Shown here: positions 1 to 64,000 of the stretch, in pieces
Numbering within the stretch: position 1 is the stretch's first letter
Layout of the letters: each line of letters opens with the position of its first letter
Source: Cognaticolwellia mytili
Lineage (GTDB): Bacteria > Pseudomonadota > Gammaproteobacteria > Enterobacterales > Alteromonadaceae
NCBI RefSeq assembly: GCF_002104475.1
Contig: NZ_NBOF01000006.1
Span: 1 to 64,000 of the forward strand
Length of the DNA stretch: 64,000 nucleotides
Reading direction: 5' to 3'
Notes under the pieces: generated by a model
The model's input: only the letters and a program-made list of their open reading frames with translations
What the model was told of the DNA's origin: nothing
Databases searched by the model: none
Made by a program: the position numbers and the translations under genes

Positions 1-4
1 GCGT

Positions 5-32
5 ATAATACGCTTCCGTGTTTTAAAGTCAA
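5..32 (-). promoter_or_regulatory. rRNA-style promoter P2, reading out of the left edge
   Basis: On the minus strand there is a -35 TTGACT (27-32), a 16-base spacer and a -10 TATTAT (5-10). It has the same geometry as the promoter at 175-202, and 27 bases separate the matching starts in both copies. Two strong promoters in series with 16-base spacers are the usual arrangement ahead of bacterial rRNA operons, so a stable-RNA operon probably begins left of position 1. The operon itself is not in the window, and a tRNA operon is also possible. Confidence 0.6.
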
Positions 33-174
33 CATTTTATTTCGTTTTTTTGAACTTTCTTTTTAGAAGATTCAAAACCCTACTTTATAACGTTAAGTCA
101 GCTACTTTGGCCTAAACCAGTGTAGTTTACTCTTTAAAACAAGCTTCTTGGGTTGCCCCGAAGAAGTGGAGCGC

Positions 175-202
175 ATTATGGCGATTTTTCAGAGCACGTC
201 AA
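175..202 (-). promoter_or_regulatory. rRNA-style promoter P1, reading left
   Basis: Minus-strand -35 TTGACG (197-202), a 16-base spacer and -10 CATAAT (175-180), followed by the GC-rich discriminator GCGCTCC. The 40 to 50 bases upstream of the -35 (205-255) are very AT-rich, like an UP element. The GC-rich discriminator is typical of promoters under stringent control. Together with the copy at 5-32 it forms a tandem pair. The rest of 256-440 shows nothing I can name beyond the leader of the next gene. Confidence 0.62.
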
Positions 203-440
203 CACTTAAATGCACTTTATTTACATAATAACGTTTGTATGTTTTTTTATTGAGCTATTCGTTTATTTTACGGACTAATAATGCAACGACTTTGTTTACA
301 GCACACTATTAGCTTTTTCCGTAGAGTTAATTATCATGTATAAAAACACAGGAGATAATAATGTATTTATCCTCTATATTGTTTTCACATAAAAATAATA
401 AAGTGTAAATATAAATAGGTTTACGCAAAGAGCATAGCAA

Positions 441-1184
441 ATGAAAAAACTTATCATCTTGTTAATGCTTGTAGGAATTAGTAATACAGCTATGGCAAAG
501 GATATTGCCGATTACAAACAAGAACGTTTAATTGCTAAAATATTGAACCAGCAAGTTAAAAAACATAGAAGTGTACAAAGTAGCGTTCATTCAATTCTTT
601 CTCGTTATCCTGAAAAGGTAGATATTGTAATGGCGGTAGCTTTAGATCGATATCCTGAGAAGTATCGTGAAATAATAATGGGGGCGCTATCCGCAGAGCC
701 CGTTTTAGCGTGTGATGTTATAGAGCATGCAATTAAAGCTGACATTGCCCCGAGCAGTGAATTGGTAAAGATAGCAATTAAGGCAGAGCCTGCCTATGCG
801 CAAGAGATTGTTAATACAGCATTAAAGTATAGTCCCGCAGAACTTGAAAGCATTGTGAGGGTAGCAATACGCACTGAACCTTACGATATGACTAATATTG
901 TTAATAATACTGCATCAAACTACCCGTCAGAAATGTTAAATATTCTTACCGCCGCTCTAGCGGCGATTCCAGAACAAGCGACTAATATAGTAAAAGATAT
1001 ATTGGCGTTGTTTCCATTAGAAGCAGGTACTGTTGTTACTACTGCTGTTACACAAAGCGATGATAGTTATAATAGCGGTATCGTCAATGCAGCAATAGAT
1101 TCTGGTGTTGATAGGGATTCAGCAATTGCGGCAGCCATTGCTGGTGGTGCGAAAAAAGAAACCTTAGCCAAGCTAAATAACTGA
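441..1184 (+). CDS. Secreted protein built of 15-residue helical repeats
   Basis: The 247-residue product starts with a clear signal peptide (residues 1-19, ending AMA), so it is exported. From about residue 60 to 205 it is made of roughly ten units of 15 residues. Each has a hydrophobic core such as IV..AL followed by a turn with a proline-glutamate pair (YPEK, AEPAY, SPAE, TEPYD, YPSE, IPEQ, FPLE). That period suggests a stack of short helices, like a small solenoid. I do not recognise the family and give no function. The start has a weak purine-rich site (AAAGAG) 9 to 14 bases upstream. The gene stands alone and ends at a strong terminator. Confidence 0.75.
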   Translation: MKKLIILLMLVGISNTAMAKDIADYKQERLIAKILNQQVKKHRSVQSSVHSILSRYPEKVDIVMAVALDRYPEKYREIIMGALSAEPVLACDVIEHAIKADIAPSSELVKIAIKAEPAYAQEIVNTALKYSPAELESIVRVAIRTEPYDMTNIVNNTASNYPSEMLNILTAALAAIPEQATNIVKDILALFPLEAGTVVTTAVTQSDDSYNSGIVNAAIDSGVDRDSAIAAAIAGGAKKETLAKLNN

Positions 1185-1210
1185 ACGTTTAATTCAAAAA
1201 CTAAAGATTG

Positions 1211-1240
1211 AAAAGCCCAACAGTTATGATGGGCTTTTTT
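1211..1240 (+). terminator. Rho-independent terminator
   Basis: A perfect 9-base stem (1211-1219 with 1230-1238) and a 10-base loop, followed by T residues. The left arm begins with four A, so it can also stop transcription from purD on the other strand. It lies between the convergent repeat-protein gene and purD. Confidence 0.85.
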
Positions 1241-1280
1241 CATTTTACTGCTTAACTTGAAAAATATCAGTAAATTTTAA

Positions 1281-2567
1281 CTAACTTTGTTCACGTGCAA
1301 TTGCGCGATAAGCAATATCAGTTCTAAATTCTACACCTGGCCAAGAAATTTCTGCTAGTAATTCATATGCAGACTTTTGAGCTTGTGTAACATTGTCGCC
1401 CATAGCAGTAGCACATAGTACTCGGCCTCCTGCGGTAACAATTGCACCATCTTTTTCTGCAGTACCTGCATGGAAAGTTTTACGATCATCAGCTTTGTTG
1501 GTAGCTAAGCCTAAAATTACATCTCCTTTAGGATAACTTGCTGGATAACCAGCTGCAGCTAAAACTACGCCAACAGCGGGACGAGGATCAAAATCAATGG
1601 TTGCTTGATCTAATTCACCACGACATGCCATCAAACACAATTCAACAAGATCTGAGTTTAAACGCATCATAATAGGTTGAGTTTCCGGATCACCAAAACG
1701 ACAGTTGTATTCAATTACCTTAGGTGTTCCATCAGCATCAATCATTAAGCCTGCGTATAAAAAGCCTGTATAAGGAGCACCTTCATTAGCCATGCCTTCA
1801 ACAGTAGGCATGATAACTTCATCCATTGCGCGTTGATGAATTTCAGGTGTAACCACCGGTGCCGGAGAATAAGCTCCCATGCCACCGGTATTCGGTCCTT
1901 GATCACCATTGTATGCACGCTTATGATCCTGACTGGTCGCAAATGCCAAAACATTTTTACCGTCTACCATAACGATGAAACTTGCTTCTTCACCTTCAAG
2001 GAACTCTTCAACCACAACACGATGACCAGCATCACCAAAAGCATTACCCGCTAACATATCCTTGATAGCATCTTCGGCTTCTTTCAATGTCATGGCAACG
2101 ATAACGCCCTTACCGGCCGCTAAGCCGTCGGCTTTAACAACGATTGGAGCGCCCATTTCACGAACGTATGCAATTGCAGGTTCAATTTCAGTAAAATTTT
2201 GGTATGCGCCTGTAGGAATATTATTACGTGCTAAAAAATCTTTAGTAAATGATTTAGAGCCTTCAAGCTGTGCAGCTTTGGCACTTGGTCCGAAAATCAT
2301 TAAGCCCTCAGCCTGAAATGCATCGACAACACCATCAACAAGAGGTTGTTCAGGGCCTACAATAGTAAGAGCAATATCATTGCTTTTCGCAAATTCGACT
2401 AAAGCAGGAATATCGGCACCCGAGATTGCAATATTTTCCAATTTTGCTTCAGTAGCTGTACCTGCGTTACCTGGTGCAACAAACACTTTTGTTACTGAAG
2501 ACGATTGTGCGGCTTTCCATGCTAATGCATGCTCACGACCGCCACCACCAATTACCAAAACATTCAT
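1281..2567 (-). CDS. purD: Phosphoribosylamine-glycine ligase (GAR synthetase)
   Basis: The enzyme joins glycine to 5-phosphoribosylamine using ATP, the second step of de novo purine synthesis in the cytosol. The 428-residue length matches the family. The N-terminus has the typical MNVLVIGGGGREHALAWK start, the ATP-grasp part carries VVKADGLAAGKGV, and the signature RFGDPETQ is near residue 290. It lies downstream of purH on the same strand, as in many gammaproteobacteria, but a methyltransferase gene and a terminator lie between them, so co-transcription with purH is doubtful. Confidence 0.97.
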   Translation of the reverse strand: MNVLVIGGGGREHALAWKAAQSSSVTKVFVAPGNAGTATEAKLENIAISGADIPALVEFAKSNDIALTIVGPEQPLVDGVVDAFQAEGLMIFGPSAKAAQLEGSKSFTKDFLARNNIPTGAYQNFTEIEPAIAYVREMGAPIVVKADGLAAGKGVIVAMTLKEAEDAIKDMLAGNAFGDAGHRVVVEEFLEGEEASFIVMVDGKNVLAFATSQDHKRAYNGDQGPNTGGMGAYSPAPVVTPEIHQRAMDEVIMPTVEGMANEGAPYTGFLYAGLMIDADGTPKVIEYNCRFGDPETQPIMMRLNSDLVELCLMACRGELDQATIDFDPRPAVGVVLAAAGYPASYPKGDVILGLATNKADDRKTFHAGTAEKDGAIVTAGGRVLCATAMGDNVTQAQKSAYELLAEISWPGVEFRTDIAYRAIAREQS

Positions 2568-2631
2568 TTACTTAATTTCCTAATATGTTGCAAACCGCTA
2601 TATTGCATCGCAGTATAGCGGTTAGATTATG

Positions 2632-3447
2632 TTATTTTACAAACTTTAATGTCATGCGATCACTCTCGCCAATCGCCATATATTTCGCTTTATTTTCTTC
2701 TTTAAGACGTAAAACAGGAGGTAATGTCCAAACGCCTTTAGGATAAACGGCTTTATCTTTCGCATTAGCGTTTACTTCGCTACTTGCTGCTAAAGTAAAA
2801 CCCGCGGCTTTGGCTTGTGCAATTGTTTTGCTTTGAGAAACATAACCCATCGCTTTTTTAGCATCAACACCTTCAGGTAAACGATGTTCAACAACACCTA
2901 ATACGCCACCTTTTTTCAACGCTGTGTAAGCATCTTTAAATGCTTGTTCTACGCCAGCGTCACGCCAGTTATGCAAATTACGAAAAGTTAGTACTAAATC
3001 AGCACTGCCTGCAGGAGCAAGCTCACTTGCTTTGCGAGGTACAAAATTAGTTAATTCGACTTCGCTAAATACCGCATCACTCGCTAATTTTTTCACTAGT
3101 TGTTTACGTGATTTACTGAAATAATTATCTTCATTGGTATCAGGATAGTGCGCACCATATAGTTTGCCTTTTCCTTTTACCGCTGGCGCTAAAATCTCTG
3201 TATACCAACCACCACCAGGAGTAATTTCAACCACAGTCATTGTCGGTTTAAATCCGAAAAACTCTAAAGTTTCTTTTGGATGGCGAAATTGATCGCGAGA
3301 CTTATTTTTATCCGAACGATGATCACCGGCAATTGCTTGATCAAGTTGCCCATGCACATGCGCTGTGGCAATACCTGAGCATAATAAAGTGGCAGAGATA
3401 ATTGAAGCTGTAAAAACTTTTTTTATGACTTGAGTTGTTGTATACAT
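2632..3447 (-). CDS. Predicted exported class I methyltransferase-like protein
   Basis: The 271-residue protein has a hydrophobic signal peptide (residues 1-29, ending ATA). Its body looks like a class I SAM-dependent methyltransferase of the type once grouped as COG4798: the glycine-rich loop VVEITPGGGWYTE is the expected SAM site (residues 72-84), and LVLTFRNLHNW and GGVLGVVEHRL follow. A SAM enzyme outside the cytoplasm is odd, because SAM is not known in the periplasm. Either the leader is not cleaved or the fold has another role. It sits between purH and purD but is not known to act in purine synthesis. The family call is fairly safe and the substrate is unknown. Confidence 0.75.
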   Translation of the reverse strand: MYTTTQVIKKVFTASIISATLLCSGIATAHVHGQLDQAIAGDHRSDKNKSRDQFRHPKETLEFFGFKPTMTVVEITPGGGWYTEILAPAVKGKGKLYGAHYPDTNEDNYFSKSRKQLVKKLASDAVFSEVELTNFVPRKASELAPAGSADLVLTFRNLHNWRDAGVEQAFKDAYTALKKGGVLGVVEHRLPEGVDAKKAMGYVSQSKTIAQAKAAGFTLAASSEVNANAKDKAVYPKGVWTLPPVLRLKEENKAKYMAIGESDRMTLKFVK

Positions 3448-3618
3448 TGCTATCTTCCATTAACTAGTTATTTTTAAACGCTAGTTATAGCAGATTTTCT
3501 TCATATGTTCAGTGCCATTAGTATCATCTTATCGATAAAAAGCGACGTTTGAACTTATCTCAATATTTCCAAATGTAACGTAATAATTTATTAGGCAACG
3601 TTTACACCAGGCTCTTAA

Positions 3619-3653
3619 TAAAAGTGCTCAGCTATTTAATATAGCTAAGCACT
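3619..3653 (-). terminator. Terminator behind purH
   Basis: Arms AGTGCT-c-AGCTAT (3623-3635) and ATAGCT-a-AGCACT (3641-3653) pair around a 5-base loop with one mismatch. On the minus strand the stem is followed by TTTTATT, so it should end the purH transcript before the methyltransferase gene. Confidence 0.7.
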
Positions 3654-3672
3654 GTATAACAAAGTACATTTT

Positions 3673-5268
3673 CTAATGGCGGAAGTGACGCATACCAGTA
3701 AACACCATAGCAATATTATGCTCATCTGCTGCTGCAATAACTTCGTCATCCCGCATAGAGCCGCCAGGTTGAATAACTGCAGTAATGCCCGCTTCAGCAG
3801 CAGCATCTAAACCATCACGGAACGGGAAAAATGCATCAGAAGCCATAACAGAGCCTGCTACTTCTAAACCTTCATCAGCCGCTTTAATACCTGCTACTTT
3901 AGCAGAGTAAACTCGACTCATTTGTCCTGCGCCAACACCAATCGTCATACTATTTTTAACATAAACAATCGCGTTAGATTTCACGTATTTCGCAACCTTC
4001 CAACAGAACTTTAAATCACGCATTTCTTCATCAGTAGGTTGGCGCTTAGTGACAATCTTTAAATCATCGTTGGTTACTTTACCTTGATCTCGGTCTTGAA
4101 CTAGTAAGCCACCATTAACTCGTTTGTAATCTAAACCGGTGGTTTGTGTTGACCATAAACCGCACTCTAACAAACGAACATTTGGCTTAGCCGCAATAAT
4201 TTGTGCTGCTGCACCAGAAATACTTGGTGCAATAATCACTTCAACAAATTGACGAGATACAATAGCTTTCGCCGTATCCGCATCTAATTCACGGTTAAAC
4301 GCGATAATGCCACCAAATGCTGAAGTAGGATCAGTGCTATAAGCGCTTTCATACGCTGCCAAGATATTATCACCAATAGCAACACCACATGGGTTAGCAT
4401 GCTTTACAATAACACAAGCAGCTTCATCAAATTCTTTAACACATTCTAGTGCTGCGTCAGTGTCAGCAATGTTGTTGTAAGATAATGCTTTACCTTGAAC
4501 TTGCTTCGCCGTTGAAACCGAGGCTTCTTCTGGGCTTGCTTCAACATAGAATGCCGCATCTTGGTGAGAGTTTTCACCGTAGCGTAAATCTTGCTTTTTA
4601 ATAAATTGGCTATTAAAAGTACGTGGAAATTTTTGTTTTTCTTCACTTGCAGTATTATCGCTACCGTATGCTGGCAACATTTTACCGAAGTAATTTGCAA
4701 TCATGCCATCGTATGCAGCAGTATGCTCGTAGGCAGCAATAGCTAAATCAAAGCGAGTTTGATAAACCAAAGAATCACTGTTGGCATCCATTTCCGCTAA
4801 TACGCGGTCATAATCATGGGCATTTACAACAATCGTAACATCTTTATGGTTTTTTGCGGCAGCGCGAACCATTGTTGGACCACCAATATCAATGTTTTCG
4901 ATAGCGTTTTCTAGGCTACAGTTTTCATCGGCAACGGCATTGGCAAATGGGTAAAGGTTGACCACAACAAGGTCAATTGCACTAATGTTGTTTTCCACCA
5001 TAACAGCTTCATCCATATCACGTCGTGCTAAAATGCCACCGTGTACTTTTGGGTGAAGTGTTTTTACGCGACCATCCATAATTTCTGGATGACCGGTGTA
5101 ATCAGATACCTCTGTTACTTTAATACCATTGTCTGCTAATAACTTAGCAGTACCACCCGTAGATAAAAGGTCAACACCTTTTTGTGATAACGAGCGAGCA
5201 AATTCTACAATACCAGTTTTATCTGAAACACTTAACAGGGCGCGTTTAATTGGGCGTGGTGTATTCAT
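3673..5268 (-). CDS. purH: Bifunctional AICAR formyltransferase / IMP cyclohydrolase
   Basis: The protein performs the last two steps of IMP synthesis: formyl transfer to AICAR, then ring closure. The 531-residue length is normal. The N-terminal cyclohydrolase half (about 1-200) shows [16 protein letters not shown] and the STGGT motif. The C-terminal transformylase half has the catalytic KHANPCG motif near residue 291 and ends [11 protein letters not shown], the typical PurH tail. The leader to 5473 contains no PurR-type palindrome that I can see. The gene follows the fis terminator on the same strand. Confidence 0.97.
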
Positions 5269-5424
5269 GGTTTTTCTAATTACCTATAAATTAAAATGAT
5301 TGTCTGGCCTATGACACATGTCCGTGGCGGTGTGCTCTTTATCGCGTCCATTATCATTGATATGCGATATTTTCTTGGGACTAAAAGTTGACTATTTGGA
5401 TAACTTTTTAAGCCCTAATAACAA

Positions 5425-5446
5425 AAAAGCACCCGAGGGTGCTTTT
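5425..5446 (-). terminator. Terminator behind fis
   Basis: A perfect 10-base stem (5425-5434 with 5437-5446) closes on a 2-base gap at its tip, so the real loop is slightly larger. It has A on the left and T on the right, so it works on both strands. On the minus strand it ends the dusB-fis transcript before purH. Confidence 0.85.
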
Positions 5447-5473
5447 ATTTGACAGGCTAACCTGTCGTCAATC

Positions 5474-5761
5474 TTAGTTCATACCGTATTTTTTTAACTT
5501 CTTACGTAATGTACCACGGTTAATGCCTAACAAGTTTGCTGCGCGGGTTTGGTTACCACGAGTGTATTGCATTACTTCTTCAAGCATTGGTGCTTCAATT
5601 TCTGAAAGCACAAGGTCGTACATATCATCAACGTCATTACCATTTAACTGAGATAAGTAATTTTTAATAGCTACTTTCGCTTGTGTGCGCAAAGGCGATG
5701 CCTTTGTCTGAGTTTGTAAATCACCGGTAATAAATGGAGAGGAAATATTTTGTTCAAACAT
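5474..5761 (-). CDS. fis: DNA-binding protein Fis
   Basis: Fis is a small nucleoid protein that bends DNA, activates rRNA promoters and helps site-specific recombination. The 95 residues end in the almost invariant helix-turn-helix region, where [19 protein letters not shown] is visible near residues 73-91. Only 5 bases separate it from the end of dusB, so the two are one transcript, as in Escherichia coli. The rRNA-type promoters at the left edge would be natural targets, though I did not find defined Fis sites. Confidence 0.97.
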
Positions 5762-5766
5762 AAAGT

Positions 5767-6744
5767 TCAGACTCTTTCTAAAGTTAAATTATCAAAATAC
5801 ATAGTTAATGCATCGAGTTGCTCTGTTACAGACTCAAGCGCATTAAAAATAGAACGAAACGATTTTCCTTGTTCATGCGTTTGCATGTACCAAGAAACAT
5901 GTTTACGGGCAAAACGCACACCCATAAAGTCACCGTAAAATTTGTGCAGTTCCTTTACATGTTCAATTAAAATTGAACGTACTTCATCCGTTGAAGGTGC
6001 AGACAAATGCCTGCCAGTTTTCAAGAAATGATTAATTTCTCGAAAAATCCAAGGTTTCCCTTGGGCACCGCGACCAACCATAATAGCATCAGCCCCAGTG
6101 TAATTTAGTACTTGTTCCGCTTTTTCAGCACAAGTAATATCGCCATTAGCAACAATAGGAATACTCACTGCTTGCTTAATCGCTCGAATAGTATCGTATT
6201 CGGCATTACCTTTATAAAAGTCATTGCGTGTTCTACCGTGAACTGCAAGTGATTGAATGCCGTTATACTCAGCAATATGAGCAATTTCAATACCATTACG
6301 AGTGTTTTCACACCAGCCAGTTCGAATTTTCAACGTTACCGGAATATCAACCGCATCAACAACAGCTTTAACGATCTGTTCAACTAATCCGGGTTCTTTC
6401 AGTAATGCTGAACCTGCTAACTTCTTATTTACTTTCTTCGCTGGGCAGCCCATATTGATATCAATAACCTGTGCGCCCTGCTCTGCATTAAACCGAGCAG
6501 CAAAAGCAAGCTCTTCAGGATCCGAACCAGCAATTTGCACTGAACGAATACCCGCCTCTGCACTATGCAGCATACGACGCTGAGATTTTCCCGTATTCCA
6601 CACTTTAGGATTCGAAGACATCATTTCTGATACTGCTAAACCTGCGCCCATTTGGCAGCACAATTGCCGAAAGGGTTGATCAGTAATTCCCGCCATGGGT
6701 GCAAGCATAGTATTGCTTGCTAGTGTGTATGGACCTATCTTCAC
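5767..6744 (-). CDS. dusB: tRNA-dihydrouridine synthase B
   Basis: This FMN enzyme reduces uridine in the tRNA D-loop. The 325-residue protein shows the TIM-barrel start ([18 protein letters not shown]), the catalytic-cysteine motif [12 protein letters not shown] near residues 98-109, and the FMN-binding patterns VHGRTR and GDITCAEKA. The start codon is GTG, followed by MKIGPY-like N-terminal residues typical of the family. It is the first gene of the dusB-fis operon, with prmA upstream on the same strand. Confidence 0.96.
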
Positions 6745-6782
6745 GCTGTTGCTTTTTTGAGCTACTAGTCAAAAGGGCGCTA

Positions 6783-6811
6783 AGTTTACGTGTTTTTTTT
6801 GAGATTGAAAA
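6783..6811 (-). promoter_or_regulatory. Candidate promoter of dusB-fis
   Basis: On the minus strand there is a -10 TAAACT (6783-6788), a 17-base spacer rich in A and a -35 TTTTCA (6806-6811, four of six matches). The bases after the -10, TAGCGCCC, form a GC-rich discriminator as in fis promoters under stringent control. This is a reading by eye. The start site would lie about 30 bases upstream of the GTG start codon. Confidence 0.4.
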
Positions 6812-6858
6812 GGATATAAATTGAACAAAAAGCGTTTTTTTTCACGTTTTTTATATTG

Positions 6859-6917
6859 ACATTTTATAAAATGTTGATGGGAACAGTTTCTGTACAATTT
6901 GATAACAGAAACTGTTC
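6859..6917. repeat. Two adjacent perfect palindromes between prmA and dusB
   Basis: A 16-base perfect palindrome, ACATTTTATAAAATGT, lies at 6859-6874. Seven bases later a 13-base perfect inverted repeat (6881-6893 with 6905-6917, loop 11) follows. The second is followed by GTTTTTT on the plus strand, where no plus gene ends, and lacks a T run on the minus strand, where prmA ends. It may still stop prmA transcription weakly. The first has the shape of an operator. Confidence 0.55.
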
Positions 6918-6940
6918 GTTTTTTAAGGCTTTTACTCGTG

Positions 6941-7822
6941 CTATTTTTTCACACCGGACAGACGTACCCATTCATCTTGCACTGCAATGGCATCCATCTG
7001 GCAATATTCACCATAAATTTCCTGCAATTGTTCGGCTTGCTCTTCCAGCACACCCGATAAAGCCAACAAACCAGTTTGAGCAACATACTCAATAATCACC
7101 GGTGCAAGTTCACGTAATGGTCCTGCTAATATATTAGCCACAACAACATCTGCTTTAAACTTTGGTTGATCCTTAGGGAGGAATAACGCCAAACGATCTT
7201 CACATTGATTGCGCTTGGCATTTTCCAAGCTCGCTTGTAATGCTTGTGGATCAATATCAATGCCAATCACTTTCTTAGCACCTAACTTTAAAGCCGCGAG
7301 TGATAAAATCCCAGAACCACAACCAAAATCGACTACTGTTTTGCCCTTAAGGTCTAAACTATCAAGCCAAGTTAAGCATAAAGCCGTTGTTGGATGCGTA
7401 CCAGTGCCAAATGCTAAACCAGGGTCAAGCATAACATTAACCGCAGTTGGATCGGGCACATCACGCCAGCTTGGGCATATCCATAAGCGTTGGCCAAATT
7501 TCATTGGATGAAAGTTATCCATCCACTCACGCTCCCAATCTTTATCTTCAAGCTGCTCTAGCTTATAAACCATATTACTTTTATCTGGGTGAATGCTTTT
7601 TAAATAATTCAGCACTTTATCCATATCATGGCTAGCATCGTACAAGCCCATTACCACGGTATTATTCCAATAAATAACTTCATCACCTGGTAAAGGTTCA
7701 TATATAGGTGTGTCTTGAGCATCAATAAACGTAACCGCTTGTGCGCCACACGCACTCAGCCAGTCACTATATTTTTCCGCTGTTTCTTCATCAGCACTTA
7801 ATCTAAGTTGGATCCAAGGCAT
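6941..7822 (-). CDS. prmA: Ribosomal protein L11 methyltransferase
   Basis: PrmA trimethylates ribosomal protein L11 using SAM. I place the start at the ATG giving MPWIQLRL, which matches other PrmA proteins; an in-frame ATG four codons upstream exists but looks unused. The catalytic domain shows [20 protein letters not shown] (SAM loop, about residue 160) and the VANILAGPL motif near residue 227. The length of about 293 residues is normal. It leads the prmA-dusB-fis gene order found in related genera. Confidence 0.96.
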
Positions 7823-7951
7823 TTTTATTCTCATCGATATTTTTAGCTAGTTTAACATTCTATAAAGCGACAACCTACCCAATTAGCCATATACTAAAAT
7901 AAAGTAGTGCAAAATTAGCACTATTTTAGGTTTAATAAGGTTGAGAATATA

Positions 7952-8689
7952 ATGCTCAAGGTAGTCTTACTATGTCTTATTGGTTTTATGCCACTCACTT
8001 TTGCACAGCAACTACGCATTGTCAGTGAAGAAGTGCCACCACTACAAATGTTTGATGCTAATCACCAACCTACGGGTGCCATGGTAGAAGTTGTTAACGC
8101 CATGCTAAAAAAGGCTCAACTCGTTACTGATATCAACATTTATCCATGGGCGCGTAGTTACCAGCTAGCCTTAAGCGAGAAAAACACTATAATTTTTTCA
8201 TTATTCAGAGATACGAAGAGAGAAAAAAAATTTCACTGGATAGGAAAACTATATACCGTTAAATCTTATCTCACTAACTTAAAGTCACGTTCTGACATTA
8301 AAATTAACAGATTAGCCGATGCAAACGACTACAGCGTTGGAACAATTAGAGGTGACTTGGCGGAAAATCACTTGTTGGACAACGGCTTTTTATTGAATGA
8401 AAATTTATTCATTAGTAGTAAATATAATGTTTTGTGGGAGCTGCTATATAGTGGCCGAATAGATGTAGCATTTACCAATAGTTTATTATGGCGTTATGAA
8501 ATTAAATCTCTTGGGTTAGACCCGAAAAAGCTCAAGCTCAATTACCAAATACCTAATTTTGCTAGTGAGCTATATATTGCTGCAAGCTTGAGCACAGATA
8601 AAAAAATTGTTGATGCGCTAACAAAAGCCTTAGCGGATATAAAAGCCGATGGCAGTTACCAACGTATTTTAACCAAATGGCAGATGTAA
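7952..8689 (+). CDS. Periplasmic solute-binding protein, family 3 type
   Basis: The 245-residue protein has a short signal peptide (to about residue 18, ending TFA) and then the pattern of extracellular solute-binding family 3 proteins: LRIVSEEVPPLQMFD at the start, PWARSYQLALSEKNTIIFSLFR, and a second lobe with YSVGTIRGD. Such proteins bind amino acids or small acids, either for an ABC importer or as orphan sensors. No permease or ATPase gene is nearby, so the partner is unknown. The ligand cannot be told from the sequence. Confidence 0.85.
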   Translation: MLKVVLLCLIGFMPLTFAQQLRIVSEEVPPLQMFDANHQPTGAMVEVVNAMLKKAQLVTDINIYPWARSYQLALSEKNTIIFSLFRDTKREKKFHWIGKLYTVKSYLTNLKSRSDIKINRLADANDYSVGTIRGDLAENHLLDNGFLLNENLFISSKYNVLWELLYSGRIDVAFTNSLLWRYEIKSLGLDPKKLKLNYQIPNFASELYIAASLSTDKKIVDALTKALADIKADGSYQRILTKWQM

Positions 8690-8812
8690 AATTCTACAGA
8701 TAAAATGTGCTATAGCTTGAACTTATATTCGTTATAACCATTAATAGTAAAATCGTCGGTAGTGTTTTGCTATTGTAGATTTAACGCCAATAATTTTACT
8801 TCAAGGATAGCC

Positions 8813-9295
8813 ATGTTAGATTTATTACCTGATTTATTTGATGAATATGCAGAGCAACTTGCCCTCGCAGCGCCAATTTTCAATGATTATGGTGGCAAAA
8901 AAATATTTTATGGCGAAATTGTTACCGTTAGCTGTATAAATGATAATTCGAAAGTTAAAGAATTAGTCGCACAAAATGGCACTGGAAAAGTGATGGTCGT
9001 TGACGGGAAAGCTAGTGTTACTCGTGCTCTACTTGGCGATATGCTCGCCGAACAAGCAGTACAAAATGGCTGGCAAGGTATTGTTATTAACGGCTGCATA
9101 CGAGATGCAGACACTATTGCCACCCTGGCTATTGGCGTTAAAGCATTAGGTTGCTGCCCAATCAAAACTAAAAAGTTAGGCCAAGGAGAAATTAATAGCT
9201 CAATAAGCTTTGCAGGCCTAACGTTTAATCCAGGTCAATATATTTATGGCGATAGTAATGGCTTAGCCATCAGTAAAGCACTATTATCCTTTTAA
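8813..9295 (+). CDS. rraA: Regulator of ribonuclease activity A
   Basis: RraA binds RNase E and lowers its activity on some mRNAs. I place the start at 8813 (MLDLLPDLFDEY), preceded by AAGGA at 8803-8807; the longer reading frame upstream looks non-coding. The 160-residue product has the family motifs FNDYGGK, NGTGKVMVVDG and GIVINGCIRD. The last is the part most altered from the E. coli sequence. RraA looks like aldolases of the HMG family but has no shown enzyme activity in E. coli. Confidence 0.93.
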   Translation: MLDLLPDLFDEYAEQLALAAPIFNDYGGKKIFYGEIVTVSCINDNSKVKELVAQNGTGKVMVVDGKASVTRALLGDMLAEQAVQNGWQGIVINGCIRDADTIATLAIGVKALGCCPIKTKKLGQGEINSSISFAGLTFNPGQYIYGDSNGLAISKALLSF

Positions 9296-9364
9296 CAATC
9301 TAACCTTTGTGATGTTGGTGTCATTGAGGTTGCAAGTATAGCTAAACGTTAGAGAATAATAACA

Positions 9365-10330
9365 ATGAAGTATTTTCCTATATATCTAGATGCCAAACAT
9401 ATTAACGCGATGATTATAGGCGGTGGCGAAGTTGCGGCCCGCAAAATAGACTTGTTATTAAAGTCGACCACTAATATTTCCATTATGTCTGAAAAATTAA
9501 GTAGCAGTGTTGAACGCTTAGTAAACCTGCACCAATTAACTTGGCTTAAGCATAATTATCAACCTGGCCACCTCGCCAATATCAATATTGTGATTGCAGC
9601 AACTGACAACACTGAAATAAACAGCGCCGTTGCAGCAGAAAGTAGTAAACTAAAACTGCTGACTAATGTTGTGGATCAACCTGAACTTTGCACTTATATA
9701 ACGCCAGCCATTATTGACCGAAGCCCCATTATTATTTCAATGTCGAGTTCCGGTAGCGCACCAATTTTATTACGCATGCTCCGTGAGCAAATAGAAAAAA
9801 CCTTACCTAACGGCTATGGAAAATTAGCTGACTTCTCATTTAAGTTTCGCGATCATGTTAAAGCGCGAGTAAAAAGCATGCGTGATCGTCGTACATTTTG
9901 GGAACGTACTTTACGTGGTAAAATTGGCCAAGCTATTTTAGACGGGCAAACAACAACAGCGGAACAGCAGCTTATTGCCAGTTTACAAGCACAAACACCA
10001 CCGCCGAGTGGTGAAATCGTTTTTATTCATACTTTAGACGGTAACCCAGATCACCTAACATTAAAGGCACATCGCGAGATGCAATTTGCTGATGCTGTTT
10101 TTTATGATCAAGAAGTTAATACTGATTTGATTGAATATATACGTCGAGATGCTAACAAGTACCCGCAAGACATCGCATCGAGTATTCTAATAAATATCCA
10201 ACACGCATTAGAGCTAGCGGAACAAGGCGAAAAAGTCATTTACTTACTTGCAGGCAATATTGATATTCCAAATAACTCTATGCTTAATCAAAGTAATGTT
10301 TTGAAAAAACACCTTTATAGCGGTAGTTAA
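9365..10330 (+). CDS. Siroheme synthase, N-terminal half plus a shortened methylase remnant
   Basis: The first 215 residues match the CysG/Met8 part that oxidises precorrin-2 and inserts iron to make siroheme: AMIIGGGEVAARKIDLLL, the AATDN motif, SMSSSGSAPILLRMLRE. The rest (about 217-321) resembles the start of the uroporphyrinogen-III methylase domain: GEIVFIHTLDGNPDHLTLKAHREMQ, YDQEVN, RRDANK. The GAGPGD loop is changed and the domain stops after about 105 residues instead of about 240, so methylation is unlikely. No lost reading frame follows. A separate uroporphyrinogen methylase is needed elsewhere. Confidence 0.85.
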   Translation: MKYFPIYLDAKHINAMIIGGGEVAARKIDLLLKSTTNISIMSEKLSSSVERLVNLHQLTWLKHNYQPGHLANINIVIAATDNTEINSAVAAESSKLKLLTNVVDQPELCTYITPAIIDRSPIIISMSSSGSAPILLRMLREQIEKTLPNGYGKLADFSFKFRDHVKARVKSMRDRRTFWERTLRGKIGQAILDGQTTTAEQQLIASLQAQTPPPSGEIVFIHTLDGNPDHLTLKAHREMQFADAVFYDQEVNTDLIEYIRRDANKYPQDIASSILINIQHALELAEQGEKVIYLLAGNIDIPNNSMLNQSNVLKKHLYSGS

Positions 10331-10362
10331 GTTAAAGCTGTAACTTAATAAATCTTGCACTT

Positions 10363-10390
10363 ACCGCAGCTTTGCACTGCGGTTTATTAT
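10363..10390 (+). terminator. Terminator behind the siroheme gene
   Basis: A 7-base stem ACCGCAG/CTGCGGT (10363-10369 with 10377-10383), a 7-base loop and then TTATTATT. It ends the rraA/siroheme synthase side. Confidence 0.7.
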
Positions 10391-10437
10391 TTACTTTTGT
10401 TGTCGCTATTAACTACATAAACAGATACCTACTGACA

Positions 10438-11148
10438 TCAGTGCTGATGACTATGCTGCTGACGGTTGACAACTTGCGCAGACGAAAACCCTTGATTAAT
10501 CATTTTAGCTAAAAATGGCATAGCTTCATTATCGCCTATGTCCGCATAGTCAGTGCTGCGGTAATTGTCATACTCTCTAAACAACAATGTAGAACGCTCG
10601 CTACTTACTTGGTGTGAACTTAGCTGCCACTCTTTATTAATAGTATTACTTTGTATTTGAAAGTAACTCACCAATGCTAATTTAGGCAGCCAAGTGACAC
10701 GATATTCAGCGCTATCCGTTTGCAATTGATAATATTGCTTCAGCTCACAACCTTTACCCGTTTGAGAAAGTAACACCATTTCATTGAGAGCAGGTATAGA
10801 GATTGGTTGATATATACTTTGCCAATTTGGTTTATAACTTAATTCACTCGGCTGGTATTCAATCGCATGCTGATATTCATCGAAAGCACGTAACAGCGAA
10901 ATACGCCCATGTGCACCTTGTCTCCATATATTACTGAATCCAACATCAGAGAATCGTTGTAAAACGCGATTACCTTGACGATGAAATTCAAGCAATGTCG
11001 ACGAAAGATTACCTTTCAAGCTATTTCCTTTAACCGGCACCATTTCTGATATTTCATACTGGGCGCTAATAAATTTAGCTTCGTTGGTGCATTCTTGAGC
11101 AAAACTATGAAACGAAAATAGTAATAAAAAAATGATAATAACTTTCAT
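10438..11148 (-). CDS. Exported protein of unknown function
   Basis: The 236-residue protein has a signal peptide (residues 1-17, ending SFA), so it should be periplasmic. There are three cysteines after cleavage or near it, many aromatic residues, and a tail ending QQHSHQH that could bind a metal. I do not recognise the family. It is convergent with the siroheme gene and follows the alkaline phosphatase genes on the same strand with a 109-base gap. Confidence 0.7.
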   Translation of the reverse strand: MKVIIIFLLLFSFHSFAQECTNEAKFISAQYEISEMVPVKGNSLKGNLSSTLLEFHRQGNRVLQRFSDVGFSNIWRQGAHGRISLLRAFDEYQHAIEYQPSELSYKPNWQSIYQPISIPALNEMVLLSQTGKGCELKQYYQLQTDSAEYRVTWLPKLALVSYFQIQSNTINKEWQLSSHQVSSERSTLLFREYDNYRSTDYADIGDNEAMPFLAKMINQGFSSAQVVNRQQHSHQH

Positions 11149-11257
11149 AAGAACAACCTAAAATAACCTAATAATCCGACAATAAGAAAACTGCAACACC
11201 AGTAAGACATTGCAACTTTCTTTACTTCTTCACGCTTGCTTCGTAATAGAGATGACC

Positions 11258-13090
11258 TTACTCAAGCGCGGCTTCTGCAAGACCAACCAAATCGGCTGCA
11301 TAGTCCATGACATGAAAAATAACACTCTGTTCATTGGTACTACTAACAAGGTGAGCACCGGGTCCCATAGCATGAATACCAACATCTTCACCGGCATGGG
11401 TTTCAGAACTTCGTGGTACTAATGCTTCTTGATGAAAACCAGCAGATTTTGTATCAACGCTGGTTAAATCAACTCGACCTGTGACGGCATCGCCAGCGTA
11501 TCCTTCATCAGCATCAGTTTCAGCTGCTAAATCACGGAAACCTTTACCATTGGTATAGCCTAAGGTTGTATAAGGCATGCCATCACTTGCTAAACTCGGC
11601 TCAGTTTTTCCAACACCAACAACTTTACCTAAGATGGGGTTACCACGCTTAGGATAACCAGCCATAGTGAAAACATGGCTGTGATCTGCCGTTACAATAA
11701 TCAGAGTGTCTTCAGGGTTGGTTGAGTTAACCGCAGCTTGTACCGCATCAGCAAATTCTATCGCATCGGTTAAGGCACCATGAGCACTACCCGCATGATG
11801 TCCGTGATCAATCCTTCCGGCTTCCACCATTAAGAAAAAACCATCATCGTTATTATCAAGGACATTAATTGCTTTACGGGTCATCTCACTTAATGAAGGT
11901 TCACCTAAAATATCATTCTGGCGATCAGCTTCATATTGCATATGTGATTCATTAAACAGGCCAAAAATACGGTCTGTAGCATTAGCATCAATGGCATCAA
12001 AGCCAGCCTGATCAATAACATAATCACCCGCTGGATATTGTGCCTTCCATTCAGCGGTTAAATCACGACCATCAGTACGATCGCCTTCAACTGCACTCGC
12101 TGCATCTGCACTATTAAATGCCGCATCTTTTGGTAAGAAATGACGACGACCACCGCCCATAACAACTTCAATACCGTCAACATCTAAGCCGGCGTAGCGA
12201 CTTTCCAAGTCACTTTCAAAGCTAATCAACTGTGAAGCAATATCAATACAACCACCCGTTACCGCATCTGCTGGCATATCTGAAATATCTTCCCAGTTAC
12301 GATCAGCTGATTTTGCGTAAGTTGCCGCAGGTGTTGCATGAGTAATTCTTGCGGTAGAAATAACTCCTGTCGACTTGCCTGCAATTTCCGCAAGCTCTAA
12401 TGCGCTGACCAGTTCATTACCAGAAACTGAACTACAATCACCACGAACAATGGCTTCTGAAACACCAATAACACCAACGTCGGTTTTAACGCCTGACATC
12501 ATTGCCGTCATGGTGCCAGCAGAGTCTGGCGTTTGTGCATCAACATTGTAAGTTTTAGCAAAGCCTGAGAATGGAAACTTATCGAAGCTTAGCTGATGCT
12601 CTTCACCCATTTTGCCAAGTTGTTGACCGGCAAGAATACGTGCAGCTGTCACTGTTGATAACCCCATACCATCACCAACAAACAAAATCACATTCTTTGC
12701 TTTACCGCGCGCATTAGCAATGGTTTGACGATTGATTTTAGCCTGTGCTAATACCTGCTGACCTTGCTCATACCATAGGTTATTTGTTGTGGCATCTAAT
12801 GCCGAACCTTGTACTTGGCTAACCGGCGCTGAACAAAGATATTCTGTCATATCAATTTCAGCATTTTCAAGTGTGCCGGAATGATCGTCATCAATACCCG
12901 AATCGACCTGTATGCCGCCATTCAAACATTGTTCATGGCCAACTGCTAACATGGTTTGATTAATCAAACTATTAAGCCCATTTGTACCGTTTACGCCATT
13001 TGTACCGCTAACACCGTTTTTTCCGTCATCACCGCCACAGCCGGTTAAAACCGCCAACACAGCCAATGATAAAATATGTAAAGTTTTCAT
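11258..13090 (-). CDS. Alkaline phosphatase, lipoprotein form
   Basis: This 610-residue phosphomonoesterase has a lipobox (LTGC at about 15-18) and should be held in a membrane facing outward. A short glycine-asparagine stretch and an acidic D-rich insert (about 20-90) precede the enzyme; such inserts are common in lipoproteins of this order. The PhoA-type core shows NVILFVGDGMG, the nucleophile motif DSAGT, VEAGRIDHGHHAGSA and TADHSHVF for metal binding, and ETHAGED near the end. It lies 24 bases behind its paralogue at 13115, and the two probably share one transcript. The lipid anchor is the main difference between them. Confidence 0.93.
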   Translation of the reverse strand: MKTLHILSLAVLAVLTGCGGDDGKNGVSGTNGVNGTNGLNSLINQTMLAVGHEQCLNGGIQVDSGIDDDHSGTLENAEIDMTEYLCSAPVSQVQGSALDATTNNLWYEQGQQVLAQAKINRQTIANARGKAKNVILFVGDGMGLSTVTAARILAGQQLGKMGEEHQLSFDKFPFSGFAKTYNVDAQTPDSAGTMTAMMSGVKTDVGVIGVSEAIVRGDCSSVSGNELVSALELAEIAGKSTGVISTARITHATPAATYAKSADRNWEDISDMPADAVTGGCIDIASQLISFESDLESRYAGLDVDGIEVVMGGGRRHFLPKDAAFNSADAASAVEGDRTDGRDLTAEWKAQYPAGDYVIDQAGFDAIDANATDRIFGLFNESHMQYEADRQNDILGEPSLSEMTRKAINVLDNNDDGFFLMVEAGRIDHGHHAGSAHGALTDAIEFADAVQAAVNSTNPEDTLIIVTADHSHVFTMAGYPKRGNPILGKVVGVGKTEPSLASDGMPYTTLGYTNGKGFRDLAAETDADEGYAGDAVTGRVDLTSVDTKSAGFHQEALVPRSSETHAGEDVGIHAMGPGAHLVSSTNEQSVIFHVMDYAADLVGLAEAALE

Positions 13091-13114
13091 GGTTAATTCC
13101 TATAAAGTAACTAA

Positions 13115-14698
13115 TTAATTAGCAATTAAGCCAAGAGACTGATTAATAATGTGAAAAACAACGCTCTGTTCAACAACGCCTTGGACTAAATGTGCACCTG
13201 GGCCTTTAGCGTGTAGGCTGATGTCTTCTCCGGCATGTGTTTCTGAACTCAGTGGTACGGTCGTTTCTTGATGAAAGCCATTGCTCGCAGTGTCGACAGC
13301 GGTTAAATCTTGACGACCGGCAATTGAATCTTCGCTATAAGTTACATCAGCGTTAGTTTCATTAACTAAATTACGGAAGCCTCGACCGTTGGTATAACCA
13401 ACCGTAGTATATGGCATGCCATCAGCAGCCAATGTAGGTTCAGTAGCACCAACGTTAACAACTTTACCCAAAATTGGATTGCCCCGTTTTGGATAACCCG
13501 CAATAGTAAAGACGTGACTGTGATCGGCGGTAACTAAAATTAAAGTTTCTTCTGGATTGGTATTAGCAACGGCAGCTTTTACCGCATTAGAAAACTCAAT
13601 AGTGTCTGTTAAGGCATTATAAGCTGAGCCAGCATGATGACCATGATCGATACGGCCTGATTCAACCACAAGGAAGAAACCTTTATCATTGTTATCTAAT
13701 ATATCAATGGCTTTACTGGTTAATTCTGTTAATGATGGCTCACCGGCAATATCATTTTCTCTGTCCGCTTCATATTGCATATGTGATTCATTAAACAAGC
13801 CCAACACTCGCTCAGTTGTATTTGCATCAATGCCATCAAAACCTGCTTGATCAATAATGTATTCGCCATTTTGATATTGCGCTTGCCATTTTGCCGTCAA
13901 GTCAACGCCATCTGTGCGGTCACCCTCAATTTCACTAGCAGCATCTGCACTATTAAAAGCCACATCTTTTGGTAAGAAATGACGACGTCCACCACCAAAG
14001 GCAACTTCAATACCGTCAACATCAACGCCGGGGAACCTTTGCTCTAAATTACTTTCAAAATTAACCAGTTGGCTAGCAATATCTACACAGCCGGCAGTCA
14101 CTGCCGCTTCAGGCATATCTGAAACATCTTCCCAGTTACGATCAGCTGATTTCGCATATGCTGCAGCAGGCGTAGCATGCGTAATACGTGCAGTAGAAAT
14201 AATCCCCGTTGATAAGCCTTTAATTTCTGCTGCTTCAATGGCCGTGACTAACTCATTACCCGAAACTGTTGAACAATCTCCGCGAGCAATATCTTCATCA
14301 ACACCAATAACACCGACATCAGTTTTAACACCTGACATCATCGCCGTCATTGTGCCAGCAGAGTCAGGTGTTTGGGCGTCAACATTGTAGGTTTTTACTT
14401 GTGCTGAATAAGGAAACTCTTCAAAACTTAAATACCCCTCTTCCCCTAACTTGCCTTGATTTTGACCATCAAGAATACGTGCCGCCGTCAGCGTCGAAAT
14501 TCCCATACCATCGCCAACAAATAAAATTACATTTTTAGCTTTATTCGCTGTCGTCAATTTGGTTTTAGCAATAACCGATTGTTGGCCATCAACAAACCAC
14601 TGACTATCTTTTTGTGCATTTGGCACAACCCCGGCAATAGCAACACTAGAGAGTACAAATGATGACAAAGCTGAAAGTGAAACCCATTTCGAGTTCAT
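13115..14698 (-). CDS. Alkaline phosphatase, secreted form
   Basis: The 527-residue paralogue of the next gene has a cleavable signal peptide (to about residue 22, ending AIA) and no lipobox, so it should be periplasmic or released. The active-site motifs are all present: FVGDGMGISTLTAARIL, DSAGT, VESGRIDHGHHAGSA, TADHSHVF, ETHAGED. It frees phosphate from organic esters. A Pho box could be expected upstream. I see only one half-site, ATGACAG at 14780-14786, which is too little to claim control by PhoB. Confidence 0.93.
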   Translation of the reverse strand: MNSKWVSLSALSSFVLSSVAIAGVVPNAQKDSQWFVDGQQSVIAKTKLTTANKAKNVILFVGDGMGISTLTAARILDGQNQGKLGEEGYLSFEEFPYSAQVKTYNVDAQTPDSAGTMTAMMSGVKTDVGVIGVDEDIARGDCSTVSGNELVTAIEAAEIKGLSTGIISTARITHATPAAAYAKSADRNWEDVSDMPEAAVTAGCVDIASQLVNFESNLEQRFPGVDVDGIEVAFGGGRRHFLPKDVAFNSADAASEIEGDRTDGVDLTAKWQAQYQNGEYIIDQAGFDGIDANTTERVLGLFNESHMQYEADRENDIAGEPSLTELTSKAIDILDNNDKGFFLVVESGRIDHGHHAGSAYNALTDTIEFSNAVKAAVANTNPEETLILVTADHSHVFTIAGYPKRGNPILGKVVNVGATEPTLAADGMPYTTVGYTNGRGFRNLVNETNADVTYSEDSIAGRQDLTAVDTASNGFHQETTVPLSSETHAGEDISLHAKGPGAHLVQGVVEQSVVFHIINQSLGLIAN

Positions 14699-15287
14699 AA
14701 TGCTTCCTTTGGTGTTTGAGTTAAATTAGTTTTTTGTTAACGCCGCGCATTAACATCAACAGCAGATTAACCACTAAAAATGACAGTAAGGTAAAAGAAA
14801 AATGAAGGAATAGTGACGACTTTATAACGTGAAGATGACAAACAGCTCGATTGTGAATACAAATAGCTTAAGAAAACACACTACATTGAAAGAGATAGGA
14901 TAATGCTAATACGGGCATGAAAAACCATCACAGTAAATTTTACAAGTGCTTTAGCTCAAAACAAATATTAAAAAATCAGGCAGCAAATGCAATGGCGATT
15001 AATAAAATGAATATTGAAATAACCGATATTTGGTTGTGTAACTTGGCATTATATTGCATAGGCGTTTCCGAACTAGAGCTAAGGTAATAATCCTATAGAG
15101 CCAATTTTTCCCATTTAGTTCAGCGCTTTGCTCATCTTTACATTGAATTTCAGCGAATAATTTTCCGATGTTTCACTAGTTGATGTTACTTTGATTACAC
15201 TAAGACCTATTGCTAGAGACCATTACACAGCAGTAAAACTAGGAGTGACGTCAAAATACTTGTTGTTGAAACAACCAGAGTAGAGCA
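14699..15287. other. Intergenic region with no gene seen
   Basis: This 589-base stretch lies between the alkaline phosphatase start and the end of the GGDEF/EAL gene. It must hold the phosphatase promoter. I find no convincing open frame with a ribosome site, no strong hairpin with a T run and no tRNA. Confidence 0.5.
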
Positions 15288-17363
15288 CTACAAAAACGCT
15301 AGCATTGCTTCTGCTGATAGCGGTTTATGTAAATGAAAGCCTTGGGCATAATCACAGTTTTGCTGTTTCAAAAACGATAATTGTTCTTGAGTTTCAACAC
15401 ACTCTGCAACTATTTTCATATTCAAACTGTGTGCTAAAATAATAGTCGAAGAAACAATGCCTCGGCTGGCATTATTTTCAGCCAAATCCATCACAAACAT
15501 GCCATCAAGTTTTAAAGTATCAACAGGCAGCTCTTTTAAATAACGTAATGATGAATATCCCGTACCAAAATCATCAATCGCTATTTTAATGCCTAGCCCC
15601 TGTAAATAAGTCAGCACTTTGATAGTACGAGTTGAATACTCTAAAAAAACTTCTTCTGTGATTTCAAACTCTAAGCACTTAGGATTAACCTCATAATATT
15701 TAGTAATATCTTTAATATAAGGCACCAAGTCAACATCAAGTAATTGGCTTGATGAAATATTTATTGCAACACGAATATCGCTATTTTTCCATGCTTGTTG
15801 CTGTCGGCAAACTTCATGGATCACCCATTTGCCAATTTGATTAATAATGCCAATTTCTTCTGCTACAGGAATAAAGTTTGCGGGGGCAACAGCCCCCAAA
15901 TCAGAACTATTCCACCGTAACAGCGCTTCTACTTTTTCTATTTCACCTGACTCTATATTCACTTGTGGCTGATAAACTAAATATAACTCATTATTAGTAA
16001 TTGCATTTCTCAGATGATTTTCAATAGTCAATCTTTCATGAATAGCCACGTCCATATCATTATGGTAGAAACTATAATGTCCTGGCCCTTGCTCTTTAGC
16101 ATGATACATACTGACATCGGCACTCTTTAATAATTGACGACTTTCAGTGCCATCAGTCGGATACATACAAATACCAATGCTGGTAGAAACATGTAATGTA
16201 TGTTTATTCAAGACAAACGGCACTTCAAAAGCTTGATGAATTTTTTGTGCTATTCGCCCAGCCGCCTCAGGTTTATGAATATTTTCCGCAAGGTAAATAA
16301 ACTCATCCCCCCCTAAGCGAGCAACAGTATCAATATCTCGACCAATATTTTTTAAGCGTTTCGCCACCGCTTTCAGTAATTCATCACCAACGTCATGACC
16401 TAAGCTATCATTTATAATTTTAAAACGGTCTAGGTCCATAAACAGCACTGCCAAACCATCTTTATTTCGTTTTGCTGTCGCAATAGCATGCTCTAAACGG
16501 TCCGATAACAAATAACGATTGGGCAATAAGGTTAAAGAGTCATAATGAGCTTTTTGAGACAACTGTTCAGTTCTTTCATCAACAATAGCTTGTAAGTTGT
16601 TGCTTTGGTTTTGTAATTCTTGTTCGCGCTCATCAACAACATTAATCATATGATTAAAACCATGGGCTAACGTGCCAAGCTCATCATTAAGCTTTAAATC
16701 TAAACGTTTCTTATAATCTTTACTCTGACTAATCTCGCGCACATGATGGACCATTTGATTTAATGGTTGCGTGATAAACCGTTGCGATGTCGTTGATAAA
16801 AGTCCGGCGAGAAAAACACTAAACGCAATAACATAAAGTAAAATGTCACGATAATAGACTCGTTGTTGGTTAAGTTTTTCTAATGAAGTGCGAATATAAA
16901 GATAGCCTAAAGGCTGCCCTTGATAAGTTATAACATCAACACTTTCAAGATAGTTTTCACCCAATATCATGCTTTCTTTTTGCAAGCCTTTCGAAAGCTG
17001 AGTTTGATTCTCGTCGAGGTAGTTAGCATTTGACCTATGCTCTGAACATTCGGGATCAGGATGAAACTGAGAGAATTTACTGCCATCAGCTAAATATACT
17101 GCAGCAAATTCAATATATTCATTCTTTGAAAATAACGCTAAAGTGTCTGCAGCAGACGTATCATCATCAAATATAATCGCAGACACTAACGACGAACCAA
17201 CAATTGCGGCCTGAATACGAGCACTTTCTATGGTAGAGTTTTCAAGGATAGTTTCATTGTTTTTATAGAATAACAAACCCGCAACACTCAACACGACAAT
17301 ACTTACCAGTACCATTAAAATAATCAGTTTATAGCGAATAGAAAAAAATTTACTTCCCTTCAT
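15288..17363 (-). CDS. Membrane c-di-GMP protein with HAMP, GGDEF and EAL domains
   Basis: It can make and break c-di-GMP at the inner membrane. I set the start at 17363 because GAGGAG lies 8 bases upstream. The 691-residue product has a transmembrane segment (about 10-32), a periplasmic sensor part, a second segment (about 175-195), HAMP (to about 250), GGDEF and EAL. The motif RLGGDEF is intact, with the inhibitory-site pattern RDID five residues before it. EAL shows EALLRW, EEVFLE and DDFGTGYSS, so both activities look possible. It overlaps the YfiR-like gene by 14 bases. In Pseudomonas, YfiR represses the sensor YfiN, which lacks EAL. Confidence 0.92.
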   Translation of the reverse strand: MKGSKFFSIRYKLIILMVLVSIVVLSVAGLLFYKNNETILENSTIESARIQAAIVGSSLVSAIIFDDDTSAADTLALFSKNEYIEFAAVYLADGSKFSQFHPDPECSEHRSNANYLDENQTQLSKGLQKESMILGENYLESVDVITYQGQPLGYLYIRTSLEKLNQQRVYYRDILLYVIAFSVFLAGLLSTTSQRFITQPLNQMVHHVREISQSKDYKKRLDLKLNDELGTLAHGFNHMINVVDEREQELQNQSNNLQAIVDERTEQLSQKAHYDSLTLLPNRYLLSDRLEHAIATAKRNKDGLAVLFMDLDRFKIINDSLGHDVGDELLKAVAKRLKNIGRDIDTVARLGGDEFIYLAENIHKPEAAGRIAQKIHQAFEVPFVLNKHTLHVSTSIGICMYPTDGTESRQLLKSADVSMYHAKEQGPGHYSFYHNDMDVAIHERLTIENHLRNAITNNELYLVYQPQVNIESGEIEKVEALLRWNSSDLGAVAPANFIPVAEEIGIINQIGKWVIHEVCRQQQAWKNSDIRVAINISSSQLLDVDLVPYIKDITKYYEVNPKCLEFEITEEVFLEYSTRTIKVLTYLQGLGIKIAIDDFGTGYSSLRYLKELPVDTLKLDGMFVMDLAENNASRGIVSSTIILAHSLNMKIVAECVETQEQLSFLKQQNCDYAQGFHLHKPLSAEAMLAFL

Positions 17364-17952
17364 TTTTTTTCTCCTCACTACTTAAGGGTTGCGGCCCACC
17401 AGAGATAATTTTTGCATGCTTCAATAATGTAGAACTTAATTTAAGCTTTGCATTTAACACTGCAGGTAAATTAACTTCCAACTTCACGCGTTTGTTGTCG
17501 GTAACAAAGTTGATCATGCCGCCTTGAGCGATGAAGTTTTTCGAATAACTAACCAGTAATATATTGTGTTCTTCAGGTAGTACATCCCAAAGCTGACTTA
17601 ATTGTTTCGGAGCAATATAAATCATCTGACAGGAGTCAACACTAGCTTTAGTTATATTTTTTGAACGTGAAATGACTATTGCCTTGCCTGATCGACTTTT
17701 AGACCGACGCTTAGCAATGTCGTTAATATAGTTTTCAAACAGGTCATCACCGAGTATGCACAAATTAATACTTTCACTGCTTTGCTCCGGCCACTGAGTA
17801 AACGACGTTAAGTGCAATAACAGCCCAGCCATGATCTGCTGATGCTTAGAAACGTCACCTTTAGCAAAAGCACTTGATATAGAAATAAAAAAAAGTAAAC
17901 AGACAATAAAAACATTGCACTGCCTTTGCTGTTTTTTGAGTTTTAATCGCAT
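17350..17952 (-). CDS. YfiR-like periplasmic regulator (DUF4154)
   Basis: YfiR-family proteins sit in the periplasm and hold back a partner diguanylate cyclase. The product of about 200 residues has a signal peptide ending SAFA and the family pattern: LLHLTSFTQWPE, then NLCILGDDLF, a cysteine-containing segment (SVDSCQMIYI), and a C-terminal INFVTDNKRVKLEVN. I place the start at the ATG at 17952 rather than an upstream TTG. It overlaps the GGDEF/EAL gene by 14 bases, which supports a functional pair. The 20-base gap to the gene before it suggests one operon of three. Confidence 0.88.
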   Translation of the reverse strand: MRLKLKKQQRQCNVFIVCLLFFISISSAFAKGDVSKHQQIMAGLLLHLTSFTQWPEQSSESINLCILGDDLFENYINDIAKRRSKSRSGKAIVISRSKNITKASVDSCQMIYIAPKQLSQLWDVLPEEHNILLVSYSKNFIAQGGMINFVTDNKRVKLEVNLPAVLNAKLKLSSTLLKHAKIISGGPQPLSSEEKKNEGK

Positions 17953-17972
17953 ACTAGCCAAGATAACAATAC

Positions 17973-19037
17973 TTAAAAATCACTTTGCCAATTAACACTG
18001 AAATTCAACGTTTCTTTGGTCTGAATACCATTTAAATTTTGATAAATAGGCTTAGCTATTTCAACCGCAAAGGCTTGCGAATAAATCATAATATCAGCAC
18101 CAACAACGACACTAACTTTTTGACCACCGTAATTACTTGGTTTAGTTATCCCGGCAGGATAAGGAAATTGTGGATTAGGAACGATGATCTCATCATCCTG
18201 ACCAATAATCTGCCCCCAATCTTGCAATACAACTTTCATTACGGGATGAAAAGTATTGTTTAAATTCCATTTACTCCATATCGAAGCCGCAAATCGATTA
18301 CCTAAACGGTAATTTCGATCATTTTTTCCGGAACGAATTTTAGCAAAAAGGTTGCCGCCCCAAAGGTAAGAATCTTGATCGTTGATATAACTTAAACCAA
18401 TAGGTAAATCCCAAGTACCTGAACCAAGCTGCATAGTATAAGGTAATTGTTGATTGCCTAAAGCGCGCGGCGTATCACCTTTTTCATCTATAGAGCCCGT
18501 AGGTAATGACACCCCTACCGACAATGAAAGCTTTTCATTATCCCAACTCTTTAATAGCGTCGTAAAATTCACCGTTATATCCCCCATTCCATCGGAGCTA
18601 ATATTAAACTCATCGTAACCGGGTACAAGGCTGATATGATCAGTACTTTGCACAATATAAGGCAAACTAATACTAATGCTCTGCTCTTTCGCTAGAAAAT
18701 AACTAATACTGGCAATATAAGACGCTTGGGTAATTGTTGTTGGCAGTATTGGATAGTTATCATCTGTTCGAGGTTCGCCACCGTCGAAGTAAACTTCATC
18801 ATTAGTTACTTTATCGTTACCATTTAAATAGCCATCTAACTTAGAACGCTTATAAAGAAAGTTGAAACTCCACGGTTCATAGGTACGCATGTCCATGTCG
18901 TCAGTAGAAAGTGCAAACAACTCTTGCAAGCTTAAATCAGCCATTTCAGAGGGGGTATTAGCGATAGCTAAAAACGGACAAGCAGAAATGAAAAATAAAT
19001 TTACAAACAATAGCTTAGAAAACATAATACTTTTCAT
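17973..19037 (-). CDS. Outer-membrane beta-barrel-like protein
   Basis: The 354-residue protein has a signal peptide (to about residue 26, ending AIA), a short segment DLSLQELFALSTDD of the kind seen just after the leader in proteins linked to YfiR partners, and then many alternating hydrophobic strands ending in F. This fits a barrel of the type annotated as transporter or phenol-degradation (MetA-like) protein. It is the first of three genes with yfiR-like and GGDEF/EAL genes. I infer that it may pass an outer-membrane signal to YfiR, in the place YfiB holds in Pseudomonas. No ligand is evident. Confidence 0.7.
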   Translation of the reverse strand: MKSIMFSKLLFVNLFFISACPFLAIANTPSEMADLSLQELFALSTDDMDMRTYEPWSFNFLYKRSKLDGYLNGNDKVTNDEVYFDGGEPRTDDNYPILPTTITQASYIASISYFLAKEQSISISLPYIVQSTDHISLVPGYDEFNISSDGMGDITVNFTTLLKSWDNEKLSLSVGVSLPTGSIDEKGDTPRALGNQQLPYTMQLGSGTWDLPIGLSYINDQDSYLWGGNLFAKIRSGKNDRNYRLGNRFAASIWSKWNLNNTFHPVMKVVLQDWGQIIGQDDEIIVPNPQFPYPAGITKPSNYGGQKVSVVVGADIMIYSQAFAVEIAKPIYQNLNGIQTKETLNFSVNWQSDF

Positions 19038-19410
19038 ACAACAAGCGACCTTGGTAACAGCGAGGCAAGCACACTAACAAAACTTAATACGGAATGAATT
19101 ACAATTTTTATCTAATGCATAATTGCATACGTTATTACATTAAAGGGCATTCCCTGAGCAGTGAATGATAACTTGTTTTTATGTACAAATACTATGCTTG
19201 CTTGAACATTATTTGACTACCATTCTTTGTCAACAGCACTCGATAACCTATAGTCTTACCAATATTACTTTTCAATGACCATTAATAAAACCAAAAAAAG
19301 AGACCTCAATTTTATCAACGGTCTGTCGCTATCCATCAAATGTTTAATCGAACATACTTTATCAAATACAGTTTGAATATAATTTACCCATGATGAGGAA
19401 GGGCCCCGCG
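19038..19410. other. Intergenic region with no gene seen
   Basis: This 373-base stretch separates the start of the outer-membrane gene from the end of the WD40 gene, both on the minus strand. It must contain the promoter of the three-gene c-di-GMP unit. I see no clear hairpin terminator and no conserved site. Confidence 0.45.
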
Positions 19411-20418
19411 TTAATTCAGTAAGCCCCGCGGAAACACTTGGTAATTTCCATCACTGGTGATGACTGCAATGCTATTAGGGGAAGTAAATGCGACCTGCAA
19501 CACAGAAGATCGGCCAATCTTTGCTGACTGCCATTGACCAACAAGTTCACCATCATTAACCCGCCACAGCATGATTTTTTGTTTAGGTGAGCCAGTTAAA
19601 AAATAATGTTTATCTGCTGAGAATGCTGAATGATTAATTTCTAGAAACTTAAGGCTCGTCTGTAATTCGCTTAACTCATTTTCATTCTTTGCGTCTAATT
19701 GCCAAAACGATCGATCGTTGATCGAATCAATAGCAAAACCTAAATGACCATCATCACTAATATCGACATGATTTACTCGTGTTCTATGTTGATATACTGA
19801 AATTTTTTCGCCATTACTTGTTTGCCAAACTGCTGCTGTTTTGTCACTAGCGCCGGTAAAAGCAAGCTGACCATCAGCCGACAATGCGACGGCGTTGATA
19901 TCTAATCGGTGCTGTTGAAATACGTGCTTCTTTGCCGTTTTTGTATTAATAATACTGGCTTGACCATTACGGTAGCCAAGCAATAAAGTATCGCCATTTG
20001 CAGATATCGCAATGTCATTGATGATATTGTTATCAGCATACCACTCATTAATTAATTTCACTTTCTTATTAGCCTGCAATTGATACAAGCGTACAACCAT
20101 TTGGTTTGAAGTGTAAAAATATTGTTGCGACGCTGAGATTCCTACCAACTCAATATGCTCAGCATCTTTACCTTTAATACACGGCATTTGCTGTTGTTTT
20201 GACTTATTATTCCATAAACAAATTTGCTCAGGCTCAGCAATTAGCGACAGTAATCCATCAGATGAAATCGACGCCGCTTTAATAGTTGTTTGCGCATAGC
20301 GATGAGTTTCAGTTGCTTGCGCTGTTTGCACTTGGTTAGGTGAACATGCACTCAAGCACAATAAAAACAGCGGTACGCCTATAAAGGCCCTGGGATTGTA
20401 AATAGAATGTTTTTTCAT
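19411..20418 (-). CDS. WD40-repeat lipoprotein
   Basis: I place the start at 20418 (MKKHSIYN). The product of about 335 residues has a lipobox (LCLSAC), so it is a lipoprotein. It then has at least five WD40-like blades, seen in phrases such as DINAVALSADGQLAFTGASDKTAAVW and DHLG- and SAFSADKH-type repeats ending in W. Such propellers are binding platforms. It follows the small membrane gene by about 60 bases and may belong to the PadR unit. Its target is unknown. Confidence 0.82.
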   Translation of the reverse strand: MKKHSIYNPRAFIGVPLFLLCLSACSPNQVQTAQATETHRYAQTTIKAASISSDGLLSLIAEPEQICLWNNKSKQQQMPCIKGKDAEHIELVGISASQQYFYTSNQMVVRLYQLQANKKVKLINEWYADNNIINDIAISANGDTLLLGYRNGQASIINTKTAKKHVFQQHRLDINAVALSADGQLAFTGASDKTAAVWQTSNGEKISVYQHRTRVNHVDISDDGHLGFAIDSINDRSFWQLDAKNENELSELQTSLKFLEINHSAFSADKHYFLTGSPKQKIMLWRVNDGELVGQWQSAKIGRSSVLQVAFTSPNSIAVITSDGNYQVFPRGLLN

Positions 20419-20480
20419 AAGTATCTCAATCATTTGTCATCTCTAATTTTATATCTACTCTCACTTCTATCCAGCTTACT

Positions 20481-21254
20481 TTATTCTGAACCATCACCTA
20501 ACTTATTTTGCTCACTAGTGAATTTTAAATTACTCTCTACTTGCTTCAATTTACGGTGTACTAAATAACTTACAGGTAAAACCATATATAAAAAGGTGAG
20601 TAAACCAATGGCAATAATTGGACCTACTTGTTTCGCAAATAAATGATTACTATTAATGTGAATTATCGACCAAATATAAGGCAGTATAACCAACGCATAG
20701 CCCCAACATGCCATTTTAAGTGCTGTAAATGATGATTTTCTATCAAGGTATATCAGTAGAGATATACTTAAGGATGTAATAATCAATGAAGGTCCATCAA
20801 GTAGAAACCAAACACTATCCACACGACTCATATAGCCACTAACACTTGACCAAAACGCACCATCAAACAATGCCATGTGTGCTTGACCTGTTAACAATTT
20901 TTGCCAAAAACCAGGTGCATATTCTGCTAAATTATCGACATAAGATAGCCATAAAATCAAGATAAATGCTATTGAAAATAATACCAATGGTAAAACAATA
21001 TTTATCTTTCGAACAAAGTTTGGCGAGCTAAATTTTTTCTTAAAATAGATCATACTTGTGCATGTTGCTTGATGCCAAAACCAAGTGTTAGCAGCCTTGA
21101 TATCCTCCCGCGCTCTTTCGTCAAATTCTTCCATCAAATCGCCAAGAATCACCTCGAGCATCGCAGCTGGTAGAATCCAAGTTAATAACATAATAGCAAA
21201 ACTTGGAGGTAACAAAGTTACACGGTTAATACCATTTTCAGTATCATTATTCAT
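20481..21254 (-). CDS. Membrane protein with a permease-prefix-like N-terminus
   Basis: I place the start at 21254, one base after the padR stop codon, because the upstream frame lies inside the PadR gene. The 257-residue protein opens with PPSFAIMLLTWILPAAMLEVILGDLMEEFDERA and a WFWHQA motif. That resembles the prefix domain found before ABC permeases that are co-encoded with PadR regulators. Four or more transmembrane segments follow (about 85, 150, 180 and 215). No permease follows here, so the prefix domain stands without its usual partner. Strand, spacing and co-occurrence all point to joint control by PadR. Confidence 0.72.
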   Translation of the reverse strand: MNNDTENGINRVTLLPPSFAIMLLTWILPAAMLEVILGDLMEEFDERAREDIKAANTWFWHQATCTSMIYFKKKFSSPNFVRKINIVLPLVLFSIAFILILWLSYVDNLAEYAPGFWQKLLTGQAHMALFDGAFWSSVSGYMSRVDSVWFLLDGPSLIITSLSISLLIYLDRKSSFTALKMACWGYALVILPYIWSIIHINSNHLFAKQVGPIIAIGLLTFLYMVLPVSYLVHRKLKQVESNLKFTSEQNKLGDGSE

Positions 21255-21255
21255 G

Positions 21256-21624
21256 TCAGTACTCCCCAATAAAACAATATAGTTTAGCATCAACTCGTGT
21301 GTTAAACGCGGCATCTTGCCAAAGCACATCCATTGCCGAACGTGCGCGTTTAAGTGCAACTTGCCCTTGTGTGGTAACAGTAAAAAAACGTTTAGCTCGC
21401 CCACCTCGTTCAGCAGTAGCTGCGCCTAATTGACTGCTAACCATGCCCTTTTTTTCTAAACGCTCTAACGTAGAATAAATAGCACCTATAGCAACATTAC
21501 GGTTTACTTCATTATGCAACAACTGCCGAATCTTCGCTCCATAAGCTTCACTACCTAACCGGATCAGAGCCAGCATTGTCATTTGTTCGAACTCACCAAG
21601 AAACTTTTCTTTATCTGCCATCAT
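21256..21624 (-). CDS. PadR-family transcription regulator
   Basis: PadR proteins are winged-helix repressors, often released by a small molecule. The 122-residue protein shows the family pattern FEQMTMLALIRLGSEAYGAKI, then GAIYSTLERLEKKGMV (recognition helix and wing start) and GRAKRFFTVTTQG. It is one of two adjacent ATG starts (21624 or 21621). It is the first gene of a unit with the membrane gene and perhaps the WD40 gene. Two matching palindromes lie just upstream, so self-regulation is likely. Confidence 0.93.
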   Translation of the reverse strand: MMADKEKFLGEFEQMTMLALIRLGSEAYGAKIRQLLHNEVNRNVAIGAIYSTLERLEKKGMVSSQLGAATAERGGRAKRFFTVTTQGQVALKRARSAMDVLWQDAAFNTRVDAKLYCFIGEY

Positions 21625-21632
21625 GCCTTCCT

Positions 21633-21697
21633 CATCTAATTAACTACATTGTAGTTAATTAGATGATAGTTGCAAAAATATTTTTACTACAATGTAG
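21633..21697 (-). promoter_or_regulatory. Two PadR-type operators around the padR promoter
   Basis: A perfect 33-base palindrome with 16-base arms lies at 21633-21665, centred on CTACATTGTAG. A second core, CTACAATGTAG, lies at 21687-21697. The centres are 43 bases apart, about four helical turns. On the minus strand TATCAT and TTGTAG can be read as -10 and -35 with an 18-base spacer, so the distal site covers the -35 and the proximal site covers the start. The ATGT-N-ACAT-like core fits known PadR sites. Confidence 0.7.
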
Positions 21698-21868
21698 ATG
21701 ATACACAAATTTTAATTAGTTCAAAAAATTTACACAACATTTACAAAACAATTAACTTAATGATTTATTTATACTAATTAAATTTCAGAGCTTAATTTAA
21801 TAGGTAAACATAGCCAAACCCTGCAATTTTTCTTGCTATCACTTTATGTCACCTATACCATGCACGAC

Positions 21869-21883
21869 TGATAATCATTCTTA
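21869..21883 (+). promoter_or_regulatory. Candidate Fur box before the TonB receptor
   Basis: TGATAAT-C-ATTCTTA matches 7+4 of 14 positions of the 7-1-7 Fur inverted repeat. It is 29 bases upstream of the receptor start. The iron/heme genes behind it make Fur control likely. It is one mark better than chance in an AT-rich leader, so moderate confidence. Confidence 0.5.
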
Positions 21884-21911
21884 TTTAGATTTCTATTGGT
21901 ATTAAGAGTAA

Positions 21912-23870
21912 ATGTATATAAAAGCTAGCCTATCGGCCATAATTTTGGCTTTGCCTATCACTTCAATAGCGCAAACAACGCCAGACAAAGATCAAGAAGA
22001 ACACATTGTTGTCACAGGAACCCGTACAGCAAAACTATTGAGTAATTCACCAGTTTTAGTGGACGTTATTGACGGTGAAACCATTGCCAAAATTAGTCAC
22101 GGCACTTTGGCACAAGCATTAAATTACATTCCTGGCGTTGTAGTAAAGCGCAGTGTAAAAGACGGTTACAATATTCAAATGCAAGGCTTTGACGGTGATC
22201 ATGTATTAGTGCTTATTGATGGGCAGCCAATTGTTAGCCCAACTGGCTCTTCTGCAGATTTAGACCAAGTACCTGCTAGCAATATTGCCCAAATAGAAGT
22301 TATTCGTGGGGCAGCATCGGTAATGTACGGTAGTTCTGCTATGGGTGGGGTGATTAATATCATCACCCATAAAACAGACCAGCCTAACCTTAAATTTGAT
22401 TACGATATCAGTCAATACCAAGGTAATACAATTGACACTGGTGATTTGAATCACACCTTGAAAGCTTATGCGGTAGATGTTTTTTCTGGTTGGCGCACGC
22501 AACTTAATGCGCTCATCATTGACGACCAAGGCTATGACTACGACAGCAATACCGTCAGTCAAGACGCTGCTAGCGTCGAGAAAAAAATCGTTAGCTTAAG
22601 TATGAGTAAAAGCCATGACGATATTGCCACTAGTGTTAAATACCAATGGTTAGACGATAAAAAGCTTCGTGATAGCTTTGCCATCCCTGGGCAAAGTGAA
22701 GTTATTTACTACCAAACCGATGCGACAGAACACCAACTAGATATTGGTCTTAAAAGTATTAAAAATCCGAAGTCACCATGGCAAATTAACGCCCGCTATA
22801 TCGATCACCAAGAAACCAGTGGTCAGTCAAACGGCTTACGCGACACCAACATTGTGCTTACCGAGGTTAATGGTCAAAAAATATTTCAGATAGATAATAT
22901 TGAACTTGTCACCGGTGGGGTTATTCATGCAGATAAGTTAAACCAAGACAAACCTGCTGACGGTGTTATTGAAATTGATGATAAAAGCAGGGAAAGTGTC
23001 GAAGTTTTTGCTCAGGGTAACTGGGTTAAAAAAAATCACCAAGTGCTTGCAGGGATGCGCAGCCAATATGATTCTGACTTTGGTTGGCATAACGCTGTTC
23101 GTCTTAGTGCCATGAAAAACTTTAGCCTAGATTCCGGGAAATTACAGTGGCGTGCTGGCTTAGGCCAAAGCTACCGAGTGCCTAATTTAAAAGAGCGCTT
23201 CTATATTTTTGACCACAGCGCACTCGGCTATATGGTATTAGGTAATAAAGCACTTGAACCTGAAACTGCCAATTCAATTAATTCGAGCTTAACATTTAAC
23301 ACTACCTTGGCTGATAACGCTGCCGAACTGCGCAGTGATATTAGTATTCATTACTCTAAAACTGACGATCTTATCGATACAGTCGTTGATCCTGAACAAT
23401 CAGAGTTAACAGGCCTGTCTATTTATCAATATCAAAATATTAGCGAAGCCGAAATTCATGGTTTTGACCTCAGCACTGAAGTTAAATTTAACCAGTGGCA
23501 AATGCAATTAAATTACAGTTACTTAACCAGCGAAGATGAACACAATAAACGCTTACTTTCTCGTCCGCGCCATCAGGTGAAGTTCAATATTAATTATGAC
23601 ATTGATGCCTACGACATTGAGCTTATTGCCTATGCAGTTTATCAGGCAGGAGAAGCAGTCCCTGATGGTTATCAGGGTGTCGAAAATAATGAATACAGCA
23701 CATTCAACGCGGTATTAAACCAAGCCTTAACTGACAAGTTATCTTGGCGCATCAGTGTCGACAACATTTTTGATCAACACAAAAGTAGCTCAGCCAATCG
23801 CCAAAATTTATTTGACGCAAGACCTGTTAGTAGTCGCACGATAAGTGCTGGTATTAGCTATCAATTTTAA
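21912..23870 (+). CDS. TonB-dependent receptor, HmuR-like
   Basis: This outer-membrane receptor of 652 residues would bring a large iron compound, most likely heme, into the periplasm using TonB energy. After a signal peptide (ending IAQ) a plug domain runs to about residue 160, with HIVVTGTR, GTLAQALNYIPGV and EVIRGAASVMYGSSAMGGVINI. The barrel follows and ends with the phenylalanine signature SAGISYQF. Its class (BtuB/HmuR-like) cannot separate heme from cobalamin, but the next gene is HmuY-like. It is 18 bases ahead of that gene. Confidence 0.92.
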   Translation: MYIKASLSAIILALPITSIAQTTPDKDQEEHIVVTGTRTAKLLSNSPVLVDVIDGETIAKISHGTLAQALNYIPGVVVKRSVKDGYNIQMQGFDGDHVLVLIDGQPIVSPTGSSADLDQVPASNIAQIEVIRGAASVMYGSSAMGGVINIITHKTDQPNLKFDYDISQYQGNTIDTGDLNHTLKAYAVDVFSGWRTQLNALIIDDQGYDYDSNTVSQDAASVEKKIVSLSMSKSHDDIATSVKYQWLDDKKLRDSFAIPGQSEVIYYQTDATEHQLDIGLKSIKNPKSPWQINARYIDHQETSGQSNGLRDTNIVLTEVNGQKIFQIDNIELVTGGVIHADKLNQDKPADGVIEIDDKSRESVEVFAQGNWVKKNHQVLAGMRSQYDSDFGWHNAVRLSAMKNFSLDSGKLQWRAGLGQSYRVPNLKERFYIFDHSALGYMVLGNKALEPETANSINSSLTFNTTLADNAAELRSDISIHYSKTDDLIDTVVDPEQSELTGLSIYQYQNISEAEIHGFDLSTEVKFNQWQMQLNYSYLTSEDEHNKRLLSRPRHQVKFNINYDIDAYDIELIAYAVYQAGEAVPDGYQGVENNEYSTFNAVLNQALTDKLSWRISVDNIFDQHKSSSANRQNLFDARPVSSRTISAGISYQF

Positions 23871-23888
23871 GAAATCTCGGAGAGAAAA

Positions 23889-25055
23889 ATGAACACTAAA
23901 TTTACGACACCATTTAAATTAACCAGCTTGGCACTATGCGTATTATTAACCGCCTGTGGCGGTGGCAGTAGCTCAAGCAATGAGACTGCGCCAACACCAG
24001 CGCCAACACCAACACCAACACCAGCACCAACTCCAGCACAAGGTGCTGTTAGTGGTCCACATAGCACAGGTAGTGTTAGCGAACCTGTATTTGTTTATTA
24101 CGACTTAGAGACTAAAGCCGTTATTGAACTAACAACAGAACAAGCGGCAACAAATACCGTTTGGGATGTCGCTTTTAAACGCAGCGGTATTTTCTTAAAT
24201 CAACACAGTGATAATACCGTAAAGGCTTATGCTACTGGCAATAACAGTGATTTTTTTGATGCTGACGGTAAAGCAATTGCCGCGAGCTTTATTGCCGCAA
24301 CGGCGGAAACTGAGTTGGATGATTACTTAGCAATAAAAACTAGTGATATTCCAACTGATGAGACTAAATTTGTTGCTGATGTCACATCAAACATCATTGA
24401 AGGTTTTTATGACTACAACTCAACGACTCATGTTGTTACCGCTGCTGATACTAAATATTTTATCGCCAACTCTGATGACGCTTTCACTAAATTTAGAGCA
24501 ACCAGCATTACCACTGCTGGCCGAGGTATAGGCCAAATTACTTTTCAAACGGCTTATCAAAGTAGCAGTGATGCAGCATTTTCCGCAGAGCAAGAGCTCA
24601 CTATTGACGCAGCATTAACTTGTTCAGGTGACGTGACACATGTTTATGTAGATTTTGACATCAACCAAGAAGTTACTATGGCTGATGCTTGGGATATTAA
24701 CTTTCCTTGTGCGGCTGATAAAACTGGTGCTGATTTCACAATTAACATAGCTGATGACGCTCAAGCCATGCACGATTTCGATAATAACTACGATGCTATT
24801 GACCCAACTGCCGTTGCCTACTATGGCTTCCAAAGAAACAGTTACTCAGTAAAAGCATTTGATGGTACTCCTTGGTATCAATACGGTGTAAATGGCGGAC
24901 ATTTATTATGGTCACAATTCGACGTTTACTTAATTAAAACACCAACGAACACTCATAAGCTACAAATGACTAGTTACTACAACGCTGATGGCGTTTCAGG
25001 AAACATTAGTTTTAGATCGGATGAAGTAAATGAACTTGCGGGTGAAAGCGAGTAA
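23889..25055 (+). CDS. HmuY-like heme-binding lipoprotein
   Basis: HmuY proteins capture heme outside the cell and deliver it to the HmuR receptor. The 388-residue product has a lipobox (LLTAC) and a flexible linker of alternating proline and threonine (residues about 38-53). The body resembles HmuY: VFVYYDLETKAVIEL, TVWDVAFKR and the pattern of a six-histidine-poor beta fold ending in a GTPWYQY region. I cannot place the heme ligands with certainty. It follows the receptor closely (18 bases) and is separated from the next gene by a hairpin. Confidence 0.78.
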   Translation: MNTKFTTPFKLTSLALCVLLTACGGGSSSSNETAPTPAPTPTPTPAPTPAQGAVSGPHSTGSVSEPVFVYYDLETKAVIELTTEQAATNTVWDVAFKRSGIFLNQHSDNTVKAYATGNNSDFFDADGKAIAASFIAATAETELDDYLAIKTSDIPTDETKFVADVTSNIIEGFYDYNSTTHVVTAADTKYFIANSDDAFTKFRATSITTAGRGIGQITFQTAYQSSSDAAFSAEQELTIDAALTCSGDVTHVYVDFDINQEVTMADAWDINFPCAADKTGADFTINIADDAQAMHDFDNNYDAIDPTAVAYYGFQRNSYSVKAFDGTPWYQYGVNGGHLLWSQFDVYLIKTPTNTHKLQMTSYYNADGVSGNISFRSDEVNELAGESE

Positions 25056-25078
25056 TTAACCAAACAGCACAGGTTCAA

Positions 25079-25112
25079 ACTCAAGACACCAAACTATAAC
25101 AGTGTCTTGAGT
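25079..25112 (+). terminator. Hairpin between hmuY-like and exbB-like genes
   Basis: Perfect 11-base arms (25079-25089 and 25102-25112) flank a 12-base loop. There is no T run behind it, so full termination is unlikely. It may stabilise the upstream receptor/HmuY mRNA or reduce read-through, which would give more surface proteins than motor and chelatase. That role is inferred. Confidence 0.5.
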
Positions 25113-25174
25113 CTCTGATTCACTATGTTAAACGAATGAATTAGCACATTAAAGAAAACCATTTAGGAAATATT

Positions 25175-25804
25175 ATGATCGCTCAGATCGAACAAACCAT
25201 GTACCAACTGTCTGACTTTTTTATGGCACCAGTACTATGTCTTATTGCACTGCTATTTATTTACTCACTGTTTGCCACTGGCCAGTTTTTTAGTCAAACC
25301 ATGCAACGCCGTCGACATTACAAGTCATTTCTCCAATTGCTCAATAGTGAACTAGGCAGTAATCAAGCATTAAAATTGAATGGCTACCCAATGGCATCAC
25401 TTGCCAATGAAGTACCTAATATTAGTCAAGACCAACTTGATGTTGCAGCCTTAAAAGAACTCGAAGGTGTGCGAAACGTCAGTCGCCTTGCGCCAATGCT
25501 AGGTTTAATAGCCACCATGATCCCAATGGGTCCTGCATTAAAAAGTTTAGCCGACGGTAATATCCAAGGGATTAGTGAAAATCTCATTGTTGCATTTTCA
25601 GCCGTGATCTTCGGTTTAATCATCGCTTCCATTACTTTTTGGATAGCATCAATCAAAAAGCGTTGGATGGTAGAAGAACTTGTCGCCATTATGCCGTTAC
25701 TTAACCATCAAGCTATTAAAAATCAACAAACGGCTGAAAGTGCCACAGTGACAGAATCGGCTTTGCCAATACAAACCTTGGAGAAAGATTATGAGGCTGC
25801 TTGA
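25175..25804 (+). CDS. MotA/TolQ/ExbB-type membrane protein (HmuU-like)
   Basis: The 209-residue protein has three hydrophobic segments (about 18-40, 105-128, 140-165). The middle block reads RLAPMLGLIATMIPMGPALKSLADG, the MotA/TolQ/ExbB signature that forms a proton-driven stator. In Bacteroidetes heme loci the same family (HmuU) sits beside the CobN-like chelatase. It overlaps the DUF2149 gene by 14 bases, so translation is coupled. I infer that it makes a proton channel with that small partner. Confidence 0.85.
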   Translation: MIAQIEQTMYQLSDFFMAPVLCLIALLFIYSLFATGQFFSQTMQRRRHYKSFLQLLNSELGSNQALKLNGYPMASLANEVPNISQDQLDVAALKELEGVRNVSRLAPMLGLIATMIPMGPALKSLADGNIQGISENLIVAFSAVIFGLIIASITFWIASIKKRWMVEELVAIMPLLNHQAIKNQQTAESATVTESALPIQTLEKDYEAA

Positions 25805-26096
25805 TGAAGACGAAGGTATTAACCCTGCATTATCCGTTGTCAATTTAGTTGATGTGTTCTTGGTCCTAGTAGCAGCACTACTGATTGCTATTGCACAAAA
25901 TCCGTTGAACCCTTTCCTCGCTGAAGATGTCACCGTCATTAAAAATGAGGGGAAAGATAATATGGAAATCATCGTGAAAAAAGGCAATACCATAGAAAGC
26001 TTTAAAAGTGATGGAAAAACGGGCTCAGGTACGGGCAAAAAAGCGGGCACTGCATATGAAATGGCAGACGGCAGCATGATTTACGTAAAAGAATAG
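25791..26096 (+). CDS. DUF2149 protein (HmuV-like)
   Basis: The 101-residue protein has one membrane segment (about 17-35; VDVFLVLVAALLIAIAQN), like ExbD or TolR, with an acidic residue at the start that could take part in proton flow. The rest would face the periplasm. DUF2149 proteins are known as partners of ExbB-like proteins in CobN-type clusters. The ATG is preceded by GGAGAAAG, and the gene overlaps the ExbB-like gene by 14 bases. Confidence 0.82.
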   Translation: MRLLDEDEGINPALSVVNLVDVFLVLVAALLIAIAQNPLNPFLAEDVTVIKNEGKDNMEIIVKKGNTIESFKSDGKTGSGTGKKAGTAYEMADGSMIYVKE

Positions 26097-26108
26097 CGAT
26101 AATATCTA

Positions 26109-29100
26109 ATGAAAAACTCTTTAATGAAAATTTCCATATTGTTATTCAGCATATTTACCTTAATGGGTAATGTTTTTGCTGAAACAATAAGTACTAGTAA
26201 AAAGCAGATGGTTAGCGCAAATAACCACAATGTGCTATTTATCAGTACCGCCCATACAAATACCGCAAAAATTACTTTATTAAAAAAAGTCGCTGATGAA
26301 AGAAGCAATCAAACTTGGAATATTTCGCAAAAATCAGCAAAGTCTTTATTAAAAACAGCCAATAAAGTTGGCGATCTAACGGCACTTTTTAACCAATATG
26401 ATTTGGTCATTCTTGATGCTGTATCAGTGCGAGAAGCCAGCGCTGCATTTGATAGCTACGCAAGTGAAATAGCAAAGGCAAAAACTGCAGTTGTTGCCTT
26501 TAGTTACTTAAAAAATCAAGCCCTTAATAAAGGTTTAACCGGTAAAGATACAAGTACATTACAAGATTACTGGATGAATGCTGGCCGTCGTAATCTCGAC
26601 AATATGCTGAGCTTTATTGCCGCAACAGTTATCTCAAAAAATGACAATTCAGCAACAATTGCCAATGTGCCCGCGCCAATTATTTTTCCACAGCAAGGTA
26701 TTTACCACCCAACACTACCAAACTTGATCATTGATGACTTGGTCGCGTATAAAAAATTACGTCCAGTTAAACCACAGCAAGCTAAAATAGCGGTATTGTT
26801 GCAACGAGCATTAATCGAGTCTGAACAAACACAATTAATCGATGCCACAATTAAACAGCTAGAAGCTAAAGGTGCTTACGTGGTGCCATTCTTTTTTGAG
26901 CTTAGCCCTATTAGCGGTGACTACACCCAACTATTGCAAATTCCAAGTACTGAACAAGCTACAGACAGCCAAGCCATAAATGCTCAAGACTTAGCGATGA
27001 AAACAGATGTTGATTTGATTATCAGCTTCCGCAATATTCACTGGGCCAATAAACGTAAAGTAGAGTTTGAAAAGTTCGGTGTTCCTGTAATGCACGCCAT
27101 GACTTATTATTCGGGCGATAAAGCCACATGGGAAAAAGACATGCAAGGTGTGAGCGCCAACATGATGTCTTTCACCTTAGTACTACCTGAAAACGCTGGC
27201 GTGGTCGACCCTATGATCGTCGCTGCCATGAATATGACAGATCAAAACGTTGAAATTATCGATTATCAGCTAGAGCACTTAGTCAATAAAGCGATTAACG
27301 TCGTTAACTTAAAATATAAAGCAAACCAGGATAAAAAATTAACCATGTTTGTTTGGGGTGATAAAGACGTGGGCGCGTCTTTTATGAATATTCCCGAAAG
27401 TATTGAAGCCATTAGTCAACGTTTGGCCAACGAAGGTTATCAAACCGCAGAACGTGACGCTGAATACTTTGTAGAAAATGCAAAAAAAATACTTGACCCA
27501 TTTTACCGCGATTACCAGTTAACAGAGCTATTAGATAACGACTTAGCTGAATTAATGCCCATTAATAAATATTTAGCTTGGTTTAATGCCCTGCCCACTG
27601 AATTAACACAAAAAATAAATGACCATTGGGGACAACCACAAGACAACTTTATGGCGGTAGAGAAAGACGGTGAACACTATTTCATTTTGCCGCGTATTCG
27701 TAATGGCAATATGCTAGTTATGCGTCAACCTCCTCGCTCTGATAGTAAGAATGACGAGAATATGATTTATCATCAGGGCCTAGTGCCAATTAATCACTTC
27801 TATCTTGCAGCCTATTTTTATGCCCGTGAATATTGGCAATCAGACGCCATTGTGCATTTGGGTACCCATGGCTCACAAGAATACCTAGGTGGAAAAGAAC
27901 GAGGTTTATCTATTTATGACCAAGGCAATTTAGCGGTTTGGGATACGCCAGTGGTTTATCCGTTTATTGTTGATGATGTTGGTGAAGCCATGCAAACCAA
28001 ACGCCGTGGCCGAGCGACAGTTATCTCACATATGACACCACCCTTTGCTGCTGCAGGTTTAGAGGGTGAAATACGTAATTTACATGAGTTAATGCATCAA
28101 TATAAACAGCTTGATCAAGGTGGCGTAAAGCAAAAAACAGCTAGCCAATTAACTAAACTATGTTTCGATACCAATATTTGTAAAGACTTAGGCTGGGAAC
28201 AAGCACAAATAACTACTGCATTTGACGAATTTATCGATGCTTTGCATATTCACTTAGAAGACTTAGCAACAGCGAACCAACCGTTAGGCTTACATACCTA
28301 TGGCTATATTCCTGAGCAACCGTTAACTATTTCAACCTTAGTACAAATGCTAGGTAACGATTTTACCCAACGTGCAAGTGAATTTGAGCATGAGAATTAC
28401 GCTGATAGTTTAGTTGGCGAGCATCATGATGATGACGAAGATCAAGGCGTTTCGCATAGCCATACTTATCATTCTGAAGACCCTGCAAGTCGTGATAAAA
28501 ACAGTACTGACAAGAAGTCAGAGCAAGCGCTTAGCCCTGTAAATGAAGATCAAAACGAAAATGACATTACACGATTATCAGGTTACTTAACCGTTAAGAA
28601 CTACATCATTGCTACTGATGAGCCTTCAACGCAGCAACCAGTGCCTTTAACTGAGCTTTCTGAGCCACTACAAGCTGATATTGAACGAGGTAAAAAACTT
28701 TACCAAAGTATGGCGAGCATCCACGAACTTGATGCTATGGTTGATTTTCTTAATGCTAAATATATCCCGGTAAAGTCTGGCGGCGACCCAATACGTCACC
28801 CAGAATCACTCGCAACAGGCTATAACTTATTTGGTTTTAATCCTTCCCGAGTTCCTACGCAAGCAGCATTCGAACAAGGTAAAGAGTTAGTTGAGCAGAT
28901 GATTGCCAATTATTACGAAAAGCACCAAGCCTACCCGGATAAAATGGCCTTCTCGTTATGGTCGATTGAAACCATGCGCCATTACGGCGTGCTGGAATCA
29001 CAAGTGTTGTATGCCATGGGTGTTAAACCTAAATGGAGTAAAAGCGGTCGAGTTATTGGCACTGAAGTTATTCCTTACAGTGAATTAAAACGCCCTCGTA

Positions 29101-30413
29101 TCGACGTTGTGCTTTCTGCAACCGGTTTATACCGCGACGCATTTCCTAATGTCATGCAAATGTTAGCAAAAGCGGTTAACCAAGTTGCCGCCTTAAAGGA
29201 AGACAACAATTCAGTTTGGCAAAACAGCCAAAAAGTAAAAGCCAATTTACTCGCCGAAGGTGTTGACGAAAAGGAAGCAGAATATTTGTCAACGATTCGC
29301 ATATTTTCAAATCAATCTGGTGACTATGGCACTGGCGTTGATGATGCCGCGTGGGCCAGCGATACGTGGGAAACTGACAAGAAAATATCTGATAACTACT
29401 TAGGTAAAATGGGCTACTTCTTCGGCGCCGACAATAGCCGTTGGGGTGAAAAAGGCGAAAATACTGAGGGTAAAGATATTCAGCTATATACCAAGCAATT
29501 ATCAGGCACTGACATTGCGATGTTTGCTCGCTCTTCAAACTTATTTGGCATGTTAAGCACAGATGATCCCTTTGAATACTTTGGCTCACTCAGCTTAGCG
29601 GTGAGAAATATCGACGGTAAAAGCCCTGACATGGTAGTGGCAAATTTGCGTGACGCTAAAAATGCTAAAGCAGAAGATGCCGGGCTATTTCTCGCTAAAG
29701 AACTACGTACTCGTATGTTCCATCCTCGTTGGATTAAAGAACTGCAAAAAGAAGGTTATTCAGGCGCGGTTTCTTTAGCATCGAAAATGGACAATTTCTT
29801 TGGCTGGCAAGTGGTTGACCCTAACTTAATTCGCAACGACCAATGGGATGAATATTTAGATATTTACGTTAATGATAAATTAAACCTAGCACTTGATGAA
29901 TGGTTTAAAGATATCAACCCAGCAGCGTTTGCTCGTATGATGGAGCGAATGTTAGAAGCTGAGCGTAAAGACTATTGGCAAGCTGACCCTGAACGTTTAA
30001 AACAATTGGTTGAGCAGTATATTGACGTCGTTAATAACAACGACTTAGTTATTTTAAATGACGCCGTAAAAGCTCATGTTAATGAACTTGCCGAAGGTTA
30101 TGGTTTAGCGCCACTAGTAACCAAAACAATGGAAGCAATGGCAGCAAGTGCTGACGCTCAAAAAGCCATGAACAATCAACAATTGGCTGAGCAGAAATCA
30201 GAAAATGCAGAGCAACAAATTGAAGGACAAAAACTGGAAAAACAAGTGCAACAAACAATGAAGCCTAACGACTTTATTTACTATAGCTTGTTCGGTATTT
30301 TATTCTTAATAGCCTGCGGCGCAGTTTGGCAAACTCGTGCAGCTAAAACAAAGCATCAAGAAATATATTTAATCGCACCAAAAAATCAGGTCATAACAAA
30401 TAAGGCTGCCTAG
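26109..30413 (+). CDS. CobN-like chelatase, exported and membrane-anchored (HmuS-like)
   Basis: The 1434-residue protein belongs to the CobN/BchH large-subunit family. In Bacteroidetes its relative HmuS removes iron from heme. Motifs are clear: HLGTHGSQEYLGGKERGLS, YPFIVDDVGEAMQTKRRGRA and SHMTPP (about 580-640), and SVMRxP-like FNPSRVPT. Unlike cytosolic CobN it has a signal peptide (1-24) and a C-terminal membrane segment (about 1395-1413), so the bulk lies in the periplasm. A charged His/Asp/Glu-rich insert (about 768-820) interrupts the family pattern. No cobS or cobT is nearby. A cobalamin-type role is less likely because of the HmuY-like gene. Confidence 0.86.
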   Translation: MKNSLMKISILLFSIFTLMGNVFAETISTSKKQMVSANNHNVLFISTAHTNTAKITLLKKVADERSNQTWNISQKSAKSLLKTANKVGDLTALFNQYDLVILDAVSVREASAAFDSYASEIAKAKTAVVAFSYLKNQALNKGLTGKDTSTLQDYWMNAGRRNLDNMLSFIAATVISKNDNSATIANVPAPIIFPQQGIYHPTLPNLIIDDLVAYKKLRPVKPQQAKIAVLLQRALIESEQTQLIDATIKQLEAKGAYVVPFFFELSPISGDYTQLLQIPSTEQATDSQAINAQDLAMKTDVDLIISFRNIHWANKRKVEFEKFGVPVMHAMTYYSGDKATWEKDMQGVSANMMSFTLVLPENAGVVDPMIVAAMNMTDQNVEIIDYQLEHLVNKAINVVNLKYKANQDKKLTMFVWGDKDVGASFMNIPESIEAISQRLANEGYQTAERDAEYFVENAKKILDPFYRDYQLTELLDNDLAELMPINKYLAWFNALPTELTQKINDHWGQPQDNFMAVEKDGEHYFILPRIRNGNMLVMRQPPRSDSKNDENMIYHQGLVPINHFYLAAYFYAREYWQSDAIVHLGTHGSQEYLGGKERGLSIYDQGNLAVWDTPVVYPFIVDDVGEAMQTKRRGRATVISHMTPPFAAAGLEGEIRNLHELMHQYKQLDQGGVKQKTASQLTKLCFDTNICKDLGWEQAQITTAFDEFIDALHIHLEDLATANQPLGLHTYGYIPEQPLTISTLVQMLGNDFTQRASEFEHENYADSLVGEHHDDDEDQGVSHSHTYHSEDPASRDKNSTDKKSEQALSPVNEDQNENDITRLSGYLTVKNYIIATDEPSTQQPVPLTELSEPLQADIERGKKLYQSMASIHELDAMVDFLNAKYIPVKSGGDPIRHPESLATGYNLFGFNPSRVPTQAAFEQGKELVEQMIANYYEKHQAYPDKMAFSLWSIETMRHYGVLESQVLYAMGVKPKWSKSGRVIGTEVIPYSELKRPRIDVVLSATGLYRDAFPNVMQMLAKAVNQVAALKEDNNSVWQNSQKVKANLLAEGVDEKEAEYLSTIRIFSNQSGDYGTGVDDAAWASDTWETDKKISDNYLGKMGYFFGADNSRWGEKGENTEGKDIQLYTKQLSGTDIAMFARSSNLFGMLSTDDPFEYFGSLSLAVRNIDGKSPDMVVANLRDAKNAKAEDAGLFLAKELRTRMFHPRWIKELQKEGYSGAVSLASKMDNFFGWQVVDPNLIRNDQWDEYLDIYVNDKLNLALDEWFKDINPAAFARMMERMLEAERKDYWQADPERLKQLVEQYIDVVNNNDLVILNDAVKAHVNELAEGYGLAPLVTKTMEAMAASADAQKAMNNQQLAEQKSENAEQQIEGQKLEKQVQQTMKPNDFIYYSLFGILFLIACGAVWQTRAAKTKHQEIYLIAPKNQVITNKAA

Positions 30414-30464
30414 TCGATATGATTTATACTTGTGATAGCGCTTAAATAGCTTGGGCATATATGA

Positions 30465-30495
30465 GCACCATCATTTCAATCGATGGTGCCTTTTT
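30465..30495 (+). terminator. Terminator of the heme locus
   Basis: An 8-base stem GCACCATC/GATGGTGC (30465-30472 with 30482-30489), a 9-base loop and a run of five T after one C. It lies 50 bases behind the chelatase stop. Confidence 0.85.
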
Positions 30496-30638
30496 ATAAG
30501 TATAGTTTCAATTTCTGAATATCAAGCATTACCTTTCGTGTTCTCTGAATATGAATACTTTCTTAATCATAAACGATGTCTTGCAGTCTGGTCTGACCAT
30601 GGTTATGCTAAATAAAATTTACTACTAGATTACTGCTA

Positions 30639-31505
30639 ATGCAAAACTATAATTTCCATAATGATCAAATACATTGCGTTGACGGTAAAACGATTACAGC
30701 TACAGTATTTAAGCCTAAAGGTCAGGTAAAAGGCGCTATTTTACTCGGCCCTGCAACAGGTATTAAAAGGCAATTTTATGCAAATTTTGCCAGTTACCTT
30801 GCTGAAGCCGGTTATGGTGTTGTTACCTTTGATAATCGTGGTATAGGGGAATCATTAAACGGTAAGGTTAGTGACAGTGAGGCATCACTACAATGCTGGG
30901 GGGAAAAAGACATGCCTGCGGCTTTTGAACACCTAAAGGCAGTATTTCCAAAGACACAATACCACTTAATTGGCCATAGTGCTGGTGGGCAACTCATTGG
31001 TTTAATGCATAATGCTATGGACTTCAGCTCAATTTTTAATGTTGCTTGTTCTTCTGGACAACTGAGCAACATGAAATCTATGCATAAACTTAAAGCACAC
31101 TTTTTTATGAACGCTTTTATCCCATTGAGTAATGCCTTATTTGGTCATACAAAGTCTCAATGGTTTGGTATGGGCGAACCTCTCCCTAAAAAAGTTGCCA
31201 AAGAATGGCAAACTTGGTGTAACGGACAAGGTTATGTCAAAACGGCTTTTGGTAAAACCATACACAATCACTTATATGATGATATCACTGCTCCCTCTCT
31301 ATGGGTCAATGCTCCTGATGATGATATTGCCAATAATGAAAACGTCAGCGATATGCTGTCAGTATTTACTAAACTTGATGCAAAAATATTGACATTATCA
31401 GCTCAAGAATACGACTTAACTGAGATTGGTCATATGAAGTTCTTTAGTCGAAAATCAAAAGTACTATGGCAACACGCTATTGATTGGTTAAACATCCACC
31501 AGTAG
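30639..31505 (+). CDS. Alpha/beta hydrolase
   Basis: The 288-residue cytosolic protein shows the alpha/beta hydrolase fold: GVVTFDNRGIGES strand, nucleophile elbow GHSAGGQ near residue 112, an aspartate in the WVNAPDDD turn and a late histidine (EIGHMKFF). This is the COG4757 type. Substrate is unknown and no partner is nearby. It has its own promoter region and is convergent with the photolyase gene. Confidence 0.88.
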   Translation: MQNYNFHNDQIHCVDGKTITATVFKPKGQVKGAILLGPATGIKRQFYANFASYLAEAGYGVVTFDNRGIGESLNGKVSDSEASLQCWGEKDMPAAFEHLKAVFPKTQYHLIGHSAGGQLIGLMHNAMDFSSIFNVACSSGQLSNMKSMHKLKAHFFMNAFIPLSNALFGHTKSQWFGMGEPLPKKVAKEWQTWCNGQGYVKTAFGKTIHNHLYDDITAPSLWVNAPDDDIANNENVSDMLSVFTKLDAKILTLSAQEYDLTEIGHMKFFSRKSKVLWQHAIDWLNIHQ

Positions 31506-31581
31506 ACCATCGATTAAGGTTATGTTCGGTAAATATTCATTATTTATTTTCCGCATTAATCTGTTATCAAACTAGCAGTAG

Positions 31582-32973
31582 TTATCGATAAAACTCAATG
31601 GCGGCTATTCGAGCAGATTTATGTTCGACTATTGCCGGCCAATAAATGGCTAAATTTTCTTTTGCAAGGTAAGCATGTGGAAAATGGATGTGTTTACTTG
31701 GTACATCCGCCAACTCGGGTAAATACTTTCGAATAAATTCACCATCAGAATCAAACCTTTCACTTTGTCTAATAGGATTAAAAACGCGAAAGTAAGGTTG
31801 AGCATCACAGCCAGTACTCGCCGCCCATTGCCACCCTCCGTTATTAGCTGCTAAATCGCCATCAATAAGCTGTTGCATAAAATATTTTTCCCCCAAACGC
31901 CAATCAATTAATAAGTGCTTGGTTAAGAAACTTGCGGCGACCATACGCAGTCGATTGTGCATCCAACCCGTTTGGTTTAATTGTGCCATTGCAGCATCGA
32001 CTAACGGATAACCAGTTCGGCCTTCGCACCAGGCTCGGAAGTGCTCGGAGTTATTGGGCCACACGGTAGCACTGTATTTCTCATTAAAAGATTGATGTTT
32101 TGATAATTTTTCTTGATGAAACACCAAATGACGATAAAACTCACGCCAAATTATTTCATTTACCCAGACAAATTCTTCACTGTCAGCGGCAAGTAAAATA
32201 TCGGGGAAACGCTGTATCATCAAGGTTAAAAGATACCGTGGGCTAATGGTGCCAATAGCTAAATATGGCGAGAGACCCGACGTTGCTTTAATGGCAGGAA
32301 AATCACGTTCTTGTCCATAATACTGCACTTTATCTTGAAAGAACGTTGGAATGACTTGCTGCTCTACTTTGTCAGCTAGTGGCCAAGCATTCGATTCACC
32401 AGAACAAATAATAGGTTTTATAAGTTCACTTGATACTTGGCTTGATTTTGATTTTGATATTACCGGTTTACCTAAATAGCTAAAACCAACTTGTTTTACA
32501 TAAGAAAGCCAGGCACGTTTAAATGGCGTAAATACTTTATACATCTCACCGTTTTTGTTCAGCACCTTACCTTTTTCAGCAATAACATCACTTTCAAATA
32601 AGCGCAGAGCAATGCCATGTTCCACGCAAGCTTTGTCGCGCAAGTTCTCATTTACTTCTAGTTCCTTATTAGCAACTATTTCACTAATATTATGCTGGTG
32701 ACAGTAATGCTTTAAAAATTCAATTTGCTTTGAAAAGTCATCACAATATTCTACTTGTAAAACAATATTTAACGACAATAATTGCTGTGCTAGTGTATTA
32801 ACATGACGTTTAATTAAATCAATTTTTATCGATGACCAATCATGACTTTGCCATTGTTTTTCACTGACAAAAAAAATGGCCTTACCAAACTCTGAGCTAC
32901 TATGTTGCTCAAGAAAGTAATGTAAGGCGGGATTGTCGTTTATTCTAATATCGTTGCGAAACCAAAGTAACAA
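31582..32973 (-). CDS. phrB: Deoxyribodipyrimidine photolyase
   Basis: The 463-residue enzyme repairs cyclobutane pyrimidine dimers with light, using FAD. The N-terminal photolyase domain starts LLWFRNDIRINDNPAL. The FAD domain shows NEIIWREFYRH, GRTGYPLVDAAMAQL, MHNRLRMVAASFL and GDLAANNGGWQWAASTGCDAQPYFRVFNP, all typical of class I CPD photolyases. The start codon is TTG with AAGGA 9 bases upstream. An ATG start is not available nearby. Confidence 0.95.
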   Translation of the reverse strand: MLLWFRNDIRINDNPALHYFLEQHSSSEFGKAIFFVSEKQWQSHDWSSIKIDLIKRHVNTLAQQLLSLNIVLQVEYCDDFSKQIEFLKHYCHQHNISEIVANKELEVNENLRDKACVEHGIALRLFESDVIAEKGKVLNKNGEMYKVFTPFKRAWLSYVKQVGFSYLGKPVISKSKSSQVSSELIKPIICSGESNAWPLADKVEQQVIPTFFQDKVQYYGQERDFPAIKATSGLSPYLAIGTISPRYLLTLMIQRFPDILLAADSEEFVWVNEIIWREFYRHLVFHQEKLSKHQSFNEKYSATVWPNNSEHFRAWCEGRTGYPLVDAAMAQLNQTGWMHNRLRMVAASFLTKHLLIDWRLGEKYFMQQLIDGDLAANNGGWQWAASTGCDAQPYFRVFNPIRQSERFDSDGEFIRKYLPELADVPSKHIHFPHAYLAKENLAIYWPAIVEHKSARIAAIEFYR

Positions 32974-33180
32974 TGACTTTCCTTAGTATTTAATAAAGAG
33001 GCTAACATAAAGTTAAAACTACTTAGAACCAGTAAGTAGTACTGCCATTGAAAAGCAAAAACCACATGTTGTCCATAAGCTTGTCCAATAACATCTTCGG
33101 CACTACCCCGATATTCTTAGTAATAGTGATATCAAATACCTCCAGTTAATCATTCGAAGCAATTCTATTGTTTTATGGCA

Positions 33181-33450
33181 TTAAAAAGAGGCAAATTCGC
33201 GATAACAATCACTAGTAGACTGACCACACATTTCATCATAAGCACTTTGAAACTCAAGTAATGCTGAAAAAATATTATGTCGGCGTAAATAGGCTTTAGC
33301 ATCGACTAGCGATTTAAACATTGCTGCCTTTGTATTTTGATCTAAGCCGCCAAGGTTATCTCTCGAGTCGATCATTCCAACTAAATAGTGACTTGAATCT
33401 GAAACACCAATGATCACAGGCAGTAAACAAGATGTTGAATTTGAATGCAT
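33181..33450 (-). CDS. Small conserved-looking protein, function unknown
   Basis: I place the start at 33450 (MHSNSTS) because GGAG lies 9 bases before it. The 89-residue protein has a sheet-like front half (CLLPVIIGVSDSSHYLVGMID) and a helical back half with KSLVDAKAYLRRHNIFSALLEFQSAYDEMCG. It is probably a small cytosolic protein. I recognise no family with confidence. It is on the same strand as the photolyase, 207 bases upstream of it. Confidence 0.65.
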   Translation of the reverse strand: MHSNSTSCLLPVIIGVSDSSHYLVGMIDSRDNLGGLDQNTKAAMFKSLVDAKAYLRRHNIFSALLEFQSAYDEMCGQSTSDCYREFASF

Positions 33451-33550
33451 AACAATTCTCCGATATTGATTTCCAATAAATACGAGATAGCTAACAATAA
33501 AGTTCAATGTGATTATTTATTTCAATGCTAAATCACTAACACTTACTTAT

Positions 33551-34051
33551 TTAGTATGCCCCTGCCGCATAAGTTAATTCATAACTATGACTATAGATTT
33601 CTAAAATATTACCAAACGGATCTTCCATATAAATCATACGAAATGGTTTTTCTCCAGGGTAGTAATAGCGTGGTTCGACCATACGTTTTTTACCGCCAGC
33701 CGCAACAATTTTTTCTACTAACTCTTCTAAGTTTGGATCTTGTACGCAGAAGTGAAAAACACCGGTCTTCCAATACTCAAAGTTATTTTCTGGGTTTTGT
33801 TGATTTTTAAATTCGAATAATTCGACACCAATACGGTCACCTGTCGACATATGGGCAATCTTGAATTTTTCCCAATTTGCACCAAATACATCAGTGCACA
33901 TTGCACCGATAGCACTATCGTCTTCGATGATCTCAGTCGGATCCATAATCAAGTACCAGCCCAATACTTCTGTATAAAATTTAACGGCTGCTTCTACATT
34001 CGGCACTGAAATACCAATATGTGAGAAAGTTCTCGGATATGCTTTGCTCAT
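33551..34051 (-). CDS. VOC-family protein (glyoxalase/bleomycin resistance type)
   Basis: The 166-residue protein has the paired beta-alpha-beta units of the vicinal oxygen chelate superfamily. HIGISVPNVEAAVKFYTEVLGW opens the first, VFHFCVQDPNLEELVEKI opens the second, and a late FGNILEIYSHS supplies the usual glutamate. The two histidines and the glutamate fit a metal site. It is divergent from a LysR regulator, 93 bases apart, which probably controls it. The substrate is not evident. Confidence 0.88.
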   Translation of the reverse strand: MSKAYPRTFSHIGISVPNVEAAVKFYTEVLGWYLIMDPTEIIEDDSAIGAMCTDVFGANWEKFKIAHMSTGDRIGVELFEFKNQQNPENNFEYWKTGVFHFCVQDPNLEELVEKIVAAGGKKRMVEPRYYYPGEKPFRMIYMEDPFGNILEIYSHSYELTYAAGAY

Positions 34052-34100
34052 GCTCTTACCTCCTTAAAGTTTATGGGAAAAGTATAGAGCAGATGTTAAA

Positions 34101-34135
34101 GTATAAAAAATTATCATTAATTATACTTATAAGTA
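34101..34135. promoter_or_regulatory. Candidate LysR operator
   Basis: The 93-base gap between the divergent VOC and LysR genes contains a perfect 12-base palindrome, TACTTATAAGTA (34124-34135), and a wider pair GTATAA (34101-34106) / TTATAC (34121-34126). LysR regulators often bind such sites ahead of a divergent target. The palindrome is AT-rich, so chance is possible. Confidence 0.4.
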
Positions 34136-34144
34136 CATTTTATT

Positions 34145-35023
34145 ATGATAAATCTACTTTGGTTAAAAACCTACTGTACCTTGGCTGAGCTAGGCCATTT
34201 TACTAAAACTGCAAATGTCTTATATATGACCCAGTCTGGCGTTAGCCAGCATATAAAGAAACTCGAACAGCAGTTAGACATTGCACTTTTGCTTAGAGAG
34301 GGAAAGTCATTTACTTTAACAGACGCTGGTTTGCACTTGTATCAAAGCGGTAAACAGCTTTTACAAGCTAGCGATGACCTTGCCATTTCGATAAAACAAG
34401 ATGAAGCCTATGTTGGTAATATCCGAATTTCATCTCCAGGCAGTGTCGGCTTAAAGCTCTACCCACACCTGTTAGGTATTCAACAAAAGCATCCAGAATT
34501 ATCACTAGACTACACCTTTGCGCCGAATAGCAGCATTAAAACGGCTTTAATTGATCGTAAAATCGATATTGGCCTAATGACGGAAACTTCAAAAACAAAC
34601 AAATTAACCAGTCAATGTATTGCTTTAGAGCCCTTGGTGTTAGTGACTAGCAACAAAGTTACAAAAATAAATTGGCAAGTATTAACAAAATTAGGTTTTA
34701 TCCTGCACCCCGATGTTGAGCATCATGCAAACTTATTACTGAGTGAGAACTTCAAAGAATTTGAACATATAGACCAATTTACGCATAAAGGTTTTTCTAA
34801 TCAAATCAGCCTAATTCTTGAGCCGGTTAGCCGAAATATTGGTTTTACTGTCTTGCCCTTACATGCAGCCAATGCTTTTCATCAACAAAAATTAATTCGT
34901 ATTCAACCATTGGCAAACCCCGTCAGTGAAGGCATATATCTTTGTCAGAATAAAAATGCCTTTGAAAGTACTAGGAATAAGCAGCTTAAGAGCATAATCA
35001 TCGATTTTTTAGGTGCTAGTTGA
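34145..35023 (+). CDS. LysR-family transcription regulator
   Basis: The 292-residue protein starts with a winged helix: LKTYCTLAELGHFTKTANVLYMTQSGVSQHIKKLEQQL, the typical LysR helix-turn-helix (about 6-45). The C-terminal part is the periplasmic-binding-like effector domain (about 90-290). Its target is probably the divergent VOC gene. Effector unknown. Confidence 0.92.
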   Translation: MINLLWLKTYCTLAELGHFTKTANVLYMTQSGVSQHIKKLEQQLDIALLLREGKSFTLTDAGLHLYQSGKQLLQASDDLAISIKQDEAYVGNIRISSPGSVGLKLYPHLLGIQQKHPELSLDYTFAPNSSIKTALIDRKIDIGLMTETSKTNKLTSQCIALEPLVLVTSNKVTKINWQVLTKLGFILHPDVEHHANLLLSENFKEFEHIDQFTHKGFSNQISLILEPVSRNIGFTVLPLHAANAFHQQKLIRIQPLANPVSEGIYLCQNKNAFESTRNKQLKSIIIDFLGAS

Positions 35024-35253
35024 ATATTAGCTTTAGTGGCAAGCACGATATACTCGCTGCACGATTTAACAAGTGTACTATAAAAATAGGGGTTATCAGT
35101 CTAAAAATTGGCTTAAAACAAATCAAACCATCACAAAGCTGTATTAACAATATATTGATATATAACAATTAAACGCACATAAAACAGGCAATATCTATAT
35201 TCCTCGTTATACTGAAATTAAAAGAAAAATCGACTCATAGTGGAATGTAAGTA

Positions 35254-35787
35254 ATGCCAAATAATAATGTAAGAAAGGACGAATCGAAAGCCTCTCCTCC
35301 GATAGATGAATTGCAGCAGCTTAGAAAAATTGTTTTTGGCAATGCTGAGCAACAGTTGAAAGAAAAAATATCATCAACACATGCTGAAATGCAAAAAGCA
35401 CTCAATACTCAAAAAGAGAGTTTTAACGCAAATTTAGCTAGTTTTCAGCAAGTGACTGAACAGCGCTTCACTGAACTTGAGCAGCGCCTCAGCCTATCAG
35501 ATAAAACTCATGAAGATAACGAATCTGTTATTCAGAAAGATTTAGCAAGTTTAGCTTCCGAGCATGAAATGTTTGCAGCATCTACACAGCAAGACTTCAA
35601 AAGTATTGAACAGTCTCTTAATAATGAGAGCGATGGCCTTAGTAAAAGTTTTAATGAACAAATAGAGCAATTAAAGTCACATCTTGAAGGTGTATCGAAA
35701 GAACTTAGTTCTTCTAAAACAGATAGAAAAACACTGGCTAAATTACTATCTACCATGGCAACTAATTTAGAAGATGACCAGCTATAA
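35254..35787 (+). CDS. Coiled-coil protein, first gene of the GTPase module
   Basis: The 177-residue product is cytosolic with no leader. From about residue 15 to the end it has long heptad runs typical of a coiled coil, rich in E, Q, K, S and L. Its start, LQQLRKIVFGNAEQQLKEK, shares the pattern LRxxxxG with the next protein (IEQIRTLILGKNN). That suggests a common docking motif. It overlaps the next gene by one base (TAATG), so the two are translated together. No family name is known to me. Confidence 0.75.
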   Translation: MPNNNVRKDESKASPPIDELQQLRKIVFGNAEQQLKEKISSTHAEMQKALNTQKESFNANLASFQQVTEQRFTELEQRLSLSDKTHEDNESVIQKDLASLASEHEMFAASTQQDFKSIEQSLNNESDGLSKSFNEQIEQLKSHLEGVSKELSSSKTDRKTLAKLLSTMATNLEDDQL

Positions 35788-37571
35788 TGCTCGAAGACAA
35801 TACAGAAGAACAAGTTGAGTCTGAACAGCATATAGAACAAATTAGAACACTAATACTCGGTAAAAATAACGCTTTAGTTACTGAGAGTGTTAAAAAAGAA
35901 GCTCGTACGCTAGTAACTGATGTTGTCACCGAAGCACTACATGACAGACAAAAACAAGACAGTTCCGTTAATAAAGTGTTACAGCCGCTTATAGAAGATT
36001 CGGTTAAACATTCAGTTGCACACAATAGTGAGCGGCTAGTAAGTTCATTGTACCCGCTTGTTGGTAGTTTAGTGCGAAAGTCAGTGGCCGCATTTCTCAG
36101 TGACTTCATGGAAAAAACTAATCAATTATTAGAAAATAGCCTGACATTAAAAGGCTTAAAGTGGCGATTAAGAGCTTGGCAAACTGGTGTTAGCTTCGCT
36201 CAATATGCCGCATCACAAACTTTTGCTTATCGCGTTGAACATGTTTTTCTTATTCATCGAGAAACAGGCTTACTCTTAAATGCGGTAGACATAGGTAATG
36301 AAGAAAAAAGTGACGCAGATATGGTCTCTTCGATGCTTTCAGCAATTAATAGCTTCGTTGGTGACTCTTTTTTAACTGGTGAAGAAGGTCAAAAAGAGCA
36401 ATTACAGACCGTTAGTACTGACAGTTTCAACTTACTGATAAAGCCGGGTCCTAGTGCTTTAGTCGTTGCTGCTGTGATAGGAAATCCACCACAAAAAATT
36501 AGTAACCAACTGCAGCTTACTTTAGAAAACATTCATCAACTCTATTTTAATGAACTCAATCAGTTCGATGGTGACAACCTCCCCTTTGCCGATGCAGAAA
36601 ACTTACTGCGAGACTGTTTACTGTCTGAGCAAAAAACTGAAGAAAAGAAAAAGAAAAAACCTTGGCTGGCCCTCACACTACTATTCATAATAGCTACCAG
36701 CTTAGGCTACCAAGTAGTCTCTTGGGTAAAAAATCAGCAGCTACATAAAAAAATTATGCAATTGGACCACGAGCCCGGCGTTGTTATCCGGCAGCTAACC
36801 ATCAATAATCTTGACGATATTTACCTTGATATTTTACGAGATCCTAATGCAGTAATACTTACACAATGGCTAAAAGATAATAACTTAGCCGTTGAAAAGT
36901 TCACGATTGTAGAGCAAAACTACCACTCTCTTGATTCAAAAATACTGTTTTACCGCGCCGAGAAAATTGTAAATAAATTTCCACAACTCAGTTTAAGTTG
37001 GAAAAACAGCTCCTTATCCCTATCGGGAAAATTAGATTTTAGTGATTATCAGCAACTTTTGAGCGCTTTAGCTATTGCTGGTTTTACCAAAGAGCGCAAC
37101 TTAAACATTGAACAATTACAACTAGCCTCAACCCATAAAATAGTGTCAAGCAGGCAAGTAAAGCAGCAAATTTTTGATGACTTAGTTGGTAGAATTTCCT
37201 CTACTCAACTCGACTTTGCGGTAGAAAGTGAAGAAATAACAGCAAAAATGCAAATTTCATTAGATCAAATTGAGCAGTATATGGCTCAATTGAGCGTATT
37301 GGCAAAAGAGCTTAGTATCAATATTGGTCTATTAATTATTGGCTGCAGCGACAATACCGGTAATATTGCCACCAATAAGGCTTTAAGCCTAAACAGAGCA
37401 AAAAACACAGAGAAAGAGTTAATAAAAAAAGGCCTAGATGCAGAACAAGTACATGTTATTGGGCTTGGTCAAATTGATATCAATGCGGTCAAAAATACCG
37501 CAAGAAAAGTGATATTTAATGTGGTATATATAAATGAAGCACACATTAAAGATAGTCAGTTAATTCCCTAA
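35787..37571 (+). CDS. Membrane protein with roadblock-like and OmpA-like domains
   Basis: The 594-residue protein links cytoplasm to cell wall. Residues 1-130 are helical. Residues about 145-270 run RVEHVFLIHRETGLLLNAV, MVSSMLSAINSFVGDSF, ALVVAAVIGNPP, a pattern like roadblock/longin domains that bind small GTPases (inference). A basic stretch and one membrane segment follow (about 285-310). The C-terminus (about 470-590) is OmpA-like: IIGCSDNTGNIATNKALSLNRAKNTEKELIKKGL and GLGQID, the peptidoglycan-binding fold. A Ras-like GTPase follows after 74 bases. Orientation should be N-terminus in the cytoplasm. Confidence 0.8.
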   Translation: MLEDNTEEQVESEQHIEQIRTLILGKNNALVTESVKKEARTLVTDVVTEALHDRQKQDSSVNKVLQPLIEDSVKHSVAHNSERLVSSLYPLVGSLVRKSVAAFLSDFMEKTNQLLENSLTLKGLKWRLRAWQTGVSFAQYAASQTFAYRVEHVFLIHRETGLLLNAVDIGNEEKSDADMVSSMLSAINSFVGDSFLTGEEGQKEQLQTVSTDSFNLLIKPGPSALVVAAVIGNPPQKISNQLQLTLENIHQLYFNELNQFDGDNLPFADAENLLRDCLLSEQKTEEKKKKKPWLALTLLFIIATSLGYQVVSWVKNQQLHKKIMQLDHEPGVVIRQLTINNLDDIYLDILRDPNAVILTQWLKDNNLAVEKFTIVEQNYHSLDSKILFYRAEKIVNKFPQLSLSWKNSSLSLSGKLDFSDYQQLLSALAIAGFTKERNLNIEQLQLASTHKIVSSRQVKQQIFDDLVGRISSTQLDFAVESEEITAKMQISLDQIEQYMAQLSVLAKELSINIGLLIIGCSDNTGNIATNKALSLNRAKNTEKELIKKGLDAEQVHVIGLGQIDINAVKNTARKVIFNVVYINEAHIKDSQLIP

Positions 37572-37645
37572 ATATACTGGCAAGTTAGCAACGTAAATAG
37601 TGCTTTGTTCAGAAAAGGTAACTTAGCCAAAATGGAGGTGGCGCT

Positions 37646-38164
37646 ATGATTCAAAAGAAAATTTGTCTATTAGGTGCGTCGAGTGTCGGAAAAACTAGCT
37701 TAGTTAAACAATTTGTCGAAGGTATTTTTAGTGAAAAATACCTCACAACAATAGGTGTTAAAGTTGATAAAAAATCACTAGTGGTAGATGACGAAGAAAT
37801 CAATTTCATGTTGTGGGATATCGAAGGAAGTGATCGCTATAACGTTTTTGAAGAAAGGTACTTACGCGGCGCTGCTGGCTATATTATCGTTGTTGATCAA
37901 ACACGAGCCTCATCACTGATTGAAGGTTTAGACATTCACACCTTAGCAAAACAAGTGACCTCTTGTCCGGCAGTTCTGGCAATCAATAAAAGTGATTTAC
38001 CTTCTACTTGGCACTTATCAGCAATAGAACAAGATGCGTATCAAAAACTTTTCGATCTGCAATTTACCACAAGCGCGAAAACTGGTGAGCATGTGGACGA
38101 TATGTTCTTAGCATTGGCGGCATTATTGTTAAAGGATAAGAAGAATGACATCACTGCTGAATAG
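37646..38164 (+). CDS. Ras/Rab-like small GTPase
   Basis: The 172-residue protein has the G motifs in order: G1 GASSVGKTS (residues 9-17), G2 threonine in LTTIGV, G3 WDIEGSD, G4 NKSD, G5 TSAKTG. The size and layout fit the Ras superfamily more than the usual bacterial GTPases. The glutamine after DxxG that helps hydrolysis is replaced by serine, so a partner protein may be needed, as for MglA and MglB. The ribosome site GGAGGTGG is strong. It overlaps the next gene by 20 bases. There is no lipid-attachment cysteine at the end. Confidence 0.9.
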   Translation: MIQKKICLLGASSVGKTSLVKQFVEGIFSEKYLTTIGVKVDKKSLVVDDEEINFMLWDIEGSDRYNVFEERYLRGAAGYIIVVDQTRASSLIEGLDIHTLAKQVTSCPAVLAINKSDLPSTWHLSAIEQDAYQKLFDLQFTTSAKTGEHVDDMFLALAALLLKDKKNDITAE

Positions 38165-40276
38165 TGTTTTAAACGCATTAGAACAAATTGTATTAGAAGT
38201 TATCGATATTGACGACGGAAAAGTTAAGTTAGTTCAGGGGGGGGAGCGTGGGCCAAAGCCCTTTTTCCAGACTCTGATCATCAACAAATCTTTACTATTA
38301 GTGAAGATACACCGTTTTTATTCGATTTTCTTATTGATGCCAGACTAGTATGGCGCGATCATAAAAATGCTAAGCTTCGCTCTGGGTTATGGACCGAGGA
38401 AATTAAAAATCATAGCGCGCTTCACCTAGAAGCTATCGCCATAAGACAAGAACAGCACAATATATTACTGATCACTAATCAATTGGCAGATTACCAATTT
38501 CAACAAAAAACTAAGCAGTTAGCTCGAGAGATACTATTATCTAACGATCGTTTATTTTTACAAAATGAATATTTACAAACACGGTTACGCTCTATTTTAA
38601 GTCAACCACCAGAACAAAGTAATCTTGTATTTGCTTTAACTAAAGTCATCGAAAACGCAGATTTCGGCGTCATAGTGGTCGATGCTAATTTTTCAACAAT
38701 TATTGAAAATACTGCCGCGTTAACCCTTTTTGAACATAACTCATCCAATAACACCACTGCGGTTAGACCGATAAATATCATTACGAAATTGATGAAAAAT
38801 CAATTACCTGAATATGATCGTATCATATCAACCAAATCCAATTGGGACGGTGAATTATGCTGGATATCACCACCATCAACATTGAAATGGCTTAAAATTG
38901 GCTTTCACCCGGTAAAAAACAAACTCAACGAACCTGAAAGCTGGCTAGTTTTTGCCAATGATATCAGTACTATAAAACACTTAGCGCAGCGTAATGAAAA
39001 GCTAGCTTTACAAGATATGCTAACCGAATTACCTAATCGTTTTTCTTTTTGGCAAACTTTAGATCAACAAATTATCACCGGCTCACCATTTTATCTGCTA
39101 TATGTTGATATTAATGAGTTTAGACGTCACAACGAATTTTATGGTCACCAAGAAGGCGACAAACTACTGATCGACTTTGGTCGACGAATTGAGAGTGTCA
39201 TAAAAAAATCCGACTTTATTGCCCGAGTAGGAGGCGATGAGTTTGCCATCATACTGGCGAATATCGACAACCAAGAGGCATGTAAAGGTGCTATAGAACG
39301 CATATTAGAGACTATAAGTAAGCCTTATCAAACAAATAAATTAGAAAGCTTTCATATTAGTGTCAGTATCGGCGCTGCAAATTTTCCTAATGACGCCACA
39401 AGCGTTGAAGAATTGATGAAATTCGTCGATTTAAGTGCCTACAGTGGTAAAGAAAATAAGAAAAATTCTTTGCTGTTTTATTCTCAAGAGATTAAAGACG
39501 CCTCACATCATTTAATTAAAGTTGAGCAAGAATTAAGACAAGCAATCAACCAAGAAGAATTTGAATTATTTTTACAGCCGATTGTGGATTTAGAAAGCCA
39601 CTCCATTAGTAAAGCAGAAGCCTTAATTCGCTGGAATCATCCGACTAAAGGTTTGATTAGCCCTGACAAATTTATCCCTATAGCTGAAAAAAGTGGCCTA
39701 ATTATTACCATAGGTGAATGGGTAATAAAACGTGCTTGCCAGATGATTAAGGAAATTAACGCCAAAGGTCACAATGTTATCATTTCGATTAACCTATCTC
39801 CTTCGCAAGTTATTGATGAAAACTTATTTTCCTACTTGCATAGCTGTATTAAAACCTCTCAGGTTGAGCCATCATCATTAGAGTTGGAAGTCACTGAAGG
39901 AGTATTAGTTGATGATTACTCAATAGCAAAAAGATTATTAAATAATGCAAGAGCCATTGGTATAACAGTATCAGTCGATGATTTTGGCACCGGGTACAGT
40001 TCATTAGCTTATCTGAAAAAATTACCGCTAGATTTTTTAAAAATTGATCGTTCTTTTATTAAAGACATAGTTGCCGATGAAAATGACAAAGCCATTGTTC
40101 GCGCCGTTATTGCTATGGCACATAACCTTAAACTATCAGTTATTTCTGAAGGCGTGGAAACAGAAGAACAATTAAAGTTTTTAATAAAAAACTCATGTAA
40201 CTCAGTGCAAGGTTACCTTTTTAGTCGTCCAGTACAATTAGAGTATTTCTTAGATATACTTAAAGAGCAGTGGTAA
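38145..40276 (+). pseudogene. GGDEF/EAL protein, frame split at a G8 tract (possibly phase-variable, now OFF)
   Basis: The frame opened at 38145 overlaps the GTPase gene and ends at 38348. A second frame from 38483 encodes 597 residues with a PAS-like part, GGDEF and EAL. Adding one G to the G run at 38237-38244 joins the two into one frame of 710 residues, with no stop between: the new middle reads AWAKALFPDSD and FDFLIDARLVW. GGDEF is intact (RVGGDEF), but the inhibitory site is KKSD. EAL shows AEALIRW and DDFGTGYSS. The second half could also be made alone from a weak TTG at 38483. A sequencing error cannot be excluded. Confidence 0.8.
38237..38244 (+). repeat. Run of eight G, possible slippage site
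   Basis: Eight consecutive G inside a coding region of an AT-rich genome, at codons 31-33 of the GGDEF/EAL gene. A run of 6 or 9 gives the full frame; 8 gives a stop at codon 68. This fits a contingency locus that changes by slipped-strand mispairing. Confidence 0.75.
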
Positions 40277-40283
40277 CTAAATC

Positions 40284-40318
40284 TATAGCGAGCAAATTAA
40301 ACTTACTCGCTATATTTA
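40284..40318 (+). terminator. Terminator of the GTPase module
   Basis: A 9-base stem TATAGCGAG/CTCGCTATA (40284-40292 with 40306-40314), a 13-base loop and TTTAAG behind it. The T run is short, so it may be weak. Confidence 0.6.
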
Positions 40319-40371
40319 AGCTGAGGCGTAATAATCAAAAAACTTTTTAGCTGTATTTTATGAAACCTTAG

Positions 40372-42624
<2,253 letters not shown>

Positions 42625-43042
42625 ATTAACTTCCTCTCATAAGTGAGCCATAGTTGCCAAGCAATGAACTTGAATACATAAATGAAAATTTCATTAATGA
42701 ATATACCGATATAATGTGCAAATAATGAGGAGATGAACAACTAAATACCTAGTATCAAGAAAAAAGCGTCAACCCTCTTCGCAGTCATTAATAATAGTGC
42801 ATATTTACAGGAATAATTTATCGCTAGAATTTCTGTGAAACGGCTTAGCACAACAGAGTTTATTGGAGCCTAAAAGCTAAATATTAAAAGCCTTAAAATT
42901 TTCATATGCAGTTTTAGTTGTTAAGAAACAATTAATTTTACTTCAAATAAGGCCCTAGAGGCCTGTCAAAATAGTTTACAGTATGAGTATAATCGCAACA
43001 AAAAATCAATATTTTCATACTAAATACATAAGGTTATCGCTT
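42625..43042. other. Intergenic region, mostly featureless
   Basis: This stretch lies between the divergent sulfatase and PEP-CTERM genes and must hold both promoters. I see only an imperfect palindrome CTGT-N11-ACAG at 42963-42981, listed with the next site. There is no open frame worth calling. Confidence 0.5.
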
Positions 43043-43058
43043 TGGCTTATAAAGTGCT
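42963..43058 (+). promoter_or_regulatory. Candidate sigma-54 promoter of the PEP-CTERM gene with upstream palindrome
   Basis: TGGCTTATAAAGTGCT at 43043-43058 has GG and GC twelve bases apart, the fixed layout of -24/-12 promoters (12 of the conserved positions match only in part). The palindrome CTGT-N11-ACAG lies 62 bases upstream of it and could be an activator site. PEP-CTERM genes in other bacteria are driven by sigma-54 with the PrsK/PrsR pair. This is a reading by eye. Confidence 0.4.
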
Positions 43059-43111
43059 TATACCTGCGAGTTACTCCAAATAACCCAAACGGAATTTAGG
43101 AAGAATATAAA

Positions 43112-43852
43112 ATGACATTTTATAAACTTATCATCATTGGCTTACTAGCAACTTGCTTTACTGGCACAGCTAACGCAACGATCATAGAGTGGGAATCTAA
43201 TTACGGCACACTCAGTGATTTAAGTGGTGACGATGATAATAACGAGCTCTTTAACTTAGGCTTCGATTTTAGCTTTTATAACACTACTTATAATCAAGTT
43301 TATGGCTCAACGAACGGTAGCCTTTTCTTTAATAACGAGGAGGAATATGCAATAGGAAGCGACATAGAAGGCGGTTATGGTCCTATGATTGCCGCATTCA
43401 ATGCCGATCTTAATCCCGAAGAAGGCGGAGATATTTATACTAACACCTTAGGCACAGCTGGTGATAAAAGGTTTGTCATGACCTGGCTTAACGTAATTGA
43501 CTACGAAGAAGAATTTTATAATTCCTTCCAAGCTATTTTATTCGAAAATGGCACAATTCGTTTTAACTATTTACAGTTAAATGGCAGTGGTGATGATGGC
43601 GGCAATGATGTTATTGGCGTATCACAAGGTGATGACAGCCACTTTAACTATTTCACTGCGGATGATGGTAATGCCAATGGTATCCATCCGAGCGGAAAAT
43701 CCTTACTCTATACTTGGAATAGCACATCCGCAAACTATGACCAAACAGCAAGCCAATTAGCTTCGGTTTCTGAGCCGACTACACTCGCTATTTTTGCACT
43801 TGGCATATTAGGACTGGCTTCTCGACGCTTTAAAAATAGCAATTCATTGTAA
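43112..43852 (+). CDS. PEP-CTERM secreted protein with a nidogen-like domain
   Basis: The 246-residue product has a signal peptide (to about residue 23, ending ANA), a beta-rich body (about 30-200) resembling nidogen-type domains, and the PEP-CTERM tail: SEPTTLAIFALGILGLASRRFK with hydrophobic span and basic end (about 221-242). Such tails are sorted by an exosortase (EpsH family), and these proteins link to surface polysaccharide. No exosortase gene is in the window. A candidate sigma-54 promoter lies upstream. Confidence 0.85.
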   Translation: MTFYKLIIIGLLATCFTGTANATIIEWESNYGTLSDLSGDDDNNELFNLGFDFSFYNTTYNQVYGSTNGSLFFNNEEEYAIGSDIEGGYGPMIAAFNADLNPEEGGDIYTNTLGTAGDKRFVMTWLNVIDYEEEFYNSFQAILFENGTIRFNYLQLNGSGDDGGNDVIGVSQGDDSHFNYFTADDGNANGIHPSGKSLLYTWNSTSANYDQTASQLASVSEPTTLAIFALGILGLASRRFKNSNSL

Positions 43853-43863
43853 TAAGTAGTATC

Positions 43864-43892
43864 AAGCACCACATTACGTGTGGTGCTTTTCC
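43864..43892 (+). terminator. Terminator behind the PEP-CTERM gene
   Basis: A 10-base stem (43864-43873 with 43879-43888), a 5-base loop and a short T run. It follows the stop by about ten bases. Confidence 0.85.
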
Positions 43893-44225
43893 GATAACTA
43901 AAACTTAAGAGCCGGCGGCGCTCTGAGAGTAAGTTCTGATTAATGGAAGTTTGCATACCATGAATAAATAAGAATTATCTATCATGTATTAACTTTTATC
44001 TTACAAAGTATGCCCTGCTAAATAAAGCCATCAAGTATTCACCTACCTCACTGAACTTTGGCATTACCTCACTCTAATTAAATACCTTTAATTAACTATC
44101 AAAAAGGTGCTTGTGCTATAACCCTATAAATTAACTTACATTTTGTTGATTTGGATATTTTTTTGGTCCTGTTTTTCATATACAATTTTACAAATTACCA
44201 TGAAAATAAATAAAGGGAATTAAAG
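43893..44225. other. Intergenic region, nothing recognised
   Basis: This 333-base region precedes the RCC1-like lipoprotein gene and probably holds its promoter. It contains short AT-rich tracts but no conserved motif I can name. Confidence 0.45.
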
Positions 44226-45800
44226 ATGAGCTTTAATCTGGGTTACTTAGCGCTTTTGTTAAGTTTTATTATTGTCACAGGGTGTGGTGGTGGAGGCGAA
44301 AGTGAAGAGACTAAACAAACGCTAAACTCTGCGGTGATCAATGCTATTAATATTACTGGCACATGGGCTGAAGGGGAATTATTAAATGCCGCTGTAGACT
44401 GTACAGAGTGTTTAGCTTCAATGAATAAGTTTAGCTGGTCAATTGATGGCAAGAACATATCGAATACAGATAGTTACCTGTTAACTTTTGCTGATCTTGA
44501 TAAAAAAATACGTATTGATGTCTCGTCCAGCAATACTACTAATTTAATTGCCAACGCCTACCAAATAATAACAGCTGAATATAAAAATCATGTCGCTCAC
44601 ATATACTCTAACGTTAGAGCCTTTGCCGCGCTTAAGCTTGATGGTTCGGTTGTTACTTGGGGTGAAAGCTCTATAGGGGGTAATAGCGATAATGTCGAGC
44701 TAACCAATGTCAGCAAAGTTTTTTCTAATGATGGTGGATTTGCCGCATTGAAAAATGACGGTTCAGTCATTAGCTGGGGCTTACTGCCAACGTCTAGTCG
44801 CATCAATCCTTTATTGGTCGATGTAATAGAAATTTATGCGACAGATTATGCTTTCGCGGCACTTAAAAAAGATGGTTCAGTCGTCACTTGGGGCAATACG
44901 GAACATGGCGGGGACAGTAATGCTGAAGTTTTAACTGATATAAGTCATATTTACGCGACTACTTCAGCTTTTGCAGCACTAAAAAATAATGGCTCAGTGA
45001 TTACGTGGGGAAAAGGTGATCGAGGCGGAGACAGTAGCAAAGTCACGCTGAACAATGTTAAAGATATTTACTCGACAAATTCTGCCTTTGCAGCACACAA
45101 AACCGATGATTCAATAGTAACTTGGGGCGGAGGCACTTTCTCAAACAGTGAACCTGTCATTCTAGAAAATGTCAGTAAAGTATTTTCCAACCCGTTTGCT
45201 TTTGCCTTCCTAAAAACTGATAACTCAGTAGAAACATGGGGGCATATTGACTACGGCGGTATCAGTAACGATATTCCATTAAATAATATAGTGAAAGTTT
45301 TTTCTACTGATACTGCATTCGCAGCACTAAAAAAAGATGGCTCAGTAGTGACATGGGGAGACAATAGTTACGGCGGCGATAGTAGTCATGTAACTCTAAA
45401 CGATATTTCTACCATTTACGCGAATGCTTTTGCATTTGCAGCGCTGAAAACAGATGGCACTGTTATAACTTGGGGGTGGAACACTCGCGGAGGCGATAGC
45501 ACTGCAGTAGATTTAACGAACGTAGTAAAAATATTCTCAACAATAAATGCCTTTACTGCTCTCAAAGCAGATGCTTCAATTGTAACTTGGGGCGAGATAA
45601 ACTCAGGAAGTGACAGTAGTATCATTGACCCCAGCAACATAACAAATGTTTATGCGACAAATAATGCTTTTGCCGCATTAAAGAAAGACTGGACTGTAGT
45701 TACATGGGGACATAGAAATTATGGTGGCGATAGCAGCACAGTAGCAGATAAGCTTACTCCAACAGTAGAAATTATTGTCAGTGATACAGACTTGCCCTAG
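44226..45800 (+). CDS. Lipoprotein with RCC1-like tandem repeats
   Basis: The 524-residue protein has a lipobox (VTGC) and a first domain (about 35-115). Ten repeats of about 37-38 residues follow from residue 125 to 500. Each contains the core AALKxDGSVVTWG, a GGDS turn, then the strand pattern xxLxNVxxIYATxxAFA. This is the repeat type of RCC1-like beta-propellers seen in many marine bacteria; seven units would make one blade ring, and ten exceed it. The role is probably surface binding. Repeats differ more in turns than in the WG core. The gene stands alone. Confidence 0.88.
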   Translation: MSFNLGYLALLLSFIIVTGCGGGGESEETKQTLNSAVINAINITGTWAEGELLNAAVDCTECLASMNKFSWSIDGKNISNTDSYLLTFADLDKKIRIDVSSSNTTNLIANAYQIITAEYKNHVAHIYSNVRAFAALKLDGSVVTWGESSIGGNSDNVELTNVSKVFSNDGGFAALKNDGSVISWGLLPTSSRINPLLVDVIEIYATDYAFAALKKDGSVVTWGNTEHGGDSNAEVLTDISHIYATTSAFAALKNNGSVITWGKGDRGGDSSKVTLNNVKDIYSTNSAFAAHKTDDSIVTWGGGTFSNSEPVILENVSKVFSNPFAFAFLKTDNSVETWGHIDYGGISNDIPLNNIVKVFSTDTAFAALKKDGSVVTWGDNSYGGDSSHVTLNDISTIYANAFAFAALKTDGTVITWGWNTRGGDSTAVDLTNVVKIFSTINAFTALKADASIVTWGEINSGSDSSIIDPSNITNVYATNNAFAALKKDWTVVTWGHRNYGGDSSTVADKLTPTVEIIVSDTDLP

Positions 45801-45860
45801 GAGTTTACTTAACCTGAGCTTTGAATAACAAGTGCTGTTTATCGCTCAAGTTACTTACCT

Positions 45861-46256
45861 TTATGTATAAAAGAGATTAATTGAAGCCTGATCTTTCTTG
45901 GTCATTTTACTCACCACCAATAAATAAGAGTTATCTATCATGCGTTCAATTTCGCCTTGTGGAATTGAGCCATCAAGAATAACTGTGTTCCATTGCGCCT
46001 TATTCATGTGGTAACCAGGTATAACTGAGGCAAAAATATCTCGCAGCATTGTGGCTTCATCAGTGTCACATTTTAGATTAATACAATAATGACCCGCCAT
46101 TTTTCCTTCAGTGCCTTTTTCATTGCCTTTTCCCAATGCTAGCGTCGCAAACATTTTATTTTTCACTTTAAAAACAGAAACATCATCACCAAAAGGAAAT
46201 GCTTCAACAGTTTCTGGTTTTGCAATAAAATATTTGCGTACTAAATGATGATCCAT
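45861..46256 (-). CDS. MmcQ/YjbR family protein
   Basis: The 131-residue protein shows the YjbR pattern: VRKYFIAKPETVEAFPFGDDVSVFKVKNKMFA at the start and CDTDEATMLRDIF, YHMNKAQWNTVILDGSIPQGEIERMIDNSYLLV. It resembles CyaY-like folds with a possible nucleic-acid surface. The family has no established function. It is monocistronic and convergent with the RCC1-like gene. Confidence 0.85.
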   Translation of the reverse strand: MDHHLVRKYFIAKPETVEAFPFGDDVSVFKVKNKMFATLALGKGNEKGTEGKMAGHYCINLKCDTDEATMLRDIFASVIPGYHMNKAQWNTVILDGSIPQGEIERMIDNSYLLVVSKMTKKDQASINLFYT

Positions 46257-46423
46257 GCTTTATGCTCAAAATAAAAAGATGATAGCAACATATCTTATTC
46301 TTCATAAAAAGCAAAACTATCGCAATGACTTTTCTCAACATAGCTTCGGATTTTAAAATAAGGCTAGAGAGTCAGTAAAAGTCCCTCTAGAATAGTAAAA
46401 AACACCTCAGAATTTTATTTATT

Positions 46424-47356
46424 ATGAATAGATACATGAATGTAAAGCAGGTGCTACGCGTGATGCTAGCAGTATGCATTACCATGCTAATGATGACTTC
46501 CAAACCCAGTTTTGCTTTAGGTAAGCTGGGTCACCAGTTAACTTGCCAACTCGCCTTTGAGCAACTGCGCCCTAAAAGCCAGCAAAAAATAATACGCTTG
46601 CTTAATACCATGCCAGCTAAAGCTTTGGCACACTTAAACAAATATAACCATAGCGAAAGTAAAGCACCAATGACTTACGCTAAGGCTTGTACTTGGGCTG
46701 ATGCCATTAAAAAAGAATCAAAGTTTGAACGCTTCAAATCATGGCACTATATCAATGTAAAGAGAGATAAATCATTTATAGATAGAAAAAGTTGCCGTAA
46801 TAACTGCGTCACTCAAGCCGTTATCTATCATCAAGAACAGTTAACATCATCAAGAAGCGAGCAACAGAAACGACAAGCCTTAATGTTTTTAGGTCACTGG
46901 CTTGGTGATATTCATCAGCCATTACATGTGAGCTTTGCTAGTGACTTAGGTGGTAATAAAACGAAAATTATCTTTCAAGATGATAAGTGTACCAATTTAC
47001 ATTGGGTGTGGGACCAGTGCTTGCTCACTGAGCAAGTTGAGACAAATGATGATCAAATACGTTATGAGTATTTATACCAGAAGCTCTCGAAAATATTAAA
47101 TAAAAACAAGAAAAATGGTAACGTAGAAAAGTGGAAAACTGATGATATTTATCGTTGGGCGAGTGAGTCCATTACTCTTGCTCGACTACCAAAATTTGGT
47201 TATTGCACCACGACCAAGGATAATCATTGCAAAGTTAATGCACCGCGGCCATATCAATTAATGAATGACTACCAAAAATATTTCGCTCCCGTTATTAATG
47301 AGCGCATCGTTAAAGCAGCAGTAAGGCTAGCTCACCGTTTAGAGCAGTCTTTGTAA
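46424..47356 (+). CDS. S1/P1-type nuclease
   Basis: This exported zinc-dependent nuclease cleaves single-stranded nucleic acid. The 310-residue protein has a signal peptide ending SFA, then LGKLGHQLTCQLAFEQL, the family start, TYAKACTWADAIKK, SWHYINV, FLGHWLGDIHQPLHV and NLHWVWDQCL. All histidine and aspartate zinc ligands that I can check are present. The usual first residue of the mature enzyme is tryptophan; here it is leucine. That residue binds zinc through its backbone, so function may remain. Confidence 0.9.
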   Translation: MNRYMNVKQVLRVMLAVCITMLMMTSKPSFALGKLGHQLTCQLAFEQLRPKSQQKIIRLLNTMPAKALAHLNKYNHSESKAPMTYAKACTWADAIKKESKFERFKSWHYINVKRDKSFIDRKSCRNNCVTQAVIYHQEQLTSSRSEQQKRQALMFLGHWLGDIHQPLHVSFASDLGGNKTKIIFQDDKCTNLHWVWDQCLLTEQVETNDDQIRYEYLYQKLSKILNKNKKNGNVEKWKTDDIYRWASESITLARLPKFGYCTTTKDNHCKVNAPRPYQLMNDYQKYFAPVINERIVKAAVRLAHRLEQSL

Positions 47357-47386
47357 GCTGGCTTCATTTAAGTAAGGCCAGAAATG

Positions 47387-47414
47387 ATTTAAGGAGGAAA
47401 TTACCTCCTTAAAT
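47387..47414. repeat. Hairpin between convergent nuclease and feoB genes
   Basis: Perfect 11-base arms (47387-47397 and 47404-47414) with a 6-base loop. There is no T run on either side, so it is a weak candidate for a two-way terminator. Confidence 0.5.
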
Positions 47415-47474
47415 TACTCAAGCTTAGTCACTATTGATTCTATTTCTCAGGTTTTTCCATACAAAGAAAGTTGA

Positions 47475-49655
47475 TTATCGGTAAGTAACGAGTGTCGGAA
47501 TCGTTAAAATATTTTTGCCAAAACGTTTCAATCCGATATAAATCGATAAAAACACTAAAACTATAATCGCTAAGGTCATTGACGCATGTAGCGGCTCGCT
47601 TGCCAGTAAAGCAATTTGAAAGCTCGCGGTGGCTGCCAAGTAAGCCAAGCTAAAACTCCATAGCGCGGCAAAAACCGCCCAGCGTGTGCCAACTTCATTC
47701 TTAATCGCCCCCATCGCTGCTGCACATGGCGTATAGAGTAATATGAAGAGTAAATAGCTAAATGCGCCTATCTTGCCAGCAAAAGCTGCCTGCATAATAG
47801 TAATGGTACTTTCTGCTACACCTTGTTCTTCTGCTGCAGCTTCAATACTCGACACATCGCCAATATCGGTACCCAAAGGGTCATCGGCTTCTATACCTTG
47901 CAAATTATCTGAAATACTGCTGATAGCTTGCTGCCAAAGATCACCTAATGAATCCGGCTCAGCTGACTCCTCAGATGTCGGAGAATACAAACTATTAAAT
48001 GTTGCCACTAAAGCTTCTTTGGCAAACAGCCCGGTAATGATGCCAACACTTGCCTGCCAGTTATCTTCTTTAACCCCCATAGGAATTAGTAAAGGTGTAA
48101 CAACTTGCGCGCTTTTACTCAATAAAGAATCCTGGCTATCGTGATGACCAAATTCACCGTCAGTCCCTAATGAATTAAAAAAGTTTAAAATACACACAAC
48201 CACAACGATGGTTTTGCCTGCACCAAAAACGAAAGAGCGTGTTCTTTGCCACACCCGCTGCAATAAAAAGGATAACTTAGGCCATTCATAAAGAGGCAAT
48301 TCCATAATATTGATTGAATTTCCTCCCATTAAAATGGTTTTCTTCAACATTAAGCCGGTAAAAAGTGCAGCAGCGATACCAATGAGATACAGCAAAAATA
48401 CAATATTTTGCCCAGACTCTGGAAAAAATGCTGCAGCAAATAAAGCGTAAACAGGTAAGCGAGCGCCACAAGACATAAATGGCGACATCATCACCGTGGT
48501 AATTCTTTCTCGTTCATTATCTAAAATTCGGGCTGACATTACTGCTGGTACAGTGCAACCAAAGCCAACAATTAACGGCACAAAAGCTTTTCCAGGCAAA
48601 CCTATTTTTTGCATTGCCGTATCCACTACGAAAGCCGCTCTGGCTAAGTAACCACTGCTTTCCAGTAGTGATAAGCCAATAAATAAACAGGCGATAACTG
48701 GAATAAAAGTCGCTACAGTTTGAATGCCTAAGCCAACACCACCTAATATCGTAGTAAGCCAAGCAGGTAAATCAAAGGTACTTAAAAAGTGTAACGGGTA
48801 ATCAACAAATATTGCACCAGCTAAAATGTCGAAAAAGTCGATAAAAGCGCTACCAACATTAATGGCAAACATGAATAACAGATACATCATGCCAAGGAAA
48901 ATAGGAATACCGAAAACTGGATGGAGCATCCAATGATCAAGCTTATTGCTAAAACTATTATTTTCAGTCGGCTGAACTGTTATCTCACTTAATAGTTGCT
49001 CAATAAAGGCATACCGAGCTTGCATAACCGCCATCGCTTTTTCATCACCTAATTGACAGGTTTCTGAGCTTGCACATGCTTGGCGCTCTAACGTGATTGG
49101 CATACCTTGAAAATCAGCTAATATGTTTGGCAAAACTAATAAGTGCCGTTCTTTTCGTTTAGTTGACGCACTTGCCAATGCTTTATTTAGTGCCTGACCT
49201 GCGCCTTTACTGGTGCTATTTTCAGTTACTACAGGACAACCTAGCGCAAGAGAAAGCCCATTTACATCGATATCTTCTGCTTCTTTGCGATCACTCTTAT
49301 TTAATACCACCACCATCGGTAAGCCCAACTCTAGTAGTTGGGTAGTCAAATACAGTTGACGTTTGAGCTGTGTCGCATCAATAACATTTATTAAGTAATC
49401 TATGCTTTGTTGCTTAATAAAGTCTTGAGTAATTGATAAATCTTTCCCCTGTTGATTACGCTGCGCTAATGAGCTCACACCAGGTAAGTCAGTTAACAAT
49501 GTAGCTTTACTATTGAGCTGGCATTGCTGTTGTTTTGAGGCAACTGTTACGCCAGTCCAATTACCTGTTTTTTGCTTCGCACCCGTTAAGGCATTAAATA
49601 ACGTGCTTTTACCTGAATTAGCAAAACCAACCAAAACAATATTTTGTTCTACCAT
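47475..49655 (-). CDS. feoB: Ferrous iron transporter FeoB
   Basis: FeoB brings Fe(II) into the cytoplasm. The 726-residue protein has a cytosolic G domain with GFANSGKSTLFNALTG (residues 9-24), the TDLPG motif near 57, NKSD near 122, then a helical part. The membrane core with repeated Gate regions starts near residue 255 and carries FGCTVPAVMSARILDNERER and the second gate FMSCGARLPVYALF. It begins one base inside the feoA stop (TAATG), so the two are coupled. No feoC is seen behind it. Confidence 0.96.
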   Translation of the reverse strand: MVEQNIVLVGFANSGKSTLFNALTGAKQKTGNWTGVTVASKQQQCQLNSKATLLTDLPGVSSLAQRNQQGKDLSITQDFIKQQSIDYLINVIDATQLKRQLYLTTQLLELGLPMVVVLNKSDRKEAEDIDVNGLSLALGCPVVTENSTSKGAGQALNKALASASTKRKERHLLVLPNILADFQGMPITLERQACASSETCQLGDEKAMAVMQARYAFIEQLLSEITVQPTENNSFSNKLDHWMLHPVFGIPIFLGMMYLLFMFAINVGSAFIDFFDILAGAIFVDYPLHFLSTFDLPAWLTTILGGVGLGIQTVATFIPVIACLFIGLSLLESSGYLARAAFVVDTAMQKIGLPGKAFVPLIVGFGCTVPAVMSARILDNERERITTVMMSPFMSCGARLPVYALFAAAFFPESGQNIVFLLYLIGIAAALFTGLMLKKTILMGGNSINIMELPLYEWPKLSFLLQRVWQRTRSFVFGAGKTIVVVVCILNFFNSLGTDGEFGHHDSQDSLLSKSAQVVTPLLIPMGVKEDNWQASVGIITGLFAKEALVATFNSLYSPTSEESAEPDSLGDLWQQAISSISDNLQGIEADDPLGTDIGDVSSIEAAAEEQGVAESTITIMQAAFAGKIGAFSYLLFILLYTPCAAAMGAIKNEVGTRWAVFAALWSFSLAYLAATASFQIALLASEPLHASMTLAIIVLVFLSIYIGLKRFGKNILTIPTLVTYR

Positions 49656-49882
49656 TAGCTCAATAACTCTACTTTGATTTGCTTAGCAATATCACGTGGC
49701 AAACACATTTTAGTACCATGTAAATGGAAGGCAAGTGGGCCATTAAAAGGCGCTTTATGGGCTAAGGAAATAGTTGTTTTTAAAGCGAAGCCTTGCTCGA
49801 TCAGTTGTGTGCTTAAACTAAAATTTTCAGGAAGAAAACAAATGCGAGCTTGCTGATTTACAGGTAATTCGGATAAAGTCAT
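49655..49882 (-). CDS. feoA: FeoA, partner of FeoB
   Basis: The 75-residue cytosolic SH3-like protein supports FeoB. It shows the family's LIEQGFALKTTISLAHKAPFNGPLAFHLHGTKMCLPRDIAKQI in segments. It overlaps feoB by one base. A Fur box precedes it. Confidence 0.92.
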   Translation of the reverse strand: MTLSELPVNQQARICFLPENFSLSTQLIEQGFALKTTISLAHKAPFNGPLAFHLHGTKMCLPRDIAKQIKVELLS

Positions 49883-49896
49883 AACGCCCTAACAAA

Positions 49897-49911
49897 CGAT
49901 AATAATTAGCA
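49897..49911 (-). promoter_or_regulatory. Fur box before feoAB
   Basis: CGATAAT-A-ATTAGCA matches 12 of 14 positions of the 7-1-7 Fur consensus. It lies 15 bases upstream of the feoA start codon, where Fur with iron would block transcription. The site is strong for a visual search. Confidence 0.7.
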
Positions 49912-50131
49912 TTTAATAATACTAAAACAAGAGTAATGCAACAACATAATAACTCCCCCTATTCATGTATACTTGTTTTAGTACATGAATAAGGCATAAA
50001 TAGCATTAAATTGACTATTTTTTCATTAAAATATTGACGCTCAATTTCTGTCACAGTGAAAAATTTTTCCAGCCCAAGTCGCCTTTATTCTTTAACAACT
50101 CGGCTAAAATTTAACTTACAATATAACTATA

Positions 50132-50554
50132 CTAAAAAGAAAAATTTAAGCTAAAAACAAAAACATCAGTAAAAAGAGATACTTCAAAACCAATGTTTTC
50201 GTAGTGTATATCTAATGTTGGCGCCACAATAGGCGTAATTCCTAGTAATTGGAAAGCATTATCTTCTTTACTATATCCGCTGATTCCCCCAACACGCAAC
50301 CCCAAATCAATCCAGTCATTCCAATAATACTTGGTATGCTGCGCAACAACGTAGGAGCGGTCATTAAAGCTATTAATCATCGTCGATAGTTCTAACGTTT
50401 TATACTTTATTCCCCAAATATAATTATCCTGATTCCTATCCTCTGTGGTGGTGTGGTAGGTCCAACCCGCATAAGTAACTGTGAAATCCTTGCTTTGTGA
50501 AAATACATCAAAAGAGTAAAATAAGAATATCGCTATTAAGAAAAAACGTAGCAT
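50132..50554 (-). CDS. Small outer-membrane-like protein, function unknown
   Basis: I place the start at the ATG at 50554, since the longer frame starts with TTG and adds nothing. The 140-residue product has a leader (ending VFSQ), many aromatic residues and alternating strands, and ends FSLNFSF with the final phenylalanine typical of outer-membrane barrels. It looks like a small eight-strand barrel (YAGWTYHTT, LRVGGISGY). I recognise no family. It stands alone. Confidence 0.6.
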   Translation of the reverse strand: MLRFFLIAIFLFYSFDVFSQSKDFTVTYAGWTYHTTTEDRNQDNYIWGIKYKTLELSTMINSFNDRSYVVAQHTKYYWNDWIDLGLRVGGISGYSKEDNAFQLLGITPIVAPTLDIHYENIGFEVSLFTDVFVFSLNFSF

Positions 50555-50792
50555 TACAAACCAATAAATATACCTGAACAATAATTTATTTATAATACGC
50601 AGCTAAGTGTATAAGAAATGTCCCTATCATGATTTAATAATCTCAAAGTGTTAAATCAAAGTTTCAGTTGTTTAATTGTGCATAATTTACTCCGTTAATC
50701 GTTATTTTTTATATTTTTCAGAAACAATTTAATAAACTATATCCTGTCGTCAGTAAAACTGTCATATTATTGAACTAAAGGGGAAAAATTTA

Positions 50793-50828
50793 ATGAAAGC
50801 TATCAGAGTCTGCTATTACGACTGTTAA
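50793..50828 (+). CDS. Eleven-codon frame with a strong ribosome site
   Basis: ATG at 50793 is preceded by AAAGGGGAA at 50778-50786. The frame reads MKAIRVCYYDC and stops at 50828. It could be a leader peptide, or the broken start of a lost gene, about 100 bases ahead of the protease gene. Two cysteines flank two tyrosines. No terminator hairpin follows, so attenuation is not supported. Confidence 0.3.
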   Translation: MKAIRVCYYDC

Positions 50829-50927
50829 TGTCCGTATTCAGTTATCTATCATTGGCCGTTAACACGTTAATTATATCAATTTCCATGAAGCTCCCCCGCA
50901 CCAAACCAAGTAATAAAAGGATATTCA

Positions 50928-52181
50928 ATGAAAGCACTTTTTGCTCTGCTACTTATGTGTATAAGCACATTAAGTTTTGCAGTTGAGCAGGCCGAAGAAA
51001 TTTTCAAGCAATTGGCTCCCTCACTTTATCAAATTCGCTTGATTGACAAAGCCAGTGGTGAAAAGTCATCGATCGGTTCGGGGTTTCAAATTAGTAGTGA
51101 TGGGCTGATAGCCACTAACTATCATGTTATTTCAGGCTATGCTCGTCATCCTAATAAATACAATATTGAATATCTAGACAATGAAGGCAACCAAGCAGCA
51201 TTATCGTTAAGAAGTGTTGATGTCATTAACGACTTGGCTATTGTTCAACGTGATGTAACAAGTGAAATGTCATTTTTTGACATCGCAGAATTAGCCCCAG
51301 CTAAGGGGGAAGAATTATATTCACTAGGTAACCCACATGACTTAGGCATGATAGTGGTTCCTGGCACTTATAATGGTTTAAAAAATGAATCATTTAATGA
51401 CCGCATTCATTTTACTGGCTCTGTTAATTCAGGCATGAGTGGTGGTCCAGTCGTCAACAAGAACACTCAAGTGGTTGGTATTAATGTCGCGACATCAGGT
51501 AACCAAATTGGTTTCTTAGTACCACACGATAAACTTTTAGCACTTTACCAAGCCTATAAAGTTGGCCCTCCTGAAAGCATTGAGCAACAAATGGCTGCGC
51601 AACTAATGCGCAGCCAAGACAAACTCATCACGACCGTATTAAATAGTAACTGGCAACTAAAGCAACTAGGTAGAGGGTTAATTCCAACCATCGACGTACC
51701 TTTTATTCGTTGTTGGGGTGAGTCGAATTCAGACAAAGCGGATGCACAAATTATGGCAGCAGTAGCCAATTGTGATCTTGACGAAAATACCTTCATTTCT
51801 TCAGATTTTTTCACTGGTTCTTTAGAAATGGAATATCGCTACATGGAGTCGAATAAAATAGGCAGTACTAAGTTCTATCATATTTTCGAGCGTCAGCTTA
51901 ATCAAGTCGCTCCAGGTAATAAAGCCGGTAAAGATGATGTTACTGAATATCAATGCCACCACGATATCGTCGAACCAACAGACAGCAATATAAATAACAA
52001 AGCGGTTTTTTGTACCCGTGCTTACAAAGATTTTCCTGAGCTTTTTGATGTTATGTACATAGGTATTTCCATTGACCACGAGCAATACGCTCTACTAAGT
52101 CACTTTACTATTTCAGGGGTTGCTCAAGATACCTCTCTCGCCTTTTTGACTAAGTTTATGGAGTCGGTCAAATGGAATTAA
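50928..52181 (+). CDS. Exported trypsin-like serine protease
   Basis: The 417-residue protein has a signal peptide (1-18, ending SFA) and a trypsin-like domain (about 25-215). The catalytic triad is readable: histidine in ATNYHV (residue about 69), aspartate in NDLAIV (about 104), serine in GSVNSGMSGGPVV (about 171). The C-terminal 190 residues have no PDZ domain and contain four cysteines. The FHA membrane gene overlaps its end by 10 bases, so the two are one unit. The protease should act in the periplasm. Confidence 0.88.
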   Translation: MKALFALLLMCISTLSFAVEQAEEIFKQLAPSLYQIRLIDKASGEKSSIGSGFQISSDGLIATNYHVISGYARHPNKYNIEYLDNEGNQAALSLRSVDVINDLAIVQRDVTSEMSFFDIAELAPAKGEELYSLGNPHDLGMIVVPGTYNGLKNESFNDRIHFTGSVNSGMSGGPVVNKNTQVVGINVATSGNQIGFLVPHDKLLALYQAYKVGPPESIEQQMAAQLMRSQDKLITTVLNSNWQLKQLGRGLIPTIDVPFIRCWGESNSDKADAQIMAAVANCDLDENTFISSDFFTGSLEMEYRYMESNKIGSTKFYHIFERQLNQVAPGNKAGKDDVTEYQCHHDIVEPTDSNINNKAVFCTRAYKDFPELFDVMYIGISIDHEQYALLSHFTISGVAQDTSLAFLTKFMESVKWN

Positions 52182-53140
52182 TTATTGAAGAAATTACCTA
52201 CGGTCATAAATTGCTGGGTCGCCATAAATTTTCATCAAATAATATCACCATAGGTCGTGGCTACGATAACGACGTTATTATTAGTGACCCACATGTTTGT
52301 GCTGATCACCTGCAATTACACTTTGACGGCGAACATTGGTTTGTCAACGATCAAGGCTCTATCAATGGTAGTTACCTTGAAGGTAGAAAAAACAACATTA
52401 TTCAGCACAAAATACAGTCTGGCGATATTATTAGCATCGGTAAAAGCCAAGTTCGCTTTGTATTTCCTAATCACCCAGTTGTTGAAAGTGTCACTATTAG
52501 CCCATTTGAGAGTATGATCAATTTAGCTCGTCATCCTTTTGTATTAGCGTTGAGCATGCTGCTATTCGCCAGTATTGCCTGTTGGATTATTGATTTAAAT
52601 AATGCTAAAGAAGTAACCGCGTTTCAGTTACTGGTACCAACTATTGGCTTAATGTTAGGCTTTGCATTATGGCCTGCTTGCGTGGCATTAGTTTCACATT
52701 TGACCAAGCACGACGCTCATTTTTGGACGCAAATTGGCATTAGCTTTATCTTTTTTAACTTGATGTGGCTAAGCGACATTTTTGAAAACATCGTGCAGTT
52801 CAATACCTCAAGCAACTTCTCAATGATTTGGTTAATTACTATCATTCCATTAGTATTGGCTTTTGGTTTATTTTGGCTGAACTGCTATGTCGGTTTTCAT
52901 ATGACTCCACGTCGTCGAAATGTAGTGTCGGTTGGTTTAGTCGTATTACTGTTCGGGGGCAGCTTTGTGATACAAATGAGTAAAAAGCCTGACTTTAATC
53001 CTCGCCCGCAATTTAACACTACCATTATGTCACCAAGCTTTTTGTTTACGCCGAGTAATAATGTACAGTCTTTTGTTAGCGACAGTTCAGCACTCTTTGA
53101 ACAAGCAGCCAAAGCCGCTGAGAAAGATAAAAAAGATTAA
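52172..53140 (+). CDS. FHA-domain membrane protein
   Basis: FHA domains bind phosphothreonine. The 322-residue protein has one at residues about 22-95 (ITIGRGYDNDVIISDPHVCADHLQLHF, NDQGSINGSYLEG, GDIISIGKSQVRF) with the conserved GR, H and NGS residues. Five hydrophobic segments follow (about 123-143, 150-172, 184-204, 218-240, 250-270), with a polar tail. The FHA part should be cytosolic. It overlaps the protease gene by 10 bases. No kinase gene is nearby. Confidence 0.86.
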   Translation: MELIIEEITYGHKLLGRHKFSSNNITIGRGYDNDVIISDPHVCADHLQLHFDGEHWFVNDQGSINGSYLEGRKNNIIQHKIQSGDIISIGKSQVRFVFPNHPVVESVTISPFESMINLARHPFVLALSMLLFASIACWIIDLNNAKEVTAFQLLVPTIGLMLGFALWPACVALVSHLTKHDAHFWTQIGISFIFFNLMWLSDIFENIVQFNTSSNFSMIWLITIIPLVLAFGLFWLNCYVGFHMTPRRRNVVSVGLVVLLFGGSFVIQMSKKPDFNPRPQFNTTIMSPSFLFTPSNNVQSFVSDSSALFEQAAKAAEKDKKD

Positions 53141-53636
53141 TAATGAGAACAGAAACAGCGACGTGATTTGTACTGACTGTTCATGTACTCATATGTTTTT
53201 ATATAATTATAAATCTCTAAGGGGATAAAATAAGCAATTACATATGTCGCTCAAAACATCCATTTTATCTCTACATATCATTTACTCTGAACATAAAAAT
53301 TCTAAGTCACTTTAGGTTTTTATGTTCAGACCTAAGCTTACTCTCTTGCATCAAAAGTGCCACCATCCTTTAAGCCACAACAACGACGGATACTCTAGTG
53401 ATTTAACCAAGTTTCAAGGTATTTATAACACTTACATTTGCGGTGTATTCACGTGAAGTGATTAGGATTCAAATGTTCTTCTCCTTATAAAATGGGCACC
53501 ATCCACCTTTCAATCAACTGCTAATTTCTATTGGGTAGACTGATAAATATTCTAATTTTTAATTAGCAATCGCATTCCAATAATCAAACGTATATCATTG
53601 CAACATTTTCGCATTTAAGCGTTCTATAAAATTTTG
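53141..53636. other. Intergenic region with one long hairpin
   Basis: It holds a 45-base hairpin (listed separately) and the leader of the FAD oxidoreductase gene. Otherwise I see no gene, tRNA or known motif in the remaining 450 bases. Confidence 0.5.
53286..53330. repeat. Perfect 14-base inverted repeat
   Basis: Arms 53286-53299 and 53317-53330 match perfectly (TCTGAACATAAAAA and its complement). A second inner pair, CTAA/TTAG at 53302-53305 and 53312-53315, extends the stem. There is no T run after it. It could protect or end the FHA transcript, or be a small mobile repeat. Confidence 0.65.
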
Positions 53637-55112
53637 ATGAATAACAAACCAATGCCCTATCAACCTCTTTTATCAAGTCCAACCAAAATCGCAATTATTG
53701 GTGGTGGTGTTGCCGGATCTACTATTGCGTTGCGCTTTGCTGAACTTGGACTCGATACAACGTTAATCGAAAAAGGCCCGAGTTTGATTAATGGTCCGCC
53801 CATGTGTCATTTACATGCGGGAGGGAATTTATATCGAGAAATTTCTGACGAACAATGCCTTATATTGCTCAAGCAGTCGATCGATACCGCCAAAGTTTAC
53901 CCTTCTTGCATAAACGTAAGACCCACAATCATTGCATTACCTAAAACAGATAAAGGTCAACCTGAGGACTTATTACCTAGGTTAGAAAAACTACGTGTAG
54001 AATATGAAAGATTGGTAAGCGATGACCGATCTAATAAAGTTATTGGCGAACCTGCAGACTACTTTCAATGCTTTACTCGGGCTGACATTGCCCCTTTGGT
54101 TGGTCAGACTATTCCAAAGACCGCACAATGCTCAAGCGATTGGCTCATAGCTTTTGCCAATCATACTAATTTAGACGCCATTAAATTTCCTATCGTGCTG
54201 GTACAAGAATATGGCATGTCTGCTTTTCGTTTAGCAGCGATAGCAACATTAGCCATTGAGCGCCTCGCCAATTGTCATTTGCAAACGAATCGTAAGGTAG
54301 TTGCGATGTCAGCACAAGTAGATCATTTAGGTTGGCATATAACCACAGAGGATAACAATAGCGGCAGGCAGCATCAGCAAAAATTTGACTATGTAATCAA
54401 TGCTTGTGGTTTTAAAAGCGGTGAAATTGATGACATGCTAAATACCAAACGAAAACGTATGGTAGAGTTTAAAGCGGCCTATGTAGCGCACTGGCCACAA
54501 TACCAAGGTGCATGGCCAGAAATCGTGTTTCATGGTGAGCGTGGAACACCGCAAGGTATGGCACAATTAACGCCCTACCCTAACGGATATTTTCAGCTAC
54601 ACGGCATGACTCAAGATATTACCTTGTTCGAACAGGGTTTAGTCAGTAGCTCGGCCAACAGCGCCCAGCCTAAATTAGCGCCTAAATTTATTAAAAAAAT
54701 TGACAAACAATGGCCAGCCCAATTAGTAAACCATCGTACTTTAGGCTCTATTGGCCATATTGCGCAATATATTCCAAGTTTTAGCACCGCAACAGTTGCA
54801 GCCAAGCCTTTGTTTGGCGCACAACAAATCCCAGGACAAGATCCCAACTTGCGCGCTGCAGACGTGTCATTCGACAGTAAACACTATGCCCGCGCCGAAA
54901 TAGTCAAAGCCTCTTCAGCATTAGACGCCGCTGATGCAATTTTAGCTGACCTAGTCTGTTGTGAACTAATTGAGGAGTCTGCATTGACTCCCCCTTATAA
55001 GCATCACTACTTTCCGGTTAGCCAGCAAAGCAGCGACACCGATGTCACAAAACGGGCGATAGAGCTCGCCGAACAGCGTGAATACCCGAGTTCTCTTGCA
55101 CTAAATTTTTAG
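53637..55112 (+). CDS. FAD-dependent oxidoreductase
   Basis: The 491-residue protein begins with a dinucleotide-binding fold: KIAIIGGGVAGSTIALRFAELGLDTTLIEKG. The later VINACGFKSGEI is a typical FAD-site strand, and the C-terminal part holds a loop ending RAADVSFD. This fits the DAO superfamily; substrate unknown. I set the start at ATG 53637, since the codon before it is TTG. It is convergent with gph with a 4-base overlap of the stops. Confidence 0.82.
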   Translation: MNNKPMPYQPLLSSPTKIAIIGGGVAGSTIALRFAELGLDTTLIEKGPSLINGPPMCHLHAGGNLYREISDEQCLILLKQSIDTAKVYPSCINVRPTIIALPKTDKGQPEDLLPRLEKLRVEYERLVSDDRSNKVIGEPADYFQCFTRADIAPLVGQTIPKTAQCSSDWLIAFANHTNLDAIKFPIVLVQEYGMSAFRLAAIATLAIERLANCHLQTNRKVVAMSAQVDHLGWHITTEDNNSGRQHQQKFDYVINACGFKSGEIDDMLNTKRKRMVEFKAAYVAHWPQYQGAWPEIVFHGERGTPQGMAQLTPYPNGYFQLHGMTQDITLFEQGLVSSSANSAQPKLAPKFIKKIDKQWPAQLVNHRTLGSIGHIAQYIPSFSTATVAAKPLFGAQQIPGQDPNLRAADVSFDSKHYARAEIVKASSALDAADAILADLVCCELIEESALTPPYKHHYFPVSQQSSDTDVTKRAIELAEQREYPSSLALNF

Positions 55113-55789
55113 GACTTAAAGACAGCAACAAATTGACCAAAGTTATCAAAGCACCAGTTTGGTTGGTACTGACTGATATCTTCACCATAATTGTAACCGT
55201 AGGTTAGTCCCACACTTGCCATGTCTGCCGCCTGAGCCGCTAAAATATCATTTTTAGAATCACCAATCATGACACATTGTTCAACCGTCACCGCCAATTT
55301 ATTCATCGCTCCAAATAAAGGCTCTGGATGTGGTTTTCGTACTGAGAACGTATCACCGCCGATCAGTACTTCAAACATATCACCTATTTCTAAACCATCT
55401 AAAATAGGCTGAATAAATTGCTCGGGTTTATTAGTAATAATGGCGAGTCGATAGCCCGCTTGCTTTAAACTGATTAAGCCATCACGCACGCCGTCATACA
55501 AAACAGAGTTGACACAAACACATGCTTTATAATGTGCTAAGAACTTGATTAACGCGTTTTCCGCATAAGCATTATCAAGTGTTTCATCAATTTCTGCTGA
55601 ACCTGACAAGGCCCGTTCTGTTAACACTTTAGCGCCATTACCCACCCAACTACGAATCGTGTCTTCGTCAAATTCAGCTTTGTTTAAATCACTTAACATT
55701 CGATTTATCGCTAACGCGAGATCTGGAGCGCTGTCGACTAAAGTGCCATCTAAGTCAAATAATAATACGTTTTTATCTTGTAGTTTCAC
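55109..55789 (-). CDS. gph: Phosphoglycolate phosphatase
   Basis: Gph removes phosphate from 2-phosphoglycolate formed in DNA repair. The HAD motifs are clear: VLLFDLDGTLVDSAPDLALA (motif I), IITNKPEQF (motif II), MIGDSKNDILAA (motif IV). I place the start at GTG 55789 because GGAG lies five bases upstream; ATG and TTG alternatives lie further out without a ribosome site. That gives 226 residues, normal for the family. It sits behind trpS on the same strand with a terminator between. Confidence 0.9.
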   Translation of the reverse strand: MKLQDKNVLLFDLDGTLVDSAPDLALAINRMLSDLNKAEFDEDTIRSWVGNGAKVLTERALSGSAEIDETLDNAYAENALIKFLAHYKACVCVNSVLYDGVRDGLISLKQAGYRLAIITNKPEQFIQPILDGLEIGDMFEVLIGGDTFSVRKPHPEPLFGAMNKLAVTVEQCVMIGDSKNDILAAQAADMASVGLTYGYNYGEDISQYQPNWCFDNFGQFVAVFKS

Positions 55790-55900
55790 TGTATCTCCGC
55801 AAGTTATGTCCATACATACTTTTTTAAACAACAAAAGACCAATTACTAAACAATAAGTAATTTGAATAACAAAAATTTTTATCCATTATATTAAGTAAGC

Positions 55901-55935
55901 AAAAAAAATGGCTATTCACTTCCATGAATAGCCAT
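55901..55935 (-). terminator. Terminator behind trpS
   Basis: Perfect 11-base stem (55908-55918 with 55925-55935), a 6-base loop and a run of seven T on the minus strand (55901-55907). It ends the rpe-trpS transcript before gph. Confidence 0.9.
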
Positions 55936-55956
55936 CATTAAATTTAATAATAAAAT

Positions 55957-56961
55957 CTAAGGCTTAGCGATAAAGCCAATGGCTTGATAAACCTCAGCAA
56001 GTAATTTACTTGCACGAGCAGACGCTTTTTCAGCACCTTTACGCATCACTTCATCTAAGTAGGCTTGGTTATTGCGAATTTCATGATAACGCTCTTGAAT
56101 TGGCGCTAATAAAGCTACAACGGCTTCAGCAACATCGCCTTTTAAATGACCATACATTTTATCTTCATACTCAGGTACAAGTTCAGCAACTGTCTTACCT
56201 GTTGTACATGATAAAAGTGATAGTAAGTTAGAAACTCCCGGCTTTTCAGCAATATCAAAATAGATATTGGCCTGTTCGTCTGAGTCAGTTACCGCACGTT
56301 TAATTTTTTTGGTAATTTTTTTAGTATCTTCTAACAAACCAATAAAATTGCCAGGATTAGTATCAGACTTCGACATTTTCTTCGTCGGCTCTAATAAACT
56401 CATTACACGCGCACCAAATTCAGGAATATAAGGTTCTGGTACCTTAAACGTTTCACCATGTAAGTTATTAAAGCGTGTTGCAATATCACGCGCTAATTCT
56501 AAATGTTGTTTTTGGTCATCGCCTACCGGTACTTGGTTAGCACCGTATAATAAAATATCTGCAGCCATTAGTACTGGGTAGGTAAATAAGCCTGAGTTCA
56601 TATTCGCTTCAGACTTTGAAGACTTATCTTTGTACTGAGTCATACGGTTTAATTCACCCATTTGGGTGTAACAGCTTAAAACCCAGCTCAATTGCGCATG
56701 TTCAGGCACATGCGATTGAATGAAAATGGTACTTTTTTCAGGATCAACACCACAAGCCAAATACAAAGCTAAACCGTCTAAAGTCGCTTTACGTAGTTCT
56801 TCGGCCTTAGGACGAACCGTAATCGCATGCTGATCAACCAACATGTAATAACATTCATGGCTGTCTTGCATGCTTACCCATTGCTTTAACGCACCAAGGT
56901 AATTACCAATAGTTAATTCGCCTGATGGCTGACAGCCGCTTAATACAATAGGTTTGCTCAT
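55957..56961 (-). CDS. trpS: Tryptophan-tRNA ligase
   Basis: The enzyme charges tRNA-Trp in the cytosol. The 334-residue class I synthetase shows the HIGH-like [17 protein letters not shown] near residue 9 and KMSKS near residue 195. Dimer and tRNA regions are normal. It follows rpe by 69 bases on the same strand, the common order in gammaproteobacteria, where gph, rpe and trpS lie together. Confidence 0.96.
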
Positions 56962-57030
56962 TTGTTATCCTTCAATTTTCTTTATTTAAATAGCTTGAGT
57001 TAAAATAGTGACTTACTTTACTGTTGCTAA

Positions 57031-57702
57031 CTACTTTACTGTTGATAACTCCGCACGCATGTCATCAATAGCAACTTTATAATCTGGTTTTGAGAAAATG
57101 GCTGAGCCAGCAACAAACATGTCTGCGCCTGCTTTAGCAATTTCTGCAATGTTATCTGCTTTTACACCACCGTCTACTTGTAAACGAATATCGTAACCAC
57201 TGGCATCAATTTTTTCACGCACTAAGCGTAATTTGTCTAAGGTAGTCGGAATAAAAGATTGACCGCCAAAGCCAGGATTTACTGACATTAATAAAATAAC
57301 ATCGAGCTTATCCATAACAAAATCTAGAATGTGTAATGGTGTTGCAGGGTTTAACACTAGGCCTGCTTTACAGCCGTTGTCTTTAATTAGCTGTAGTGTT
57401 CTATCAATATGATCACTCGCTTCAGGGTGAAAAGTAATAATATCAGCACCCGCTTTAGCAAAGTCAGGAATTAAGCTATCAACTGGCTTTACCATTAAGT
57501 GAACGTCGATTGGCGCCGTAATGCCGTAGTCTCGTAATGACTTACAAATCATTGAGCCAAAAGTAAGGTTTGGCACAAAGTGATTGTCCATTACATCGAA
57601 ATGAACAACATCAGCGCCTGCGCTAAGTACATTTGCAACATCTTCGCCCAAACGAGCAAAGTCTGCAGATAAAATTGATGGAGCAATTAAAAAATCAGAC
57701 AT
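57031..57702 (-). CDS. rpe: Ribulose-phosphate 3-epimerase
   Basis: Rpe interconverts ribulose 5-phosphate and xylulose 5-phosphate in the pentose phosphate pathway. The 223-residue TIM barrel shows [48 protein letters not shown] and VDGGVK. Metal and catalytic residues are all present. It leads the rpe-trpS unit. Confidence 0.96.
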
Positions 57703-58028
57703 AGTGAGACCCTCGATAAAATCAGCGCTACTTTAACTTAATTAGGCAAATTATGCGACTGAGATTCAGCACATTATCAGCAATAGCTCACTTTACTGAG
57801 CATTTTTTATCAACTTTTCACTGACTGTAATCACTAGCCATGCACTTGTTTTGTACATAAGCATTTATTCTTGCACCAATTCAGCACAATCAGTCAACAC
57901 CAACCTATGATAACCAACAAAAGCAAACCGCTTAACACCATGATATTAAATAGATTATAAAATTTCATTCTAGTCAGGCATTGTCTTTGCAATGGTGTTA
58001 GTAATTATAAAAACTTAGTGGACTCAAG
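57703..58028. other. Intergenic region between divergent rpe and porin genes
   Basis: This 326-base region must hold two promoters. I see a weak hairpin at 57786-57801 (GCTCA/TGAGC) followed by ATTTTTT, which does not end any plus-strand gene. No other feature stands out. Confidence 0.45.
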
Positions 58029-58694
58029 ATGAAAAAAACAATTAACGCGCTTTCAATTTCGGCAATATTAACGCTTTCAGCAGGTCTTTCAACTTCTGCG
58101 TTTGCGGTTGACGGCTTGTCAGCAAATGCGGCGGCAGCAAGCAACTACTTATGGCGTGGCGTAACACAAACTACCAATGCAGCAGCCGTTTCAGGTGGCA
58201 TTGATTATGAAGCCACTTCCGGCTTTTCAGCAGGCGCGTGGGCTTCAAATGCTGACTGGGCAGAAAACATGACCTACGAGCTTGATGTTTACGCGGCCTA
58301 TGCAAATGAATTAGACAACGGGCTCGGCTACAGTGTTGGCTATATTTATTACAGCTACGACAGCGATGCCGACGCTGACTTTAGTGAAGTTAATTTTTCA
58401 TTGTCGTATGACGCCTATTCCATTACTTACAACACTTTAGTCGATTCAGACGCTGACGGTGATTTTGGCGATGATAGCTACATTTCAGCTGATGCTGCTT
58501 TTGAAATTTCAGCAGGTTTAGAGCTGAGCTTACATGTTGGTAGTTATGATTTTTATGCTGGCGGTGATTATGTTGATTACGGCGTTAGTTTAAGTAAAAG
58601 CGGCTTTACCTTTGCCATTTCTGATACCGATATTGACGGTGCTGATGGCGATGTAAACTTTGTCGTTAGTTATAGCGTTGATTTAGACCTATAA
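58029..58694 (+). CDS. TorF-family putative porin
   Basis: The 221-residue outer-membrane protein has a leader ending SAFA and the family opening: LSANAAAASNYLWRGVTQTTNAAAVSGGIDYE. Repeated beta strands with many acidic residues follow (DSDADADF, DGADGD), and it ends in a strand VVSYSVDLDL. Such proteins are proposed porins of unknown solute. It stands alone, divergent from rpe and convergent with metL. Confidence 0.88.
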   Translation: MKKTINALSISAILTLSAGLSTSAFAVDGLSANAAAASNYLWRGVTQTTNAAAVSGGIDYEATSGFSAGAWASNADWAENMTYELDVYAAYANELDNGLGYSVGYIYYSYDSDADADFSEVNFSLSYDAYSITYNTLVDSDADGDFGDDSYISADAAFEISAGLELSLHVGSYDFYAGGDYVDYGVSLSKSGFTFAISDTDIDGADGDVNFVVSYSVDLDL

Positions 58695-58713
58695 CGAATT
58701 AAACAAATAACAC

Positions 58714-58751
58714 GGCGCGTGAATTCAAAATCGCTTCCAAACACACGCGCC
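58714..58751. terminator. Hairpin between convergent porin and metL genes
   Basis: 8-base arms GGCGCGTG/CACGCGCC (58714-58721 and 58744-58751), a 22-base loop and ATATTT behind it. It could end both genes, though the T run is poor. Confidence 0.5.
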
Positions 58752-58771
58752 ATATTTAGCAATCCTAAAAA

Positions 58772-61279
58772 CTAATTTAAGCCTTTAATTTTCACTTGTT
58801 GCTGTCGATGACTCAGTTGCTGACAAACTGTGACTAAATCAGCATGAATACCGCCGGCAGTAACATCACGCCCAGCCCCCGGGCCACGAATAATCAATGG
58901 ATTTTCTTGATACCACTCGCTCTTAATTTGAAAAACATTATCGCACGGCGTTAATTGGCTAAAGGCATCATCATTGGCTAATTTTTCCAAACTAACCTTT
59001 GCACTTACTTTACCATTTTCGCTAACAAACCTTGCTACATAACGTATGCCACAAGCTTGCTCTTTTGCTGCACTTAAGCGCAATAAGAACAAATCATTTA
59101 ATTCGTCAGTTCTTTGCAGAAACTCCGCTAGTGGAATATCGCGTAATTGCTCTGGCACTAAGCTCTGGCAATCAATATCTGCTAATGACAATTCAAAACC
59201 AGCCGCTCGCGCCAGAATAAGTAGCTTTCGCTGCACATCTCTGCCCGATAAATCTTCACGAGGATCAGGCTCAGTAATTCCCTGTTCAAGGGCGTTGGCT
59301 AACAATTCAGAAAACGGTGTTAGACCATCATAATACTGAAATAACCACGATAATGTGCCGGAGAAAATACCAGAAATTTCACTGATCACATCACCACTAT
59401 TGATTAATTCCTCAATGCTTGAGTTTATCGGTAAACCTGCACCTACCGTGGTATTACCAAGCCAAAGGCTATTATTGGCTTTCGCCGTGTTTAATAACTG
59501 TTGATAGTTTTCAGTTGATGAAGAAGCCGCCCATTTATTCGCGCCAATCACATGAATACCTTGCGCAAAAAACTGTTGGTATAGCTGACTAAAGTCTTCA
59601 CTTGGCGTAATATCAACTACCACTAGTTCATCATACGGATGATTAGTTAACCACTCGACAAGTTGCTCGCTTTCATAAGCTTTTGCCTGTTGCTGATAAC
59701 TGGTAATAGCTTTAGTCACCTCTATGCCATCAGTATTAATCAATGCCTTACTCGAGCCAATTAACCCGACTAAGTGAACATTTTCTAACGTTGGCAAGCG
59801 CGCTAACTGCTTAGGTAGTATTTCTAAAAATCGCTGACCTATGTTACCTAACCCCGCAACAACTAAGGCGATATTCCTAGCATCTTTAGTCATATCTGCG
59901 TGGATATTATTCAGTAGTTCGCCAGTACAAAGCTCTGGTAATACAGCAATGTAACTGTGTTGATTTTCCGCATGAGCAAAGTGTAAAGTGCGATGATGGC
60001 GTAATGCTCGTTTAAACCGAGCGCGCATACCGCCTTGCTTTGCCACTTGATAACCAACAGCAGCAATAATAGCAACAGGTTTAAATGAAACCTCAGTATC
60101 GTGACTTGCCAACCATTGACTTAAGGCTTTTTGCTGTACTTGCGTGATCACCACATAACCTTCATCAAGGTTATAGCAAACCGGTGAAAATTCTTTAATC
60201 GCACGACTGCCCCACTCACCTTGCAGACTTACCGATTTTGCGAGGATCAAATCATTTAAATAAGTGACGGATAACTCTTGTTTGGCAATTTGGCCGAATT
60301 TTCCAATTTCACTACCACTGACTTCTGGTGCAAAACTACTAGCGACATGTAAATGGGTATTATGGCTGGTTAATGGGTGCAATGTTTTCGCATGTAATAC
60401 CGGGTTACCTAAACGACCAAGTTCATTGGCCACGGCATTAGGCAGGCGATGTAATTTTCTCGCTTGTGGCACAACACGTGGGTCAGCGCTATAAATACCG
60501 TCAACATCAGTCCAAAGTGTAACGTTTCTCGCACCTGATAGTGCCGCCATTATCGTTGCTGAATAATCACTACCATTACGCCCTAAGGTACAAGCTTGCT
60601 GGTGCTGATTACGGGCAATATAGCCCGTCACAACTACTAATTGTTCCGGCTGCTGTAGGTTTGTGAAATTCTTTTCACTTACGACATAATCAATAGCACA
60701 ACTTTTTTCATTTTCTAATAGTAAAAAATCTCTGGCGTCCAACATGTAACTTGGGCAAACACTTTCACTGAGTACTGCTGATAATAATCGAGCCGACCAT
60801 ACCTCCCCAAAGGCTAGAAAATCATTTTGATAACGCTCAGGATTCGCTGGTAAGTGTTGAGATATTTCTTCGATATCATCACTCAGTAAACTTTGTAGGC
60901 GCGCAGCACTACTGGCATTTAATAATGCTGCGATTAAATTTCCTTGGTTAACTTCTAGTTCGGTAATGGCATTTGATAATTGTTCTTCTAATACTGAAAC
61001 TTTACTACTTTGACTAACTTGCTCAATATTAAGTTGCTTAACTTCATCAAGCTCAAAGGCAATTTGATAAATACTAAATAACGCATCCGTTGTGTCGCCA
61101 TTAGCTGATACCACAATAATGTCATTGAGTTGACAATGTTGACGAATAATATCTACCACACGTTCAATACAGGCGGCAGTAGCTAAGCTACTACCACCAA
61201 ATTTATGCACGTTGCAGGCTGTTTTTGCTAATTGGTTTTTTGACGGCGTAAGCTTTACCGCTACATTTGAATCTATCAT
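58772..61279 (-). CDS. metL: Aspartokinase II / homoserine dehydrogenase II
   Basis: The protein has two enzymes of the aspartate pathway: aspartokinase (N-terminal, about 1-300) and homoserine dehydrogenase (C-terminal, from about 470), feeding methionine. Motifs are VHKFGGSSLATAACIERVV, TLGRNGSDYSATIMAAL, DVDGIYSADPRVV, then LVVAGLGNIGQRF for NAD(P) and GANKWAAS. The 835-residue length is near that of MetL. Position behind metB in a MetJ-controlled unit identifies it as metL rather than thrA. Confidence 0.93.
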   Translation of the reverse strand: MIDSNVAVKLTPSKNQLAKTACNVHKFGGSSLATAACIERVVDIIRQHCQLNDIIVVSANGDTTDALFSIYQIAFELDEVKQLNIEQVSQSSKVSVLEEQLSNAITELEVNQGNLIAALLNASSAARLQSLLSDDIEEISQHLPANPERYQNDFLAFGEVWSARLLSAVLSESVCPSYMLDARDFLLLENEKSCAIDYVVSEKNFTNLQQPEQLVVVTGYIARNQHQQACTLGRNGSDYSATIMAALSGARNVTLWTDVDGIYSADPRVVPQARKLHRLPNAVANELGRLGNPVLHAKTLHPLTSHNTHLHVASSFAPEVSGSEIGKFGQIAKQELSVTYLNDLILAKSVSLQGEWGSRAIKEFSPVCYNLDEGYVVITQVQQKALSQWLASHDTEVSFKPVAIIAAVGYQVAKQGGMRARFKRALRHHRTLHFAHAENQHSYIAVLPELCTGELLNNIHADMTKDARNIALVVAGLGNIGQRFLEILPKQLARLPTLENVHLVGLIGSSKALINTDGIEVTKAITSYQQQAKAYESEQLVEWLTNHPYDELVVVDITPSEDFSQLYQQFFAQGIHVIGANKWAASSSTENYQQLLNTAKANNSLWLGNTTVGAGLPINSSIEELINSGDVISEISGIFSGTLSWLFQYYDGLTPFSELLANALEQGITEPDPREDLSGRDVQRKLLILARAAGFELSLADIDCQSLVPEQLRDIPLAEFLQRTDELNDLFLLRLSAAKEQACGIRYVARFVSENGKVSAKVSLEKLANDDAFSQLTPCDNVFQIKSEWYQENPLIIRGPGAGRDVTAGGIHADLVTVCQQLSHRQQQVKIKGLN

Positions 61280-61402
61280 TTTATTACCAAGGGTTATCTA
61301 TCAAACAACTAAAATGTAAAACTACTTTTATTCAAATAATTAGCTGATTTCACGTTCACTAACAAATGCGTTAACAACGCTAAGTTCAACTGGCTGAATA
61401 AA

Positions 61403-62560
61403 CTATTGTTGACTCGCCTCAAGTGCTTGAGACAGATCTGCCAAAATATCTTCAACATCTTCAATACCAACCGAAAGTCGCACCAATGACTGAGTAATGC
61501 CAGCTTCAAGTTGTGCTTCGATTTCCATACCGGCATGTGTCATGGTTGACGGGTGACTAATCAAGCTTTCAACGCCACCAAGCGATTGCGCAAGGGTAAA
61601 CAATTTAACTCTATCGAACAGCACTTTCACTGCCTCAACGCCGCCTTTAATTTCAAAACTCATCATAGCGCCAAAGTTATATTGCTGCTTTTTCGCCAAA
61701 GTATGTTGAGGATGATCTTCCAACCCCGGAAAATACACTTGTGCTATCGCGCTGTGTTGCTGAAGAAACTTAGCCACAGCATCAGCATTTATTTGGTGTT
61801 GCTTCATGCGAATTGGTAGAGTTTTCAAACCTCGTAATGCTAAATAGCTGTCAAAAGCAGAGCCTGTAATACCAATACAGTTTGCCCACCAGGCTAATTC
61901 TTCACCTAGGCTTTGTTCTTTAGTCACTAAAACACCACCAACAACATCACTATGACCATTGATATATTTAGTGGTTGAATGGAAAACAATATCAGCCCCC
62001 AACAATAATGGTTGCTGTAAAACAGGTGATAAAAAGGTGTTATCAACAGCGACTAACGCACCAACTTGATGTGCTTGTTTCGCTATCGCGGCAATATCAA
62101 CTAAACGTAATAATGGATTGCTCGGCGTTTCAACTAATACCAATTTAGGTTTTGTTGCTAGTGCTTGAGACAAAGCTTGTTGATCGTTTTGATCAACCAC
62201 CACTAAGTTAAATTGCCCGCGCTTGGCTAAATGAGTAAATAATCGAAAACTGCCACCATAGCAATCATGAGGAATAACGATGGTGTCTTCAGTACTAAGT
62301 AATTGACAAATAAGGTGCACCGCTGACATACCAGTGCTGGTCACTATGCCTAAAGCCCCCTGCTCTAAATCAGCAATGGCTTGTGCAAAAGTGGCACGAG
62401 TTGGATTGCCTGTACGTGAATAATCAAACTGACGTTTTTCGTTGAACCCCTTTAACGCATAGGTACTAGAGAGGTGAAGCGCTGGCACAACAGCACCATG
62501 ATGTTGGTCACTATTAATACCTGCTCGAACCGCGGTAGTAGCAATTTTTTTCTCACTCAT
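61403..62560 (-). CDS. metB: Cystathionine gamma-synthase
   Basis: MetB joins cysteine to O-succinylhomoserine using PLP. I place the start at 62560 (MSEKKIATTAV), where GGAGAG lies upstream; the frame before it covers the Met boxes. The 385-residue product has TSTGMSAVHLI, PHDCYGGSFRLF, VETPSNPLL, and the PLP lysine in STTKYINGHSD near residue 199. The start and the divergent metJ show it is MetB. metL follows after 123 bases. Confidence 0.94.
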   Translation of the reverse strand: MSEKKIATTAVRAGINSDQHHGAVVPALHLSSTYALKGFNEKRQFDYSRTGNPTRATFAQAIADLEQGALGIVTSTGMSAVHLICQLLSTEDTIVIPHDCYGGSFRLFTHLAKRGQFNLVVVDQNDQQALSQALATKPKLVLVETPSNPLLRLVDIAAIAKQAHQVGALVAVDNTFLSPVLQQPLLLGADIVFHSTTKYINGHSDVVGGVLVTKEQSLGEELAWWANCIGITGSAFDSYLALRGLKTLPIRMKQHQINADAVAKFLQQHSAIAQVYFPGLEDHPQHTLAKKQQYNFGAMMSFEIKGGVEAVKVLFDRVKLFTLAQSLGGVESLISHPSTMTHAGMEIEAQLEAGITQSLVRLSVGIEDVEDILADLSQALEASQQ

Positions 62561-62574
62561 GTGCTCTCCAGTAT

Positions 62575-62661
62575 AGACGCTTGAATATTTAGATGTTTGG
62601 ACGTCTACAAATCTAAACGGTTTAAATCCTCGGGTCAAGAACTTTAGACATCTAAGCTTCT
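62575..62661. promoter_or_regulatory. Met boxes between metB and metJ
   Basis: Tandem 8-base units resembling AGACGTCT: AGACGCTT (62575), GAATATTT (62583), AGATGTTT (62591), GGACGTCT (62599), ACAAATCT (62607), in phase without gaps. A second group, AGACATCT and AAGCTTCT, lies at 62646-62661. MetJ with SAM binds such arrays, so it should repress metB and metJ itself. Confidence 0.85.
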
Positions 62662-62791
62662 ACACATTCGTTATTGACTCACGCCTCACAACCAGTAAAA
62701 TTAGCCGTCAAGAATAAACCTATAACTTACTGGCATACCAGAGAAGCAAGTTACAGGTTTATCACAATAATTTAAGTTTAGAGGAATATTC

Positions 62792-63124
62792 ATGGCAGAG
62801 TGGAATGGCGAGTATATTAACCCTTACGCCGAACACGGGAAAAAGAGTGAACAAGTAAAAAAGATCACCGTGTCTATCCCTTTACGTGTGCTAAAAGTAC
62901 TAACTGATGAAAGAACACGCCGTCAGGTAAATAACTTACGTCATGCAACTAACAGTGAACTATTATGTGAAGCTTTTTTACATGCCTTTACTGATCAGCC
63001 GTTGCCAGACGATGGTGACTTAGCAAAAGACAACACACAAAAACTTCCCGCAAGTGTTCGTAAAGCGTTAGAAGCAAAAGGTATCACCGACTTTAGTGAA
63101 TACGAAACGGAAATAGAAGATTAA
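62792..63124 (+). CDS. metJ: Methionine repressor MetJ
   Basis: MetJ is a ribbon-helix-helix repressor that uses SAM as co-repressor. The 110-residue protein starts [20 protein letters not shown] and has the beta-strand [18 protein letters not shown] with [25 protein letters not shown], nearly as in E. coli. The tail is slightly longer (DTLE-like region replaced by [10 protein letters not shown]). A GAGGAAT ribosome site is present. It is divergent from metB with Met boxes between. Confidence 0.97.
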
Positions 63125-63146
63125 GCGGATGTAAAAATTCGAGAAT

Positions 63147-63174
63147 AAAAAAGGCGCTTTAAGCGCCTTTTTTA
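63147..63174 (+). terminator. Terminator behind metJ
   Basis: Stem AAAGGCGCTT/AAGCGCCTTT (63150-63159 with 63161-63170) followed by TTTTATT. It is flanked by A on the left, so it can act on both strands. Confidence 0.85.
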
Positions 63175-63452
63175 TTACAACTACACTACTTGTTATAGCT
63201 GTTTCATTTTTTTAAATGTATTAAAATATAGATAAATATCCCGATATTTATAAACATCTCGCCTTGATAATAAAGTGTTGATGGTGCATACGGTTACTTT
63301 TATCTTCGAGAATATTCAAAAAAAACACTTAACCCATTGATTCAAATTAAATACCAAGAATCAATCATCTTGAACTCAGGTTAAGTTATAAAATTAGTTA
63401 TAGTTTCACTTTAAAATCGCATCTTTAAATCGGGCAGAGAGATTTTTTGAAG
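63175..63452. other. Intergenic region, nothing recognised
   Basis: This 278-base region lies between the metJ terminator and the end of the EAL gene. It is very AT-rich; I see no gene. Confidence 0.4.
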
Positions 63453-64000
63453 TCACTCACAATATTTAAAATCTACTAAATATTGTGAAAGTGAACCTGC
63501 AGCTATTGGCTTAGAAAAGTAATAACCTTGAATATCATCACACCCCAATGAAACTAAAATGTCGACTTCTTGCTTAAGTTCAACTCCTTCTGCCACTACA
63601 GATATGCCAAGCGCTTTTGCCATTGAAATAATAGCGGATACAAGCACTACATCGCCTTCGACTTTGGTCATTTCAGAAATAAAGCTGCGATCAATTTTTA
63701 ACGTATCAATTGGAAACCTACGCAGATAACTCAAGGATGAATATCCGGTGCCAAAATCATCTAATGCAATCGGACAACCAGCAATTTTCAAAGTATTAAG
63801 CAACTTTATACATCGATCATTTTCAGGTGCAAGCACACTTTCAGTAAGTTCAAAGCAAACATTTTTAGGAGCAAGGTGATAACTATTTATCGTATCAAGC
63901 CACGAAGTATGGTCACCATCAGCAGAAAATTCATAAATTGAGCGGTTGATATTAAAAACAACATCAGTAAAGCCCATTTCATTAAGCCTCTTTAATTCGC
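63453..64000 (-). CDS. EAL-domain c-di-GMP phosphodiesterase, cut by the window edge
   Basis: Only the C-terminal 180 residues are present; the frame runs without a start to position 64000, where it reads ELKRLNEMGFT. The visible part is the end of an EAL domain: CFELTESVL, ALDDFGTGYSSLSYLRRFPIDTLKIDRSFI, VVAEGVE, GCDDIQGYYFSKPI. The DDFGTGYSS and E residues needed for c-di-GMP hydrolysis are there. The EAL motif itself and any GGDEF or sensor domain lie outside the window. Confidence 0.88.
   Translation of the reverse strand, partial: ELKRLNEMGFTDVVFNINRSIYEFSADGDHTSWLDTINSYHLAPKNVCFELTESVLAPENDRCIKLLNTLKIAGCPIALDDFGTGYSSLSYLRRFPIDTLKIDRSFISEMTKVEGDVVLVSAIISMAKALGISVVAEGVELKQEVDILVSLGCDDIQGYYFSKPIAAGSLSQYLVDFKYCE

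Follow-up and report, generated by a model that had tools for sequence, protein, structure and literature searches.

The row of four genes at positions 35254..40276 of the window (the whole stretch of 64,000 nucleotides that was analysed) is assigned by gene content and motifs to the Group 1 Rup operons, and it probably conveys a wall signal through a small GTPase to the EAL domain of a c-di-GMP enzyme; assignment and mechanism are jointly given a probability of roughly 60%. The neighbourhood of the Group 1 Rup GTPases was described by Wuichet and Sogaard-Andersen in 2014 (PMC4316618), with the proposal that the output protein contributes an invariant glutamine in trans to complete the GTPase; as of 2014, no bacterial Rab-like (Rup) GTPase had been experimentally characterised (PMC4316618). 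The layout, put forward as the best candidate for an undescribed system in the original prediction, was thus already on record in that paper, an outcome that the prediction itself had named as refuting it: the kind of system is known, and the mechanism is a proposal. In the open-licence literature, the 2014 paper was the only work found on the layout, and neither experiments on it (interaction, enzyme, localisation) nor an experimentally established role for bacterial Rup GTPases were found. New here are the retention of the EAL domain as against the decay of the GGDEF domain, the exchange of outputs that carry the glutamine, a roadblock signature in the membrane protein and a frame break in the last gene of the window's row.

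The genes are termed A to D, and their features are as follows.

35254..35787, + strand: A, coiled-coil-like, 177 aa (open reading frame; alignment A3, n=40; 40/147 family genomes)
35787..37571, + strand: B, 594 aa, with putative cytoplasmic domain, one membrane helix, periplasmic linker and C-terminal OmpA domain (open reading frame; Pfam; alignment A1, n=39)
36258..36479, + strand: weak roadblock-like (MglB-like) core of B, residues 158-231 (profile comparison)
36663..36728, + strand: single membrane helix of B, approximate (hydrophobic stretch after KKKKK, judged by eye)
36741..37214, + strand: putative periplasmic region of B, BON-like by homology (BON match of the Nostoc B, L239)
37215..37499, + strand: OmpA domain of B, peptidoglycan-binding type (Pfam PF00691, E 1.4e-9)
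37646..38164, + strand: C, Rab-like small GTPase of Rup type, 172 aa (Pfam Ras; phmmer; motif counts)
38145..38348, + strand: first piece of D, beginning of the N-terminal domain, frame 1, running into a stop
38237..38244, + strand: eight consecutive G, where D goes out of frame
38228..40276, + strand: second piece of D, remaining N-terminal domain, GGDEF and EAL (Pfam; N-terminal profile)
38516..38518, + strand: codon of the conserved glutamine of D (output alignments; position taken from the sequence)
39005-39466, + strand: GGDEF domain of D (Pfam, E 3.8e-37)
39527-40231, + strand: EAL domain of D (Pfam, E 4.8e-78)
40284..40314, no strand: terminator-like hairpin of 14 pairs, 3' of the operon between two converging genes (consensus match only)

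The spacings given originally hold: A and B overlap by 1 base, B and C are separated by 74 bases, and C and D overlap by 20 bases if D begins at the ATG at 38145. The claim that the row brings a membrane protein of wall-binding type and a small GTPase together with c-di-GMP turnover is likewise borne out, and the genes form one conserved unit. Among the four genes called, A, B, C and the GGDEF/EAL content stand, whereas D as a single gene from 38145 does not, on account of the frame break.

Within the 147 genomes of the family to which the window's genome belongs, A was detected in 40, B in 40, C in 41 (in one of these as a weak match only) and the N-terminal domain of D in 39, in matching genomes, and the co-occurrence of the four families in other genomes, proposed earlier as a check, is thereby confirmed. 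For B and C, it corresponds to a Fisher p of 2e-35, uncorrected for kinship. The arrangement is well past chance, and an accidental neighbourhood is ruled out by the same four genes sharing the same genomes. The order A-B-C is kept in 39 of 39 fetched relatives, with D next in 38 and missing from the remaining genome (G129, L073), and the three genes are adjacent in 76 of the 79 named loci, including one Chloracidobacterium and one Verrucomicrobiae MAG; A neighbours the row in 39/39 and 79/79, respectively. Two named loci from Gammaproteobacteria MAGs (L143 and L150) show A-B-D without an adjoining GTPase, which is encoded elsewhere in both genomes, and in a further locus (L147) the GTPase lies 6 kb off. 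Outside the family the row is patchy: at the order level, 9 matches were obtained in 247 genomes, only 1 of them from another family. A further set was made up of 19 loci opened from 42 non-family genomes with B, plus L207. Some genomes belong to both locus sets, and the counts contain a degree of redundancy. No recognised output on the same strand was present within 3.5 kb in seven loci, two of the 79 (L135 and L146) and five of 20. The flanks held no conserved fifth gene, the commonest flank family besides A-D occurring in 27 of the 79 named loci.

GTPase C was recognised by Pfam Ras (E 4.2e-29), and among solved structures it best matches Rab5 and Rab35 (E 8.9e-24 to Rab5B by phmmer); with 172 aa, it falls within the size limit for small GTPases of Group 1 Rup (<240 aa). 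In the window, the catalytic Gln of G3 is replaced by Ser (DIEGSDRY, residues 58-65), and only 2 of 136 aligned GTPases carry Gln at this position, in rows that are partly redundant, with some genomes in both locus sets. The G3 aspartate, which we take to be the residue replaced by Thr78 of MglA, is kept in 136/136 GTPase rows. According to PMC3000849, this threonine sets MglA apart from other GTPases. A search of the window's genome with Pfam roadblock (MglB, PF03259) gave no match at E 1e-6, and none in the row. By its motifs, C is Rab/Rup-like; the earlier comparison with MglA is not supported, this type having been rejected on the Rab relatives, the kept G3 aspartate and the lack of an MglB match in that search.

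In D, the catalytic residues of the EAL domain are kept in 104-106 of 106 proteins, whereas the third residue of the GGDEF motif is Asp in only 57/106. Retention of the EAL residues alongside decay of GGDEF suggests c-di-GMP breakdown as the output. In other loci, the place of D is taken by an HD-GYP protein, a histidine kinase or a class III nucleotide cyclase. The HD-GYP output was detected in the Thiothrix group, by Pfam HD_5 in L145 and by motifs, with three more found by BLAST; HD-GYP is a c-di-GMP-degrading family, too. The glutamine occupies its column in 104/106 D proteins and is shifted in the alignment in the other two (L143 and L150). In a mixed alignment of 26 proteins (6 taken from the 106 D proteins, the remaining 20 being outputs of other types) it is present in all 26 across types, in 25 at the column and in one shifted by one place. 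As judged from these alignments, the output enzyme is exchanged and the glutamine retained. Alignment A5 comprised 26 N-termini of D. A PAS-like nature of the N-terminal domain of D appeared plausible by eye and was rejected, with a score of 11.8 vs up to 20.7 in 100 shuffles.

The window's own D is broken upstream of the glutamine codon, which is itself present. The frame from the ATG at 38145 ends after 67 codons at the stop at 38348, and GGDEF and EAL are encoded in another frame that stays open for 682 codons up to 40276 and is matched by the N-terminal profile from 38237 on (profile positions 30-156). Both frames overlap over the eight G at 38237-38244, the sole G/C run of at least 6 in 35254-40276, and at that site G/C runs of at least 7 are absent from all 106 related D genes. 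D is a single open reading frame in 38/38 D-bearing family relatives; among the named loci, L104 and L115 show a split D, and in L105 the gene is truncated where the contig ends. The split at the eight-G run would fit an operon that is decaying in the window's strain, with D as a pseudogene and A, B and C persisting without output, and such a remnant is conceivable, at somewhat less than an even chance. A, B and C are all open frames, and the second piece of D has remained open over its 682 codons and is 67-75% identical to the D proteins of the closest relatives (L040-L047, L079). The break is seen in one assembly and could equally well stem from a reading error or from phase variation of the run.

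In A, the C-terminal motif SSKTDRKTLAKLLATMA is conserved, and LRxIVFG forms a motif at the N-terminal side (alignment A3, n=40); its coiled-coil character is indicated by composition and weak, sub-threshold Pfam coil matches. B was matched by Pfam OmpA at residues 477-571 (E 1.4e-9), and residues 1-290 gave no Pfam or NCBIfam family above cut-off. We infer that the part before the membrane helix faces the cytoplasm and the part behind it the periplasm. BON was detected by Pfam in the Nostoc B (L239; two stretches, E 2.5e-8) and not in the B of the window. Likewise, Pfam gave no roadblock match in the window's B, and a profile comparison with solved structures was uninformative (a single de novo protein, E 0.33). 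Against the roadblock profile, the core of B scored 22.9, with 20.9 as the best of 200 column shuffles, and a wider set of B proteins scored 23.8 vs 22.85 for the best of 200 shuffles; the hhalign probability, however, reached just 12-16% with the chosen core and 5-6% when the whole domain was used. The roadblock set comprised 29 of 30 loci (L227, from which no fitting frame was extracted, was dropped), and alignment A4 the window plus 60 of 78 usable named B proteins. The putative cytoplasmic part of B may bear a weak, shuffle-tested roadblock (MglB-like) signature.

For the mechanism, we infer the interactions, the stimulus and the way the signal runs as follows. B would span the inner membrane, anchored to the cell wall through its OmpA domain, and its cytoplasmic domain, together with A as a coiled-coil-like partner, would form the place at which C docks or is regulated. 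C, in one of its nucleotide states, would bind the N-terminal domain of D and change the activity of the EAL domain, which would break down c-di-GMP, with GGDEF being mainly regulatory. Since C lacks a catalytic glutamine of its own, hydrolysis would be completed by a partner, most simply by the invariant glutamine that ends the N-terminal domain of D, following the idea in PMC4316618. D would then be effector and switch-off partner at once, and a wall or envelope condition would be turned into a local c-di-GMP signal.

A different role, in which B anchors C and D at the pole or septum and C, like MglA with motility proteins, sets where D acts and not how much, appears unlikely. A wall anchor of OmpA type and a coiled-coil protein would suit a landmark, and polarity is set by the bacterial small GTPases known so far. 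The outputs, however, swap among four enzyme classes, including a cyclase that makes a diffusible messenger, and no flank family recurs widely (at most 27/79 loci, with flanks compared by family and not by motility annotation). Still less probable is a signal that runs from inside to outside, with D sensing c-di-GMP or GTP by its EAL and decayed GGDEF domains and turning C off via the glutamine, and with B and the envelope as the target, much as with LapD. Decay of GGDEF in about half of the D proteins (57/106 with Asp) is consistent with such a receptor, and the glutamine could act on C; the EAL catalytic residues, however, are almost fully kept, unlike those of a pure receptor, and the scheme is hard to transfer to loci with kinase, HD-GYP or cyclase outputs.

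The relay from the wall through C to D may have a wider form, which is tentative and somewhat short of an even chance: a roadblock-type GTPase platform in the cytoplasmic part of B, joined via one membrane helix to a BON/OmpA tail that binds the wall, would make Group 1 Rup operons a general trans-envelope relay for small GTPases. Its output would be a plug-in part, be it EAL, HD-GYP, a kinase or a class III cyclase, switched in each case through one glutamine-bearing domain. If true, bacteria would possess an equivalent both of the roadblock scaffolds that serve small GTPases and of the coupling of Ras to cyclase. The exchange of four enzyme classes, a nucleotide cyclase among them, behind a single conserved GTPase-linked domain suggests a general bacterial G-protein relay and more than a c-di-GMP oddity. 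For the Rup GTPases, the operon provides a putative partner bound to the wall, an output enzyme whose catalytic residues are retained, and one glutamine.

With Group 1 Rup the row shares a Rup-type small GTPase without the G3 Gln, a putative coiled-coil gene, a B protein composed of a domain without family match, a membrane helix and OmpA, and an output (GGDEF/EAL or histidine kinase) whose N-terminal domain bears the invariant glutamine; it differs in the class III cyclase and HD-GYP outputs found here, which have 0 mentions in the main text of PMC4316618. MglA/MglB of Myxococcus also combines a bacterial small GTPase with a roadblock partner, for which B offers a possible, weakly indicated equivalent, but the GTPase of the row is Rab-like with a G3 Asp, no separate MglB is present in the row, and the roadblock partner would be built into a membrane protein anchored to the wall. 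The actinobacterial conservons (CvnA-D) are four-gene rows with a small GTPase and a signalling output, too; the window's row has neither a sensor kinase (CvnA) nor a separate roadblock gene (CvnB), its GTPase is from another family, and an OmpA anchor is found instead. In systems of the YfiBNR or LapD type, an envelope protein is coupled to a c-di-GMP enzyme, and YfiB, too, has an OmpA-type domain, the YfiB model being matched by B below cut-off; the row, in contrast, places a GTPase between envelope protein and enzyme.

No RNA element was matched by Rfam at gathering score in 34900-43200. Promoter patterns were dropped as evidence, with 13 promoter-like sites in 34900-40600 vs 18.1 in shuffles, and consensus matching found 1 terminator-like site vs 3.9 expected from shuffles. 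On plasmids, the GTPase was detected in 4 records, all of which also contain B; two of them (Mesorhizobium and Nostoc) were opened, and the row is carried by the Nostoc plasmid. Six further plasmid records match the OmpA end alone.

The row of genes at 35254-40276 is of the kind described in silico in 2014 by Wuichet and Sogaard-Andersen (PMC4316618) as the neighbourhood of the Group 1 Rup GTPases, a group of bacterial Rab/Ras-like small GTPases. According to that paper, these GTPases are encoded with a coiled-coil protein, a partner that combines an OmpA domain with a membrane helix and a domain of unknown type, and an output protein, in the typical case a histidine kinase or a fusion of diguanylate cyclase and phosphodiesterase. 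The same layout was found in the window, so that the original prediction of an undescribed system does not hold; later papers on this layout were not found in the open PMC library. The source genome comprises 42 contigs (4.5 Mb), and the row, whose gene spacings (1-base overlap, 74-base gap, 20-base overlap) had been given correctly, consists of genes A to D, with a gene identified by eye as LysR-type on one side and a converging gene on the other:

A, 35254-35787: coiled-coil-like protein, 177 aa
B, 35787-37571: 594 aa, in which an N-terminal domain of ~290 residues is followed by a membrane helix, a periplasmic segment and the OmpA domain
C, 37646-38164: small GTPase, 172 aa
D, 38145-40276 (in two frames, see below): GGDEF plus EAL protein, followed at its 3' side by a terminator-like hairpin
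Converging gene, 40372-42624 (minus strand): fusion of a sulfatase with a YHYH domain

Conservation was assessed in 147 genomes of the Alteromonadaceae. A and B were present in 40 genomes each and C in 41 (including a partial match of 29% in genome G073), while 39 encoded the N-terminal domain of D, corresponding to 18 of 52 genera for A, B and the D domain and 19 of 52 for C. The genomes listed for the four genes were identical, with a single match apiece, except for G004, in which B was split over two matches, and G129, which lacked D. The co-occurrence of the four genes, proposed as a check on the original prediction, was borne out in the fetched family relatives, with the order A-B-C kept in 39/39 and D following next in 38/39. 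Beyond the family, the B profile matched 9 of 247 genomes of the wider order (8 of them family members) and 48 of 398 genomes of a phylum sample (6 of them family members). A scan of named genomes yielded at least 585 candidate stretches, and among the best 79 loci retained, A adjoined B in all 79 and C was adjacent in 76. At locus L147, C lay 6 kb off, and two loci (L143, L150) carried an A-B-D row with a shortened D and no C, with a GTPase relative elsewhere in both genomes. Judged by the titles of their records, these loci come from, among others, Colwellia, Paraglaciecola, Alteromonas, Marinomonas, a Vibrio, Hahella and Thiothrix, as well as metagenome-assembled genomes called Chloracidobacterium, Verrucomicrobiae and Latescibacterota. 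No further conserved flanking gene was detected, the commonest family other than A-D occurring in at most 27 of these best 79 loci.

Output proteins were typed by BLAST against 11 examples, on the same strand and within 3.5 kb. The best 79 named loci carried 71 GGDEF/EAL, 4 HD-GYP-type and 2 histidine kinase outputs (none in 2), and 20 further loci carried 12 class III nucleotide cyclases, 2 kinases and 1 GGDEF/EAL protein (none in 5). The cyclase assignment was confirmed by Pfam in 4/4 tested cases (L190, L193, L196, L198; the other 8 by BLAST), and a Crp-like, cyclic-nucleotide-binding gene adjoins the cyclase at L190. In the record of Mesorhizobium sp. WSM1497, a hypothetical protein, an OmpA family protein, a Rab family GTPase and an adenylate/guanylate cyclase are annotated consecutively. 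Kinase outputs were confirmed by Pfam at L147, L156 and L200; the kinase at L199, one of the two in the further loci, is an ORF of uncertain start, and at L203 a kinase lies just past C on the opposite strand. The HD-GYP-type outputs (L145, L151, L153 and L157, from Thiolinea/Thiothrix) share the same N-terminal domain, and the one tested by Pfam (L145) was confirmed as HD_5 and contains the motifs HDIGK and HHERWDGTGYP. In Nostoc sp. UHCC 0926 (L239), the row comprises A (by eye), B with OmpA and with BON (the latter in two stretches), C and a hybrid histidine kinase. The class III cyclase and HD-GYP-type outputs among relatives of the row are not mentioned in the main text of the 2014 paper (PMC4316618).

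The solved structures nearest to C are eukaryotic Rab proteins (Rab5B, E 8.9e-24). Over 136 aligned, partly redundant GTPases, the G1 lysine, the G3 aspartate and the G4 residues N, K and D are invariant; at the position of the catalytic glutamine, 2 have Gln and the others Ile (59), Glu, Asn, Val, Thr or further residues. According to PMC4316618, the N-terminal region of the outputs contains an invariant glutamine, noteworthy to its authors as G3 is without one. This glutamine was present in 26/26 aligned outputs (6 D and 20 others; 25 in the column, one shifted), and a similar Q-GANE stretch was seen by eye in the Nostoc kinase.

Among 106 D proteins, a partly redundant set from which three broken or cut copies were excluded, each catalytic residue of EAL (E, N, E, D, D, K, E, Q) is retained in 104-106. 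In GGDEF, only 57 have Asp as the third residue, and Arg is outside the five commonest residues where the I-site arginine would stand. This pattern suggests that D acts as a phosphodiesterase whose GGDEF domain is mostly regulatory. The copy in the window retains the GGDEF and EAL letters. It had been taken as one gene, a reading contradicted by the frame from 38145, which stops at 38348, with GGDEF/EAL in a different frame; this second frame, open for 682 codons to 40276, encodes GGDEF and EAL together with what remains of the N-terminal domain. The break falls on eight consecutive G (38237-38244), the sole G/C run of six or more within 35254-40276. G/C runs of seven occur in 3 of the 106 related D genes, each at another position. 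Seen in one assembly, the frame loss may reflect an assembly error, phase variation or true damage. The window encodes one more GGDEF/EAL protein, an ordinary one that carries CHASE8 and HAMP domains, at 15288-17378 (minus strand).

The N-terminal domain of B (~290 residues) gave no Pfam or NCBIfam match over cut-off. Residues 136-261 were picked ahead of the comparison with roadblock proteins because their residue pattern resembles a roadblock or longin core. In a profile comparison of 61 B sequences with 29 roadblock proteins, this segment matched with E 0.0019 (probability 14%, 68 columns) and the whole domain with E 0.006-0.007 (probability 5-6%). The match-column score was 22.9, against a maximum of 20.9 in 200 column shuffles and 9.1-14.9 in eight control comparisons; with 22 more distant B sequences added, it was 23.8 (maximum of 200 shuffles, 22.85). 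These scores are suggestive, not proof, of a roadblock-type core in B. Comparison of their profiles showed that A and B have a short LR....G motif in common near the N-terminus (31% probability over 24 columns), and the C-terminal end of A carries a strongly conserved SSKTDRKTLAKLLATMA motif.

Elsewhere in the window, a protein with RCC1-type repeats and, by eye, a lipoprotein-like start is encoded at 44226-45800. The stretch 21912-30413 encodes a TonB-dependent receptor and, three ORFs further, a large CobN/magnesium-chelatase-like protein with an apparent signal peptide and, at the C-terminus, an apparent membrane helix, both by eye.
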